DNA of 64,000 bases from NCBI GenBank assembly GCA_963921825.1, contig OY997593.1, forward strand, positions 49,832,039 through 49,896,038, in the 5' to 3' direction. Position 1 is the first letter of the stretch. Every line of letters starts with the position of its first letter. This stretch comes from Erodium maritimum (Eukaryota > Streptophyta > Magnoliopsida > Geraniales > Geraniaceae). The notes below the pieces were generated by a model. That model ran no database searches and was not told where the DNA came from. It worked only from the letters and a program-made list of their open reading frames with translations. Positions 1 through 64,000 of this stretch are shown here, in pieces. A program made the position numbers and the translations under genes.

Positions 1-142
1 CATCTCCTCAATCAAAGACGTTTATGAACCAATTTGCAACCTGATTCAAGCACAAAGTAAGTTGTACTAGTAGCAAATAGCTGCCGGTTACGTTGATATT
101 ATCAATTCGATCTAATACCTGTGTTAGAATATATTGTATAGG

Positions 143-2146
143 GGTTGTAACATTTGAGGTACAGCTCCTGAAGACTTGGAGGGGGGGAAAGCTTCCACCT
201 GAATTATAGATTTCATGGTAAGTTTGGAAGAGGATCGATGACCAACTCTCCCAAACCCCCTGATCCTTCCTCTTCTACCACCCCTTCTTCAACTCGCATC
301 TTCGTCTGCAACCTGCCTCTTGACTTCTCCAATGATCAGCTTTACGCTCTCTTCGCTGATTATGGCTCCATCAACAAGGCCTACCTCTCTTCCAAGCTTA
401 CTGCTACAGGAAAAAGGTACGGTTTTGTTCTCTTCACTAGTCCTTATTCGGCGTCCTCAGCGGTCTCCTCCAAACACCGATGCTCGCTTGGATCAGAACG
501 CCTCATTGTGGACTTCTCCTATGGTCGTGCCCGGCGCGCTGTTCCTCCTCTTCGTGAAGCTAGTCTTTTGGATGCAAGACTCCCCAAGGCCGCCTGTCAG
601 TTGGCCGGTTGCCTCCCTAAGGCCTCCTCCGGCCGTCCTTCCTTCTTGGAGGTTGCTTCGGGCCTCTCTCCGGTTGCCCCTGTTTCAGGTTGCGTCAAAG
701 CTACACCTTCGTGCTCGGGTGCCCTCAACTCGCAGCTGGTTGCTTGACTCAGGTTCAGCATCATTGGAGTCTCCCTGCTTTCCCGCGACGTTGCCTCTCT
801 TAGAATGGAAATCTCTGCTGCTTTGGGGCCAAAGATCCGTTTATTCGAGCTTGGGATTGGGGTTTTTTTGGTCTCCTTTTCTGATCAAGAATCCTTCAAT
901 ACCTCAGCCGTCGACAACTGGATGTGCCTCCGACAATGGTTCTTCGAGTGCTTCTCGGATTTGGATGCCGTCTCCCGTGGTGGTTGCTTTAGGTGGATGT
1001 CGATTGCCGGAATCCCCTTTTCCGGATGGTCCTTGACTACGATTCGGAACATCGGAGCCGCGCTGGGCACTCCCATCGCCATCCACCCTTGCTCCACCTC
1101 GCTGAGCTGGATTGATTTGGCCTTTGTCCTCATCCACTCTAGCTCTCTGGTGCTTGAATCGCTGGAAGTCGAAGTGAAAATTGAAGATCGATCCTTCCAA
1201 ACCCTAATTTCCGGCTTGGAAGCGAACCAGGTCCATTCCCTTCCAGCGGAGCCCTCGCCTTTTGACCTTGAAGACGGCGAGTTCATGCCTTCTCCTCCTG
1301 CCTCCTCCAAGGCCAGCTCTGGTGACCCTGACGAATTCTTGAGTGATTCGTTCTCAGACTCTTCCCAGATCGCTCCCACCTCTCGCGATCGGGAAGAGAA
1401 CCGATCGTCGCAAAACTCGCCGGTCTCTTCAGACGACTCCTACAACCTTCTCGAGTCCCGCCCGATGCTCGCCTCCCCTCGTCGGCCCTCATCGCCCTCT
1501 CCGCTGCTCGAGACCTCGGAGAACGCTCTCGACTTCAATGTTAGTCGGCTCGTTTCTTGTTCCAATCAACAGATGGTTGCCATTCTCGAGACCTCGGACG
1601 CGCTGTTGTCGGGGGATGTTAATGCTACCAATCAGGCCTGCTCCACTTTGGGCCTATCGGTTGAGCCCAGCCAACAGGTTCTGGGGCCTGTAGAATTTTT
1701 TGGGCTAGGCCTAACAGCAACTTCTGTCCCTCCTCTTGGGCCTGCATCTGAGGCAGATCCCCCAGCCCCCTTAACAGATCCTGCCCCGTTTGCCTCTTTC
1801 ATCTCGGGCCTGCACTCCCCGTCTCATCTGATCCCCTCGCCCCCCCCGGGCGCTCGCCAGAAAAAGCGTAAAAACCCGGGTCTCCGTAAATCGGTAGTCC
1901 CCCTCAAAGTAATTAGCCCGTCTCGTTCTCTCCGAAAAAGTCAGAAGCTAAAAGATCGTGGGATATTTGCAAATCTATGGGTTTCTCTTGTCCTCTTGGG
2001 GATAACGCTGCCCTCAGTTTGTTCGAGCCCCCTTGATTTTTTGCTCTTTTCTATAATCTCTTCATCCTCTCGTGTCTCCTCCCCCTTCTTCCCTTTATGT
2101 AATTCTTTTGAATTGTGTTCAGGTTGAATAAAAATCGTATTTTTCG
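143..2146 (+). mobile_element. LINE remnant with an RRM-type ORF1 (BNR-like L1), ORF2 absent
   Basis: This insertion splits the Copia-1 5' LTR and is framed by a 14-bp target duplication, the signature of target-primed reverse transcription. It has a leader of about 95 bp, one long ORF1, and then, with no trace of the endonuclease/reverse-transcriptase ORF2, a 3' end running into GTTGAATAAAAATCG and a TA-rich tail. Plant L1 elements with an RNA recognition motif in ORF1 are known as BNR-type LINEs, and this matches. The missing ORF2 means either an internal deletion or a non-autonomous half-LINE moved by another element's enzymes. The tail has become or acquired (TA)n, which hosts the Micron-like repeats downstream. 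Confidence 0.8.
238..2127 (+). pseudogene. LINE ORF1: RRM plus DUF4283-like region, one in-frame stop
   Basis: One reading frame runs from the ATG at 238 to the stop ending at 2127 (630 codons with the terminator) and is interrupted only by TGA at 745-747 (codon 170). Residues about 19-95 form an RRM with RNP2 (IFVCNL) and RNP1 (KRYGFVLF). Residues about 180-330 resemble the DUF4283-like region of plant LINE ORF1 proteins (for example RWMSIAGIPFSGW). The C-terminal part is Ser/Pro-rich and ends in a basic stretch (KKRKN). The known role of ORF1 proteins is binding the LINE RNA to form the particle that carries it back to DNA. With a single stop over 1.9 kb this copy is young or was recently under selection. 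Confidence 0.78.
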
Positions 2147-3263
2147 CTGATCAATATATATATATATATATAGGATTGGTATCAGGTACAAACCCCCCCT
2201 TATTGTGCAAACTACGAACCCATGAGAGCCACAGGATCCCCCCAAAGTGATGTCAGCAGAGCGCACCAGATGTTGACACGTGGACAATATATATATAAAA
2301 CACCGCACCTTATTGTGCAAACTACGAACTCACCAGGCGCTGACACGTGGCGCGCAGAGTGCTAATAGTTTGGGCGCACAGTGCTAATAGTCCCAAACTA
2401 TTAGCACCATGATGCGCAAACTATTAGCACTAAACGTGCCACATGTCAGCACCTGGTGAGTTCGTAGTTTGCACAATAAGGGTGGTTTTTACTGGATTGC
2501 TACCCTATATATATATATATATATAGGGTGGCTATCTAGTAAAAACCCTCCTTATTGTGCAAACTACGAACCAATCTAAGCCACAGGATGCGGTCAAAGT
2601 GACGCCAGCAGAGCGCGCGCGATGCTGACACGTGGCAGATGCGCGCGCGCCTCTGCCCGCGCGTGTGAGCGTGTTGACCACGCGCGCGCACGGTGCTAAT
2701 AGTTTGGCGCGCACAGTGCTAATATGCCAACCTATTAGCACTGTGCGCCCAAACTATTAGCACCGTGCGCGCCACGTGTCAGCACTGTGCGCGCGCATCA
2801 GCAGCGCGCGCGCCCACGTGTCAGCCCTGGTGAGTTCGTAGTTTGCACAATAAGGGATGGTTTTTACCTGATACCAATCTTATATATATATATATATATA
2901 GGGTGGCTATCCAGTAAAAACCCTTCTTATTGTGCAAACTACGAACCAATCTAAGCCACAGGATGCGGTCAAAGTGACGTCAGCAGAGCGCGCGCGATGG
3001 TGACACGTGGCAGATGCGCTCGCGCCTCTGCCCGCGCGCGTGAGCGTGTTGACCACGCGCGCGCACGGTGCTAGTAGTTTGGCGCGCACAGTGCTAATAG
3101 TTTAGCACAGTGCCAACCTATTAGCACTGTGCGCCCAAACTATTAGCACTATGCGCGCCACGTGTCAGCACTGTGCGCGAGCACCAGCAGCGCACGCGCC
3201 CACGTGTCAGCACCTGGTGAGTTCGTAGTTTGCACAATAAGGGGTGGTTTTTACCTGATACCA

Positions 3264-3312
<49 letters not shown>
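2147..3312 (+). repeat. Array of (TA)n-flanked Micron-like repeats
   Basis: Three units, at about 2172-2506, 2525-2880 and 2901-3268, are separated by pure (TA)n of 15-50 bp. Each has inward-facing, inverted subterminal repeats of about 45 bp containing CTTATTGTGCAAACTACGAA and its complement. Interiors are GC-rich with repeated GCGCGC and palindromic pieces based on CTATTAGCAC and CACGTGTCAGC. Unit 1 is composite: a second start of the same repeat, again preceded by (TA)n, lies at about 2300. This matches elements called Micron, which sit in TA microsatellites. No coding capacity was seen, and the small ORFs here are by-products of the palindromes. Confidence 0.72.
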
Positions 3313-3321
<9 letters not shown>

Positions 3322-3326
3322 ATAGG

Positions 3327-3455
3327 CCCAGCCCATGTGGCTCGTTGGGGTTAATATCGGGTTTAGGAAACCCTAGTGGTGCAACACCGCTATATATACA
3401 TGTACACTGTAGGCTTTATTTATCGAATTGAATACAATTTACACAATTGTTATCA
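3327..3455 (+). repeat. Copia-1 5' LTR, distal part (first 21 bp lie at 122-142)
   Basis: Matches 7548-7676 of the 3' LTR. The LTR start, TGTTAGAATATATTGTATAGG minus its last base, is found 3.2 kb upstream at 122-142; the two pieces add up to 150 bp, the length of the 3' LTR. The sequence ATATATTGTATAGG (14 bp) occurs at both 129-142 and 3313-3326, as expected for a target duplication made by the LINE insertion between them. Confidence 0.9.
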
Positions 3456-3900
3456 TGGTATCAGAGCCTTTATCGCTCTAAATCTCGCTTCCGCTTCAGC
3501 CGCCGCCGCCGTCGTTCACCTTCGTTGAACGTTACTCTTCTAGCCTCCAGCCTGAGCTCTCTGCGTCTCTAGCCTCATCAATGAGATCCCCGGCCGTCCG
3601 TCACAGTCCGTCCGGCCATCCGTCCTGCCTCCGTCAGAAGCAGCCGTCCACACTCGGTCACTTCTCTATCGTCCGGACGTTTGTTCCGCCATCTCCCATC
3701 TTGCGTCGCCAGTGCTTGTAGAGGCCAGCTCGCGTCTCTCAAAGTCTCGCTGTGAAACACGATGCAAAACCGCGCAAAGCCGACGCCTGCAAATCGCGCG
3801 AGGAAGACGAAGCGCGTGAAACACACGCGCCCAACGCCACACGCTCGCCATGCGCCTCCGCCAGTTGACCGCGTGCCCCTCACGCGCGTTGACTTTTGTT

Positions 3901-3903
3901 CCC

Positions 3904-3934
<31 letters not shown>

Positions 3935-3942
3935 AAAAAAAA
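3901..3942 (+). other. Homopolymer junction, C24 followed by A18
   Basis: An uninterrupted run of 24 C (3901-3924) abuts 18 A (3925-3942) inside the untranslated leader of Copia-1. It may be real replication slippage or an assembly artefact. Confidence 0.9.
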
Positions 3943-6900
3943 CTAATCCTTTATTTCAGTGTTTTCTTTTCAGGTATTCCTAATGGAGAAATTTGATCTC
4001 ACTGCTGGTAGATCTATTACCAAGCCCCACTGTACGTTCTGCAACAGATCTGGACATGCCTTAACTGAATGCCGAACTCATGCTCGTCACCTTCTTGCAT
4101 CAGACACCCCTCGATGGGGAAACTCTAGGCCCTCTAAAAACTTTAGGGGGGCGTGGCTCCCGTGGGGATCATCGGCCTTCCAACAAGCCAAATGGCACTG
4201 TTGCTGCTACACCTGTTGTGTCTGCCAAATATCCTGACATGACTGTTCTCTTGGGTGACATACGAGCGTTCTTATCAGCTCACACTGCCTCGTCAGGTAG
4301 CTCATCCACTGTTGCTGCTACACCTACTGTGTCTACCAAATCTCCTGACATGACTGCTCTCTTGGGTGACATACGAGCGTTCCTATCAGCTCACACTGCC
4401 TCGTTAGGTAGCTCATCCCCTACTACGCCAGGTAGTACATCCACGTGGTATCTTGATTCTGCTTGTTTCAATCATATGAGCCCGCAATCAGATTTGCTCA
4501 CATGTGTAACTCCGGTCACCAAGTCTCCGTCTATTCATACTGCTGATAATTCCACTTTAGTTGCCACACATTGTGGTACCGCAACCACGGACCAACTATC
4601 ACTACCGAACACCTTGCTTGTCCTAGATTTGTCATTGAACCTTGTATCGGTTGGTCAATTGTGTGATTTGACGTTAACTTTTCTGGTCGTACTTCTTTTG
4701 TTCTTGTGCAGGATCTACTGACAGGACAAATCCATGGGACAGGACGTAAAGTTGGTCGCCTGTTCGAACTCACCTCACTGATAGTTCCCTCACCATCATC
4801 ATCATCCTCGTCTACTTGTGGCGTTGTCGTCTCTGTCGATCTATGGCACTCTCTCCTAGGTCATCCCTCTTCCTCTCATTTGCGTAGTCTTATTTCTAGT
4901 GGTTTGTTGGGGTCAGTTTCGCATAACTTTGGTGATTGTGTGTCTTGTCAGCTTGCTAAACATCATAAACTGCCGTTTTCCCTTAATAATGCTACTTTCT
5001 CTGCACCTTTTGATCTTGTTCATTCTGACTTGTGAGGAGCGGCACCTGTTCCGACCATGGGGGGGTCTCGGTGGTTTGTTATATTTGTTGATGATCATAC
5101 TCGTTTTACTTGGATTTATCTCATGCATAATAAATCTGACTTCAACAATGTTTATTATGAGTTTTCTGCCATGGTTCGCACACAATTCTCTAAAGTTATC
5201 AAAACAATGCGTATGGATAACGGCATGGAATTTAAAGAGTCATCCTTCCTTGCACAATTTGCTTCCACCGGTACTATCGTTCAGCGCTCCTGCCCTGGTA
5301 CATCGCAACAAAATGGTCGGGCAGAACGCAAACATCGCCATATTCTTAATACGGTCCATGCTCTCACCATTGCAGCTGCCTGTCCTGAACGTTTCTGGGG
5401 GGAGGCTGCCCTCACAGCCGTTTACACCATCAACAGAGTTCCATCCCCGGTCATAGGTAACTAAACTCCTTACGAGTGTTTGTATGGTCGTCCTCTAGTT
5501 TATGATCTTCATCGTGTCTTTGGGTGTGTCTGTTTTGTTCATCTACAACCTCATGAACGTACGAAACTTGAACCTCGTTCTCGTCTTTGTTGCTTTATTG
5601 GGTATGGGATCGAACACAAAGGGTACAAATGTTGGGACCCTGTTTCCAAACGTCTCCGCATATCTCGGCATGTCACATTCTGGGAACATAAGATGTTTTC
5701 TTCCATGTCTTCTTTTCACATTTCCGAGTCTACTCCTTTCTTTTCTAATCCCGATATTGATATGTTTACTGATGATGATGAGGGTTCTCCCATTGAGCTG
5801 ACTCCTGCAGGTGCTCCGACATCTGTGCCTCCTACCATGGACCATGTTCTGCCAGAGGATCCCGTGCTAGAGGATCCTGTGCTACCGAGTCGACCACAGC
5901 TTCATCGGCAACTCCCATCTCACCTCCAGGACTTTGAGGTAACCCTACCATCTCGTGTTGCTTCCATAGTGTCCTCTGTATATGAGCCTGACACCTATCG
6001 GGAGGCTTGCACTAACCCCCTGTGACAGCAAGCAATGACTGAGGAACTACAGGCCATGGTGAAGACTCATACATGGGATCTGGTACCTTTACCTCGGGAC
6101 AAACATGTGGTCGGTTCTAGATGGGTATACAAGGTGAAGACCAAGGCAGATGGTTCTATCGAGCGATACAAGGCACGTATTGTGGCTCGTGGATTTACCC
6201 AGGAACATGGGGTTGATTATGAGGAAACATTTTCTCCTGTTGCGAGACTCACTTCTGTTCGAACCATTCTTGCTGTTGCTGCTGGTCGACAGTGGGACGT
6301 TTTTCAAATAGACGTGAAGAATGCTTTTCTCAATGGAGATCTTGCAGAGGAGGTTTATATGAAGCCCCCGCCCGGCTATGATCATCCCCCACACATGGTT
6401 TGCCGTTTGCGCAAATCCATTTATGGACTCAAGCAGGCTCCGCGGGCATGGCACTCTAAGTTCAGTAGTGCGATGACAGTCTTTGGTTTCGTCTCTAGTC
6501 CGCACGACAACTCACTGTTTGTTCGTCGGACCTCTCAGGGCCATACTCTCTTACTTCTGTATGTGGATGATATGATCATTACTGGTGATGATGCTATCGG
6601 TATTGTGGATCTTAAGCGTCATCTAAGCGAACAGTTCAAGATGAAGGATTTGGGTCATCTCTTTTACTTTCTTGGTTTGGAGATTTCCTCTCTATCCTCT
6701 GGTTATCATTTTTCCCAAGCCAAGTATGCAGCCGAGCTCATCTCCAAGGGGGGACTAACCGATAGCAAGATCGCTTGCACTCCCATTGAAGCGAATGTCA
6801 AGTATCTTCCATTAGATGGTAAAGCTCTCGAGAATCCCACTTTATATCGCCGATTAGTTGGAGGGTTGGTATACCTCACTGTTACTAGGCCTGACATTGC

Positions 6901-7526
6901 ATATGTTGCCCACATCGTCAGTCAGTTCATGTGCGCACCTCGCACTGCTCACTATGAGGCCGTTCTTCGGATCTTGCGCTATGTTCGAGGCACCTTAACA
7001 CAAGGAATACATTTCTCTTGTGGCTCACCTTTAGTCCTATAGGCCTATTCAAATGCAGATTGGGCAGGCGATCCCACAGACCGACGATCTACCACAAGTT
7101 ACTATTTCTTTCTTGGTAACTCTCTGATTTCCTAGAGAAGTAAGAAACAAACAACCATCGCCCGCTCCAGCACGGAAGCTGAGTATCGAGCCCTTGCTGA
7201 TACTACTTCCGAACTCATATGGCTTCGTTGGTTACTACATGGCATGAGTGTTGTTCACAAGTCAGCCACTACCATTCATTATGACAGTCAGAGTGCTATT
7301 CAGATTGCTCATAATGATGTCTTCCATGAACGCACCAAGCATATTGAGATGGATTGTCACTTTGTCAAACAACATCTCAATCAGGGCACCCTCGCTCTCC
7401 GATCTGTCCCCTCCAGCGATCAGATTGCAGATATCTTCACCAAGGCTTTAATCCCTGGGAAGTTCAAACATTTAGTTGACAAACTCAACTTGGGTTCATT
7501 ACCACCATCTTGAGTTTGAGGGGGGG

Positions 7527-7676
7527 TGTTAGAATATATTGTATAGGCCCAACCCATGTGGCTCGTTGGGGTTAACATCGGGTTTAGGAAACCCTAGTAG
7601 TGCAACACTACTATATATACATATACATTGTAGGCTTTATTTATCGAATTGAATACAATTTACACAATTGTTATCA
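7527..7676 (+). repeat. Copia-1 3' LTR
   Basis: It starts TGTTAGAATATATTG after a G-rich polypurine tract, ends TTATCA, and is followed by the ACCTG target duplication. It is uninterrupted and serves as the reference for rejoining the split 5' LTR. Confidence 0.92.
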
Positions 7677-7839
7677 ACCTGGTTCCTGCTCAAGCCTGTC
7701 TGTGTTGCTAGCATGTTTTTTTTTTAATCATTAGGGTATCTGGCAAAAGGATGAAGGGGTTAGCAAGAACAAATTCTCAGCGTCAGGTAAGTAAACAAAG
7801 AAACAAGTGGCCTTTGAACAACATACGGATGAAGAAAAT

Positions 7840-9110
7840 GATCAAACAACCAAGCTCGAAGCGTGGAAACAGAAGTTTCAGGAAGGCCTCTTTGCGGCCT
7901 CCAAGCATGACAAAGATGCTGCTGCTGTCGAATCACAGACCCAAGACGGGGTATCCCTGTGTCTGGCTCCCCTACCCTTTTCTTGACCACGCCACTAATG
8001 GCATCACGCAGACTCCGAAAGTGGCGGGAGATTGTTTGTTTTGCAAGTACCGCGTATGGTTTAGCTTCCCCATACACGGTACTGACTCAAACGATGACAC
8101 CACCATCTGCATCTCATGCTAATATTGTCTGTATCTTGTATCCACCTGCATATGAGATCTTTTCAGCTTGATCCAACAATGAAACAAGTTTTGTCTTCTT
8201 GCCGCTGAGCAGGCGATACTTGATTGGTGTTTGATTCAGCGGCATTTGGTGTTGTTCCATGGACATTTTGACGCTTGCTCGAACCAAACTGCTTCAATGC
8301 TTTTTGGACATTAACCACTTCATTAAGAGTTTCCTTGAGTTATTTGGAGTTGAAGATAGCATCTGCTGCCTCATATTGATGCAAACACAAATGCATATGA
8401 GGATTGCTATACTCAGCTTTAACATTGCCTTGGATTGAATTACACATCAGCTCCTCACTCTCATGGCTTCCATCACATTCACAATATAGTAATGCCTTTC
8501 CTGAGTGGTAATGAAATGAAGACACAGACCGCATCTGTGTGCCAAGGCTTAGAGACAATCCGTGACCCTCAAAACTATGTTGGCAGTCTAGAACCATATG
8601 AGGAACAGAGCTTCCATAACTAGTTGTAGGGGGAATGAACATCGTCTCATGCTTCAAATACATCGTCATGTCACTGGAATTGGAGTCCGGAAGTGAAGCA
8701 AGTTTTTGGTCTCCTGAATATGGACTTGCCAACATGGCTCTTTGGACTCAAGTATCAAAACCAAAGAGAAGAAATAGCTGAGAGTCAGAGGAAATGATGG
8801 GCAATAATTCAAAAACAGAGATAGCAAATTGGAGAGAGACCCAATCCCAAGAGATATATGGAAACCCTTCCCTGATGGTTGGAATAGTGAGACCAATTCA
8901 ACGTCAAGAGCAAATTCTCCAAACCGATGATATAGAATAATAATAAATGAGCACTAATAACAACTCCAAGCAATTTTATATTCAATATACATTGAGAAGC
9001 AGAACCATTGTTTAATTAGAAGGCAGTGATCAACATTCAGACACGTGAGACGAAAAACAAAACTCTAATTAATTGGTACAAGCGAATTTCTGAATACCAC
9101 GGTCATATTG
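7840..9110. other. BELL pseudogene body, then unassigned DNA
   Basis: Up to about 8735 the sequence is explained by the minus-strand BELL exons. From about 8740 to 9110 no conserved coding frame or repeat end was recognised. Part of it may be the diverged N-terminus or leader of the BELL pseudogene. Confidence 0.5.
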
Positions 9111-9124
9111 TACTCAAGAGAGTT

Positions 9125-10032
9125 TTTTTTGAAACGGGTAACCGGAGACTTTCATTAATATCAATAGGTAATCAAACAAAGCAGGGACGTGACCGTCCCG
9201 GGTTCCAGATATATGTCCAAACCGGCCGTAGAAGGCCCGACGCTCATGGACCCATAAAAAAGCCTACTTGAAATCGTAGGCACAAACTCAAGATAACTTC
9301 TTACCTGCGTCTCAAAACAACGAGACAAGAAATGTAAAATCCTAAGCAACGCAAGAAATAAATTGTTCCAAAAATAAAGTAAATAACAAGAAAACAGGTA
9401 AAATAACTGAGCTGTTGTTGCAGGCTGCCCGGGACCTCCCAGCACTGGCTGTCCCGGGTCTGTTGGTATAGTCCGACATCGACTCCACCCAGCCCTGCCA
9501 GGTCGGGTCATCCCTGCATCGGAGGCTTCCCTGCCTCCGTCTGCTTCACCTGGTCCTCCTCAGTGATCATCAACGGGTGGTGATCGTTCCGATAGATCTC
9601 GGCCTCCGGGGGCTTCGATCTCTCAGGCTCAGGGGACAGGCGATATGGCCACACGGGCTGGAGAACTCGGCCGTGCATAGGCCCATCGCCACGTTGGTGC
9701 ATGGACACTGAATCCGGCATCCATGGGGACCTAGGACGCGCTCCAGCGTGGTGACGACGTGAAACTGGGAGAGCCATATCTGTTGTGGGGAAGGTAACGA
9801 GGCGGAGGAGGACGTCAGCGTGGTTGTTGGTGACGGCGGCGACGATCGGATCTGACGAATGGTGGTTGTTGACAAACGGTGGCGGTGTGGTTGTTGACGA
9901 ACAGTGGTGGCGACGAGGGCGAGGAGGCCGGAGAAGGGCGGCGATGGTGATGGTGGCGGTGGTTGGACCCTGGCTATAGTAGATTGGACCCTGGTGGCTA
10001 GGGTAGACGAGAGCTTTTTTAATTGAATTTAT
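9125..10032 (-). mobile_element. ORF-bearing retroposon, copy b (SRRH family)
   Basis: The element lies on the minus strand between 14-bp target duplications TACTCAAGAGAGTT (9111-9124 and 10033-10046). Its 3' end (left side) is CCGTTTC followed by a short poly(A), seen as poly(T) on the plus strand. A C-rich 5' region (about 9780-9990) leads to an ORF at 9777-9508 (89 aa) beginning MALPVSRRHHAG, clearly related to the ORF of copy a at 24134 (MVLPISRRHRGE). Near the 3' end a second conserved peptide reads YGSMSVGPSTAGLDIYLEPG. Target duplication and poly(A) indicate LINE-type retroposition. The element encodes no recognisable reverse transcriptase, and I do not recognise the ORF family. Confidence 0.75.
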
Positions 10033-10046
10033 TACTCAAGAGAGTT

Positions 10047-11398
10047 AATAGACATACATTCTATATCATGTTCGTTATTCAATTGTTTTGAATTGAGGTA
10101 ATTATTGTTGTAGATGTCAATAGTATGAAATTAAAATCAAGAAATGAAAATATAGATATTTGTAATACAATTAAGAAAAACAACTGTGAGCGCACCACTC
10201 TACAAGACCCGCACGACAACGACTTAAGGTCTAGATCAGCACGACGTAGGTATCAATCCTCATGATCTGGTTGCCTTAAGTCGAAATCACTACTCGTTAG
10301 ACTTGCATCTGTTTTTTCCATGCAACACACAAAATATTCATTTACATGTTTCTTATAAACATTGATTAGTAACTCTAATCCTGGATTCAGGATCTTTAGT
10401 TACACATGAACATCTTATATGCTAATTAAATGGTTGTTAGGAAAATTACAAACATAGAAAATGAGAAATAAATGAAACTATAAGATACTAGAAATAGTAC
10501 AAAAACCTCCCTGAATTGCAACAATGATCGTCTTATATTTTTCCAACGATTACGGCTCCCAGCTCTCAACTTTTCACTCTGTTTTTTTATACAAATTGAT
10601 TCTCCCCTTTTTCTAAGCTAAGAAGGAGTATTTTTACTAAAATATTCGAGTCTTATCAGTTGAGAATATCTTTTCTACCTCCTTGCATCATTCTCCTACC
10701 ATTCTGAAAACTCAAAGCATGAAATCTGGCAGTTGATGTTGTTATATGTTCGACATATCAGACGGGTAGGTGTACGGGTAACGTGATATCCGACGGTCGT
10801 ATCAGGTCGGGTGGTTGGTCGGGCACTAGCGTATCCGACGCTTGTAATCGGTTTGGTCTCTAGCTGGGTATTAGTGTATCAGATCCTTTACCCGATTAGA
10901 TGGTCGGTCGGATATTAAGTGCTATTTGCTCCGCTTTCGTTTGTTTTTGTCCCATTTCGTTTCAAGTTCCTACAAAATCTTAGCAAGACGCAAAATACCG
11001 AAAAACGAGAGAAACATGGAGTAATCCTTTTTAGAACGAGACAAAAGAAGTGCTAAAAGTGAGAAAATACTTTGAAAAGAGTGTAAAATGCATTCGTATG
11101 AACACCCCACCCTTAGACTTTTCTTATCCCGAAAAAAAAAACAATAACGATAATGCTGGTTAAACCCTTCAATTCACCTCGATCGGAAGATTTTGGCCCT
11201 TTTTGTTCAATAAAGGATGTCTCCTATATACATGTACTTGGAGCTTAAAAGTTATTAAGTTATCTTCCACATTAACCTCTCTTCTATTTGTAAGGAAATA
11301 AGATGACCATGGAATCAAAAAGGACTTTATTAAGCTTGTAATGTTAGGCTTGACTCAAGGTCGAAAAATGACAAGAAAAGAAGCTTACGGGTTATCAT
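10047..11398. other. Unassigned intergenic DNA
   Basis: AT-rich with no long frame and no recognised element ends. A short inverted pair, ACTTAAGG and CCTTAAGT, occurs near 10223-10280. A stretch with repeated GTCGG/GACGG words lies at 10750-10920. Confidence 0.5.
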
Positions 11399-11909
11399 TG
11401 TTGGTTTTTGTGCCCTAGGCCAATCGAGATCATGGATGACATTATTATTTCATTATACACCGGTACTACTATTATCATTTGCGAAATATTAATAGTGTGA
11501 ATAATACTCTTTCTTACGATCATCGGGTTGAGGACCTGATAGTAAAACTCTTAGAAGTAATAGAGTATTATTCACTTGATCTCTGGTCTTACGGATATAC
11601 TAAGACTAGTATGATGTTGGCTGATGATCACGTTTTACTGATCATACATATTGGATATGAAGTCAAATCATAGATGTCATTCAGGGAAATGGTATTGGAT
11701 GACCCACTATGAGAATACTACATATGAATCGTCATAAGTATTTCTCAGTACCGTAATATGACTTAAGTCCTTTGACCTTATAGTCATCATGATTTATACA
11801 TAGGTGACTGTGTGCTTTGACACAGTTAAACGTTGTCTTTAACCGGGCAACTATAAAGGCTGTGATTGGATGCATAAGTGTCTATGTGAGAGATATGTTT
11901 GACTGATAA

Positions 11910-12642
11910 GAGCATCCACAACCATCTCGCCGGCTGCCGGCGAGATGACGCCGAGGAGATGGTTTAAAATATGTTTTTTAAATCATCTCACCAGCTCACC
12001 GCCAGCGAGGTCTGCAGTGGGGTGTTGTTGCTGGCGAGGAGCCGCCGGCGAGATGGGGAAAAAGCAATTATAAAACAAAAAAAATTGCTACTCAAACCCA
12101 CAACTTTATTATAATTATACATATAACACACAATTGCTTTGGCCTTTGACGGACGAACGGACGTCGGCGGGCTCGGAAATAGTTGGAGAGGATTGGAAGG
12201 TCGGGTTGGGGGAAAAGCTCGGGTCCAAGAACTCTTGGGACAACGCTTCATCCGTCACCGACCTATAGTTGAGAACCCACTCGTTGAGATTGAAAGACAT
12301 AGCGAAAATTGGAAACTATGGAAGTGTAGTAGAAGGAGAAAGAATTTGATTGTGTGTGAAAAATGAGTTTGAGGGGTGTTATTTATAAGGGGAAAGTGCA
12401 AATAGCATTAACTTTTGCTGCCAGCGACCACGCCACGTGTCGCCAGCGAGTGGGTCGCCAACGGCCGGCACGCCGCCCGAGACAGTCAAAGTCCAACTCG
12501 CCAGCGAGATTTGCTAGCGAGTTCGCCAACGTCTCTCCATCTCGCCGGCGCCCATCTCGCCTGCTCCTCGCCAGCTCCCCGCCTCCTCCTCGCCGGCGAC
12601 TTCTCCTCGCCAGCACCATCTCGCCCACGACTGTGGGTGCTC
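11910..12642 (-). mobile_element. PIF/Harbinger MITE or internally deleted element, TSD TAA
   Basis: The terminal inverted repeats begin GAGCATCCACAACC (left) and, on the other strand, GAGCACCCACAGTC (right). They are flanked by TAA on both sides (11907-11909 and 12643-12645), as typical for this superfamily. Interior arms are rich in CTCGCCGGC words and fold back. On the minus strand a TATA-like box (TTATAAATAACACC, about 12376-12389) and a leader precede an ATG at 12300 opening a 61-codon frame (MSFNLNEWVLNYR...). This looks like the promoter and first codons of a parent element's gene. No transposase is present. Confidence 0.82.
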
Positions 12643-15600
12643 TAAGGGATTTGTCACTCATACAAATATGAGAGATATCGTTTGCGCCTCTTGATAAGTG
12701 GAACTGCAGGAAAAGCATGGGCATGTGAATTGATAAAAAGTTATCACTGGCAGTCTACTTAAGATCAAGAAACAGCGATCGAATAAAATAAGGATGAGGG
12801 CCCTATGCCTTATTCGATCGACAAATCGTTGACAGAAAGATTAGCATATTAGCGTGTAAAGGTTAAGTCCCATTGATGATCATCATACACGTTTGGGTAG
12901 TCATATTGCATTTGTAAGAACCGCCCCCGGTCGCTTCCGGTCGAACCGGTGATTTCTAGCCAAGTTTGACTTTCAGTCGGAAAAGTCAACCGATGACTCT
13001 GGAAGTCACTCGGGACCTTTCCGGGACCCAAAAAGCTTAACCGTCATCACGGTTAGCTTAGTTGGGTCATTTCATTCTGTTTGACTGTAATATTGTAACA
13101 GTGAACTTTTGGTCAAACTCGGACTTGTTATCGACTTTTTCCGATTAAAATTGGACTGCTGGAATTTTATTAAAATAAAGTGGCTCCCACAATGCCACAT
13201 GGCATTAGAGATTTGGATGAGAAGAAAATGAGTTGAAATGACCTTTTAACCCTCCTTAAAGCCTTTAAGTGGATTGAACTTGAAATGGGCTTTTGGTCAT
13301 TTAGCTTTTAGGTCATTTAAGGCAATTGTTGGAGACAATTCATCCATTTTCTCCTTGTTGCAACGAAACACCACTAGAGGGAGAGAGAGGAAGAGGCAAA
13401 ATTTCTTGAGGAAGAAGAAAAGGAGAAAAATGAGTCATCTTCAAGCTTATCCTTCACCAAATCATCTCAAAACCCCTTGTTTCTTCATCATCTCCTCATC
13501 CTAAAGGTATGGATGCTCTTAAATCCTCATTTCATCCACTTTCTAGTTTGGGTTTTTGTGGGTTTTGGCTTGAGCTTGAAGAACTAGTTCTCTTGGTTGT
13601 TGTTTGGAGAAGAATTAATGAAGTTAGGTTGTTTTGGTTGATGTTGGTTGAAGTTTTTATGAAACCATTGAGGGTGTTGAGGATTGAAAGTTTTTGATGG
13701 TTATTTTGGAGTTGTTTGGAGCTCGAAATGGAGTTTTGGGTTGATTTTCGTGGAATCCGAGTTGGGGAAGAAAGGGGAAGGTTCTGGTCTGGTTCAGCAC
13801 GGAATGGGACCCGGAACGGGCCTGGTGCCGGCACGGTGTGCATCACAGAACGGGGTGGGTATCGACACGGTACGCGGCTCGGAACGGTCCAGACTCCGGC
13901 ACGGGACCTCGCACGGTCCGTGTCTGATTCCGAGCCGGTGCGTCGCGCGGTCCGTGTCTCGTACCGGGCCGGCCTATGATGCGGTCTGTGTCTGGTTCCG
14001 GACCGGACCCTGATACGTTCCGTATCATATTGCGGGCCGGACGGTGACATGGGACGTGCCAGATTCCGGACCTGGTTTCCAGAACTGAAACCCTTCCTTT
14101 TTTAGTCTAATTCGATTCCAAAATCATTCCTTTGGCTTTATTTCTGTTCATGGAGGACTGTTATGTATTTTAAGTTGGGGAACACTCCGTTGAGTTACTA
14201 AGTTTGGTATTGTTGTGGTCCAAGACCGTGAGACCGAGCTCGAAGGAAGACGAGGACTTGGACCCGTGAGAAGACGAAGAGTACACTAGCCCGGACTTCA
14301 GCAGCGAGAAGTTTTATTAGAGGAAGACCACAAGGTAGGGAAAGTACTAAACTCCTCGTGTATTTTAATACTTAGCATGCCTACTAGGTTAATAAAATCG
14401 GATAGGTCCTAGATTGCATATAGGATGCGAATAACTAGAATAATCGTCTTTCAATTACTAATAACCGGACGTGTCTAGTATGCATGCGTAGGATGTGAAT
14501 AACTAGTTTAACTCGCTTTCAATACTTGGGAATTGCTTTACTGGTAGAAAGGCCGAGATGAGCCCTAGGATTGTTTATGTTTGCCTCACATGCCTTGGTT
14601 GCCTAGTTTTGGATAAGTGTAAAGAACGAGAAAAATTTAACGTTTAAATTATTAAATAATAACGTCGAGGTTGGGAACGAGTTTGTTTTGAAAAAAAAAA
14701 CTGGGCTGGTTCGTTCTTTGGGCCTGGCCCAACCAGCTGGCCCAAACTCTAGGTATAAATACCCACTCTTAGGGTTTTCACCCTAAATTTTGTCTGCCTC
14801 TTCTCTCACCTCTCAGCCGACCTCCCTCTTCCCTCACCTTCACCGAGCCGACCCTTTCTCTCCCATCTCCATCCTCTCCGGCGACCCTCTCTCCGGCTCC
14901 GGCCACGTCGTCTCCCACCTCCCTCTTCCTCACCGAGACCCGACCTCCCTTTCCCCTTCGCCCCGTCTTCTCCAGCTCACGTCGCCGCCGCCGCCGTTGG
15001 CCGACCCCATCGATCCCTCCTCGTCTCCGTCCAGCCACGGTGCCACCACCGAGCCACTCGTCGTCTCCGATCTGAAGAGGACCGGCCGCGACTACCATCG
15101 CCGCCGCCCGAGCTCCGTCGCGCCTCCACGGACTCTCCGTCGCCGTGCACGGCCAGAGCCGAGACGGACTCGCCGGCGCCGTCCCCGAGCTCCTCTCGCC
15201 CCCGAGCCTCCATCGCCGGCCTCACTCGGATCTGAGCCGCCGCCGCCGTCCTCGATGGTAGCGAGGCCGGAGCTACCTCGCCGTCGCCGGCCACGCCCTC
15301 GAACCCGAGCCCCGTCGTCCCAGATCTGAGACGGGCGAGAGGACACCGAGCTCCGCCGTGCCCCGCCGCCCTTACTTCCCTACGGTGAGCCACCACCGTG
15401 AGTCTCCGGCCGGCTTTATCGCTGTCGAGGGTCGTCAGATTTTCTGACCGAGCCCTCCCTCTCCCTTTCGTTGTATTTTTCGAACTTCTGTGAATCTGGT
15501 TTTTGGTGTAACAAACAAAGAAAAGAAATAAAAACGTGTTTGATTTACAAGTTGTTCTTTTTTTGGTTTTGGATCTGAATATGTTTGGTTGGAATCAAAA

Positions 15601-16539
15601 TCAGGGTTTTTAGAAAGAAAAGATTGTAAAACGAAAAATCAGATTTAAGGAAAAAAGGGATTTAAAATAAAAGGATTTAAAATCAATTTAGTTTTAAAAA
15701 CGGTTTTAAATCGAGGGGTTTGAGAATCTAGTTTGTAAACGGGATTTAGGGACGACTGTTCAAAAACCGAACTTAATTCATTTTGGGCTCAAGGGATCGG
15801 AACAGGAACAAATTTGAAATAAAAGGGAATTTGATTTGAAACAAAAACCGTTCTGTTTTGAATAAAGGGTTATTAATCGGAATTGGGAACGAATCTGGAA
15901 CTCTGGTTAAAATGGACTGCTAACTAGGTTTAAAAAGGGAACAAAAGCGGACCGCTAAATCGGACCTCGGGATTCGTGCATTGGGACCGTGCCTCGCATG
16001 CACCGGTTTCGGTGCTCGAGTACTCAAACCCGATTCTCCGTGACCCCGCTTTTATCCCGCTCGAGTTAAAGGACAACTGTCGGTTTTGAACTGGTTTAAT
16101 CGTGACCTTTAAATTAACCTGGGAACCACCTCTAATTATGTTTTTCGTGTTATCTTTAGTGTCCGGCTTCGATCGAAGTGAAGCCCGGAGGTAGCGAGCC
16201 AGAACGTCAGCAGCTAGGAAGCGTAGCGAGTGTTCTTCGGTTGAGGTAGGGAAAAGTAGCCGGATCTCGGCCCTAACTAGGGAAAGTTAACAGTAGAATT
16301 GCATGTGACACCGGGGTGTCGTGGGTTAAGTAGGTTTATGGAATATTAGAAATGCAAGATACTGGAACGTAGCGATTATGAGAAAAGCATGTGACACTTA
16401 GTAGTGTCGTAGGAGCAGAGAACTTAGCGTTAATTGATTTACTGGAGGCATATGACCATGCCCGGAGGTTGATTGAGAAACTGTTGATATTAGGACTGTT
16501 GGAGGCTTTGGTTAAGCCGAAGGTTGATTGTTTATTTGG

Positions 16540-16990
16540 CGTCTTGGGTGGCCTTGAGAGCCCGTTTATTACTGTTGAGTCTTGGGTGGCCATGAGAGCC
16601 CGTGTTATTATTTGTGTTTGGTTGGCCATGAGAGCCCGTGTACTAAGGTTGGTGTTTTAGCTGGCTTACGAGTTAGAGTCTCGGTAAGTTGCAAGCGTGT
16701 TTTATCGTTGAGTTTTGGGTGGCCATGAGTGCTCGTGGGGTCGTTGAACCCGTGTCTTTACCTTTGGTGTTTTGGGTGGCCATGAGTGCCCGTGGGGTTG
16801 TTGAACCCGTGTCTTTACTGTTGGTGTGTCTTGGGAGGCCGTGAGTGCCTGTGGGGCTGTTGAGTCCGTGTTTTACTGTTGGTGTGTCTTGGGAGGCCGT
16901 GCGTGCCTGTGGGGCTGTTGAGTCCGAGTTTTACTGTTGGTGTCTTGGTGGCCATCAGTGCCTGTGAGTGTTGAACCTGTGTTGTTACTG
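16540..16990 (+). repeat. Minisatellite in family-A LTR (TTGGGTGGCCATGAGTGCC units)
   Basis: About seven imperfect units of 50-60 bp, each with a core close to GTGGCCATGAGTGCCCGTG followed by a TTGAACCCGTG-like arm. The inverse complement of the same unit forms the arrays at 37487-37846 and 42767-43075. Confidence 0.85.
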
Positions 16991-17159
16991 GTTGTTGAAC
17001 TTTCTTGTGATTTTGATTGTGATTGTGATTGCGATTGTGTTTGTGGTTACCTGAGGTTGGGGGCCCGCTTCATGAAACGGGGGTCCACGATCACACGCGT
17101 CTGCATGTTCAGACGGGGTAGGGGGCCCGCCCGCCAATAAAGGGGTCCTGGTCGCGCGT

Positions 17160-17345
17160 GTGTGGTTTGGGTTTGTGAGCATACTTTGGCTGGCTTACGG
17201 GTTAGAGTCCCGGTAAGTTGCACGCATACTTTGGCTGGCTTACGGGTTAGAGTCTCGGTAAGTGCAAGCATTTTCCGGCTGCCTTACGGGTTAGAGTCCC
17301 GGTAAGTTGCATCATTCTTGGGTTGGCCTGACCGGGTTAGAGTCC
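17160..17345 (+). repeat. Second minisatellite in family-A LTR (GGCTGGCTTACGGGTTAGAG units)
   Basis: Three to four units of about 45-55 bp built on TTACGGGTTAGAGTCCCGG followed by TAAGTTGCA. One older isolated unit is visible near 16660-16690. Confidence 0.8.
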
Positions 17346-20300
17346 CGGGAGGGCGTTCTTGGCAGCTGGTTTGCGATCCTTTGTGATCTTGTTTGGTGTG
17401 CGATCCTTCGTGATCTTGTTTGGGGTGTGATCCCTTGTGATGCTGTTTGGTGTTGCGTAACTTTCTTTTGAGTCCTTGGAAGAGGTCGTCAATGGTTGTG
17501 TCGGGTCTACTTTACGTGTCAGGGTGTCGAGTTGGTCAGGGAAGGCAACAGTGGGTGTATGTTCAGTTAGAGTACTCGGGTTGGGGACGGTGTTCCCCGG
17601 TGTTGAGTTGCTGGTGGTGTTACTTGCTTGTCTGCTAATTATGCCGTAGTCAGTCTGTTATCCGTGGTGGTGAGCGAACGCTCACCCCTAGCTGCTTTTC
17701 CTACAGGTACTATTCGTGGGACGGACTAGGTGAGCTCTCGAAGCTTGTGGAGCTAGGAGCGGAGTCCGGGTCTTGTCTTTTGAGTCTAGTGACGGATACC
17801 TTGTACTTTTGTCCACTTGTTGGGACGTGTTTTAAACTGTAATTATTATTTTGTTGAATTAAACTGGTGTTTTTAAAGTGATTTAATGAAAACAGGTTTC
17901 AAGTGTTGTATCTTTTTAAATGTTCGCGTCCCGAGTTCGGTTCACTGAAATTGGGGCGTGACAAGAAGACAAGAGTCTAATACAACTAGATGATTTGATT
18001 GCTGAACTTCGAATGCTTGAATGATTATTTGATCGAATGCTTGGATGAATGATTGTATGAACATTGAGTGTAATTGATTGTGCTAAATGGTACATGATCG
18101 GGTGAGTGATAGACCGATCTAGTGCGGTTGGTAAGTATATCGGTAAGTGTAAAGTTATATTGTTTCTTGTGGTTTGCTTGATGGAATTGTGATTTTCTAA
18201 GCTATGGTTGCTCCATGATTGTTTAGTACGTTATTCTTTTGTGAGTCTTAAAGTTGGGTTTTATACCGGTATGGCACCCACGCTGCGGTGTGGGGTAGTG
18301 CCTGTAAGGTACCTACACCAAAGGGAATACTGGTGTGTGGTAGTACCTAAGCCGATGACTTGTGATCCGGTATGGTACCTACACTGAAGGAATTTCCGGT
18401 CTGGGGTAATATCATAGCCGGTGGATTGGTTACCCTGCGGGGATGATTCTTCGTGGTTGGGCATGGTACCCACATTGAAGGAAATATTGGTGTGGGGTAG
18501 TATCATAGCCGAGAGATTGGACCCTACGGGGTATTGGTTATTGGACCCTGCGTGGCAATTGGATGGTTTACCCTGCGGGGAATGGTTACTTGTTAATTCA
18601 CCCGAGTATATGCATTCTGCGGGAGCATTGCCTCAGTTCCTGATGATCTATGGTCTTTTGGAGACGTTTCTGAGGGTCCCGACGAATGCATCCTCATATG
18701 GATGTTTCCGGTATTTTCTCGACGTTATACGTCTTTGTGATGTCATGCGTCTCCTCTGGGCCGAGGGAAAATCCGACATGACACAAAGAGTATTGTGGAT
18801 CGGAGTGTGGTGACTTCATGTTCCACGGTGGCACTTAAGTGCTCTATCTTCTATTGATTTTTAAGAAGTGTATTGTTTCCCTTAATTTCTATGATTACTG
18901 CTAGCTTCTTAAAAGCGTTAAATACCCGTTTTATTCCCGTATTTCAACATCTTCTTAGTTCTTCGTATTATTGAGACTCGAACGAAATTGTGAAATTCTA
19001 TTTATTAAACTTAAAGACTGCCCTCGTTATTTATTTTCCCTACTGAGCGTAAGCTCACCCCTATTTGTTTATTTACTGTTTTTACAGGCTTGCTTGATGA
19101 GTAGTGGACTCGAGGCTCGGGAGCTTCTGTGGGTCCGGGTGCTTTATCTTTAGAGACGGTTATGGCCTTATTTTGCTACGAACCTTATGTGTAAAGGATT
19201 TATTATGGAGCTTTTTACTTGAGATATTTTTATTGAAACTAAACTTAGAGAGTTATATTGGATCTGAGACACTTTTGGTTGTTATATTTGTATTATCTTT
19301 AAGTCACGTCTCGAGTCCGGCGAATACCGGATTTGGGGCGTGACAGCTTTGCTAGAAGACAACTATGACATGTGGACGAATCGAGGATTTCGGGCCCACT
19401 ACCTAACGTCGTATGAGCCTACAAGGTCACACCTAACAACAAGCCCAAAATCGTATTGGACTTTGGAAGTCCATTAATTGAATAAAATAATATATTTTTT
19501 TTGAAACAATAAAATAATATATTATATTTGATATAATATTTATTTATTCATTAACTTGTTTTTCGAATTGTCAATATAATAATATTATTTTGGTCAATTA
19601 AAATGCAAAAATGACTCTTGAATTTTTGAAATTCAAAGAGGGTATTTTTGCATGACCATTACTCCTAAAATGAGACACTTGTCATAAAAGAAAGTCCAAG
19701 AGTTGATCTTGCTTGAAATGACTTAGTGGAGTCATGTTTAGGAATAGTAAGCATGCAAAACCCAAGTGAGACACATGTCCAAGTTGGAAGTCCAAGCGTT
19801 GGGTTTTTTCAAATAAAATAAGTGTGATCATGTTGGGTTAAGTAAGCATGCAAGAAAGAGGAAAAATCAGATTTTTCTCAAGGTTGTGCTGAGAATGGTT
19901 CTCAAAGTGTAGAGAGAAAAATGAGTAGAGAGAAAAAGAGAGAGGAAGAAGTGTTCTTCATCTTGTGCTAGCACACAAACGATTTTGGGAAAGATTGTTC
20001 AAGAACTACGTGGCTTTGATTCTTCCAAGAGGATACGTAGGCGTCTTGGAGACTCAAGTCAAATCCATTTGTTTCGGGTGTTGTTTGTTTGCAAGAAGAG
20101 AAGAAAAATCTGGGCATATTTTTCTGCCCAGAATCTGTCCGACCAGCCACTGTAAAGAGCTCGATCGGAGGTTCATCCGAGGTTCTGCTGATGTTTGGAG
20201 TGAACGTTCTAAACTTATTGGTCTTAAATCTGACTAGAGGGATTTGAATTAGAACGGTTGGTTGCTGAGATATACGAGCTGCACGTCGGTCCCTGTCTCG

Positions 20301-20474
20301 AACCAAGCTGAAAAATTGAAAGAGGTAATCTCTCCTTTAATATTTGTTTGTCGGTTTACTCGGAATTACATGGTTCCTGAGGCTATTCTAGGGAAATTTT
20401 TTATTTTCTGCTTCACTTTTACACCCTACAAATATGTGTACATATCCCCCAACCTCTATTTGGAATCCAAAACA

Positions 20475-21861
20475 CGCTTAGGGTTAATTTTCCTTTGAAC
20501 ACCACTTTTTCACGACTTTTTATTTTTGTGGTTTCTTCTTAGATTCTTTTTTCTCTTCTTAACTCTTGCTCTCTATTTTTCTTTTTTTAGAAGTATAAGA
20601 ATGAAACACCCCAACTTTAACTTTTGAATCCTTTTTTCTTTGCTCTCATTCCTCACATCCACTCTCAAGAATGACCACGATCAGGATGCATATAATCACC
20701 GAAACACGGAATCAAACAACTATAGGTTAACAAGAAACGAAACGACACATAGGCTTGTAATGTTTTAAGTCAAGAAACGAAAAGTTCGGGCTCAACGTTG
20801 GGTGACTTAGAATAAACAAAACAACAGAGTAGCTTATTTGGATCGAACGTCCGAAGATGACCTTGAATCATTTTCCTAATCACCTTTTTCTTTATGTTAT
20901 TTCTCCTTGAGTGTATATACAAAACAGTTCTGGACTTCTATTTACCAAGCATATAGAAAACAGGAAATTCAACAAAATCTTATTGTAACTCAGAGAATGT
21001 GCAAAATATCATAAGATATAATTTCAAGATGGTTCATATTGATTGTTCTTATTATACAAAGTATAAACTTTAGATTCAATGGATATGCAACATGCAATCA
21101 AACCTATCCAACACCCAAAAATAAGTGATCAAATGAAAGATCTAAGAGAATCCATTCATGAATCCCCGAGCTCCTCCTCAGAGTTGGAACTAAATGATAT
21201 AGTTGTTCAACTCATGCAATAAGCAACAACATTTCATCTTTTTTCTTAAAGCTTTTCACTGTAACCTTTTTCATTTTTAAGAATAATGTTCGTGTGCTTG
21301 AGTTTTATGTAAAAGGCTTTGGCATTGCTTAATAGTCCTTGACAAATAGGAATTGGGAGCTCATTATATTTGTAATTTGTTTGTGTAAGTATAAAGTTTA
21401 ATACTTTATACCCAATACATTACTTGAGGGCTTTGATGTTTGCAGAAAGTCAGCTATTCTTGCAGGATGATACACCAACACTTGATCAAGGTATGGTTTT
21501 CTTTTACTTCCCATGGCTCATGTTTTGTTTAATACACAAGTTTATTAAATGGACTAATTTCTACCATTACTTTTATACTGAGGCATTTCTGTGAAATCTG
21601 TCAAAATATTTTGACTTTGACATTTCAGGCAGTGAATGAAGCCAAGAAACTAGAATATAGATGGTTGAATTTGAAATTTGTATCCAAATGTTTACTTGTT
21701 ATATGATCTGATCAAGATTTACTGAATGATACAAGTAAAATTCATAGTACGGGCATTTCTAAAGCCGAGAAGAATGTAGTTAGAAAAAAAAATGTTGTTT
21801 AAAATGTAGCAAGGAAGGGGACATTGTTTGAGAGGCAATACTTGGGTTGGGTTGGTAACAA
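20475..21861. other. Intergenic DNA with one short unexplained ORF
   Basis: AT-rich and mostly featureless. A 47-codon ATG frame at 21079-21222 on the plus strand reads MDMQHAIKPIQHPKI and ends LNDIVVQLMQ; it is not recognised. At 21442-21487 a short open segment (SQLFLQDDTPTLDQ) lies between a TTTGCAG acceptor-like and an AAG/GTATGG donor-like site and could be a stray exon. The last 100 bp would be the 3' UTR of the TLC gene. Confidence 0.35.
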
Positions 21862-22900
21862 TTAGGCAACTTTGTTGGTTGATGTCCTCTTGATGAGCTT
21901 GTACCGCACCATCCTCACGATCTTGTAGAACCAGAATGCACTCACCAGCTGCAACCCTATTGCCATGGCCTACAAACCCATTTCTCTTCACTTGAGATAT
22001 TGCATTTCTCTCTTTTTATTTTCAAGGAATATACACAGATACATACATACATACATACCTTAATGAGGAGCGGATTTTGAGCAGATAGAGTCAAATAAGC
22101 GAGATAAGGCCCTCCCACCATCCTTGCCAATGAGAATATCACTGCAAATGCTATCTGTTCGTTCGCACAACAAAGATTAGCCAAGCAAGCGCTAGCTTTA
22201 ACAAACAAACAAACAAACAAGTAGAGTTGTAATTAAGAGTTGGAGACAAACATCGGCCGCCAGGTTGAGGTCTGTGTCTTTGTACCCAACCTCCTTCAAA
22301 AGCTCCCTCGCATGGAGGAAAGGGCTCGAGATCTCTGTTATCCATACTGCCGCCACCATCTCTGATCCACACTACATAACATAACATAACATAACATAAC
22401 AACATAACATTTATAACAGGACGTCACAAATCATGGTTATAAAATAATCAAGAGCCAAGTAAGTACCCTTTGGTAAGCAAGGCCGGCTCCAATTCCCACA
22501 ATGCTCACCAAGTGGTGGATTGTGTTGTCAACGCTGCTTTTCTCGTCAAACAGGCAACATATCAGGTCATAGATGAGATACGAGAGGCTCACTGCAAGTG
22601 TTTGCATCTGCATAACCACACAAATCATCGTATCACCAACAAATTGAACCCAACAAAACAAGTATAGATTAAGGGTCACACCTGCTTGGGAGAAGAGGTT
22701 GAAGCCACAGGACAAACAGGGCAGCTCCAATCTTGGACAGACAGAGAAGCTAATGTCACGGCTATGACTGCATGAATTGTGGAAACAAGCCTGTTGCAGA
22801 AATCGAAAGAACGGTCCTTGAACACCTTCCTCATCGTCACAAAAACCATTGCCCATGAGATCACTCCAACAACACTCAAGTTAATCACGTAGTCTTCCAT
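21862..22900 (-). CDS. TLC domain-containing protein (TMEM56/TLCD4-like), five exons, intact
   Basis: Exons on the minus strand are 22900-22682, 22607-22467, 22371-22252, 22154-22059 and 21969-21862. Every intron is GT-AG, every junction falls between codons, and the total is 684 bp, or 227 aa. The ATG at 22900 starts MEDYVINLSVVGVISW; an upstream in-frame ATG (22942) is not typical of plant homologues. The protein is a chain of hydrophobic segments with the plant TLCD4-like signatures SFDFCNRLVSTIHA, SVQDWSCPVCP, LSYLIYDLICC, VDNTIHHLVSIVGI, WITEISSPFLH and ARMVGGPYLAY. About six membrane spans are expected, probably in ER or another endomembrane. TLC-domain proteins relate to lipid handling in other families, but a reaction for this branch is not established. 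No lesion was seen. It is the only intact gene between two repeat blocks. Confidence 0.93.
22371..22410 (+). repeat. (CATAA)n microsatellite at an intron 3' end
   Basis: About seven pentamers of CATAA-type directly upstream (minus strand) of TLC exon 3. The exon acceptor is the last AG of this repeat, so length changes would alter acceptor context. Confidence 0.85.
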
Positions 22901-22942
22901 TTCCGACCCAAACCCAGAACAACAATTTTCAATTTCACACAC

Positions 22943-23887
22943 AAAACAACAACAACAACGACAACAACGACGACAACAACTGGGTAAATGTCAGTTAATA
23001 CAAAGCTACCACAACAAGCTTCTCGCCCTATATCAGCTGCCAACAACGTTTCAATAATGTTGGTGGTAGCTGAAGCTCATTTAGTATTGCTGATAAGCTT
23101 AGGTGAGTTTTTCTCTTAACACTTCATTGACTTCATTTTAATTACTTAATACTTATCCGTTCCAAGTTATTAATTACCAGTACGTAACACCTAACTAGTA
23201 TTCAATGAATTAGCAGAACAGTGTGAGTTTCAAAAAGCTAACATCAAGAGATGAGATTTTACCACAATTATGACTTAGATCGTGTAATCGATATGCTTTT
23301 GTGTATCAAGATATTAGTCCAGATAGCTATAGCTGAAAGGAAAGTTCATAAATATGGTGGTTGGAACATACATGACCTGGAAGGAATACATTTGCACCAG
23401 CTTGGCTTATCTGTAATAATAATAGTTAGGTGCCAATAATAAATTATAATGCAAGAGTTTTAAAACCTAATTTCGTTAATACAATGAAAAATTAAACAAT
23501 AATAATAAACAGCTTAAATATTAGCTACGAGAGAGAAACAGTTCAAAAAAAGCTACGAGAGAGGAACAAAATGGACCACAACAAATTGCAGAACAGACTT
23601 GTGGAGCCACTCAGTCCAAAAATATAGCAGTCACTTTTCCCATGTGAGCTAGGCTCCACACTGGATATTACTTTCTCCTTCTCCAAACAAGTGTTTTATT
23701 TTATTTTTTCATAAAACAAAAAACTTGGCATATCATTTTACCAGATATTATTTATATTTTATATAAAAATTATTTCTTGTTTAAATGGGGCTTTAAGTTT
23801 TCAAGATGTTGTTCCACGACGATTCTTTGGAAGTTCTAACAAGGAATAAATTAATATTATTTAAACTTGGTCCTATACGTGATTAGA
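22943..23887. other. Upstream region of the TLC gene
   Basis: It contains an ACAACA/ACGACA-rich stretch (22945-22982) in the presumed 5' UTR and then AT-rich DNA. No further gene was recognised. At 23889-23927 a poly(T) followed by GAAAAGGGTATATAT looks like the minus-strand 3' tip of another, severely truncated retroposon. Confidence 0.45.
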
Positions 23888-23936
23888 TATTTTTTTTTTG
23901 AAAAGGGTATATATATTGTAATTAAATAAATTGTCC

Positions 23937-25340
23937 TGGATTGGCCACCCAATTTTTGATAGATGGGTTCAGCCTAAAAGCGTTCCACTACCTTCAAGTG
24001 ATGTTTTCTCCCTACCCTATTTAGGGTTTACTCTAGCAGCCGTCGGACAACGCTCCACCGCCAGCCACCGTCTTCCCCACCATCGTTCGCAGCCTCTTCC
24101 TCCTCGTCGTTCCTCTTACCTCGTACCAGCACTATGGTTCTCCCCATCTCCCGCCGCCATCGCGGTGAACCTCACTCTAGGGCACCATGGTCGCCGGATT
24201 TCCCTCCCCATCCCCGCCCCTTTACGCTCGGCCATCCTCGCCCCTTCATACTCGGCCACCCCATCCCATCACTGGTTCTGTATAACCGTGGTGGGTGGTC
24301 CATGCATGGTGAGAACCACGATCCGATGTGGTCGTACCCGCTTCCTTGGATCCGACCAACACACATGGAGCCCGCCCGGTCTTTCGCCGTCAACCACTAC
24401 AATCGTCGTCCCCTGCCGGACTGGGACCAGAGGGTCCGGCGTCAGGGATTCCTTCATCAGTTTCTGACCCCCGTCCCCTCACCGGAACACTATGCGGTCC
24501 CGGCCTACCAATGGGATCCGCTGCACCGTTTATCATGGTCGCCGAGTTACCAGCCGGGGTATGCTAAATCTGGGGACGTGATAAACCCTAGAATGGCTCC
24601 ACACTCCAAGGAGCAAGCAAACCCTAAGGGGTTCGCGGACATTAGGGGACATGCAAACCGCGGAAATCGTGGTACTGTTGCTAGGGATTTGGCCCCGTCT
24701 CCAACGGTAGCCAAACGCCATGGAGAGGAGGTCTCACGTCCAAAGCCACACCCGAAGATCAGAGCGAGGTGGAAGTTACCTGACCCGAGATTGGGAGAGC
24801 TGAGGGACTGCCTCTTGGCCCGCTGGGGGATCTTGAGATTCACTACAGCCATTGTACCAAGACCCAGGGTGATCAAGACGGGCCATAAGTCGGAGTCCTT
24901 GTGGTTGTCAAACAACACCGAGCAAGTGCAGGAACGGGAAGTCAACCCGGGGGACTACAATCCCCCGGGGGATGAATGATTCTCCAGGGCGGGGGTGGGA
25001 AGGGCCGTCAGGGGCCTATACCCACAGACCCGGGACGACTAAAGCCGGGAAGTCTCGGGGAATCCGCAATCAAGGCTCTCTTTCATTTCAGTCTATTTGG
25101 TTTAGGGAGAATAATGTTTTGGCTAGATAATTTCCGTTCTGTCATTTACTCCCCTTTCGAAACGTTGGATCGAGGAACTCTTGAGTTCGGATCTGCGAAA
25201 AAAAGCAGACTATGTGTATGGAACCATGTGCGCCCGATGGGCCACAGCCGATCGGGACAAAAGCTGGTATCCGGGACTGTTGGGTCCCTCTTTGTAAGCA
25301 TGATAAGATCATAATACAACTTCTTTCCCGTTTCAAAAAA
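23937..25340 (+). mobile_element. ORF-bearing retroposon, copy a (SRRH family)
   Basis: It is framed by perfect 9-bp duplications AAATTGTCC (23928-23936 and 25341-25349). A C-rich leader (about 24020-24130) precedes a long ORF. The 3' part carries the family peptide YGTMCARWATADRDKSWYPG (about 25209-25268) and ends TTCCCGTTTC plus poly(A). Leader, ORF start and 3' end all match copy b at 9125-10032; the ORF here is three times longer. It has no reverse transcriptase, so it must be moved in trans if active. Confidence 0.78.
24134..24979 (+). CDS. Retroposon ORF, function unknown (281 aa)
   Basis: The open frame starts MVLPISRRHRGEPHSRAPW at the same place relative to the leader as the copy b ORF. 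Shared features with copy b are the SRRH start, the APW/SPW-PD motif, a central MHG...P-W-Y block and a basic, Asn/His-rich segment; by eye this is real protein homology and not just composition. The protein is Pro/Arg-rich, has no membrane segment and no zinc knuckle that I can see. It might be a nucleic-acid-binding ORF1-type protein, but that is inference only. A captured host-gene fragment is the alternative. Confidence 0.5.
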   Translation: MVLPISRRHRGEPHSRAPWSPDFPPHPRPFTLGHPRPFILGHPIPSLVLYNRGGWSMHGENHDPMWSYPLPWIRPTHMEPARSFAVNHYNRRPLPDWDQRVRRQGFLHQFLTPVPSPEHYAVPAYQWDPLHRLSWSPSYQPGYAKSGDVINPRMAPHSKEQANPKGFADIRGHANRGNRGTVARDLAPSPTVAKRHGEEVSRPKPHPKIRARWKLPDPRLGELRDCLLARWGILRFTTAIVPRPRVIKTGHKSESLWLSNNTEQVQEREVNPGDYNPPGDE

Positions 25341-25349
25341 AAATTGTCC

Positions 25350-26278
25350 CGAGCTTATATAAACGTTTTTCATACTCTGTGGGCTACATACGGAAATGAA
25401 AAATAATAATCTTTATCCATCGGCTCATCGCCCCTTACTTGTTGCACTGTTATCATATCCATATCCATCGGATCATCTGGTAGATATGTGGGCCTCAGAG
25501 CTGATGGCTCCGGCTCCAGTAGCTTTCTTGCAGAACATACATGTAACATCATATCTCCATCGATAATGTCGGGTTTGTTGCCCTCCTCCAGCAAAAGTCA
25601 ACACCTAATCTGCAAAAACCTAGCGTTTGTGTTTTCTTGGATTCAAAGCGTATCAGGGTAACCATAGTGTCCTTACGCTGCAAGACAGTATCACACCAAG
25701 GATATCGACTAAATAACCTAGATCCCCTAACGAGAGCTTGATTTGGTGTTGCCTCTTTTCTAGAAGATGTCTCCCACTTCTCTTCGTTGCATCGTCAACA
25801 ACGGTCCTAAAAACTATTGTCCCACACGAACACCGAATGGGGAACTAAACTACCACCAGAACAAGTTGCAGCTCAAAGTTGCGTACAACGCTTCTAACCC
25901 CAACAGGGAAAGAGACATCGCCGCAACAACCCATCGTCGCCTTTATTAGAGGTATTGGATTCAAAATGCCAGAATTATAACCATTTCCACCAACGAAGTA
26001 GACATCTTACCGTCTCGTACATGATTTGCCTTTCACTATCGCGAGAATGGGAATGATCTGCCAGGACCACTCGTTAACCACTACCGCGACATCGAGAAGC
26101 CGAACCAACGCAAGCACGAGGAGCCTCATCACTTCGACTCCAAAAGGCTGTACCATCACGATAATGAGAAGCCGCACCACTATGATAAAAAGAGACCACA
26201 CCCTATGTGTAGAGTCTCCGAGAGATCACCACACACTAACTACGATGACGACGGTTAAAGTAGATGGCATTGATGTGA
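25350..26278. other. Unassigned intergenic DNA
   Basis: No recognised gene. The minus strand at 25594-25370 keeps an open 74-codon frame (MLEEGNKPDIIDGDMM...) of unknown meaning. Around 26080-26240 there are Arg/Thr-rich low-complexity frames on both strands. Confidence 0.4.
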
Positions 26279-26294
26279 CTTTATCTATCTTGCC

Positions 26295-28162
26295 TTTTTT
26301 TTTAAAATGGGCGACGAGGAATTGCATTACTAATGTCAATCAAACAATACAAGGAGGGTTAGAAGCCCTGGGAACCAGAATAAAACCGAGTCTCATGTAG
26401 GAAACTCGACGATCTTGGACCCGTCAGAGTAGTCTAATTTCCATCTAGATAAAAATTCCTACGTCATACACTAAACTAGGAATGTAAACTACTGAAAGTA
26501 AACAACCATAGAAATATCCAAACAAAACCAATTAAAACATAAATGAAACAACACAAGCAGTAGGAAATCCTTGGTGTAAACACGCTCCCCCAAGTCATGG
26601 CTTGTAGAACCGGGCTTGGGTTGTGGGTGGGGGGGGGGGGGGGGGGGGGGGTAGGCCACAACTCGTCTACCCCACGAGCCCCATAGAGACTCATGGTTCT
26701 TGGTGGGGCTGTTTTGCAGCTCGTTCCTGATAAGAGTCGTCCTCAGCTCCATTTTCATCGAGGAGTCGGTACTGTGCGGGTGGGGTTCCTGGTGTCTCTA
26801 GGGGACCTTTTCAGTTCGGATGCACGACTATAGAATTGAACCGTCCTATTACTTCCCTTAGTCTTCAATATCTTTAGGTGCTTGAGACTTATGTCTCCCC
26901 CGAGCTCCCGAGGCTCTTTCTACTTCCCGACCCAACTGGGAGTTTCCACCATTTGTTGGGGCCCTCTAGAAAAGACGACAATAAATGTGTGGGGCTCCCA
27001 CTAACGTAGCTGAGCTCCCCTCCCAGTTCCTCCCGATCGGGCTCCTAACTCAGGTTATCCAGGTCATGGGTCTTCGCAATCGAGCATGTCCTATATAACA
27101 ATCCTAGATCCGCCCATTGAGAAAATCGAGGTGTTCCCTCGGAACCCTCCTTACCCAATTCATCAGTCTTCGGGACTCCCTCCCCTCTAGCACTTAGTAA
27201 AGCAAGAAAACTCTGAGGAGGACGAAGTTGTCTCCCCTGTATCCTGCTAGCTCCCTCAGACTCAAGGATGAGAGAAGTCAAAAGTTCTTCCACCCAAGGC
27301 ACTGAGCGAGGCTTTGGTGCTTCCCATTGTGTCTAGAGCAGTTAGTCTGTAGCCACACCCATCTGAACCCGAAGCGAATCATCAAACCTAATCTCCTCTA
27401 GTCCCACTCTTGGGATACATGCTTGACAAGCCTGGGCGCGGTGGGTAAGGCGTCCACAGCAGACACAGAAGCTCGGGAACCTCTTGTATTGCAATCCCAC
27501 TATGGTGGGCTCCTAGTGTCCCAAAAACTATAACCGGATCCTTCGCCGGATGGGTCTTTCCACATCCAAACTAACCAGGAATCAGAGAAACCATTGCATG
27601 GCACGAGGTGGGTATTGGAGCCTCAACCACCTCGGTTCCCAACGAGTTTTCCAATAAGGACCAGATATGATCATTCCAAGCATCTCCCGATATGTTGTAC
27701 GCCCTGACTCCGATCTCCAAAAATCAAAGATGGCGTCTGGTTGCATGCACGAGGTAAGGGGACCATGAGAAAATAGTACACACTAAAGGTCCATGGACCC
27801 TTGTGTCGGATCCGGTGAGGTCTATTTTCGACGGGAAAATGAACGAAACGACGTCCTTGGAGAGGACGTCGACCTCCATACCGTTCACCTGCCAACGCTA
27901 GAGCATTTGGATGCGATTCGTGGCGGAGAGGGGCGGCGCATCGCGATGAGGAGTGACTTGGGGTCCCGCCACCATGGTCCGTGAGGCTTATCACGACTGT
28001 CTGGCGTGACGAGGTCGAGTCTCTGGTGGCATTTGTCATGTGGGTTGAGGAGGAGGAGAAAGAAAAATCCAAAATAACCATTAAGCTCGTGGAAATGGCG
28101 ACAAATTGGAGAAGGGGGATAACCTAATTTTGGAGTCGCTCCTTTTTGATGATAATGGGTTG
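26295..28162 (-). mobile_element. ORF-bearing retroposon, copy e
   Basis: It lies on the minus strand between 16-bp duplications, CTTTATCTATCTTGCC (26279-26294) and CTTTATCTTTCTTGTC (28163-28178), with two mismatches. The 3' tip is CCCATTTT plus poly(A), and the preceding TGGTTCCCAGGGCTTCT region resembles the 3' region of copies a-c. A minus-strand ORF begins at 28081 (MVILDFSFSSSSTHM, 136 codons), but it shares no clear similarity with the SRRH ORF. A G23 run lies inside (26629-26651). It is older than copies a and b judging by the decayed duplication. Confidence 0.62.
26629..26651 (+). other. G23 homopolymer
   Basis: Twenty-three consecutive G on the plus strand, a possible G-quadruplex former or an assembly artefact. 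Confidence 0.9.
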
Positions 28163-28347
28163 CTTTATCTTTCTTGTCATTAAATAGATTGAAATGCTTT
28201 GTTTTATGTTCAGATAATAACTTTTTCATTGATTTCTTTTTCCAAAATTAAAAATACATATTAGATTTGATCTAAAATCTAAAAGAGGAAAAAACAAAGA
28301 GTTTAAGACTAAAATGGAACATTTTATCCCATATCACATAAATGTTT

Positions 28348-28823
28348 GGGTTAAATATCGAAACTTACTCTTTAGGTATTGGTCACGAACAGTACGCTAC
28401 CCGACATTCCAAAATGTAAAATGCACTACCTTAAGTATTGGCCACACGATCTTTTTAGTAAAAATGGACGGAATATTTCATTCCATTAGTTATATGACCT
28501 CAAATGTCATATAATGGATGGTAAAATGACATTTTTTTTACCTTAACTATTTGACCTCTATACATTTTATAAGGAACAATAACGAGGATACAATGAAAAT
28601 GTTCCTTTTAAAATGTATAGAGGTCAAATAATTAAAGGAAACGTCATTTTACCATCATTGTATGACACTTAAGGTAATATGACTGACGTAATAGAATATT
28701 CTATCCAGTTTTACTAACAAAATCGCGTGAGCAATACTTAAGATAGTGCATTTGTCATTTTAAAACGTTGGGCAGTGTAGTGCTCATGACCAATAATTAA
28801 GAGTAACTTACGATGTTTAACCT
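28348..28823. mobile_element. Fold-back MITE of Mutator type, 9-bp TSD
   Basis: The 476-bp element is almost entirely an inverted repeat: left arm GGGTTAAATATCG..., right arm read inversely AGGTTAAACATCG..., meeting near 28580-28590. A perfect 9-bp duplication TAAATGTTT flanks it (28339-28347 and 28824-28832). Nine-base duplications with long TIRs are the Mutator signature. It is non-coding. Confidence 0.88.
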
Positions 28824-28832
28824 TAAATGTTT

Positions 28833-29924
28833 TAACATATCAAAGTATTGGGAAAGTAAATTGTGGTAATATTATATTTATTTTTAAAAAAATAATATCA
28901 ATTTTTTAATGTATGATAAACTTATATTAATGACTAATAAAAGATGGAACTTTTTAAAAAAACTGCTCACAAACAACAAACTTTTCATTAACGAAAAAAA
29001 TATAATATAGATGTCCGTAAGAGCTCCTTGTTGTCGCACGAAGAGAAGCCATGGTTATAGTCATGGTCTTTGTCATGGCCAATGTCATGGTTATGCTACT
29101 CTTTTTTATATATCCTCTCCCCTGCATCTTCCCTATGGATCCCGTGAAGGTTATTTCTATTAGGGTTCCTTTCAAGCTGTCGTTAGCCACTGGGATGTTA
29201 GGTCCCTTCGCCACCAATAAAGCATCTCCCGATCTTGTTCGGTCCCCCCCTTTATAACTCCGTTGGTTGTCATCTCACTCACCTCAGTGTCAATCGACTT
29301 TAAAGTCGCCTCTAAGCCACCGACGACTTTGAAGCCGTCGTTGCCATCTTTGAAGTCGCCTCCATCGTCTCTGAAATCGTCACGACGCGTCCTCCTCCCT
29401 GACCTCCACCACCGCACCATCCTTGACCCCTCTAGCTAATAGAGTGGTTTATTTTATTTTATCTGATTTCATCTTTGCATGGTCAATAACTAACAAGCAG
29501 AGATTCAGGGATTTTTCTAGGGAGGGAACCCCGATTCACATATATCCTCCTACTACAGGTGATACAATCCAAGCTCGGTACCTTAGGCAGGCCTTCTAGT
29601 TTCATTTTCCAACCCCCACCTTTCCTTCATGCCTATGTGGCGATTTAATATCGTTTATAACGGTTATAATGTTAAAATAATTACGAACATCTATGTTCCA
29701 TGTCTGTTCTACCTTAGTGGTCAGGAACTGTTCTCCCTAATGCATTCGTTTGTAGTTGAATTCTAATTTTTATAAAATTGCACCTTTTAGTATATATAAA
29801 AAAAAACTTATGTTAATGACTATAGTTAAATATTATGACGAAGGTAGTCTAGGACTCTATCATAAACAATTGTGCAGTGCCCAAGGTCATATGAATCAAA
29901 CCTTTTAGGAAACAATATCAAGAA
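28833..29924. other. Unassigned intergenic DNA with a low-complexity block
   Basis: The 29050-29110 stretch repeats GTCATGG words, and 29290-29390 is rich in GACTTTGAAG-like and CGTCG words. No convincing gene or element end was identified. Confidence 0.4.
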
Positions 29925-29929
29925 ACGTT

Positions 29930-30600
29930 TTTTTTGCCAAACCCAATAAAGCAAACAAAAGCAGCTAAAGACCCTACTAGGTTATTGTCTTGAGCTGTTA
30001 GGACACATAGGGTCGCCCCATCCCGAAAAAGAAGGTCGTGAGGGTCTGGCTTCAAGTGGGGTGAGGTGAGCTTCTATATTCCCACCCAACCCCCTTTGGG
30101 TGGATCATATCTCGTGGCGAGACTGCTTCACAGACCTTACTACTAAGAGTGGGTTGTCCTCCTCCTACTAGATCGACCGACTTTGTATCAGCTTATTGGG
30201 GTTGAGATCCATGAACCCAAAATATCATTTCTTCATCTGGACTTTAACCTTGTCAGCTCATTTGGCCTTTTCCCTAGCCAAATTCTTGACGTTGTTCAGG
30301 CTCCTTGGACCGAGAGTGGATGTAGGAAAGGAGGGGGGTGTCGGAGTGACCCCATTCACTTGTGCTTGGTCACGGGCGGAAAAACCTCTTCATGATGCCA
30401 TAAAGAGTACAAAGCTTCTAAGTAGGGTTGTAGATTGGGTATCATGTATATATGGAGAAAGGGGTGTGAGCTTAGGTAGAAGAGGTACCACACAGATCTT
30501 CTAGCCAGTATTAGGCAAGATAATCAATTCGGGCGACATCCTAGGCACCTACCTACAATGCCACAGTTGGTCTAGTTACACTACGGCCTAAGGCCGGACT
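29930..30600 (-). mobile_element. Probable LINE 3' fragment
   Basis: Poly(T) at the left edge followed by GCCAAACCCAATAAAGC reads on the minus strand as a LINE-like 3' end (GCTTTATTGGGTTTGGC plus poly(A)). The upstream minus-strand sequence has decayed coding character but no motif I can name. Ends and target duplication were not found. Confidence 0.4.
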
Positions 30601-30789
30601 CCCTGGTTGTTAGGTACCTGACTCTTTGAGCGCGTTATAGGCCCGAAGTACGTAGCGTGATTGAAGTTGCGTCTATGCGACGTCGAGCCTTTGTTCTTCC
30701 TTATCGCAATCGTGACTGTAGCCAGATGTCGGATCAAGTAAAACTCCGACAAGTTTAATGCAAAACAAAGCTCTTTCGAGCCAACTTGT

Positions 30790-31838
30790 GAAGCTACCAT
30801 GGATTCTGATGAGGTACCGGAATCTGGAGTTCTTATAGGAGGAGGGGAAACGATCAAGGAAAGCTCCGTGATTCAAGGATTTCGTCGTTGGCGAAGACTC
30901 CGTTGGAAATTTCCAACCGAGATGTGGCACAAAAAATTTCGTGATTGGGTATATCAAATGCGATTGATACTGATTCAGTTTCAGTACGTTTTTTGTGAGA
31001 AGAAGAAAGATTCCAAGATTCTGGGCCTGTGCAAGATGGGCTGTTGGAAGCCCGTGGTACTTTTGGTCCATTGGTTAGTCCTACAGTTAATTTTGTTGCA
31101 GTACAAACAGGTGGGGCGGGTTGTGTTATAGAAAACACAGACGACCAGGATTTTCCTGCGTCCCCAACTCAGCATAATGTGGTAGTGTTGTCTACGTCCG
31201 GGCCTAAGGCTGGCATTGGGCCTGCGTCCGGCCCTGTTATGCGGCCAGGTTTTGGATCCACTTCTGCAAGCAACGCTCGTCCTCTTTCATCGTGTTCATC
31301 TTTAATTACTAATCCATCAACACTTAATTAGTTGGTGGTTGATGATGTGATGAAGAATGCTCTCCCAAAGTTGGATTCTTATGTTTCACTGACTCTATCC
31401 CTTAATCTATTTTAAGGTTTCAATCAAGATTTTTCAGTGTGGCCGCCTGAGACAGTAAAAAAGGTTAAAGGGGAAAGAAAGAAGAAGCCTTAGCACCCTT
31501 ATAAAGTGAGTGATCTTTCAATTTCTATTAGTGCTGCTGCAATTCTTGAGGCTCAACGTAGAAATGAGGCTTGGAGATATTTTGTCGTACAAGAACTATG
31601 CTGAAGAAAGGGACTGTGGTCGAATCCTTGACTTCTTCGTGAAGTTTTAGTTGTCTCTTTTGGTAGTTTTTTGTATCTGACTGATGTTTTCTTTCTTCAT
31701 TGTTTCTCGTTTTTGAGGGAGATTCACCTTTTGTGGTAGTGTCTGTTTGAAGGTTATTTGGGATAGCTTTTTTAGCGGTCCTTTCTCTTTTCCTCATCTT
31801 TGGGTAAAAAGACTTTAATAAAATAATAATCTATCAAA
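30790..31838 (+). mobile_element. LINE remnant: ORF1 pieces joined to the 3' end, ORF2 absent
   Basis: A start near 30799 (MDSDEVPESGVLIGG) is followed by decayed frames, including a Pro/Gly-rich linker (PKAGIGPASGPVMRPG) and an ORF1-end-like segment (SAAAILEAQRRNEAWRYF, about 31536-31589). Within about 250 bp this passes into an A-rich 3' end (ATAATAATCTATC plus poly(A), 31820-31838). No endonuclease or reverse-transcriptase sequence lies between. It is assigned to LINEs by architecture. Several stops interrupt the frame. Confidence 0.5.
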
Positions 31839-32139
31839 AAAAGTTTGTTTGAGAGAGCTTACACCTCAATGAAAATAAACCTGATTATTTTTCTCAACTT
31901 GCTTCTTTTATTCTTCTCCACTGGTTAGCCAAGGAGGTTCAGTGAAACTTAAATACCTATAAATGAATCTAGTCATTAATCTACTCAACTAATGAACCTA
32001 TGTATCTAACCCAAAATCCAACTCCTATTCAATCTAGCTAAATAGAGGATGTCTACTGAAACAGAAATTGAAACCACCTTACAGTTCTTCTGTTCACCCT
32101 CCACTTATATTAGGCTAGTAAGTATAGCATGTGGAATCG
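31839..32139. other. Unassigned, flank of the Copia remnant
   Basis: No clear structure was seen; it may include decayed Copia sequence upstream of the reverse-transcriptase region. Confidence 0.4.
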
Positions 32140-32768
32140 GGAAATGACTGATGAAAATAAAGCATTACTTGACAACTCTACGTGGTTACTTGTTCCTAAA
32201 CTTGTGTCTGCTAATTTTTTCGATAATAAATTGTTTCTCAGAATCAAACACGGGTCAGATGGCTCCATTGAGTGCTAAAAAGCTCGTCTGGTCGCCAGAT
32301 AATTCACACAACAACAAGGACTCGATTATCATGAGGCGTTTACCCCAATGGTTAAGGCCACCACGATCTGTGTACTCTTGGCTCTTATGTCCAAACATGA
32401 ATGGACTATTAGATGTCTTGAACGCATTTCTCCATGGGACGTTATATGAGGACCTTTACATGGTTTAACAAAGAATCTTTGTTGACCACACTTGTCCAGA
32501 TTATATGCGTATCGTTCGTTGTATGGTCTTAAGCAAGCAGCACGTGCACGATACCCGCGCTTAACTCAGCTCCTACATTATATTGGGTTTCATTCCCATG
32601 TGGCTGACCCGAGTTTACATATACATCACCATGAAAATCATTCCTTTTCCACTTATGTGCTAATATATGTGGATGATATTGTGGTCCTGGGCTCCTTAAA
32701 AGATCAAATCAACTTGGTAATCCAACACCTGCAACACGAGCTTTTTTTGTTAAAGACCTTGGTCCGTT

Positions 32769-33873
32769 ACTTGCTGGAAAATTTGGCTGGCTAGAAATCT
32801 TCTGGGTATTGATCTCAATTATGAGGAAATCTTTATTAAGATCATCAATATGTCCTCCAATTGGATCTGGACCTCTTTCAATGTTTCAGGCATCTTCTTA
32901 TCATTCCATCAGTGGAGGTTAGCTCCATCTTTTGTGCTCTGAAATTCATAAAAGTTAAGATTTTGATGACTTGAAGAGGTTGTATATGTCTTTTTTCATG
33001 GCTTGGAGGGACATATTAGGATTTACTTGCACTACAAGTCATCTTCTCAATTTCCCTTTTGACTTCGGTGGGGATTAAGGGAAGGATTTGGGTTGGTTCT
33101 ATGGAGTTGTTTCTTTCTTTTGTGAGGTGGTGAGGTCTGCTTTGGATTCATTCTGTTGATGAGTGGGTAGTTCTTTCTAGGTTTGAGAGTTTTTTTTTTT
33201 GAATTTTTTTAAGAGCTTCTTTCTAATTATTGGTGTTGATTGATTAATGTTGGTTACTGTAATTCTTTCAAGATTGAAGACTTCTCGTTAGCCTCTTTAC
33301 AACCATTTTTCAAAGCACAAAAGGAGCTCAAAATCCTTATGACAGTTACTTCCCTTCAATTTTTGGAGTGTTTCATCTAGGTTGTTGTCTATTGTTTTTC
33401 TTCCAAGTTTCATACTAATCTAGATTATCTGTTGTTGTTCCAATTCTTCTAAGATCTCAAACCTTCTTATTGGTCAATTGCTTCTTTTCTCTTTAGAGAC
33501 TTGTTTCATGGATGTGGTAACTAATATAATTCTGCAATTTTCTGAAGTGCCTTAGGAGCTTGTACAAAGCTCATTTGGATATCACATTTCAATTCTTGGA
33601 CAACTCAAACTAAAGCTAATGTAGGGGTAGTGTCTCATTGATTATTAGAGCATGTATCTCTTGTTTCACTTTCTTACCCTTTTGACTGGGCTTTTGCTAT
33701 TTTTGCTCTTCTTATAGTTTCCTCTCCTCATGTTCGGGTAGTCTTTCCCAATACTCTGTTGGATGGTGTGTTATTCCTCTTGTTCTCTTCTATGGGTTTT
33801 TTGGGTCGTTAGGTGACCGTTGTTCTCCTCTTTTGCCTAAGAGGCTTAATCTAAATATGCTTTGCTGATAAAA
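32769..33873 (+). mobile_element. 5'-truncated LINE inserted in the Copia remnant
   Basis: It is framed by imperfect duplications of about 17 bp, AAAGACCTTGGTCCGTT (32752-32768) and AAAGACCTTGATCTGTT (33874-33890), and ends TTTGCTGATA plus poly(A). The 1.1-kb body is a decayed LINE 3' part with no open frame. Removing it rejoins the Copia reading context. Confidence 0.78.
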
Positions 33874-34176
33874 AAAGACCTTGATCTGTTGAGTTATTTC
33901 TTAGGTTTGGAATTTCAGTCCACCTCTACTAGATCGGTGCTTCACCAACGTCAGTATATTTATTACCTCATTGTTTCTAATAGCCTCGACAAATCAAATG
34001 CTTGTTCTACTGCTATGGTTGTTGGTCCTTTCTCCAAACACACATGCATCCCGTTACCATATGAGTCGGGTTCTTTTGACAACTGGTTGGAAGTCTCCAA
34101 TACATATCTCTAACGCGATCAGACATCTCCTACTTGTTGAATAAGCTATGTCAATTTATGCAGAATCCTACAAATG

Positions 34177-35928
34177 TGTTGGGTCTCGATGGGGGGTATG
34201 AACACATACTCGCAGCGGAAGCAAATAAACCCGAGACCATGCAAGGAAAACTATCACCAGCTCGTGTATCAGAATAATGAACCGTTGAAATCTAAATTAC
34301 AGTGTCCACTTTGAAGACCAGTATGTAGAGAGTATTCATTCCAAATATCAGCTTCATCGGACCTCGGATGAACCTCCGATCGGAGTCTTGAATGTGGCTG
34401 ATAGGAACAGGAACAGTGCAGAAATTCTGCACCTTTTTCTTCTCTATTTGTTCAAGAACACCAAGAAAAGATGATCGGCTTGAGTCTCCAAGACGCCTAC
34501 GTATCCTCTTAGGAATCAAAGTCACGTAGTTCTTGTGAAGAGAACTCAAGAACACCAAAAATGGAGAGACCCCTTGTAGAGAGAAGAAAGAGAAGTTATG
34601 CTCGATCCATGTCTTGTGTTTTTGTTATATTGAATACGATGTCTTAATTATCCCATCAATATAATAAACAAAAATATAACACAAGTATGGTGTAGAGAAG
34701 CATGGTGTAAATAGGACAAGTATGGTGGTAAGTATGTGTAGACATGATGGAGTTGTCTTGTATACTTAGTGTTAATCAATCAAGACTTGATTAATTAGTT
34801 CCATGGGCCTCTTGGAACATGGCCCATGGCCATTCCCAATGAGGTACCGTGACGTGCTCATCGCCTCCAAGTCTTCCATACTGGAAATGTCCAACATTAT
34901 CCGACGTGATCAATCCAAGACCCAAGCCTTGTCTCGATTCGTAAAGTCCTATTCACTTACGGGCACATGACCCAAAACCCAGTTTTGGTCATGTCCCGAG
35001 ACAACTCCCTTTTGTCCATTCTCCATAAATGTGTTAATGAGTTTTATCCTCTGGTGTGACCCTTAGGTTTATGCATGCCAATAGATCAACGTAAAATCCC
35101 ATTTTACTTGATCTTATAAGTGGAAACTATCGAGACTATAGTATTGCATAACACTGCATAACGAATCGACCTTGTCGATTCTAACCTTTCTGTTGTCACT
35201 GTCACTATCCTTTTATCTCTAATATCCTGATTGAGATAAGGCATAGAGCCGTCATCCTTATTATTCTCAACCACTGTTCCTTGACATGTGAGATGACTGA
35301 ATATGTGATACCCAATATCATGTGAATGGTCATGCTATTCTTTCAGTCACTCTCGATCAAGCGGTCGAGAACCGATATCTTTCCCATACCTCAGTATGAG
35401 GGATAAATCACTTAGTCGTCTTTCGTGTCACTCATGCAACCCCTCCCCAAGCAATCTTGACCGTTATGGAAGCCCTGGTACAGACAATGTTAGGGTCAGG
35501 TCAAACTCAGTTATTGACTGCATAGCGATCACAAAGACTTATTGGTCTAAGGATACATGACAAGCTTCGACACTGAATATGTTCATGACTTAATCTATGA
35601 CACATATTCAGGGCGGGTCGTCCAATATCATGTCCCACATGATATCTATGATCAGACTCCGGAATCTCATTCCAATGACTAACATAACGTAAGCCATGAA
35701 GAGCCATCTTTCATACTAGTCGCTTCTAGCGAAGCTTTGTTGACTAGGGACCCATCGAGTGTGATCTATCTCGATCTATGGTTCTATTTGCATTGTGGGC
35801 ATAGATCAGAACACACATCGATATATTACTTCAACACATAAGTAATATAAAGCCGCTTTAATTTTATTGCTAACGATGATATATACATTTGGACATTTAG
35901 GATTGAACTACGGGCACTAAGACTAACA
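34177..35928 (-). mobile_element. Copia-type solo LTR, 1752 bp
   Basis: TG...CA ends with a perfect 5-bp duplication AAATG (34172-34176 and 35929-35933). On the minus strand it begins TGTTAGTCTTAGTGCCC, matching the start of the LTR at 11399 and sharing other blocks with it (34500-34290 versus 20000-20220). It interrupts the RNase H part of the Copia remnant, whose homology resumes directly on the other side. No internal region is present, so it most likely arose by LTR-LTR recombination. Confidence 0.88.
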
Positions 35929-36601
35929 AAATGCTCATCGGAAGGCGTTAAAACGTATGTTACGTTATCTCCGTGGTACTTCTGAACTTGGCCTGAATTT
36001 CCCGCGAGACAATGATGTTCAACTTCATTGTTACACTGATAGGGATTGGGGTAGAGACACAGATGACATGCGATCTACAAGTGGTTTTTCTATCTCTCTT
36101 AGTTCGGCCTTAATCTCATGGATTTTCAAAAAGCAGTCCACCATTGCCAGATCTTCTACCGAGACTGAATATAAAGCAATTGAAAATAAAGTGTGTGAAA
36201 TTATTTGGCTTTGTTCCCTGTTCAGCGATCTTACACTCTTGCATCAAGTTCCAACTCTTTGGTGTGACGTCGGAGCCACCTATCTTTACTCCAATCTAGT
36301 ATTCCATTTCCGTATGGAACACATCGAGCTCGACTTTCACTTCGTTAGAGAACAAGTTATTGACATGTACCAACCGAAGTACAAGTTGCAGATATACTTA
36401 CCAAACCATGGTTCGTCCAAATCACCTTCCCCTCTCCATGGTGTGCTGGGGGGGGGGGGTGATCGTGGTGGTGGTGGAAATATAGTTTGATTAATCTCTC
36501 AATGTGTAAAAGTATAAGGTAGATTCAGTCCGAGTTAGAAAGCATCTAAATTAGATTGGTTCCTACTAAATTCTGAGTTCTTATAGTTAATAGGAAATGC
36601 A

Positions 36602-39492
36602 TGTCACGCCCCAAATTCAGTAGAACCGAACCCGGAACGCGAACGTTTAAGACAATAAAACATTTTCAAATCTTTTAAATAAATCACTTTAAAACCACCA
36701 TTTAGTTAATCAAAATAATTATTTACAACTCAAAAGTACGTCCCAACAAGCGGACAAAATACAAGGCGTACGTCGCTAGACTCAAAAAGGAAACTCGGAC
36801 TCACGCTCCTAGCTCTTCAAGCTTCGAGAGCTCACCTAGTCTGTCCCGCGACCAGTACCTGTAGGAAAAGCAGCTAGGGGTGAGCGTTCGCTCACCACCA
36901 CGGATAACAGACTGACTACGACATACTTAGCAGACAATGCCGGTAACACCAACAACAGACCCAACACTGGGGACTACTATCCCCAAACTCAAGTAACCCG
37001 ACTGACACACAAACTGTTACTTTCCTCAACCGACTCAACACTCGGACACGTAATGTAGACCTGACACAGCGATTACGACCTCCACCAAAGACAAAAAAGA
37101 CAACCACGCAACACCCAAGATCGCAAAGGATCGCGCACCAAACAAGATCACAAAGGATCGCACTCCAGCTGCTCAGTGCCGGTTGCTAACCGACTGGGCT
37201 CGAGCCTGCCCCACGCAACTTTACCGATCCCTGTCAGGCCAGTCGGTCGACCTGTTAGCGATATGTACAGAGCTACTTTTCCGATAGCTAGTCGGAAGGG
37301 GAGCAACCCTCCATCGCCGAAGAATGCTCAACCTGACCGATCCCTGTCAGGCCAGGCTAGCCAACGAATGCTCGACTTTGCCGATCCCTGTCAGGCAAGC
37401 CAGCCAACCTCCACGCAATCACAATCACAAAAAAAGTTCAACAACCAGCAACAACACAGGTTCAACACTCCACAAGCACTCATGGCCACCCAAGACACCA
37501 ACAGTAAAACACAGGTTCAACAACCCCACGGGCACTCATGGCCACCCAAGACACACCAAAAGTAAAATACTGGTTTAACAACCCCACGGGCACTCATTGC
37601 CACCCAAGACACACCAACAGTAAAATAATGGTTTAACAACCCCACGGGCACTCATGGCCACCCAAGACACACCAACAGTAAAGTACGGGTTTAACAACCC
37701 CACGGGCACTCATGGCCACCCAAGACACACCAATAGTAAAGTACGAGTTTAACAACCCCACGGGCACTCATGGCCACCCAAGACACACCAACAGTAAAGT
37801 ACGAGTTTAACAACCCCACGGGCACTCATGGCCACCCAAGACACAAACTAAACAATCAACCTCCGGGCATAATCAAATGCCTCCAGTAATTCTAATATCG
37901 AAAGTTCACTGCTCCTACGACACTACTAAGTGTCACATGCATTTCTATTGTTCGATACGTTCTCGTATCATACGACACCACCCGGTGTCGCCTGCCTTTC
38001 TATTGTACGGTAAACTTACTTAACCCACGACACCCAAGTGTCACATGCATTTCTACTGTTAACTTTCCCTAGTCGGGGCCGAGATCCGGCTACTTTTCCC
38101 TACCTCGTATGCTTTCCCCAAAAGCTCACAATCAAGCTCCGGCGTGATCACGATCACTCGCCTAGCTTTCCTTTTCCTCTGTCGGCAGCACGATCTAATA
38201 AGAACACAATTTAACACAAGTTTAAGTTTGCAGGCACAAACTGAATTTTAATAAACTTGACGCCCAAACGTAACCCCGACAATGTCGATCACTCCCAAAC
38301 TTCCCAATTACTCGACATTGTCGATAAAGGACCCGGAAAGGCCCGTTTCGCCCGACCCGGCGAATCTGCTCGGGATTGGAAAACGTCCTTCTGGGTCTCC
38401 GAAAATTCCCGTTTTTGTTTCTACGGTCTAAGAATAATTCAAGGGTTCCAACACAATCGACGGATTCGATCTCCGACTTCCGAGCAATTTAATTCGCATT
38501 TAAAGTTTCTAAACCCGTCATTTACAACTTTTACAATTTAATTCCAAAATTCGTTCCGGGTGTGGATTAACTACTTGGGGAACTTCCTAAACCACCCGAA
38601 CACGAAAAAGCCGATACCCGAGCATGTGGGCCCCACACGGCCACAACGGAAAACGTTTCTTTTCGCCCCAAAACGTTCCTAACGAACCCCAAACCTCAAC
38701 CCAACCTTAATCAAACCTTTTAAACTCAAACCATAAAATTCAAACGTTCCAAAATTAAAATCGGTTAGGTTCTCAACGTAGGGAATGACGATGAGAGCTC
38801 GATTCTTCAACCGTTGAGACGATCCGTCAGTCAGATTGTCGGGAAATCACAAAACTCCAACACTTTCTCTCTTTTTTCTCTCTTCTCTTCTCTCTCTTCT
38901 TTCTCTCTCTACTTCTCTCCCTTTTTTTCTAAAATGGCCGACACTCCTCTAGTTTTGCCTTTTGTTTTGTTTCAAAATACCAACTACCCTTTAATTACCA
39001 AACTAACACTCATCCTTTCCTTTTCTTTATTTTAAAAACCAACTACCACCACATTTATGACAAGTGGCAAATGGGTCCCACCCCTTTTGGAAAATATCTC
39101 CTAGATATTTTTCAGTCAGATTCGCGAAATTCGGCCGTCTCAGGCCCCGAACGGGCACTTTTTCCAAGAAATTACGAAACTTCACGGGCTACAAGGAAAC
39201 GGCTCAACTAAGACCGCTGTGACGACGGCTAAGCTTTTTGGATCCATAACGAACCTCGAACGGACCAAAACGTCGCTCGGTTGACTTTTCCAGCAAAAAG
39301 TCAACATTTTCCAAATTGGTCAGATAGTTGCCCTGAGTCCCCCGGAACTCACTTTGGTCGATATCGGGGTCAATTTAAGTCTGGTATGACCCTCGGGGTC
39401 AAATTTAGGTTCATTTAAGCGTCTGTCCAAATTTTTTAAATTTTCCGGTTTTTCGCCGATTTGACTGGCGTTGATCGGGAGCGGTTCTTACA
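36602..39492 (-). mobile_element. Large solo LTR, family A (2891 bp)
   Basis: It starts TGTCACGCCCCAAATTCAG on the plus strand, ends GAGCGGTTCTTACA, and has a perfect 5-bp duplication ATGCA (36597-36601 and 39493-39497). It matches 41797-44840 over nearly its whole length. It contains the TGAGCGTTCGCTCA palindrome (36881-36894) and a minisatellite. No retroelement genes are attached. Confidence 0.88.
37487..37846 (-). repeat. Minisatellite in family-A LTR, about 58-bp units
   Basis: About six units with the core CCACGGGCACTCATGGCCAC followed by CCAAGACAC. The last units are nearly identical, pointing to recent unequal exchange or slippage. Confidence 0.9.
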
Positions 39493-39708
39493 ATGCAACC
39501 CAAACAAACTCCCTCTATTTTTACAGAGATGAGAGGTTTCAAGTTGCACAATGTTGCAAAAACTCTGAGAAAAGGAGTCATATCCATTCATGAACGCTCG
39601 TAACTGTTTGTTTCATGTTTGTAATATATAGGTTTAGACATGTTATATATATACACATTTGTACTATAACATATATTTTTTTAACTGTTGTCCTGAGATG
39701 AAATCGGC

Positions 39709-41021
39709 TACAAACCACTTTTAACCTAAAAGCCGTGAGAACCAATCCTAGCCACACACACCTAAGATCCAACATTCACCATGATGCCACATCATCACCC
39801 CAATTCCACCCAAATTCACGCCACTTTCATCTTTTCTCACACAAACAAGAGCATAATTGTAATAGCATGATGCTATGTGGACAAGTGTCCATTTTTTTCT
39901 TTACCAATTCACTAATTTAATATTTACCGATTCGTTTAAACTCCGATTAGCTTCAAACTTGCGCAATTATTTTTGGTTTTTCAAGGGCTTTAAATCAAGA
40001 TCAATCATGAATATATTTTGAAGCACGAAAATAAAAAGGTATATCGGGGTGATAAAAATAATGTTGAGTGTTGATAAATCTTCACTAATAAATGTTTTAT
40101 ATCGGAGGTATCAAACTAGGGCTAAATGTTGATAAAAACATGTACTGAGGTGATAAAAACCATGTTCAATTTTGATAATAAGTGTGATAAACTAGAGTTT
40201 AGCGTTGATAAAAAACATGTGATGGGGTGATAAAAATACATGTAATTTAGTGATAAACATAGTGTTTAGTGTTGATAAAACTAGTGTTCATAAAAACACG
40301 TGATGAGGTGATAAAAATCATGTTCAGTTTTGGAAAATGAGGTGATAAAACTAGTGTTTAGTGTTGATAAAACCAGTGTAAAGTCTTGATAAAACCAATG
40401 TAAAGTGTTGATAAAAAGTACACAGAAATATTTTTTTTAAATCATCCTCGAAATAATTCTTTTTTTCGTGCTTAAAAAAATTTTGTGATGTGGGTGATAA
40501 AACACACGTAATTAATGATAAGCCTAGTGTTTGGTGTTGATAAAACTAGTGTTCATAAAAAGCACGTGATGATGTGATAAAATCATGATCAGTTTTGGAA
40601 ATGAGGTGATAAACCCAGTGTAAAGTGTTGATAAAACCAGTGTAAAATATTGATAAAACTAGAGCAAAGTATTGATAAAAATTACTCATGTATAATTTTT
40701 TTTTTTTGAAATCAGCCCCGAAGTAAAAAAAAATTCGTGCTTCAAAATATATTCATGAGTGATCTTGATAGAAACCCCTTGAAAAAACAAAACTAATAGC
40801 GCAAGTTTGAAGCCAATCGGAGTTCAAACGAAGCGGGAAAAATTAAATTAGTGAATTGGTAAAAAAAAGTAGTATGATAGTTTTACTAAAAAAACTCTTC
40901 CCACTTACTAAAAAGTGCTGTATTTTTGCAGTCAACAACTCAATTGTATCTCATCCCTCCATTCTCAAAATAGATGACTTAGATTGGTTCTCGCGGTTTT
41001 TAGGTTAAGACATGGTTTGTA
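39709..41021. mobile_element. Fold-back element with a GATAAAA-rich tandem core
   Basis: Inverted arms are TACAAACCA...AACCTAAAAGCCGTGAGAACC on the left and the complement near 40985-41021 on the right. An inner arm of about 130 bp is also strongly inverted (39904-40035 against 40735-40865, sharing CACTAATTTAAT and ATGAATATATTTTGAAGCAC). Between the arms (40030-40690) lie about 25 imperfect copies of a GTGTTGATAAAACCAGTGT-like word. A TA dinucleotide at each outer tip may be the target duplication, but this is weak. It is non-coding, and its superfamily was not assigned. Confidence 0.65.
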
Positions 41022-42365
41022 TTAGATTTCTCCTCCTCTCGTTCTATGAATTAGTTTTAATATAGCTTTATGTATATGGCTTTTTATTTTATTTTTCATC
41101 ACAAATTTAATATTATTTCATAAATACAGATATATTTAACAATATGATTTCAATTTATAAAAATATATTCAATTCTCAAATATTAACTAAAGCTTCCGTA
41201 TCCAAAGTTACTAATATCTGGGACGTGCAATAGAGGGAAACCCTACACAATCTTCTCTCTGGTTTTTTAGAAACCACGTCGCTGCAACCATGGCCTCCGT
41301 GGCTTTTCTCCGATCCAACAATGGCTTGATGCATACCATAAGGACGGACGCGTCTCTCCCGAACCTTAGGGTTGTCTTTGAACATATAGGTTTCTCTTCA
41401 TCATCATCGGCATGTCGTCGCCGCCGTCCAAAGCTCCGCCCCCTCTCTCCCCACGCCGCCACCACCGCCCACGGATCCGGCCTACCTCGATCCACGTCGT
41501 CGCCTCCGTCCATGGAGCAATCCCCCCTTCTCCACGCCATCGCTGCCAGCCACGGATCCGTCTCCTCGCTTTCCACGTCGCCGCCATCGGTCTCCTCGCT
41601 TTCCACGCCGTCTATCTGGCCGACTATCGATCTGGCCGACTATGCACCGGCCCCACGTAGCTCCGGGACAGGCTCAATCAAGCCCGAGCATCAACACAGC
41701 CGCGACCAGAGCGATCTTGGAGGGTCGCTGGATTTGGGACCCGGGAGGAGGGGTGTTAGGTCGGGATCCGTATCCTCGACAACCAAAGATGGTCCCTGTC
41801 ACGCCCCAAATTCAGTAGAACCGAACCCGGAACGCGAACGTTTAAGACAATAAAACATTTTCAAACCTTTTTAATAAATTGCTTTAAAACCACCATTTAG
41901 TTAATCAAAATAATTATTTACAACTCAAAAGTACGTCCCAACAAGCGGACAAAATACAAGGCGTACGTCGCTAGACTCAAAAGGAAACCCGGACTCCCGC
42001 TCCCAGCCCTTCAAGCTTCGAGAGCTCACCTAGTCCGTTCCGCGACCGGTACCTGTAGGAAAAGCAGCTAGGGGTGAGCGTTCGCTCACCACCACGGATA
42101 CCAGACTGACTACGGCATACTTAGCAGATTATGCCGGAAACAACAACAACAACCCCAAACACCGAGGACTACTATCCCCAAACTCAAGTAACCCGACTGA
42201 CACACGACTATTACTTTCCTCAACCGACTAAACACTCGGACACGTAATGTAGACCCGACACAACGATTACGACTTCCTCCAAGGACACGAAAGATAACCA
42301 CGCAACCCCAAGATCACAAAGGATCGCACACCAAACAAGATCGCAAAGGATCGCACTCCAGCTGC

Positions 42366-42690
42366 TCAATACCCACGCACTTTTCCCAACATGACAGTTG
42401 GATCAGGCGGCCGACCTGTCGCACTTTTCCCAACACGATGGTTAGAGCAGGCTGTCGACCTGTCGCACTTTTCCCGACACCCAATCGGATCAGGCTATCG
42501 ACCTGTCGCACTTTTCCCAACACGACGGTTGGATCAGGCGGTCGACCTGTCGCACTTTTCCCAACACGACGGTTGGATCAGGCGGTCGACCTGTCGCACT
42601 TTTCCCAACACGACGGTTGGATCAGGCGGTCGACCTGTCGCACTTTTCCTGACACGAAGTCGGATCAGGCTGTCGACCTGTCACACTCCA
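42366..42690 (-). repeat. Minisatellite, about 47-bp units (family-A LTR)
   Basis: About seven units built on GTCGACCTGTCGCACTTTTC followed by CCAACACGACGG. The array is absent from the sister LTR at 36602, where a related CCGATCCCTGTCAGGCC-type repeat (about 37225-37400) occupies the same place. Confidence 0.88.
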
Positions 42691-42766
42691 ACCCCAGGTA
42701 ACCACAAACACAATCACAAGAAAAGTTCAACAACAGCAACAACACCGATTTAACACTCCACAGGCA

Positions 42767-43075
42767 CTCATGGCCACCCAAGACACCAACAGTAAAACAC
42801 GGGTTCAACAACCCCACGGGCACTCATGGCCACCCAAGACACCAACAGAAAAACACGAGTTCAACAACCCCACGGGCACTCATGGCCACCAAGATACCAA
42901 CAGTAAAACACGGTTTCAACAGCCCCACGGGCACTCATGGCCACCCAAGACACACCAACAGTAAAATACGGGTTTAATAACCCCACGGGCACTCATGGCC
43001 ACCCAAGACACCAACAGTAAAATACGGGTTTAACAACCCCACGGGCACTCATGGACACCCATGACACAAATTAAA
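42767..43075 (-). repeat. Minisatellite, about 54-58-bp units (family-A LTR)
   Basis: About six units with the core CCACGGGCACTCATGGCCAC, the same family as the array at 37487-37846. Confidence 0.9.
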
Positions 43076-45270
43076 CAATCAACCTCCGGGTATAACCAAA
43101 TGCCTCTAGTAATTCTAATATCGATAAGTTCACTGCTCCTACGACACTATTAAGTGTCACATGCATTCCTATTGTTCGATATGTTCCCGTATCATACGAC
43201 ACCACCCGGTGTCGCCTGTCTTTCTATTGTTCGATAAACTTACTTAACCCACGACACCCAAGTGTCACATGCATTTCTACTGTTAACTTTCCCTAGTCAG
43301 GGCCGAGATCCGGCTACTTTTCCCTACCTCGTATGCTTTCGCAAAAGCTCACAACCAAGCTCTGGCGTGATCACGATCACTCGCCTAGGTTTCCCTTTCC
43401 TTTGTCTGTGGCACGATCTAATAAGAACACAATTTAAAACACCTTTAAGTTCGCAGGCATAAACTGAATTGTAATATACTTGACGCCCAAATGTAACCCC
43501 GACAATGTCGATCACTCCCAAACTTCCCAATTTCTCGACATTGTCGATAATGGACCCGGAAAGGACGGTTTCGCCCGACCCGGCGAATCTGCCCGGGATT
43601 GGAAAAGTCCTTCCGGGACTCCGAAAATTCCCGTTTTCGTTTCTACGGTCTTAGAATAATTCAAGGGTTCCAACGCAATCGACATAATCAATTTCCGACT
43701 TCCGAGCAATTTAATTCGCGTTTAAAGTTTCTAAACCCGTCATTTACAACTTTTACAATTTAATTCCAAAATTCGTTCCGGGTGTGGATTAACGACTTGG
43801 GGAACGTCCTAAACCACCCGAACACGAAAACCCGATACCCGAGCATGTGGGCCCCACCCGGCCCTTAAGACCCGAGGGTGGTTGGGCCGGTTTTGGGCCG
43901 GTTCACCATGGTGGTGGCCGGTCCTAGCTCCGGCCAGCCACCATACACGGTGGCCGGAGCTCCCCCGAGCCTCCGGTCAACGGAAAACGATCATTTTTCG
44001 CTCCAAAACGCCTCCAACGAACCCCACACCTCAACCCATCCAAAGTCTACTAGTTTTAACCCAAACCCTAAACTTTAAACTTAACAAAAGGAAAATCGAT
44101 TAGGTGCTCACCGTAGGGAATGATGACGGTAACTCGATTCTTCGATCGTTGAGACGATCCGTCGGTTGGATCGTCGGGAAATCGACAAAAGCCCAAGCTT
44201 TCTTCTCTTTTCTCCCCTTTCTCCTTCTCTTTACTCTCTCCACTCTCTCTCTATTTTCTTCTCCTTTTTGGTGTTATGGCCGAACACTCCCATTTGTTCT
44301 TCCTTTTGTTTTGTTTTAAAACAACAACTAACACGTAAATTACAAAACTAACACTCATGTAGTCTTCTTTTGTTTTGTCCAATAAACCTAACACCACCAC
44401 ATTGGTGACATGTGGCAAGTGGGTCCCATCCTTTTTGGAAAATATCTTTTAGATATTTCTCAGTCAGATTCGCGAAATTAGGCCGTCTCGGGCCCTGAAC
44501 GGGCACTTTTTCCAAGAAATTACGAAACTTCACGGGCTACAAGGAAACGGCTCAACTAAGATCGTTGTGACGACGGCTAAGCGTTTTGTATCCGAAACGG
44601 ACCTCGAACGGACCAAAACGTCGCTCGGTTGACTTTTCCAGCAAAAAGTCAACTTTTCCCAAATTGGTCAGAAATTTGCCCTGAGTCCCCCAGAACTCAC
44701 TTTGGTCGATATCGGGGTCAACACAAGTCCGATATGACCCTCGGGGTCAAATTTGGGTTCATTTAGGTGTCTGTCCAAAATTTTTAAATTTTCCTGTTTT
44801 TCGCCGATTTGACTGGCGTTGACCGGGAGCGGTTCTTACAGTCACCTCGAGACTGGATGACTCATTTTGGGTCGACCCGATGATGATCAATCTGCTTTTG
44901 CGTGAAGTATCAGTGAAGTCACATCCGGAGCACCGAGCGTATGCTCCGTCCTGCGCACCACAATTAAACATTCCATCGACTCAAGCTGGAGAGTTAGCAA
45001 TACTAGGAGGCTCACTACTAAAGTTACGGGGTTTCAGACGAATTGGCATCACAAGCTCTTTAGGTTATTATGGTCGTTTTTCTGTTTTTGTGGTCTCTGT
45101 TGGTCAGCTATACAAAAGTGATCAAACAATACGGGTCAACTGTGCCAGAAACCCTACGGGAGTTTTGGATAAATACTCGAACTCAGGGCCAGGGACCCAA
45201 GTTATGTTTATGATTTTTGTCATGATGAATAAAATTACTATGCTCTCGTTTCAAAAAAAAAAACTAAAGC

Positions 45271-46156
45271 ACACATAATTTAATTTAATCAACAACAACT
45301 TATCAACCAGAGCGAAATAATGCCTTAATATATAAAAAAAATCAATGATAACAAATATATGAGTTCTATATAATCAAATATATTATTGCTTTAACTCATG
45401 ATTCAAATATAAATATTTAATTATAATTTAATACAATTATTTTCTCCTACTATTGAACCGGATAAAAAATTATTAAAGAAAAACAACATTTCTTATTAAA
45501 AAATGCTAACAACTACTTTATCATATGTGCATACTACCGAACTACCATTTAACCATTTCATTTTACGTATAAACTTATCTAATATGAGTTGTGAATCAGG
45601 TTTTTGAAAAGTTATAGTAGTTTGAAGCTAAAATTGAGCGTTTTAAAATGAAAATTAAAAAAAAGTCTAACATACAACAAATCTTCAAATATTCATACAA
45701 TTTTTTTTGCCTATCAAAAAAACATCATTTGAGCTCCGATTTAGACATGTAAGATACAAAATCAAAGGTAACTGAAACATCGACGGTTTTGTAGAACTTT
45801 ATTGGGCAAGGGTGCTCCATGGAACATTCTAAACCCTTATGAATCCGCCCTAATAATGTTCAGATGAAAACCAAACAGAAAAAAACTTCAAACTTGATGA
45901 CATTGTAAACATCTAAACATAGTTTACAAGCCAGAATAAGTTTCAAGACAGTTAGAACTACATGCGTATATACAACTTAAGGAGAAGCCACCTAACATAC
46001 AAACTGAAGCACACGACCTTGAAGCAAAAAAATTAGTCATGTCATGCATTTGCAGCACAATGCATACTTCTTCCAGATTATTGAACATAAAGAAAACTGA
46101 AGCATAATTTAAAAAAAAAAAAAAACTAGATAAAGCAGCGTTCCCGGAAGAGAGCA
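45271..46156. other. AT-rich intergenic DNA and MAP kinase 3' flank
   Basis: No gene seen. The last few hundred bases (about 45780-46156) would hold the 3' UTR of the MAP kinase gene on the minus strand. An A15 run at 46110-46124 lies in it. Confidence 0.5.
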
Positions 46157-48673
46157 TTATGAGCACCGGACCTCTCCATTAATTGTAGCAGCTTCAGGAT
46201 GGTAATGGAGAATTTCCTTCCACATCCTCTCCCTTATCATCTCTTCCCCTAGATCCTCATCAATGTCTAGATCAATTGGGACATCTGCCGGTGGATTGGC
46301 AGCAGGATCATACAGCGCAGACATGTATGGGTGCTGTAGAGCTTCAATAACGCTGATCCTCTTTGATGGATCAAACACAAGCATCTTTTGTAGCAAATCA
46401 ATTGCCGAAGGATGGGCATTGGGGTAAAGACGAGTAAATGGGGTCCCCGGGGAATACGGGATTGATTTAATATATCTCTTTGCTTTTGGATTATCAATAA
46501 ACTCAAGATCCTCCTCCCTCTGACTGCCAAGGATGTTGATGATAAGTTTGAGTTGGTTAAGACATTCTGTACCAGGAAATATGGGTTTCCGACCAAGCAG
46601 CTCAGCAAATATGCACCCAACAGACCACACATCAATGGATGTCCCGTAGTTGTCACAGCATAGGAGGAGCTCCGGGGCCCGGTACCATCTAGTGACAACA
46701 TACTCAGTCATGAACTGCCCCTTGCCATTGCTGGTACGTGCCAACCCGAAATCACAAATTTTGAGGTCACAGTTTGCATTGATGAGGAGGTTCCCTGGTT
46801 TCAAGTCACGGTGTAGGATGCTTGCAGAGTGAAGATACTTCAGACCACGAAGCAACTGCACAAATAAGTTCACATTGATAAGAGTTAACAGGTCTAAAGT
46901 GAACGCAAAGTTGATACTTTTCGTTTCCCATACCTTTTTTACTTTATACTACTGAATGCTAAGCCATTCAAAAAAATTCTTGACATAATGTGGTAGCATG
47001 TGATAAAAGATTGATAACAACAAAGACTAGAAAACGCAATAACAAGTAGACATCACAACTGAACCCAACAATATCAAGTCAATTAGAATTTGTGAAGTTG
47101 ACCCAATAAGCATATGATATGATAGCTTTAAAGTTTGGTCCGGATATAATGCATACCCTACTGGCATAACAGAAGATCACTGCAATAAGATCTTACCAAC
47201 CATTAGAAGGTTGGAAGTTTATAGTCCAATAAATCCTTATACAAATGATTATAACCTCAGTTTCAATCTATGCATAGAACACAACATTAACAAGACCAAA
47301 GGAATGACATTTTAATCATTCACACTAAAAAAATAAAGTGCGACATAACATGTTCAGAATTAAGATAACACTTGTTTACAGGATTATCGTAGCCTAGACA
47401 GTGAGCACCCAAAAGACAACTGTGTGTTTGGTCAACTCAAGTGAGTCTTAGCAGAGGACTATATAATGTCAACCAATATAAGCTTAATTGAGTCATAGGA
47501 AGATTATATACTCGTCTATGGCATTCCAAGAGGCTGGTAAGCTTTGGAAATTGCCAAAAAAATGAAGTTTATGTGCCAATCCAAAACAGGAAGAAATATT
47601 TTGACCTTATTAAATCTGGAAGCAGTACATTAAATAATATCAGCTAATGCCATATTCTTGAATATGTCGGCATGCGATCCTAAGGTCGTTTATTGGATAT
47701 AACATCATTATACTCAGTGTTCTAAAAATCCCAACTAGGCCCGCCTAGGCCCCATTTCCTTGTTGGCCGACCCGATTAATTGAGTTAATCCCCGATTAAT
47801 CCCTAAAAGGCACTAGCCATCCGACTAGCGCCTAGAGATTTTTAGAACCTTGATTATACTAGATATGACGGCTTATTTACTCCCAATTTCACATGTACAT
47901 GTAATAAACCAAGAAAATAGAAGTAACCGGTCTTAAAATTTATGACAAAAAAAGGACAATCAAATTATATTTCAATGTTCTTGGCACTAATATAGGGTTT
48001 AATAATTTCAATACCACGATAACAACGAAAACACTGCATTTATGAACACCCATGATTAAATGGCATGAACATCCACTTCAAAGACTTGAATGCAATTTTA
48101 TCAGCATATTCACTAAACCATTTCATAAAGCTTTGATTATCCCACTTAAATACAGTAAGACGCAACTTGACCAAATACTATGACCATTGTGAGGGAATTA
48201 TTTTGATGGAAAATCAGTAATAACATGTCCATATCATCACAAAGGCATACCTGGAATAGGAAGTACTGGCAGTGGTCATTGCTTAGTGCTTGTGAAGACT
48301 TAATAATCTGATGCAGATCTGTATCCATGAGTTCATACACCAGATATACATCCTTAAAACTCGCCCTCTGGGCAGGGACCATAACATCTTTCAGAGCAAT
48401 GACATTGTCATGTTGAAGATGCCGAAGAAGCTTCAACTCACGCAAAGTTCTTAGAGCATCAACGCGGTTCTCGAACGCATTATATATCTTCTTAATTGCA
48501 ACTTTCTCATTGGTTTCTCTATTCACAGAAGAGCACACGATACCATAGGCTCCCCTACCAATAGGCTTAATTGGGACGTATTTTATATCAATCTCAAACA
48601 AAGTTTGCCACATGGAAAAGTAATGCTTTCCCTCACATCTGACACCATTTGGTGGCTCAACTGGAGTAGCCAT
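46157..48673 (-). CDS. Group C mitogen-activated protein kinase (MPK7-like), intact
   Basis: Two coding exons, 48673-48251 (141 codons) and 46855-46157 (232 codons plus stop), join in phase 0 over a GT-AG intron of 1395 bp, giving 373 aa. The two-exon layout is that of group C plant MAP kinases (MPK1/2/7/14). Visible motifs: glycine loop GRGAYG (residues 39-44), catalytic lysine in VAIKK (61), HRDLKPGN (156-163), DFG (176-178), TEY activation loop (191-193), the MAPK insert region and the C-terminal LDIDED/YHPEA tail. It is a Ser/Thr kinase activated by MAPK kinases through double phosphorylation of TEY, acting in cytosol and nucleus. Homologues work in stress and developmental signalling; the upstream kinase cannot be told from sequence. 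The start is set by [11 protein letters not shown], which matches the family N-terminus. No lesion was seen. A spliced 5' leader lies at about 49102-49380. Confidence 0.96.
47715..47852. mobile_element. hAT-type MITE in the MAP kinase intron
   Basis: A 138-bp element with inverted ends CAGTGTTCTAAAAATC and, read inversely from the right, CAAGGTTCTAAAAATC. The 8-bp duplication ATTATACT is perfect (47707-47714 and 47853-47860). CA-starting TIRs plus an 8-bp duplication fit hAT. Confidence 0.88.
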
Positions 48674-48801
48674 TTCCTGCAAAACCATTTGAAGAAAGTA
48701 AGATCATCAACACATTCCTAAAAATGGAGTAGCCATTTCCCACAAACCATTAACACAAGCAAAACATTTTAAGAAATTAAGATCATTAACATATTCCTTA
48801 G
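48661..48801 (-). repeat. Partial tandem duplication over the start codon and acceptor
   Basis: The 48663-48717 segment (exon start, ATG, acceptor and branch region) is repeated imperfectly at 48726-48801. The upstream copy keeps GAAATGGCTACTCCA, but its acceptor CAG has become a GTG-type sequence, so only the copy at 48677-48678 can be used for splicing. Confidence 0.8.
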
Positions 48802-49101
48802 ATGGGTCCACTGAGATTGATGAGACCACCATAACAACATAACCTATAGGCCATCTTTGCAATTCAACAAGATTTACCATGAATGAATTCCCCATAACAC
48901 CCCAATAAATTGCATACCTTCCAAACAACAAATTTCCCAAATATGAAAAAAGCAACTTTTCCATACACTAAATGAAGTACCTATCTTATTGAGATGAACA
49001 CATGGGAAACAAATGAATAAAAGATGTTAATAAGCATAAAAAAGCTTACTTGTTCCCTGATTTGATTAACAACACTCCTTTTTGTTGGAAAAGAAACAAA
49101 C

Positions 49102-49380
49102 CTTAACACCTCCCTTCAAATTTTGCCGATCCAGAACGGAACCCTACTCTCCGGCTCCGATATCAAATTCGGAGACCTAAATTGGAGCAACCCATATCCG
49201 ATTTCCGTCGAGCTGGGGAGTGAGAACCGCAAGTCATACGTTGTCTTGCGGCGACGAGGATCGGCCAACTATGAAGATTCGATTTCGTGGAGATCCGAGG
49301 AGCGCAGGAGAGAGAGCAGAGACGGAAATGTGTGGATATTTGTCCCGCATTTAGCGTCACGCGCCCAAGTTTCGATCTGG
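49102..49380 (-). other. 5' untranslated exon of the MAP kinase gene (predicted)
   Basis: A donor-like AAG/GTTTG at 49102/49101 would splice to the acceptor CAG/GAA at 48677/48676, three bases before the ATG, removing an intron of about 425 bp. CT-rich runs near 49300-49325 and the lack of coding signal fit a leader. The transcription start is not determined. Confidence 0.55.
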
Positions 49381-50047
49381 TAACGACAGCAACGGATATT
49401 TTTGTTTAATAAGGACCGATTTCGGTAAGCAAAACAACAGGGGATAGAGAAGACAAGGATAAGAGACGACGTCGTACGATGCTGCTGGCTTAACCGTTGA
49501 AGTTTGGTGGTCTCATGTAATCCCAGCAAGCCACGTGCATCACTGTCTCAGGTCGTTGGCCGGTCCACGATAGCTATTTCAAGTATCGGCTTAACTTATC
49601 GAGGATAAAACTTCATACTATTTTCATTTTTTTTTTCTCAACTTATTTTTCAAAGTGAGTCAAAATAATTTAGTCCTTAGTCAACCATTAATTTTAAAGA
49701 TAAAATATACATAACATTTAGTGATTGATTTGAAAGCATACCGTCTCAAAGAAAAAAGTTGGTCTAATAAATACGATGTAGTGTGGGCTTGGGATATCCA
49801 TCCTCGAGTGATGGGCCAATATTCGAAACGAAGATACAGCCTATTCCAAAAAATTACCGGACCGCGGCCTTAATAAAAGCCTTTTACAGGCCCAGCGTTC
49901 CCAATTTGCCAGACTGAAACGGAAGTACACTCACCTATTTCAGTACACAGCAACAATGTATGTATATGCGACATACGAAGATTCTTTCGGGGCTGGATCT
50001 TATTGTACTTAGGACCCTAAAAAGTAGAAGAATAAGTGGCCTAGTTG
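49381..50047. other. Upstream region of the MAP kinase gene
   Basis: Presumed promoter DNA followed by AT-rich spacer up to the MULE target site. No TATA box could be assigned with confidence. Confidence 0.4.
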
Positions 50048-50141
50048 TAAAATCTTGGGAAATTTGTAATATAATACCTTAGTAAATGTTTATTTGTAAT
50101 ATAATACTCGAGATTGTTTTTTTGTAATATAATATACCGAC

Positions 50142-50344
50142 TGTTGACTAATATATTTCAGTTACATATTTGATTTGTATTTCAAAATATTTCTTTGTAT
50201 ATGCTTGATTAGCTTTCCTAGTTTAGATTGTTTAATTGATATACACAATCTCGGAAATCTCTACTTGATTGTATCTTGTCTTGTACTATATATATTAAAC
50301 AATCAATCAATACATAATCAAGGGATTATTATTACCATTCAACA
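50142..50344 (+). repeat. Copia-2 5' LTR
   Basis: It starts TGTTGACTAATATATTTC and ends CATTCAACA. A TATA-like run (CTATATATATTAAAC, near 50286-50300) is a plausible promoter element. Confidence 0.93.
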
Positions 50345-53300
50345 TGGTAATCAGAGCGTAAACATACCATACCTCTTCATGTCCAAAACACCTACCACCT
50401 CCTATTTTGTCCTTTATTTTTTTTCCCTCTCTCCCATTTGCTGTCATCCCTCAGCAGCCCATTTTCAACAAAAAAAAAAGACAACAACAGTGGCTTTTGC
50501 TTCCTCTTTGAAGCATAGCCACCGGTGATCCAGCCGTCCCGTCTCTACCGTTTGGCCGTCCTCATTCTCTCGCCACCACTCGCGCCATCACCATGACAGA
50601 AACAGGTATTCCTCCCGTCTCCTCTACTACTTCTGATATCACTACACCTCTTATTCCACCAACCACTTCAGTTACAAATCACCATGCATATCTTGTGACT
50701 AATCCTCTTAATTTTATTCCATTCAACCTCACCACTAGAGACACACGTTTTAAACTTTGGGGTGAGTTTTTTCGTAACCTTTGTGTCGGTCGTGAGGTCA
50801 TTAATCACATAGATGATGATCCTACCCCTAAAAACCTTGTTGATCCTCAATGGTTTCGTCTACATGCCCTGGTAGTTTCATGGATTTATGCTTCTGTGCA
50901 TCACGATCTCATTAATGATATTTTCAAAACTGGTGCTCATGCTCGTGATCTTTGGTCCATTATTGAGTCACTTTTTTCTGACAATAAACTCTCGCGTGCT
51001 CTTCATTTACAATATCAACTCCGAAATCTTAAGAAGGGTACGATGACTATTGCCGAGTATTGTCAAAAATTAAAGTCGATCTCTGATTCTTTACTTGACA
51101 TTGATCACCCAGTTTCAGATCAAGAGCTTGTTATTCAATGTTTACATGGCTTACCAGAAAGTTTTTCAACTACCATTGAGGTTATACAAAATAAACCAAC
51201 CTTCCCATCTTTTCTTGAGGTTCGCTCAATTTTACTTTTGACTGAAGATAACCAAGCCCGACTTCTTTTGAACTAACCCCAAAATGACTCTCTTTTATAC
51301 ACCCACCACACCGCCTCTTCTGTTCATGGTAAAGGCAAAGGTCGTGGTAAAGGGCGTACTTACGGTCGGGGCTCCAGACGATCTGTATCACATCATATTT
51401 CAGGTAACTCTGGTCAATACTATCGTCCTACCCAACCAGCATACCACTATCCTTCTGTGGCTAACAATTTTGCAGGTTCTTGTCCATTGGGCCCTAATCA
51501 TTAACAGGCTCACAACTTGACTCATGTCTCTACTGGCCACATATTCCAGCAGCCCACTCCTAATGCTGGCCTACAACAACATGTCTTAGGCCAACATATG
51601 CAGCAAGGCCCATTGCAGCACACTCAAACCATTCAGCATGAGGTCTTATTTCATCACACTACTGGACCGGGCTCTCCTTGTTGTGTAGGCTCGACCCATC
51701 TCCTCGCACAACGGGCTTTAGCCCGTTCCAGCTGCAGCATCAACAATCATGCCCACCTCCAATTCGACATCAGTACCCGGTTCAGCAGCAGGCCCATGGA
51801 TCAGCCCCGGTCCAACAAATGTCGCTCCAACATCCTTTTCTTGGTCATGCACCACACACCCCACAACCTACCATTCACATGGGTCCAAGTTCATCCATTC
51901 TCGGTCCGTACCCGCTGTATCATGGACCCGTTTCTGGTATTGCTCCTACGACAAACATTTCTCAACTCTTCTCCACCATGACTCTACAACAACCATCTGA
52001 TGATTGGTACATGGATACTGGTGCTACCTCACTAACTACCTCGTCTACAGGTATGTTTTCCTCATTTTCAAAATGTACTGATGCTAGTTCAATTGTGGTT
52101 GGTAATGGTTCTTCAATTCCTGTTTCTTTTATTGGTAATTCTTCTATTTCCTGTCCTACTCATGACTTGAACCTTAATAAAGTTCTTGTTAGTCCTGGTA
52201 TAATTAAAAATCTTATCTTTGTACGTAAGTTCACTCGTGATAATAATTGCTCAATTGAATTTGATCCGTTTGGTTTCTCTGTTAAGGACCTTAATTCTGG
52301 AGTCTCCCTTCTCCGTTGTGATAGTACTGGTGACCTCTACCCTGTTACCGCCCTCCAGCATTCTCCATCGTTGGCTCTCTCCACCTTTGTTCCACCTACC
52401 ATTTGGCATCGTCGTCTTGGCCACCCCAGCGATAGTATTTTAAAATTTTTGCAATCAAAACATTTCATCAGTTGTAATAAGGACACTTCAGGTTCACTCT
52501 GTCATGCTTGTCAATTAGGCAAGCATTGCATATTACCTTTTTTATCTTCCACTTCTCGAACTTCTCGTTTATTTTAACTTATGCACTCTGATCTTTGGAC
52601 TTCTCCAATTGTTAGTATTTCTAGATATCGTTATTATCTTTTTCTACTTGATGATTTCTCTCATTTTTTATGGGGTTTTCCCCTTCGTGCAAAATCAGAA
52701 GTTTTTAACATTTTTTCTTCGTTTTTTGCCTATGTCAAAAACTAATTTAATCTTTCTATCCAATCCTTTCAATGTGATAATGGTCATGAATTTGATAATA
52801 CCAAATTTCATACCTTCTTCCAATCTCACGGCATTCTCTCTCGTTTCTCTTGTCCTCATACTTCCCCGCAAAATGGGAAGGTTGAGCGAATGATTCGAAC
52901 TACCAACAATATTATTCGTTCTCTTCTCTTCCAAGCTCACTTACCCCCAACGTTTTGGGTTGAAGCCCTCCACATGGCTTCCCACCTCCTCAACCTTCTC
53001 CCCACAATTACTCTTTCTTTCCTCACCCCGTTCGAAAAACTCTATAGCACCCCTCCTTCTTACACTCATCTTCGTGTTTTTGGTTGTCTTTGTTATCCTA
53101 ACCTCTCTTCCACAACAGCTAATAAGTTATCCCCTCGCTCCGCTGCATGCGTTTTCCTAGGCTTTCCTCATCACCACAAAGGCTATCGCTGCTATGATAT
53201 GTCTTCTGGTCGTATAATCATCTCTCGCCATGTTACCTTTGATGAACATTCGTTTCCTTTTCAACACTCTGATCCTTCTTCTTCCTCTATTTCTTCTTCT

Positions 53301-55171
53301 TATGATTTTCTTTCTGATACTGATGATCATCCCTTACCTTTTATTCTCACTGATCCCCCGCTCTCCCCTCCTTTCCCTCCTCCGGATCATACTCACCCTA
53401 TTGAACCTCTTCCTCTTGATACTTTAACACCCACTTCCCCTTCTCCGTCCCCTTCTGATCACACCACCTGTCTTCCGTCTTCTCCTTCCCCATCTCCCCA
53501 TCTCCCCCTCCACCATCTCCACCTCGTCGTACTCATTCCATGACAACTCGTGCGCATGATGGAATCGTCAAACCGAAACAGTTCCTCGATCTTCTAACCT
53601 CCACTTCTATTTCTTACCCAACCCCTATTCCTCGTACCTACAAGACAGCTCTTTCAAGTCCGCATTGGAAGCAAGCTATGGACTCCGAAGTATCCGCTCT
53701 CCACTCCAACCATACTTGGGATTTAGTCCCTCCTCCGCCTCATGCCAACATTGTAGGATCAAAATGGATCTTTCGCCACAAATTTCGCTCGGATGGCTCT
53801 CTTGAGCGCTACAAGGCTCGCATTGTCGCTCAAGGTTTCACTCAACAACCAGGCCTTGACTACGATTACACTTTTAGCCCAGTCATCAAACCCTCCACCA
53901 TTCGTCTCATTCTTAGCCTCTCTCTCTCCGCCTCATGGCCTATCCACCAACTTGATGTCAAGAATGCTTTCCTTCATGGAAATTTGTTTGAAACAGTTTA
54001 CATGAAACAACCTCCTGGCTACTTAGACCCTTCCCTTCCTAATCATGTATGCCGGCTTAATAAAGCACTTTATGGTCTCAAGCAAGCCCCCCGTGCTTGG
54101 TACCACCACTTTGCTACCTACCTTTCCACCATCGGTTTTGTCAGCAGTAAGGCTGACACCTCTCTCTTTATATATCGTCGTCATTCTCACACAACCTTTC
54201 TCCTTCTCTATGTGGACGACATTATTCTCACTACTTCCTCCTCAGACCTCATCTCTTCTCTCATGTCTCGTCTTAGCTCCGAATTTGCCATGACTGATCT
54301 TGGTCCTCTCCGTTATTTCCTCGGTATCTCCGTCACTCCTACTCAGTCTGGTCTTCGTATTTCTCAAGAAAGCTTTGCTCGCGACATTCTAGCACGTGCA
54401 AACATGTCCTCCTTTAAACCTTGTCGCACTCCGGTTGACACGAAATCCAAACTCTCTCCTTCTTCTGGTCCTCCTTTCTCTGATCCTTCCCTGTACCGTA
54501 GTCTCGCTGGAGCTCTCCAGTATCTCACTTTCACTCGTCCAGATATTTCTTATGCTGTTCAGCAAATCTTCCTTGTCATGCATGACCCTCGTGAGCCTCA
54601 CTTTCATGCTCTCAAACGCATTCTCCGCTACATCCAAGGCACCATATCTCATTCTCTTTATCTTCACCCTTCTAGCACCTTATCCCTCACTGCTTATTCT
54701 GATGTTGATTGGGCAGGTTGTCCTGCTACTCGTCGTTCCACCTCCGGTTACTCTGTCTTCCTCGGCCCCAACATTATTTCCTGGTCTTCCAAACGCCAAA
54801 ATGTGGTCTCTCGCTCTAGCGCCGAGGCTGAGTATCATGGCGTTGCCAACGCAGTTGCAGAAACATGTTGGTTAAGGAATCTCCTTCTTGAACTTCAATT
54901 TCCTCTTTCTACTACCACTGTCGTTTTCTGTGATAATATCAGCTCTGTCTACATGTCGTCTAATCATGTGCAGCATCAACGATCCAAACACATTGAATTA
55001 GACTTACATTTTGTTCGTGAAAAAGTTGCTTCTGGACAGGTTCGGGTTCTCCATGTACCATCGTCATACCAGTACGCCGACATCTTCACCAAAGGCCTCC
55101 CTTCGGCGCTATTTGAGGAATTTCGGTCCAGTTTGAGCATCCAATCACCTCCAGCTCCAACTGCGGGGGAG

Positions 55172-55371
55172 TGTTGACTAATATATTTCAGTTACATATT
55201 TGATTTGTATTTCAAAATATTTCCTTGTATATGCTTGATTAGCTTTCCTAGTTTAGATTGCTTAATTGATATACACAATCTCGGAAATCTCTCCTTGATT
55301 GTATCTTGTCTTGTACTATATATATTAAACAATCAATCAATACATAATCAAGGGATTATTACCATTCAACA
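55172..55371 (+). repeat. Copia-2 3' LTR
   Basis: It matches the 5' LTR apart from a 3-bp length difference and about three substitutions, and ends CATTCAACA before the CTGAC target repeat. Confidence 0.93.
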
Positions 55372-55496
55372 CTGACAAATATTTATTTACAATATAACAC
55401 CTGAGATAGTTTTTTTTACAATATAATACTCTAACAAACATTTATTTTCGGTTTAGTACTAAATCGTTAGTTTACTGTTATTTTTCCATTCAATAC

Positions 55497-56575
55497 ATTA
55501 ATGATGATCTTGTGGCAGCACAATTCGACAATTTGGATAATGAAATCAATCAAGCTGTGGATTTGGAAGGGGACTCGGATGATGACTTCTATGATCTAGA
55601 GGATAATGAAGAAGAGAGGGACAACTCTCTGATTCACACTCCACTCACTCAAAGACTATTTACTCCATGAGGATTCTCTCATGGAATATTAGGGGAGCTT
55701 CTTCTAGTCAGAAGAGAAAAGCTCTCATTCGCGTGTGTCGGAAGCAACAGGTTGCAATGGGCATGAGATGCAGGTCCTGTCAATCTGGCAAGCTTCACTT
55801 TGGTTTTGTCAGTCTTGAAAGACAATGTCGGTTACTATGACTGATAAAGAAGGCTGAAATTGTGTTGAACCTTTTTTGGCGTTGATATTTTGATCTTGTT
55901 TAGCTGCTGAACACTTCAGTTTGGTTGAGTTGTGATGGAATTTTGGTAGGTAATGTCTGCTACAGAGGGGGTTTTGACAGGTTGCAATGGGCATGAGATG
56001 CAGGTCCTGTCAATCTGGCAAGCTTCACTTTGGTTTTGTCAGTCTTGAAAGACAATGTCGGTTACTATCACTGATAAAGAAAGATGAAATTGTGTTGAAC
56101 CTTTTCTGGCGTTGATATTTTGATCTTGTTTAGCTGTTGAACACTTCAGTTTGGTTGAGTTGTGAGGGAATTTTGGTAGGTAATGTCTACTGCAGATGGG
56201 GTTTTGACAGAGGTTTTGGTTTGGTTGGAAAAATTATCTTCAGTGGAACCGGTTCAGTTGGTGAGCCTTTGTGGGATTGGTCGTTTTTAATTGGAAGTTT
56301 AGGGTGTAACTTGGGTAGTTAACTGTTGGATTTGTTGGAGATGTTTGTTGGAATTATGGGAGTTTTTTGGGTAGTTAACGGTTTGGTTTTGTTGGAGGTG
56401 ATAAGTTGTGTGTGGTAAACTAGGTAGCTTGGGGTCCAAGAATCTTAGTTGGGACCAATGGTATTGGTTTTTTTGTTTATATGTACTTTGATGGATTAAC
56501 CCTTGACCATAGCCTTTAATTCAAAGGCTTGGTAATAAAATCAAAAAATCAGCTGATAAAAAAAAAAAGTGTAAA
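55497..56575 (+). mobile_element. LINE remnant: ORF1 end, ORF2 start, 3' end; middle lost
   Basis: An acidic ORF1 tail (DSDDDFYDLEDNEEERD) ends at 55670 in TGA, overlapping the ATG of the next frame (ATGA, 55667-55670). That frame starts MRILSWNIRGASSSQ, the classical beginning of the ORF2 endonuclease of plant L1 LINEs. After 28 codons it passes into non-coding sequence with a 230-bp tandem duplication and a 3' end TCAGCTGATA plus poly(A) at about 56562-56573. Most of ORF2 (over 3 kb) is missing. It lies inside the MULE; its own target duplication was not identified. Confidence 0.75.
55751..56209 (+). repeat. 230-bp tandem duplication in the LINE remnant
   Basis: Two head-to-tail copies (55751-55980 and 55981-56209), both starting GTTGCAATGGGCATGAGATG and differing at only a few per cent of sites. 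They join at a short GACAGGTTGCAATG word shared with the LINE start of the unit. Confidence 0.92.
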
Positions 56576-57188
56576 AGTTCAAAATACCCCCCACTAACAA
56601 TCAAATTTTCAAAAGCATGCCATTGGTTCTTCAAACCATACATTTTGTAAAATATCAAAATTATCCTTCATTTGTCTTCAAATTTTCAAAATTTGCCATC
56701 AAAATCATTCTTTTTTTTATTTCAGTTTTTATTTAGAAAAAAATCAGTTTTTATTTTTTTTAAATCATTTTATTATTTTTTAGAATCAGCTTTTATTTTA
56801 AAAAATATATTTTTTATTTAAAAATCAGTTTTTTATAAATAAAAAAATCAATTTTATATATAATATATAAAGGAGTTAAGGATCACATGAAAAAAAGTAA
56901 AAAAATAGAAAAGAGAGAATTAGGGTTTTAAGAAATCAAAAGGTAGTTGACTATTTTCTAAGGGTATTATTGGTGTTTAGGAAAAATTGAGGGTCATGTG
57001 CTTCACACATGACCACTCTCCATCCAAAATTGGATGGAAAAGTAACGGCCAAGTACTAGACTGAAAATAAATGTTAGTCAGCGTATTATATTACAAAAAA
57101 ACAGTATCGGGTATTATATTGCAAATAAATGTTTGCTAGGATATTATATTGAAATTTTCCCTAAAATCTTATTTTTGATAATGTTTTT

Positions 57189-57936
57189 TTTTAAAACGAG
57201 TAGATGGGGTATCGTATTACTGTAAAATGTAAACCTTACAGGTTAGGGCATAACTGCCCAGGATTCCAGATATTTTTCCCAGTCGACCGTAGTCCACCAG
57301 GCGCTCATGGATCCGTAGAAATAGTCTGCTACTGCTCGCATATCGTAACTCAGGAGTTCCCCCACCGACATTTCAAAAACAATAGAAATCAAATACCTAA
57401 ACCAATATGACCTAAAACAATCCTCGCAATTCATAATTGAAACTAAAATTGACTCCAATCTAAAACATAAAGAACGATTTGCTTCCTTTCTCCTCCCCGG
57501 ACGGCCAAGCAACGTCAGTCCCGAGTCTTGATGGGTAGGTCCCGGATCCCAATTCAACTGATGCTCCAAAACCTTCTTCAAGTGGATAAACTGTGGAGGT
57601 CGGTTCGTGAATAACCTTGAGGGTTCAGTATAAACCGAAGGTTCCGCATAGTCTCTTCGACTCTGTGTTACCCACCAGCGGCACACCCGATTGAAGTGTA
57701 GATCCGATAGCAGTGGAGGAACACGATAAGGGCGGCGACGACTTTCTTCGGACCGAGAAGAAATACAGTTATTTTGCAGACGAGGACGATTGTTGAGAGA
57801 TGGACTCAGAACAATAAGGAAGAGGAAGAGAGATCTTCATCAATAACCTCCATGGCCAAAGCCATGGAGACCGTCGACGACTTGGGTTTTTTAGGGGAAG
57901 GGTTCTCGTAGAGCTCTTGAGATGTTTTTAGAATTA
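57189..57936 (-). mobile_element. ORF-bearing retroposon, copy c
   Basis: Minus-strand element directly beyond the MULE. Its 3' tip (left) is CTCGTTTT plus poly(A), and the conserved 3' peptide YGSMSAWWTTVDWEKYLESW is encoded at about 57325-57266. The 5' region has an ATG near 57861 (MALAMEVIDEDLSSS) in a short frame, and the interior frame is interrupted. A probable target duplication ATAATGTTTTT (57178-57188 and 57937-57947) is low in complexity, so the ends are tentative. Confidence 0.58.
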
Positions 57937-57947
57937 ATAATGTTTTT

Positions 57948-58079
57948 AAAGCTGCGGTATAGGATTGTATAATTTGAATAATTTTTAAAATAATACGTCT
58001 ATAATCTTTCAACCATATAAACCCTATAATCTTGAAACAAGTATCAATATCATACCATTAGTATAAACTAAACAAGTCA
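57948..58079. other. Unassigned spacer
   Basis: AT-rich; nothing recognised. Confidence 0.4.
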
Positions 58080-58614
58080 TACCTTCAAGTTTTCAGATCT
58101 CTAGAGTACTTCGATCGGCTCATTTACCCTAACCACGAATTCTTGTCTTCACGGATAGCCGAAGGTTGTCATTGCACCCAGTTAGCCTCCTCATAGTCCA
58201 TTGGATTAGGTTGTGGCGATTGTCCCTACATGCCTGCCATCATCAGCTTCATTTCTTTTAACTGCTCCATGACTTGATTTATTTCTACTGTTGAGTTGAC
58301 TGTAGAGCCTCCAAGTCCTCTTTCAGAATGCCAAGCATCATTGGCCAAAATATTCTTTAGAATATCTTGGCATTCCTGCAGAGTGTGTTTGGTGAATGAC
58401 CCACCAGATGCGGAGTTCAGCTCTGCTTGACTTGCTCTGTTCAATCCTTGGTAGAATGTCTGCAGCTGCAACCACAACTCTTGTCCATGGTGAGGACACT
58501 TCCTCGTGAGTCATTGATATCTCGCCCAAGCTTCTGCCAGTGATTCAAAGTTTGATTGAGCAAAATTCTGGATCTTGGCTCTGAGCTGCTTAGTATTCCT
58601 TGGCGAGTAGAATC
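58080..58614 (-). mobile_element. Ty3/gypsy gag fragment (Athila/Tat-like)
   Basis: The minus strand encodes decayed gag with family-typical words: YSPRNTKQLRAKIQNF, SLAEAWARY, RKCPHHG, LQTFYQGLNRASQAEL and SASGGSFTKHT. This order is that of gag in Athila/Tat-type gypsy elements. Only part of gag is present and it is broken. It is cut on its N-terminal side by the family-B LTR starting at about 58615, so the LTR is likely a later insertion and not this gag's own LTR. Confidence 0.72.
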
Positions 58615-60480
58615 TAGCACGAACCGCCCCCGGTCGATCCCAGTCAAACCGTTGATTTTTGGCGAAGTTTGACTTTCGACCAGAAAAGTCAAACGAGGAC
58701 TCGGGAGTCATTCGGGACCTTTCCAGGACTCAAAAAGCTTAGTCGTTGTTATGGTTAGCTTATTTGGGTCATTTCCTTTCAATTGACTGTCTTTGTGTAA
58801 AAGTCAAACTCGGGTCAAACTTAGAACAATTAACGACTAAACCCTAATTAATTAAAGTTGCTGGATTTTATTAAGGAAAAGGTGGTCCCCACATGGACAC
58901 TTGGCCATTGTGGCTTGGAGGAGAAGGAAATGGGTCTCCAATGACCCATTTACCCTCACTTATGCAAAAGGGAAGAAATGGGACTTACGGGTATTTTGGT
59001 CCATCCATTATTAGGTTAAAGGGACCATTTGGAAGAGCATTTTCAGCTCATTTTTGTTGCTGGCCGAAAATCACTAGAGGAAGAAGAGGGAAGAGCTCAA
59101 AAACTTGGAGAAGAAGCAAAGGAAAAAAGGCAAACTTTTGGGGTGGATTTCTTCCCAAATCATCTCCAAATCACACCATCTTCATCCCCTCTTCATCCCC
59201 AAGGTAAGTGAACTCTCACAATTCTCTTTCAATCAATTTTAGATTATGGGTTTCCATGGTTTTTGCTTGAACTTGTTGGGTTTTGTTGTAAGTGTTGTTA
59301 GTTGATTGTTTAGTGAAGTAGAGATGGAGGTTTTGGTTAGAGATGGAGGTTTTGGTTAGAGATGAGGTGTTTGTTGATGTTTGGAGGAAACCCATTGTGG
59401 GTATTGAAGTTTGAGGGTTTTGGTGACTGATTTTGAGTTTTGATGTTGGTAAAAATGGATTTTTTGGTGTAGATTTTCGTGGAAACGAAGTTGGGGAAGA
59501 AGGGGTTTGAGGCTGCCTAGATTTGGCACGGGAAGGGCCTCTGGCCGGCCCTCTGAGCGGCACGGTCCGGGCTCAGTACCGGCCCTCTGAGCGGCACGGT
59601 CCGAGTCCCAGACCGACCCTCTGAGCGGCACGGTCCGGGCCTGGTTCCCGGCCTTAGAGGGGCACGGTCCGGGTCTGGTTCCAGGCCTCTGAGGGGCACG
59701 GCCCGGGCCGGTTTCCAGATCTGTGGGATGCCCGAATTGGGCCTAGTTCGGGCCCAATTCACCTTTTGGCCCAAGTGTTTGGAATTAGGGGTAATCTAGG
59801 TAGTTTACTTTAAAACCGTCGTTGTTTGTTTAGTAATTTTAGCATTAATTTATGTTCCTAGACCTTATTCTTGAGAGCGGAGGAGGAGACTTCTAGGCGC
59901 TCGGTTGGTTAAGCTTTTGGAGAACTTGATGTAGGGAAGAGTAGTAAATTTCCGCTTTTAATTATTGAATGTTAATAGTATGCATATAGGATGATAATAA
60001 CCGGAAAGGTCCTAGTTTGCATATAGGATGTGATTCACTAGAATAAAAGCTTTCAATTACGATAATAACCGGAAGAGTCTTAGTTTGCATATAGGATGTG
60101 ATTCACTAGAATAACCGCTTTCAATTATGGGAATTGTCGTGCTGGTAGAATGGTCATGTCGAGCCTTAGGATTAATTGTGGTTGTGTTGGATTGTGATCA
60201 ATGGTCCTCAAAGGTCGATGCATGTTCCATTCTTTGGTTAATATAAGAGTCATGTTAAACTAGATGAATTACGATGGTTGTGATATGCATGTTTGATATG
60301 TGATATGATTGATTGAGTGACTGTGTCGAATGTGATATGATTGTGCCTGGTGACGTGATCAGGTGAATGATAGACCGATGCGACATGCTTGGTAAGTCAT
60401 GCAGGTAAGCTTGGTTGATAATATGAGTTCGGTGTAGTGTGTTTGTTTGGTATTGTGTGCATTGTGGTTTTCTTGCCCCG
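58615..60480 (+). mobile_element. Family-B large LTR, 3'-truncated copy
   Basis: It starts near CACGAACCGCCCCCGGTCG and follows the 12913-14617/17969-18240 copy, including the AAG/GTAAGTG donor-like site (59203) after a CATCTTCATCCCC leader and the CATATAGGATGTGA repeats (59980-60120). Homology fades at about 60480, so the palindrome-bearing end is absent. A 40-bp minisatellite is present. Confidence 0.72.
59530..59715 (+). repeat. Minisatellite, about 40-bp units (family-B LTR)
   Basis: Four to five units built on CTCTGAGCGGCACGGTCCGG. The equivalent place in the 12913 copy (13795-14050) has a related but scrambled GGCACGG/CCGGCACGG array. Confidence 0.88.
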
Positions 60481-61117
60481 AGGTGTGTTTCCGGGAGGCT
60501 ACCAATGCATTTAAATGACGATGAACATTTTGAAGTTGTCTGATTTTAGGGGCAACGAATCATCTCTCAAACTAGTCCTAACTCCTCACGTTGTTTCGGA
60601 CCCTAATGGAATCTAACCACCCAGCTCTTACGAATCAGGATGTAGGGAGACCCAAAGCCTTACGTTCTTTGATAATTTCTAACTTTCGGTATGAATCCTA
60701 TGGTTATTGAAATCGTGTTAAACTAGTTATCACTAGTCTAGATTTAAACCCAATTTGTATAAGATTTCTGACCTAATTGCAACCCACCTCTCACGAGTGT
60801 CAGATTGCAATTCCCACCTTCTATCAGGCCTACCTGGGAGACAGAACATTAAGTTTAAATCGAATACAAACCCTAAATCAAATCATCCAACACAATAATC
60901 ATTCACATTCAACACATTGGAAAATAAATCTCTACTCCCCTATAACCCTAGATTATGGGGTTTTAGTTATTCATGAACAAGGAAGAAGAAGATGTCATTG
61001 ATGAACACAAACAAAGCTTCATAATTGAATAAAGTAGAGAGATACAATACCCAAGATTAATTACAATGATGTTCTTCTAAGTATAAATCATCTCCCTAGC
61101 TTGCTCTCAACTCTCCT
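60481..61117. other. Unassigned repeat-like DNA
   Basis: Possibly the flank or LTR of an undetermined retroelement: the right part (60890-61090) is A-rich with ATGAACAAGGAAGAAG and a GAGAGATACAATACCC word. No coding signal; not classified. Confidence 0.35.
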
Positions 61118-61697
61118 TGTCACGCCCCAAATCCGGTTTTGGCCGGACTCGAGACGTGACTTGAAGATAAAACTAAATATTACAATAAAACGTCTCAAAT
61201 TGCAATACTCAATCCTCCAAATAATATTTCCCATCAAAATATCTCAGTGAAAGCTCCAGAATAAATTCTTAAAACATAGAGTTCATAATCCAAAATGGGA
61301 CCATGGTCGTCTCTAAACATAAAAGCACTCGGACCCACCGAAGCTCCCGAGCCTCGAGTCCGTTACTCATCAAGCCAACATATACAAACAGTAAACAACA
61401 ATAGGGGTGAGCTTGCGCTCAGTAGGGAAAATAATAAACAACTCAGTCTCTGGTTTAGTAATAAAGAGCCTTAGCTCGACAACATGATAAGCAATTAACA
61501 CTATAATTCAGTAAAACGCAGTCGAATAGATAAAGTTAAAACATCATTATATCCTTAAGATTAGCGATGACTTTTAATCGAATAAGTGAAAGCGCTGTAA
61601 ACATTTGATGACTACTAAGATGGGAGCAACTAAATATCACACCAACAACTCGAATCCTCGATACTCCGATCCACGAGTAGGTTCTTGTGTCATATCG
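61118..61697 (-). mobile_element. Family-B LTR, terminal part, host of a second copy
   Basis: It starts TGTCACGCCCCAAATCCGG and carries the GAGCTTGCGCTC palindrome (61409-61420) with ACCCCTAT on its other strand. It is cut at 61697 by another family-B LTR beginning with the same word. Confidence 0.78.
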
Positions 61698-62639
61698 TGT
61701 CACGCCCCAAATCCGGTTTTGACCGGACTCGAGACGTGACCTGAACCAAACGAGGTAAAAGTAATAAAACTGTAATAAATTCTTTTACAACTGAGAACGA
61801 GTCCAAAGTATTTCTCAAAAACCCAAAAAAAAACAGAGGTCAAAACTTGATAAGTAACATAAGGTAAATAAAGTTCAGCAATGTGGACCAACACATCTCT
61901 AATACAATCCTCAAGACATCCGGAAGCTCCCGAGCCTCGAATTTCCCCAAATCTCAAGCATACATGTACACACAATAAATAAACAAATAGGGGTGAGCTT
62001 ACGCTCTGTAGGGAAAATCGTAAATGACCTTAGTCTCCAAGTTTAGTACTAAAACTGTTTTAATTCGATGTCGCAAAAGTATTTAAAACCCTTAGACCAA
62101 AGGATGTAATTAACAAATAAGAGGTAACAATATCAATAGTGCGTTCTCAAGGATAACGATAACTTCCCAGAGAATAAATGGAGAACATTATAATGAAATA
62201 GAAACTCATCACACTGGGAACAAGTAAATACTATTAAGCAAAGAAATGCTATGGAATCCGTTGTGATGAAATAACCTCGCTTCTTCAAAGCTGACAGTAA
62301 CTTAAAAGATGTTCATAATAAATACTTTAACGGATCAATAATAGTAAAAATGGGAATAATCGATATCTTGCCAACCACTCGCTTTCTCAAGCCTCCGATC
62401 CATGGATAGATTCTGGGATCACCTCGGTTCCCACATTCCGATCCACCAGAGTATCCATATCATATCAGATTTTCCCTCGGTCCAGAGGAAGCACATGCGT
62501 CGGGGCACCGGAAACAATCCCAAATGGGCGCTTATCATCGGGATTCCCAGAAATGCCTCCAAAGGACCATATGTCATAGGGGACCAAGTAGTGCACCCAC
62601 TAGGATGCAGTTCCTTGGGGTGAAACCATAAGTAATCCT

Positions 62640-62860
62640 TTCCCCGCAGGGTAAACTGTCCAATTGCCCGCAGGCCCAATAACCAATGCCCCGCAGGGTC
62701 CAATAACCAAATGCCCGCAGGCCCAATAACCAATGCCCCACAGGGTCCAATAACCAAATGCCCGCAGGCCCAATAACCAATGCCCCGCAGGGTCCAATAA
62801 CCGATTGCCCGCAGGCCCAATAATCCATGAATATCCCGCAGAATCTGCCAATACTCAACT
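62640..62860 (-). repeat. Minisatellite, about 20/40-bp units (family-B LTR)
   Basis: Alternating GCCCGCAGGCCCAATAACCA and CCCCGCAGGGTCCAATAACC units, about ten in all. The 18500-18590 copy has only three to four. Open frames with WLLGLRA/YWTLRG repeats on the minus strand are a by-product. Confidence 0.9.
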
Positions 62861-63010
62861 CTCATAGTATCCAGTAACCAATGAATATCCCGCAGGATCT
62901 TCCAATACTCAACTCTTATAATATCCAGTAACCAATACCCTCAGTCTCTAAACTCAGTCATTAACTCACTGTATCTGTCCAACTCCAACCACCTCATCGG
63001 CACCGGATTA

Positions 63011-63027
63011 CCCCCCCCCCCCCCCCC
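63011..63027 (+). other. C17 homopolymer
   Basis: Seventeen consecutive C inside the family-B LTR. Confidence 0.9.
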
Positions 63028-64000
63028 GGTGTAGTACCAACCATTTCATACTTACCGCGTACTTACCTGCCACCAACCATCGGCACATCGATCACCTGAT
63101 TGTACCCCTTTGGCACAATCAGTCATACTCGATCATCCGTTTAACCAACAATTTACATCAACATAAACACTCAACCAACCAAGTATGCATTCAACCAATC
63201 AATCATCAAGTGAACGAACAAATAGGCATTCGATAAGACAAGCTAATCTAGTTTCATTAGACTCTTAAGTTAACTCGACAACAATCAATCAAGCATGTGA
63301 ACCTAGCACGCAACTAATCCGAGAGCTCTTCACAGCCTCTCTACCAGTAAATGAAGTTCCCAAGTATTGAAAGCACACTTCACTAATTGTCATCGTCCTA
63401 AGCATGCATACTAGACTCATCCATTTATTAGTAATTGAAATACGATAATCCTAGTTATTCGCATCCTATAGGAAATTCTAGGACCTTTCCGATTTTATTA
63501 TCCTAATCATGCATTCTAAGCGGTAATTAAATAATTAAGACTTTCCCTACCTCGTGGTCTTCCTCTAATAAAACTCTGATGAGACGCTTGAGTGGTCACA
63601 ACTCCGATCTTCACAATCCGGCGTGATCTTCGTTCTTCTAGCTCGGGTCCAAGCCCTCGCGCTCGGGCGAAGTCCCGTCTATTTTTGACAAAGAAAAAGT
63701 CCAATCAAAACGGTAATCGTCCAAAGGTCCACTGATTTAACCCAATTTTATCCTTTCAATTTCTCACCTTGAATTAATTAAAACCGATAATTAAGTCTGA
63801 TTTTAAAATATTTTTCAGTCGAATTCGGGTTGACCCGGATCCAAGCCCGAACCCGGTCCAGACCCGGTCTAGTCTCTGGCCCAGACCCGAGTCCCGTTCT
63901 GCTTTGTCCGGCCCGAAACCAGTCAGGCCTAAGGCCCAACTTGACAATCCTGGCCCAAGACTTGAATCGAGGTACTGTCCGAGTTGAGGTCGAGGGAGGA

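Follow-up and report, generated by a model that had tools for sequence, protein, structure and literature searches.

The repeat family represented by copies a and b in the window (the whole 64,000-nucleotide stretch of Erodium maritimum DNA analysed here) probably consists of retroposons that depend on a LINE, encode a single accessory protein, the SRRH protein, and carry a structured 3' RNA, a reading in which we infer both the partner LINE and the function of the protein. As judged from the DNA itself, the SRRH elements combine a poly(A) tail, target-site duplications, dispersal and the lack of a reverse transcriptase with an open reading frame (ORF) under selection and a conserved, structured 3' domain.

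Copies a and b and their family

An earlier note on this DNA had described two copies with target-site duplications, C-rich leaders and ORFs starting M-x-L-P-x-SRRH, and all of these features were recovered in both copies at the following positions.

23929..23936, 5' target-site duplication of copy a, AATTGTCC, located from the sequence
23937..23974 (+), extra 38 bases of copy a, filling the gap between the duplication and the family start and lying outside the family
23975..24133 (+), C-rich leader of copy a, beginning TAAAAGCG and including TTTAGGGTTT (majority C 41%)
24134..24979 (+), SRRH ORF of copy a, 281 aa
24980..25334 (+), 3' region of copy a, apparently kept as RNA and not as protein, including the "3' peptide" of the earlier note
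25170..25295 (+), structured 3' RNA domain of copy a (140.8 bits, copy a being itself a member of the model)
25335..25343 (+), poly(A) tail of copy a, 9 A
25342..25349, 3' target-site duplication of copy a, AATTGTCC, with two A in common with the tail
9125..10032 (-), copy b, of the short subfamily, with about 12 extra bases at the 5' end
10033..10046, target-site duplication of copy b on the 5' side, 14 bp
9508..9777 (-), SRRH ORF of copy b, 89 aa
9177..9302 (-), structured 3' RNA domain of copy b (133 bits, copy b being itself a member of the model)
9111..9124, target-site duplication of copy b on the tail side, 14 bp

A copy is present at 23937-25340 as originally delimited, but its start had to be revised, since the alignment of copies placed the true family start in copy a at ~23975 and not at 23937. 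None of the 27 other a copies aligned starts before query position 38, and among the matches listed none except copy a itself starts before query position 33. The 32-base stretch 23943-23974 had no second site in the host genome with up to three mismatches allowed; a findable genomic source for the extra 5' bases of copy a was rejected, as the genome search returned the window only.

The family known at the outset from two copies is real and considerably larger than that. Copies related to a and to b were each found in at least 40 places in the host genome, numbers that are lower bounds because scoring was limited to the best of 2931 and 3147 first-look candidates, respectively. The SRRH elements fall into at least three subfamilies (a, b and c), across which the scored copies diverge continuously. 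Copies a and b represent two subfamilies within a single dispersed, high-copy group of non-LTR retroposons.

The marks of retroposition were shared by the copies tested, in agreement with the original reading of a retroposon family. A target duplication score of at least 9 was obtained for all 39 copies tested versus 33 of 780 mismatched pairings, and in the copies of both the a and b families the poly(A) tail sits directly before the duplication. The duplication of one locus (L002) is merely a low-complexity match of 9 bp. At 38 sites compared with a TT/AA-like endonuclease nick, T occurred before the nick in 18 and 26 cases and A after it in 35 and 33, the A side being partly by construction, as the first bases of a duplication may belong to the poly(A). 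Reading of the frames and a Pfam search identified neither a reverse transcriptase nor an endonuclease in a or b, in line with the absence of a reverse transcriptase first noted for the two copies.

The SRRH frame is coding and has been under selection

A stop-free, full-length SRRH frame was present in 25 of 139 tblastn matches listed, including some with a protein identity as low as 51%. A frame of 270-281 codons was kept in 8 of 28 a copies, and 15 of 30 b copies kept a frame of 88-89 aa with the motif (17 of 30 when two motif-less frames of 89 aa are added). The ORF of copy b aligns mainly with the N-terminal part of that of copy a. The SRRH frame is coding.

Changes within the frame differed according to how widely they were shared. 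Variants found in at least four copies gave a nonsynonymous to synonymous ratio (N/S) of 0.51-0.52 and no stops, those in two or three copies 0.77 and four stops, and private variants, which look neutral, 0.93 and 13 stops (private versus shared changes, Fisher p 0.006 with changes treated as independent). The out-of-frame control for shared changes gave N/S of 0.86 and 1.28. Small samples are noisy in such counts, since shared N/S values of 0.65, 0.61 and 1.52 on 26-28 changes were also obtained when columns of the non-coding leader were treated as codons. The dN/dS between copies, a check that the earlier note had suggested, was 0.36-0.44 for deep pairs (dS being near saturation in the deepest of them) and 0.48-1.07 for close intact pairs. 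In the comparison of copy a with one further copy (L089), which was chosen from among the stop-free tblastn rows, about 8 stops would be expected under neutrality, and zero stops arose in 0.05% of 2000 simulations. Taken together, these comparisons indicated purifying selection on the SRRH ORF in the replicating lineages, and the past selection originally proposed from protein similarity was supported by the shared versus private N/S and the deep-pair dN/dS.

The SRRH protein is proline-rich and basic (pI 10.4 for copy a). The ORF gave no Pfam match up to E 10, including the zinc knuckle, DUF4283 and RRM, and no relative was found in the PDB or in searches of phages, bacterial genomes and viral contigs. 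The initial view that no described family has this protein thus agreed with Pfam, PDB and the papers searched, where none was found. RNA binding by the protein is a guess, given the lack of any known domain and a poor single-sequence structure model (pLDDT 49.6).

Selection on an ORF most of whose copies decay neutrally is also what retropseudogenes of a conserved gene would display, and the order of leader, ORF, 3' UTR and poly(A) resembles an mRNA. The copies might accordingly be processed retrocopies of an expressed, intronless host gene family, with selection acting on the host genes and dead copies littering the genome. We consider this improbable: first-look candidates in the thousands, with scored copies diverging continuously, are much for one gene (two tblastn searches listed at least 139 and at least 140 matches), and the protein has no Pfam or PDB relative.

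The conserved 3' region is better explained as structured RNA

The earlier note had also proposed a conserved 3' peptide, and this part of its reading was abandoned. Divergence in the 3' region showed no coding pattern over the three codon positions (35/35/32 and 22/20/18; 25/20/16 for another a copy), and the frames differ between a and b, the peptide of b lying in a small frame that starts at the ORF stop, which is not so in a. The dN/dS-type controls gave 0.67-1.25. In the 3' region the rate of shared change per column was 0.066 versus 0.16-0.20 in the ORF.

The same region of a and b contains a predicted covarying RNA fold of ~126 nt, which takes in the proposed peptide and whose end lies 39 nt (copy a) or 46 nt (copy b) from the poly(A). 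The fold has 22 pairs with 94.7% of cells paired, the structure having been derived from the same alignment that was used to score covariation, and 13 pairs changed on both sides, many of these compensatory pairs being one split between a and b repeated in many copies. Covariation was 0.423 as compared with at most 0.144 when the fold was slid along the alignment; one of the five covariation measures, the count of further pair types, was not above shuffles (25 versus a shuffled mean of 27.0). On these sequence patterns, the conserved stretch is better explained as structured RNA than as a peptide. Across the entire window, Rfam returned nothing that reached the gathering score, with two chance-level matches (E 6.6 and 7.6). 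Most of the domain was missing in the one copy of subfamily c that was read. Genome-wide, the 3' domains may number very roughly 10,000, an estimate from three strong matches in ~225 kb of flanks (L016, L023 and L038), all of them members of the model.

Other elements in the window end in the same domain

Model searches placed the 3' domain in three further elements, all outside the model.

57184..57922 (-), element d, repeat family; domain at 57238-57364, poly(A), and an 11-bp duplication seen by eye
26295..27906 (-) at least, element e, repeat family, other copies of which reach further 5'; domain at 26349-26467
45071..45205 (+), candidate element f; 3' domain followed by a poly(A) tail

Judged by these scores, the domain likewise forms the end of two further repeat families of the window, d (103.1 bits) and e (37.5 bits, E 1.9e-6), and probably a third element, f (22.2 bits, E 0.0065). 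Folded singly, d, e and f did not outperform their shuffles (z -0.74, -0.15 and -0.49, respectively). Element d has a stop-free stretch of 171 codons and f a frame of 132 aa; no intact frame was seen in e. Since d and e are not SRRH copies by tblastn, their possession of the domain argues against the derivation from a host gene discussed above.

Element e also contains a decayed zf-CCHC_4 zinc knuckle of the LINE ORF1 type (PF14392, E 6.6e-7), lying in a short frame of 56-108 aa among the e copies listed. A match to a LINE ORF1 had been named at the outset as evidence against a new family. The knuckle of e forms an indirect link to LINEs, whereas the SRRH ORF itself did not match the single local LINE ORF1 with which it was compared. 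In that comparison, which used a weak profile of six sequences, hhalign gave 0.1 on the percent scale with E 0.47, and similarity to LINE ORF1 was rejected.

Search for a partner LINE

The mammalian HAL1 (half-L1) is a non-autonomous, LINE-dependent element with one protein, a recognisable L1 ORF1, and no reverse transcriptase. SRRH elements resemble HAL1 in their proposed LINE dependence, the single protein and the lack of a reverse transcriptase, and differ from it in that their ORF has no detected relative. They could in principle be HAL1-like, internally deleted LINE derivatives in which ORF1 has diverged beyond recognition and the structured domain is the LINE's own 3' end. The zinc knuckle in e, which has the same 3' domain, would fit this derivation, as would the hairpin that LINE tails carry, by eye, roughly as far from the poly(A). 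We regard it as very unlikely, considering that SRRH matches neither the Pfam zinc knuckle, DUF4283 and RRM nor the local LINE ORF1, that the knuckle frame of e is so short, and that the domain was absent from the LINE's own 3' end in all 30 host LINE loci scanned (~26 with a 3' end recognisable by eye). An unfiltered rescan of 27 LINE loci still found no domain at that position; the one good match at a LINE locus (L060, 21.4 bits) is antisense to the LINE. When ten element tails were aligned with one LINE tail (L061), the best, that of d, was reached by 7 of 300 shuffles, two a copies with a score of 18 were reached by 81 and 90 of 300, and two tails fell below the shuffle mean. A common homology of the element 3' ends with LINE tails was rejected as not significant against L061.

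Proposed mechanism and comparison with known systems

The reading that we prefer remains that of LINE-dependent retroposons with a protein of their own. SRRH elements would be poly(A)-tailed and non-autonomous, copied in trans by the plant LINE machinery through target-primed reverse transcription. Their RNA would be made by RNA polymerase II from a start at or just upstream of the element and translated into the proline-rich, basic protein, which may bind its own RNA (cis preference) and aid the formation or delivery of an RNP. The 3' domain may serve as a handle for capture of the RNA by the RNP or the LINE reverse transcriptase, and element e, which bears the domain, would hitchhike on the same handle.

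Plant SINEs resemble SRRH elements in poly(A), duplications and the LINE dependence proposed for the latter, but SRRH elements are 0.9-1.4 kb long and protein-coding. Rfam matched no pol III head (tRNA, 5S or 7SL) at gathering score anywhere in the window, no tRNA gene was found in the 8 loci scanned, and no B box, the only box scanned for, occurs in a or b. Among flowering-plant SINEs, many have a poly(A) end and lack LINE homology, and no more than three SINE/LINE pairs had been found by 2013 (PMC3747384). Maize LINE1-1_ZM with ZmSINE2/3 exemplifies the stringent-type plant L1/SINE pairs, which share with SRRH a conserved 3' RNA hairpin that shows compensatory changes and lies close to the end of a LINE-dependent element; ZmSINE2/3 are listed there as tRNA-derived, with ~50 nt common to a known LINE (PMC3747384). 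In contrast, the SRRH fold is ~126 nt long, the elements are protein-coding, and no partner LINE was found among the 30 loci.

The Arabidopsis Sadhu elements, the nearest retroposons described, are reported to be non-coding and without a clear enzyme source, comprise 39 related sequences in A. thaliana and were not found outside Brassicaceae (PMC2848041). The same account describes a length of ~0.9 kb, poly(A), 7-16 bp duplications, a 5' polypyrimidine stretch and no similarity to tRNA or 5S RNA, as in SRRH elements, and insertion sites that fit LINE mobilisation, as proposed for SRRH elements (PMC2848041). The Sadhu 5' motif CAATCGTTSC (PMC2848041) is absent from a and b with up to one mismatch allowed, and non-coding Sadhu differ from SRRH elements with their selected ORF and structured 3' domain.

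A broader picture, which we put forward tentatively and consider rather doubtful, is a plant retroposon guild around the shared 3' domain. SRRH elements (a and c) would supply the RNP protein and borrow the LINE reverse transcriptase, while e, and perhaps d and f, would hitchhike, giving three levels of parasitism (LINE > SRRH > hitchhikers) in which selection keeps a protein in a polymerase-less element.

Intact SRRH frames could pass as host genes of unknown function in genome annotation. With its selected protein and covarying 3' RNA domain, the SRRH family offers concrete parts for testing how LINE-dependent retroposons are recognised, and it bears on whether encoding a protein without a polymerase can benefit a retroposon.

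Dispersed families and their mode of insertion

Copy a of the SRRH element (23937-25340, + strand), whose ORF opens with M-x-L-P-x-SRRH, was revealed to belong to a dispersed family of the 763-Mb genome, with at least 43 matches (best 40 of 2931 first-look candidates scored), which were mostly near full length at 80-100% identity and accompanied by short secondary pieces at 74-96%. Copy b (9125-10032, - strand) represented a second, shorter family with at least 49 matches (best 40 of 3147 candidates scored), both counts being lower bounds. All 27 other aligned a copies started at query position 38 or later, and the earliest start among the a matches listed, copy a itself aside, was position 33; nearly all of 23937-23974 thus lies outside the family, so that the 5' limit assigned to copy a in the earlier note was not retained.

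The target duplications described for both copies were confirmed on a larger sample: post-poly(A) bases recurring upstream of the element (score ≥9) were found in 39/39 copies, comprising 27 a copies (truncated L048 left out) and the 12 of 30 b copies complete or nearly so at the 5' end, versus 33 of 780 deliberately mismatched pairings, the duplication at the L002 locus being a low-complexity 9-mer. The nick site was TT/AA-like in appearance, its A side being partly built in, since the search lets the duplication start inside the poly(A). At the level of sequence, these copies demonstrated a target-primed style of insertion. The stretch from the 5' duplication to the start of the family measured -3 to 51 bases and was unshared between copies (window 23937-23974 and other junctions). 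In copy a, 32 of these bases form a stretch unique in the genome, so that they may stem from upstream transcription starts or may be non-templated additions.

Coding status of the SRRH ORF

A frame of 270-281 codons was kept in 8 of 28 a copies, and in L004 it ran on upstream. Across the 28 aligned copies, ORF changes private to one copy looked neutral (94 synonymous and 261 replacement changes plus 13 stops; replacement-to-synonymous measure N/S 0.93), those in 2-3 copies were intermediate (47, 109 and 4; 0.77), and those common to at least four were constrained (58, 94 and 0; 0.52), with a Fisher p of 0.006 for private versus shared changes when treated as independent. The same columns read out of frame gave shared-change N/S values of 0.86 and 1.28. 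Read as codons, the leader scattered widely (26-28 changes; 0.65, 0.61 and 1.52), as did the 3' region (23-24 changes; 0.64, 1.18 and 0.72), indicating that small samples are noisy; the ORF result therefore rests on the 150 shared changes together with deeper comparisons.

For the latter, a tblastn search of the genome with the copy a protein gave at least 139 rows (best 138 of 1202 candidates scored), and 25 of the 139 listed were stop-free from residue ≤5 to ≥276, at identities down to 51%. One of these, L089, and a third SRRH subfamily were compared with a:

L031:2601-3485, - strand: subfamily c, 295-aa frame, adjoining a b copy

The dN/dS proposed earlier as a check was 0.36-0.41 when L089 was set against eight intact a copies, 0.41-0.44 within the trio of a, L089 and c, and 0.48-1.07 among the same eight a copies. 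Over the 281 differences that separate a from L089, neutral change predicts about 8 stops, and zero stops occurred in 0.05% of 2000 simulations, a figure to be weighed alongside the 25/139 as L089 was picked from the stop-free rows. Taken with the shared-change N/S, these values supported the suspected past selection, and the SRRH ORF is, on this comparative evidence, judged real and selected.

The c copy lacked most of the 3' domain, yet its tail was a-type, and a genome search with the c protein gave at least 140 rows grading over towards a. The b frame was shortened to 89 codons; 15 of 30 copies retained it together with the motif, and 17 did so if length alone is counted. The N/S trend of this frame, 0.94 for private changes and 0.53 on 11 shared ones (29 copies, L031 omitted), was too thin alone. 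In a (24976-24979), b (9508-9511) and c in L031, the ORF stop overlapped an ATGA with which a small downstream frame opens, and this frame gave no clear selection signal.

A structured RNA domain at the 3' end

The region downstream of the ORF had been read as encoding a 3' peptide, a reading that was not upheld. It carried 0.066 shared changes per column versus 0.16-0.20 in the ORF, with no codon-position pattern, dN/dS-type controls of 0.67-1.25 and a covarying RNA fold instead, which argues for RNA structure and not protein. From copies a and b plus three older fragments lying in flanks (L016, L023 and L038), RNAalifold predicted a multi-helix domain. In a covariation set of 25 sequences, made up of 12 of the 28 a copies, 10 of the 30 b copies and the fragments, 22 pairs, taken from the structure built on the same alignment, were kept in 94.7% of cells, with both-side changes in 13. 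The covariation score was 0.423 and fell to at most 0.144 once partners were slid by 1-3 columns; the count of further pair types (25 versus 27.0 shuffled) was not above shuffles. Much of the covariation was a single a/b split repeated in many copies, and the fragments provided separate cases. Folded singly, a and b had energy z values of -3.0 and -2.3 relative to shuffles, and the domain ended 39 nt (a) or 46 nt (b) before the poly(A).

Scanning the window with the domain model located three elements absent from the model-building set, each continuing into a spacer and poly(A):

57238-57364, - strand: 3' domain of d, 103 bits
26349-26467, - strand: 3' domain of e, 37.5 bits, E 1.9e-6
45071-45205, + strand: 3' domain of f, 22.2 bits, E 0.0065

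A fourth match (34747-34840, E 2.6) was at chance level. Folded singly, d and e formed a two-stem core resembling that of a, with energies no better than shuffles. Together, the alignment and the scan demonstrated a conserved 3' fold common to several families.

Element d was repetitive (at least 55 matches, best 40 of 2232 scored), its window copy having a 171-codon stop-free stretch with no Pfam match, and f (44880-45278, + strand) contained a 132-aa frame. Element e was also repetitive (at least 54 matches, best 40 of 1745 scored); its decayed middle matched the zinc knuckle PF14392 (E 6.6e-7), and the surrounding open frame reached only 56-108 aa, so e looks non-coding among the copies listed. 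The fold in e, where no intact frame was seen, fits hitchhiking, but recognition of it by the LINE enzyme or a host factor would explain its presence equally well.

Search for a partner LINE

Among zf-RVT LINEs (best 150 of 12,902 first-look candidates scored, 30 fetched), the domain was found at the LINE's own 3' end in 0/30 loci, all scanned with filters and 27 also without; about 26 had a recognisable 3' end by eye. The sole good match (L060:167-288, 21.4 bits) was weak and f-like by eye, and lay close to a LINE of opposite orientation. By eye, LINE tails showed a hairpin similarly far from the poly(A), along with a TAATACAA stretch resembling that of copy a. In alignments to one such tail (L061), however, 81 and 90 of 300 shuffles attained the scores of two a copies; the corresponding counts were 71 (b), 95 (c), 7 (d), 39 (e) and 26 (f), and 34, 262 and 204 for the three fragments. 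Dependence on LINE enzymes is thus argued from insertion style only.

The window also held two frames at 238-2127 whose matches to RRM_1 (E 2.3e-13) and to DUF4283 (E 2.5e-6) form the combination of domains of a plant LINE ORF1; what the ORF list suggests are Copia-type polyprotein fragments at 4080-7042 and 50593-55177, the latter spread across some 4.6 kb; and, at 46157-48688 (- strand), frames resembling by eye exons of a MAP kinase gene.

Search for known relatives and proposed mechanism

The absence of a described family with this protein was corroborated within the searches made. No Pfam family (E up to 10) matched the SRRH protein of a, b or c or that of L089; PDB and the phage, viral and bacterial collections gave no relative of the copy a protein, and Rfam no family at gathering score within the window. 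In a scope without repeat libraries, the genomes of further plants or paywalled journals, titles and abstract openings offered no plant family pairing a selected non-RT ORF with a 3' RNA domain. Of the groups described in the literature compared (PMC2848041, PMC3747384, PMC4031123), Sadhu comes nearest; it is presented as non-coding and Brassicaceae-only (PMC2848041), whereas the SRRH elements have a selected ORF, and a and b lack its 5' motif.

With 41 P, 40 K+R versus 25 D+E and a pI of 10.4, the copy a protein is basic and rich in proline, a composition compatible with nucleic-acid binding; the pI is 10.45 in L089 and only 8.2 in copy b. We propose that the element would be transcribed by pol II and its SRRH ORF translated, that the protein would form an RNP in cis, and that the 3' fold would be recognised. 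The cis arrangement is favoured because, as a general argument and to our knowledge, selection keeps a mobile-element protein only if its own encoding RNA was helped more than others.
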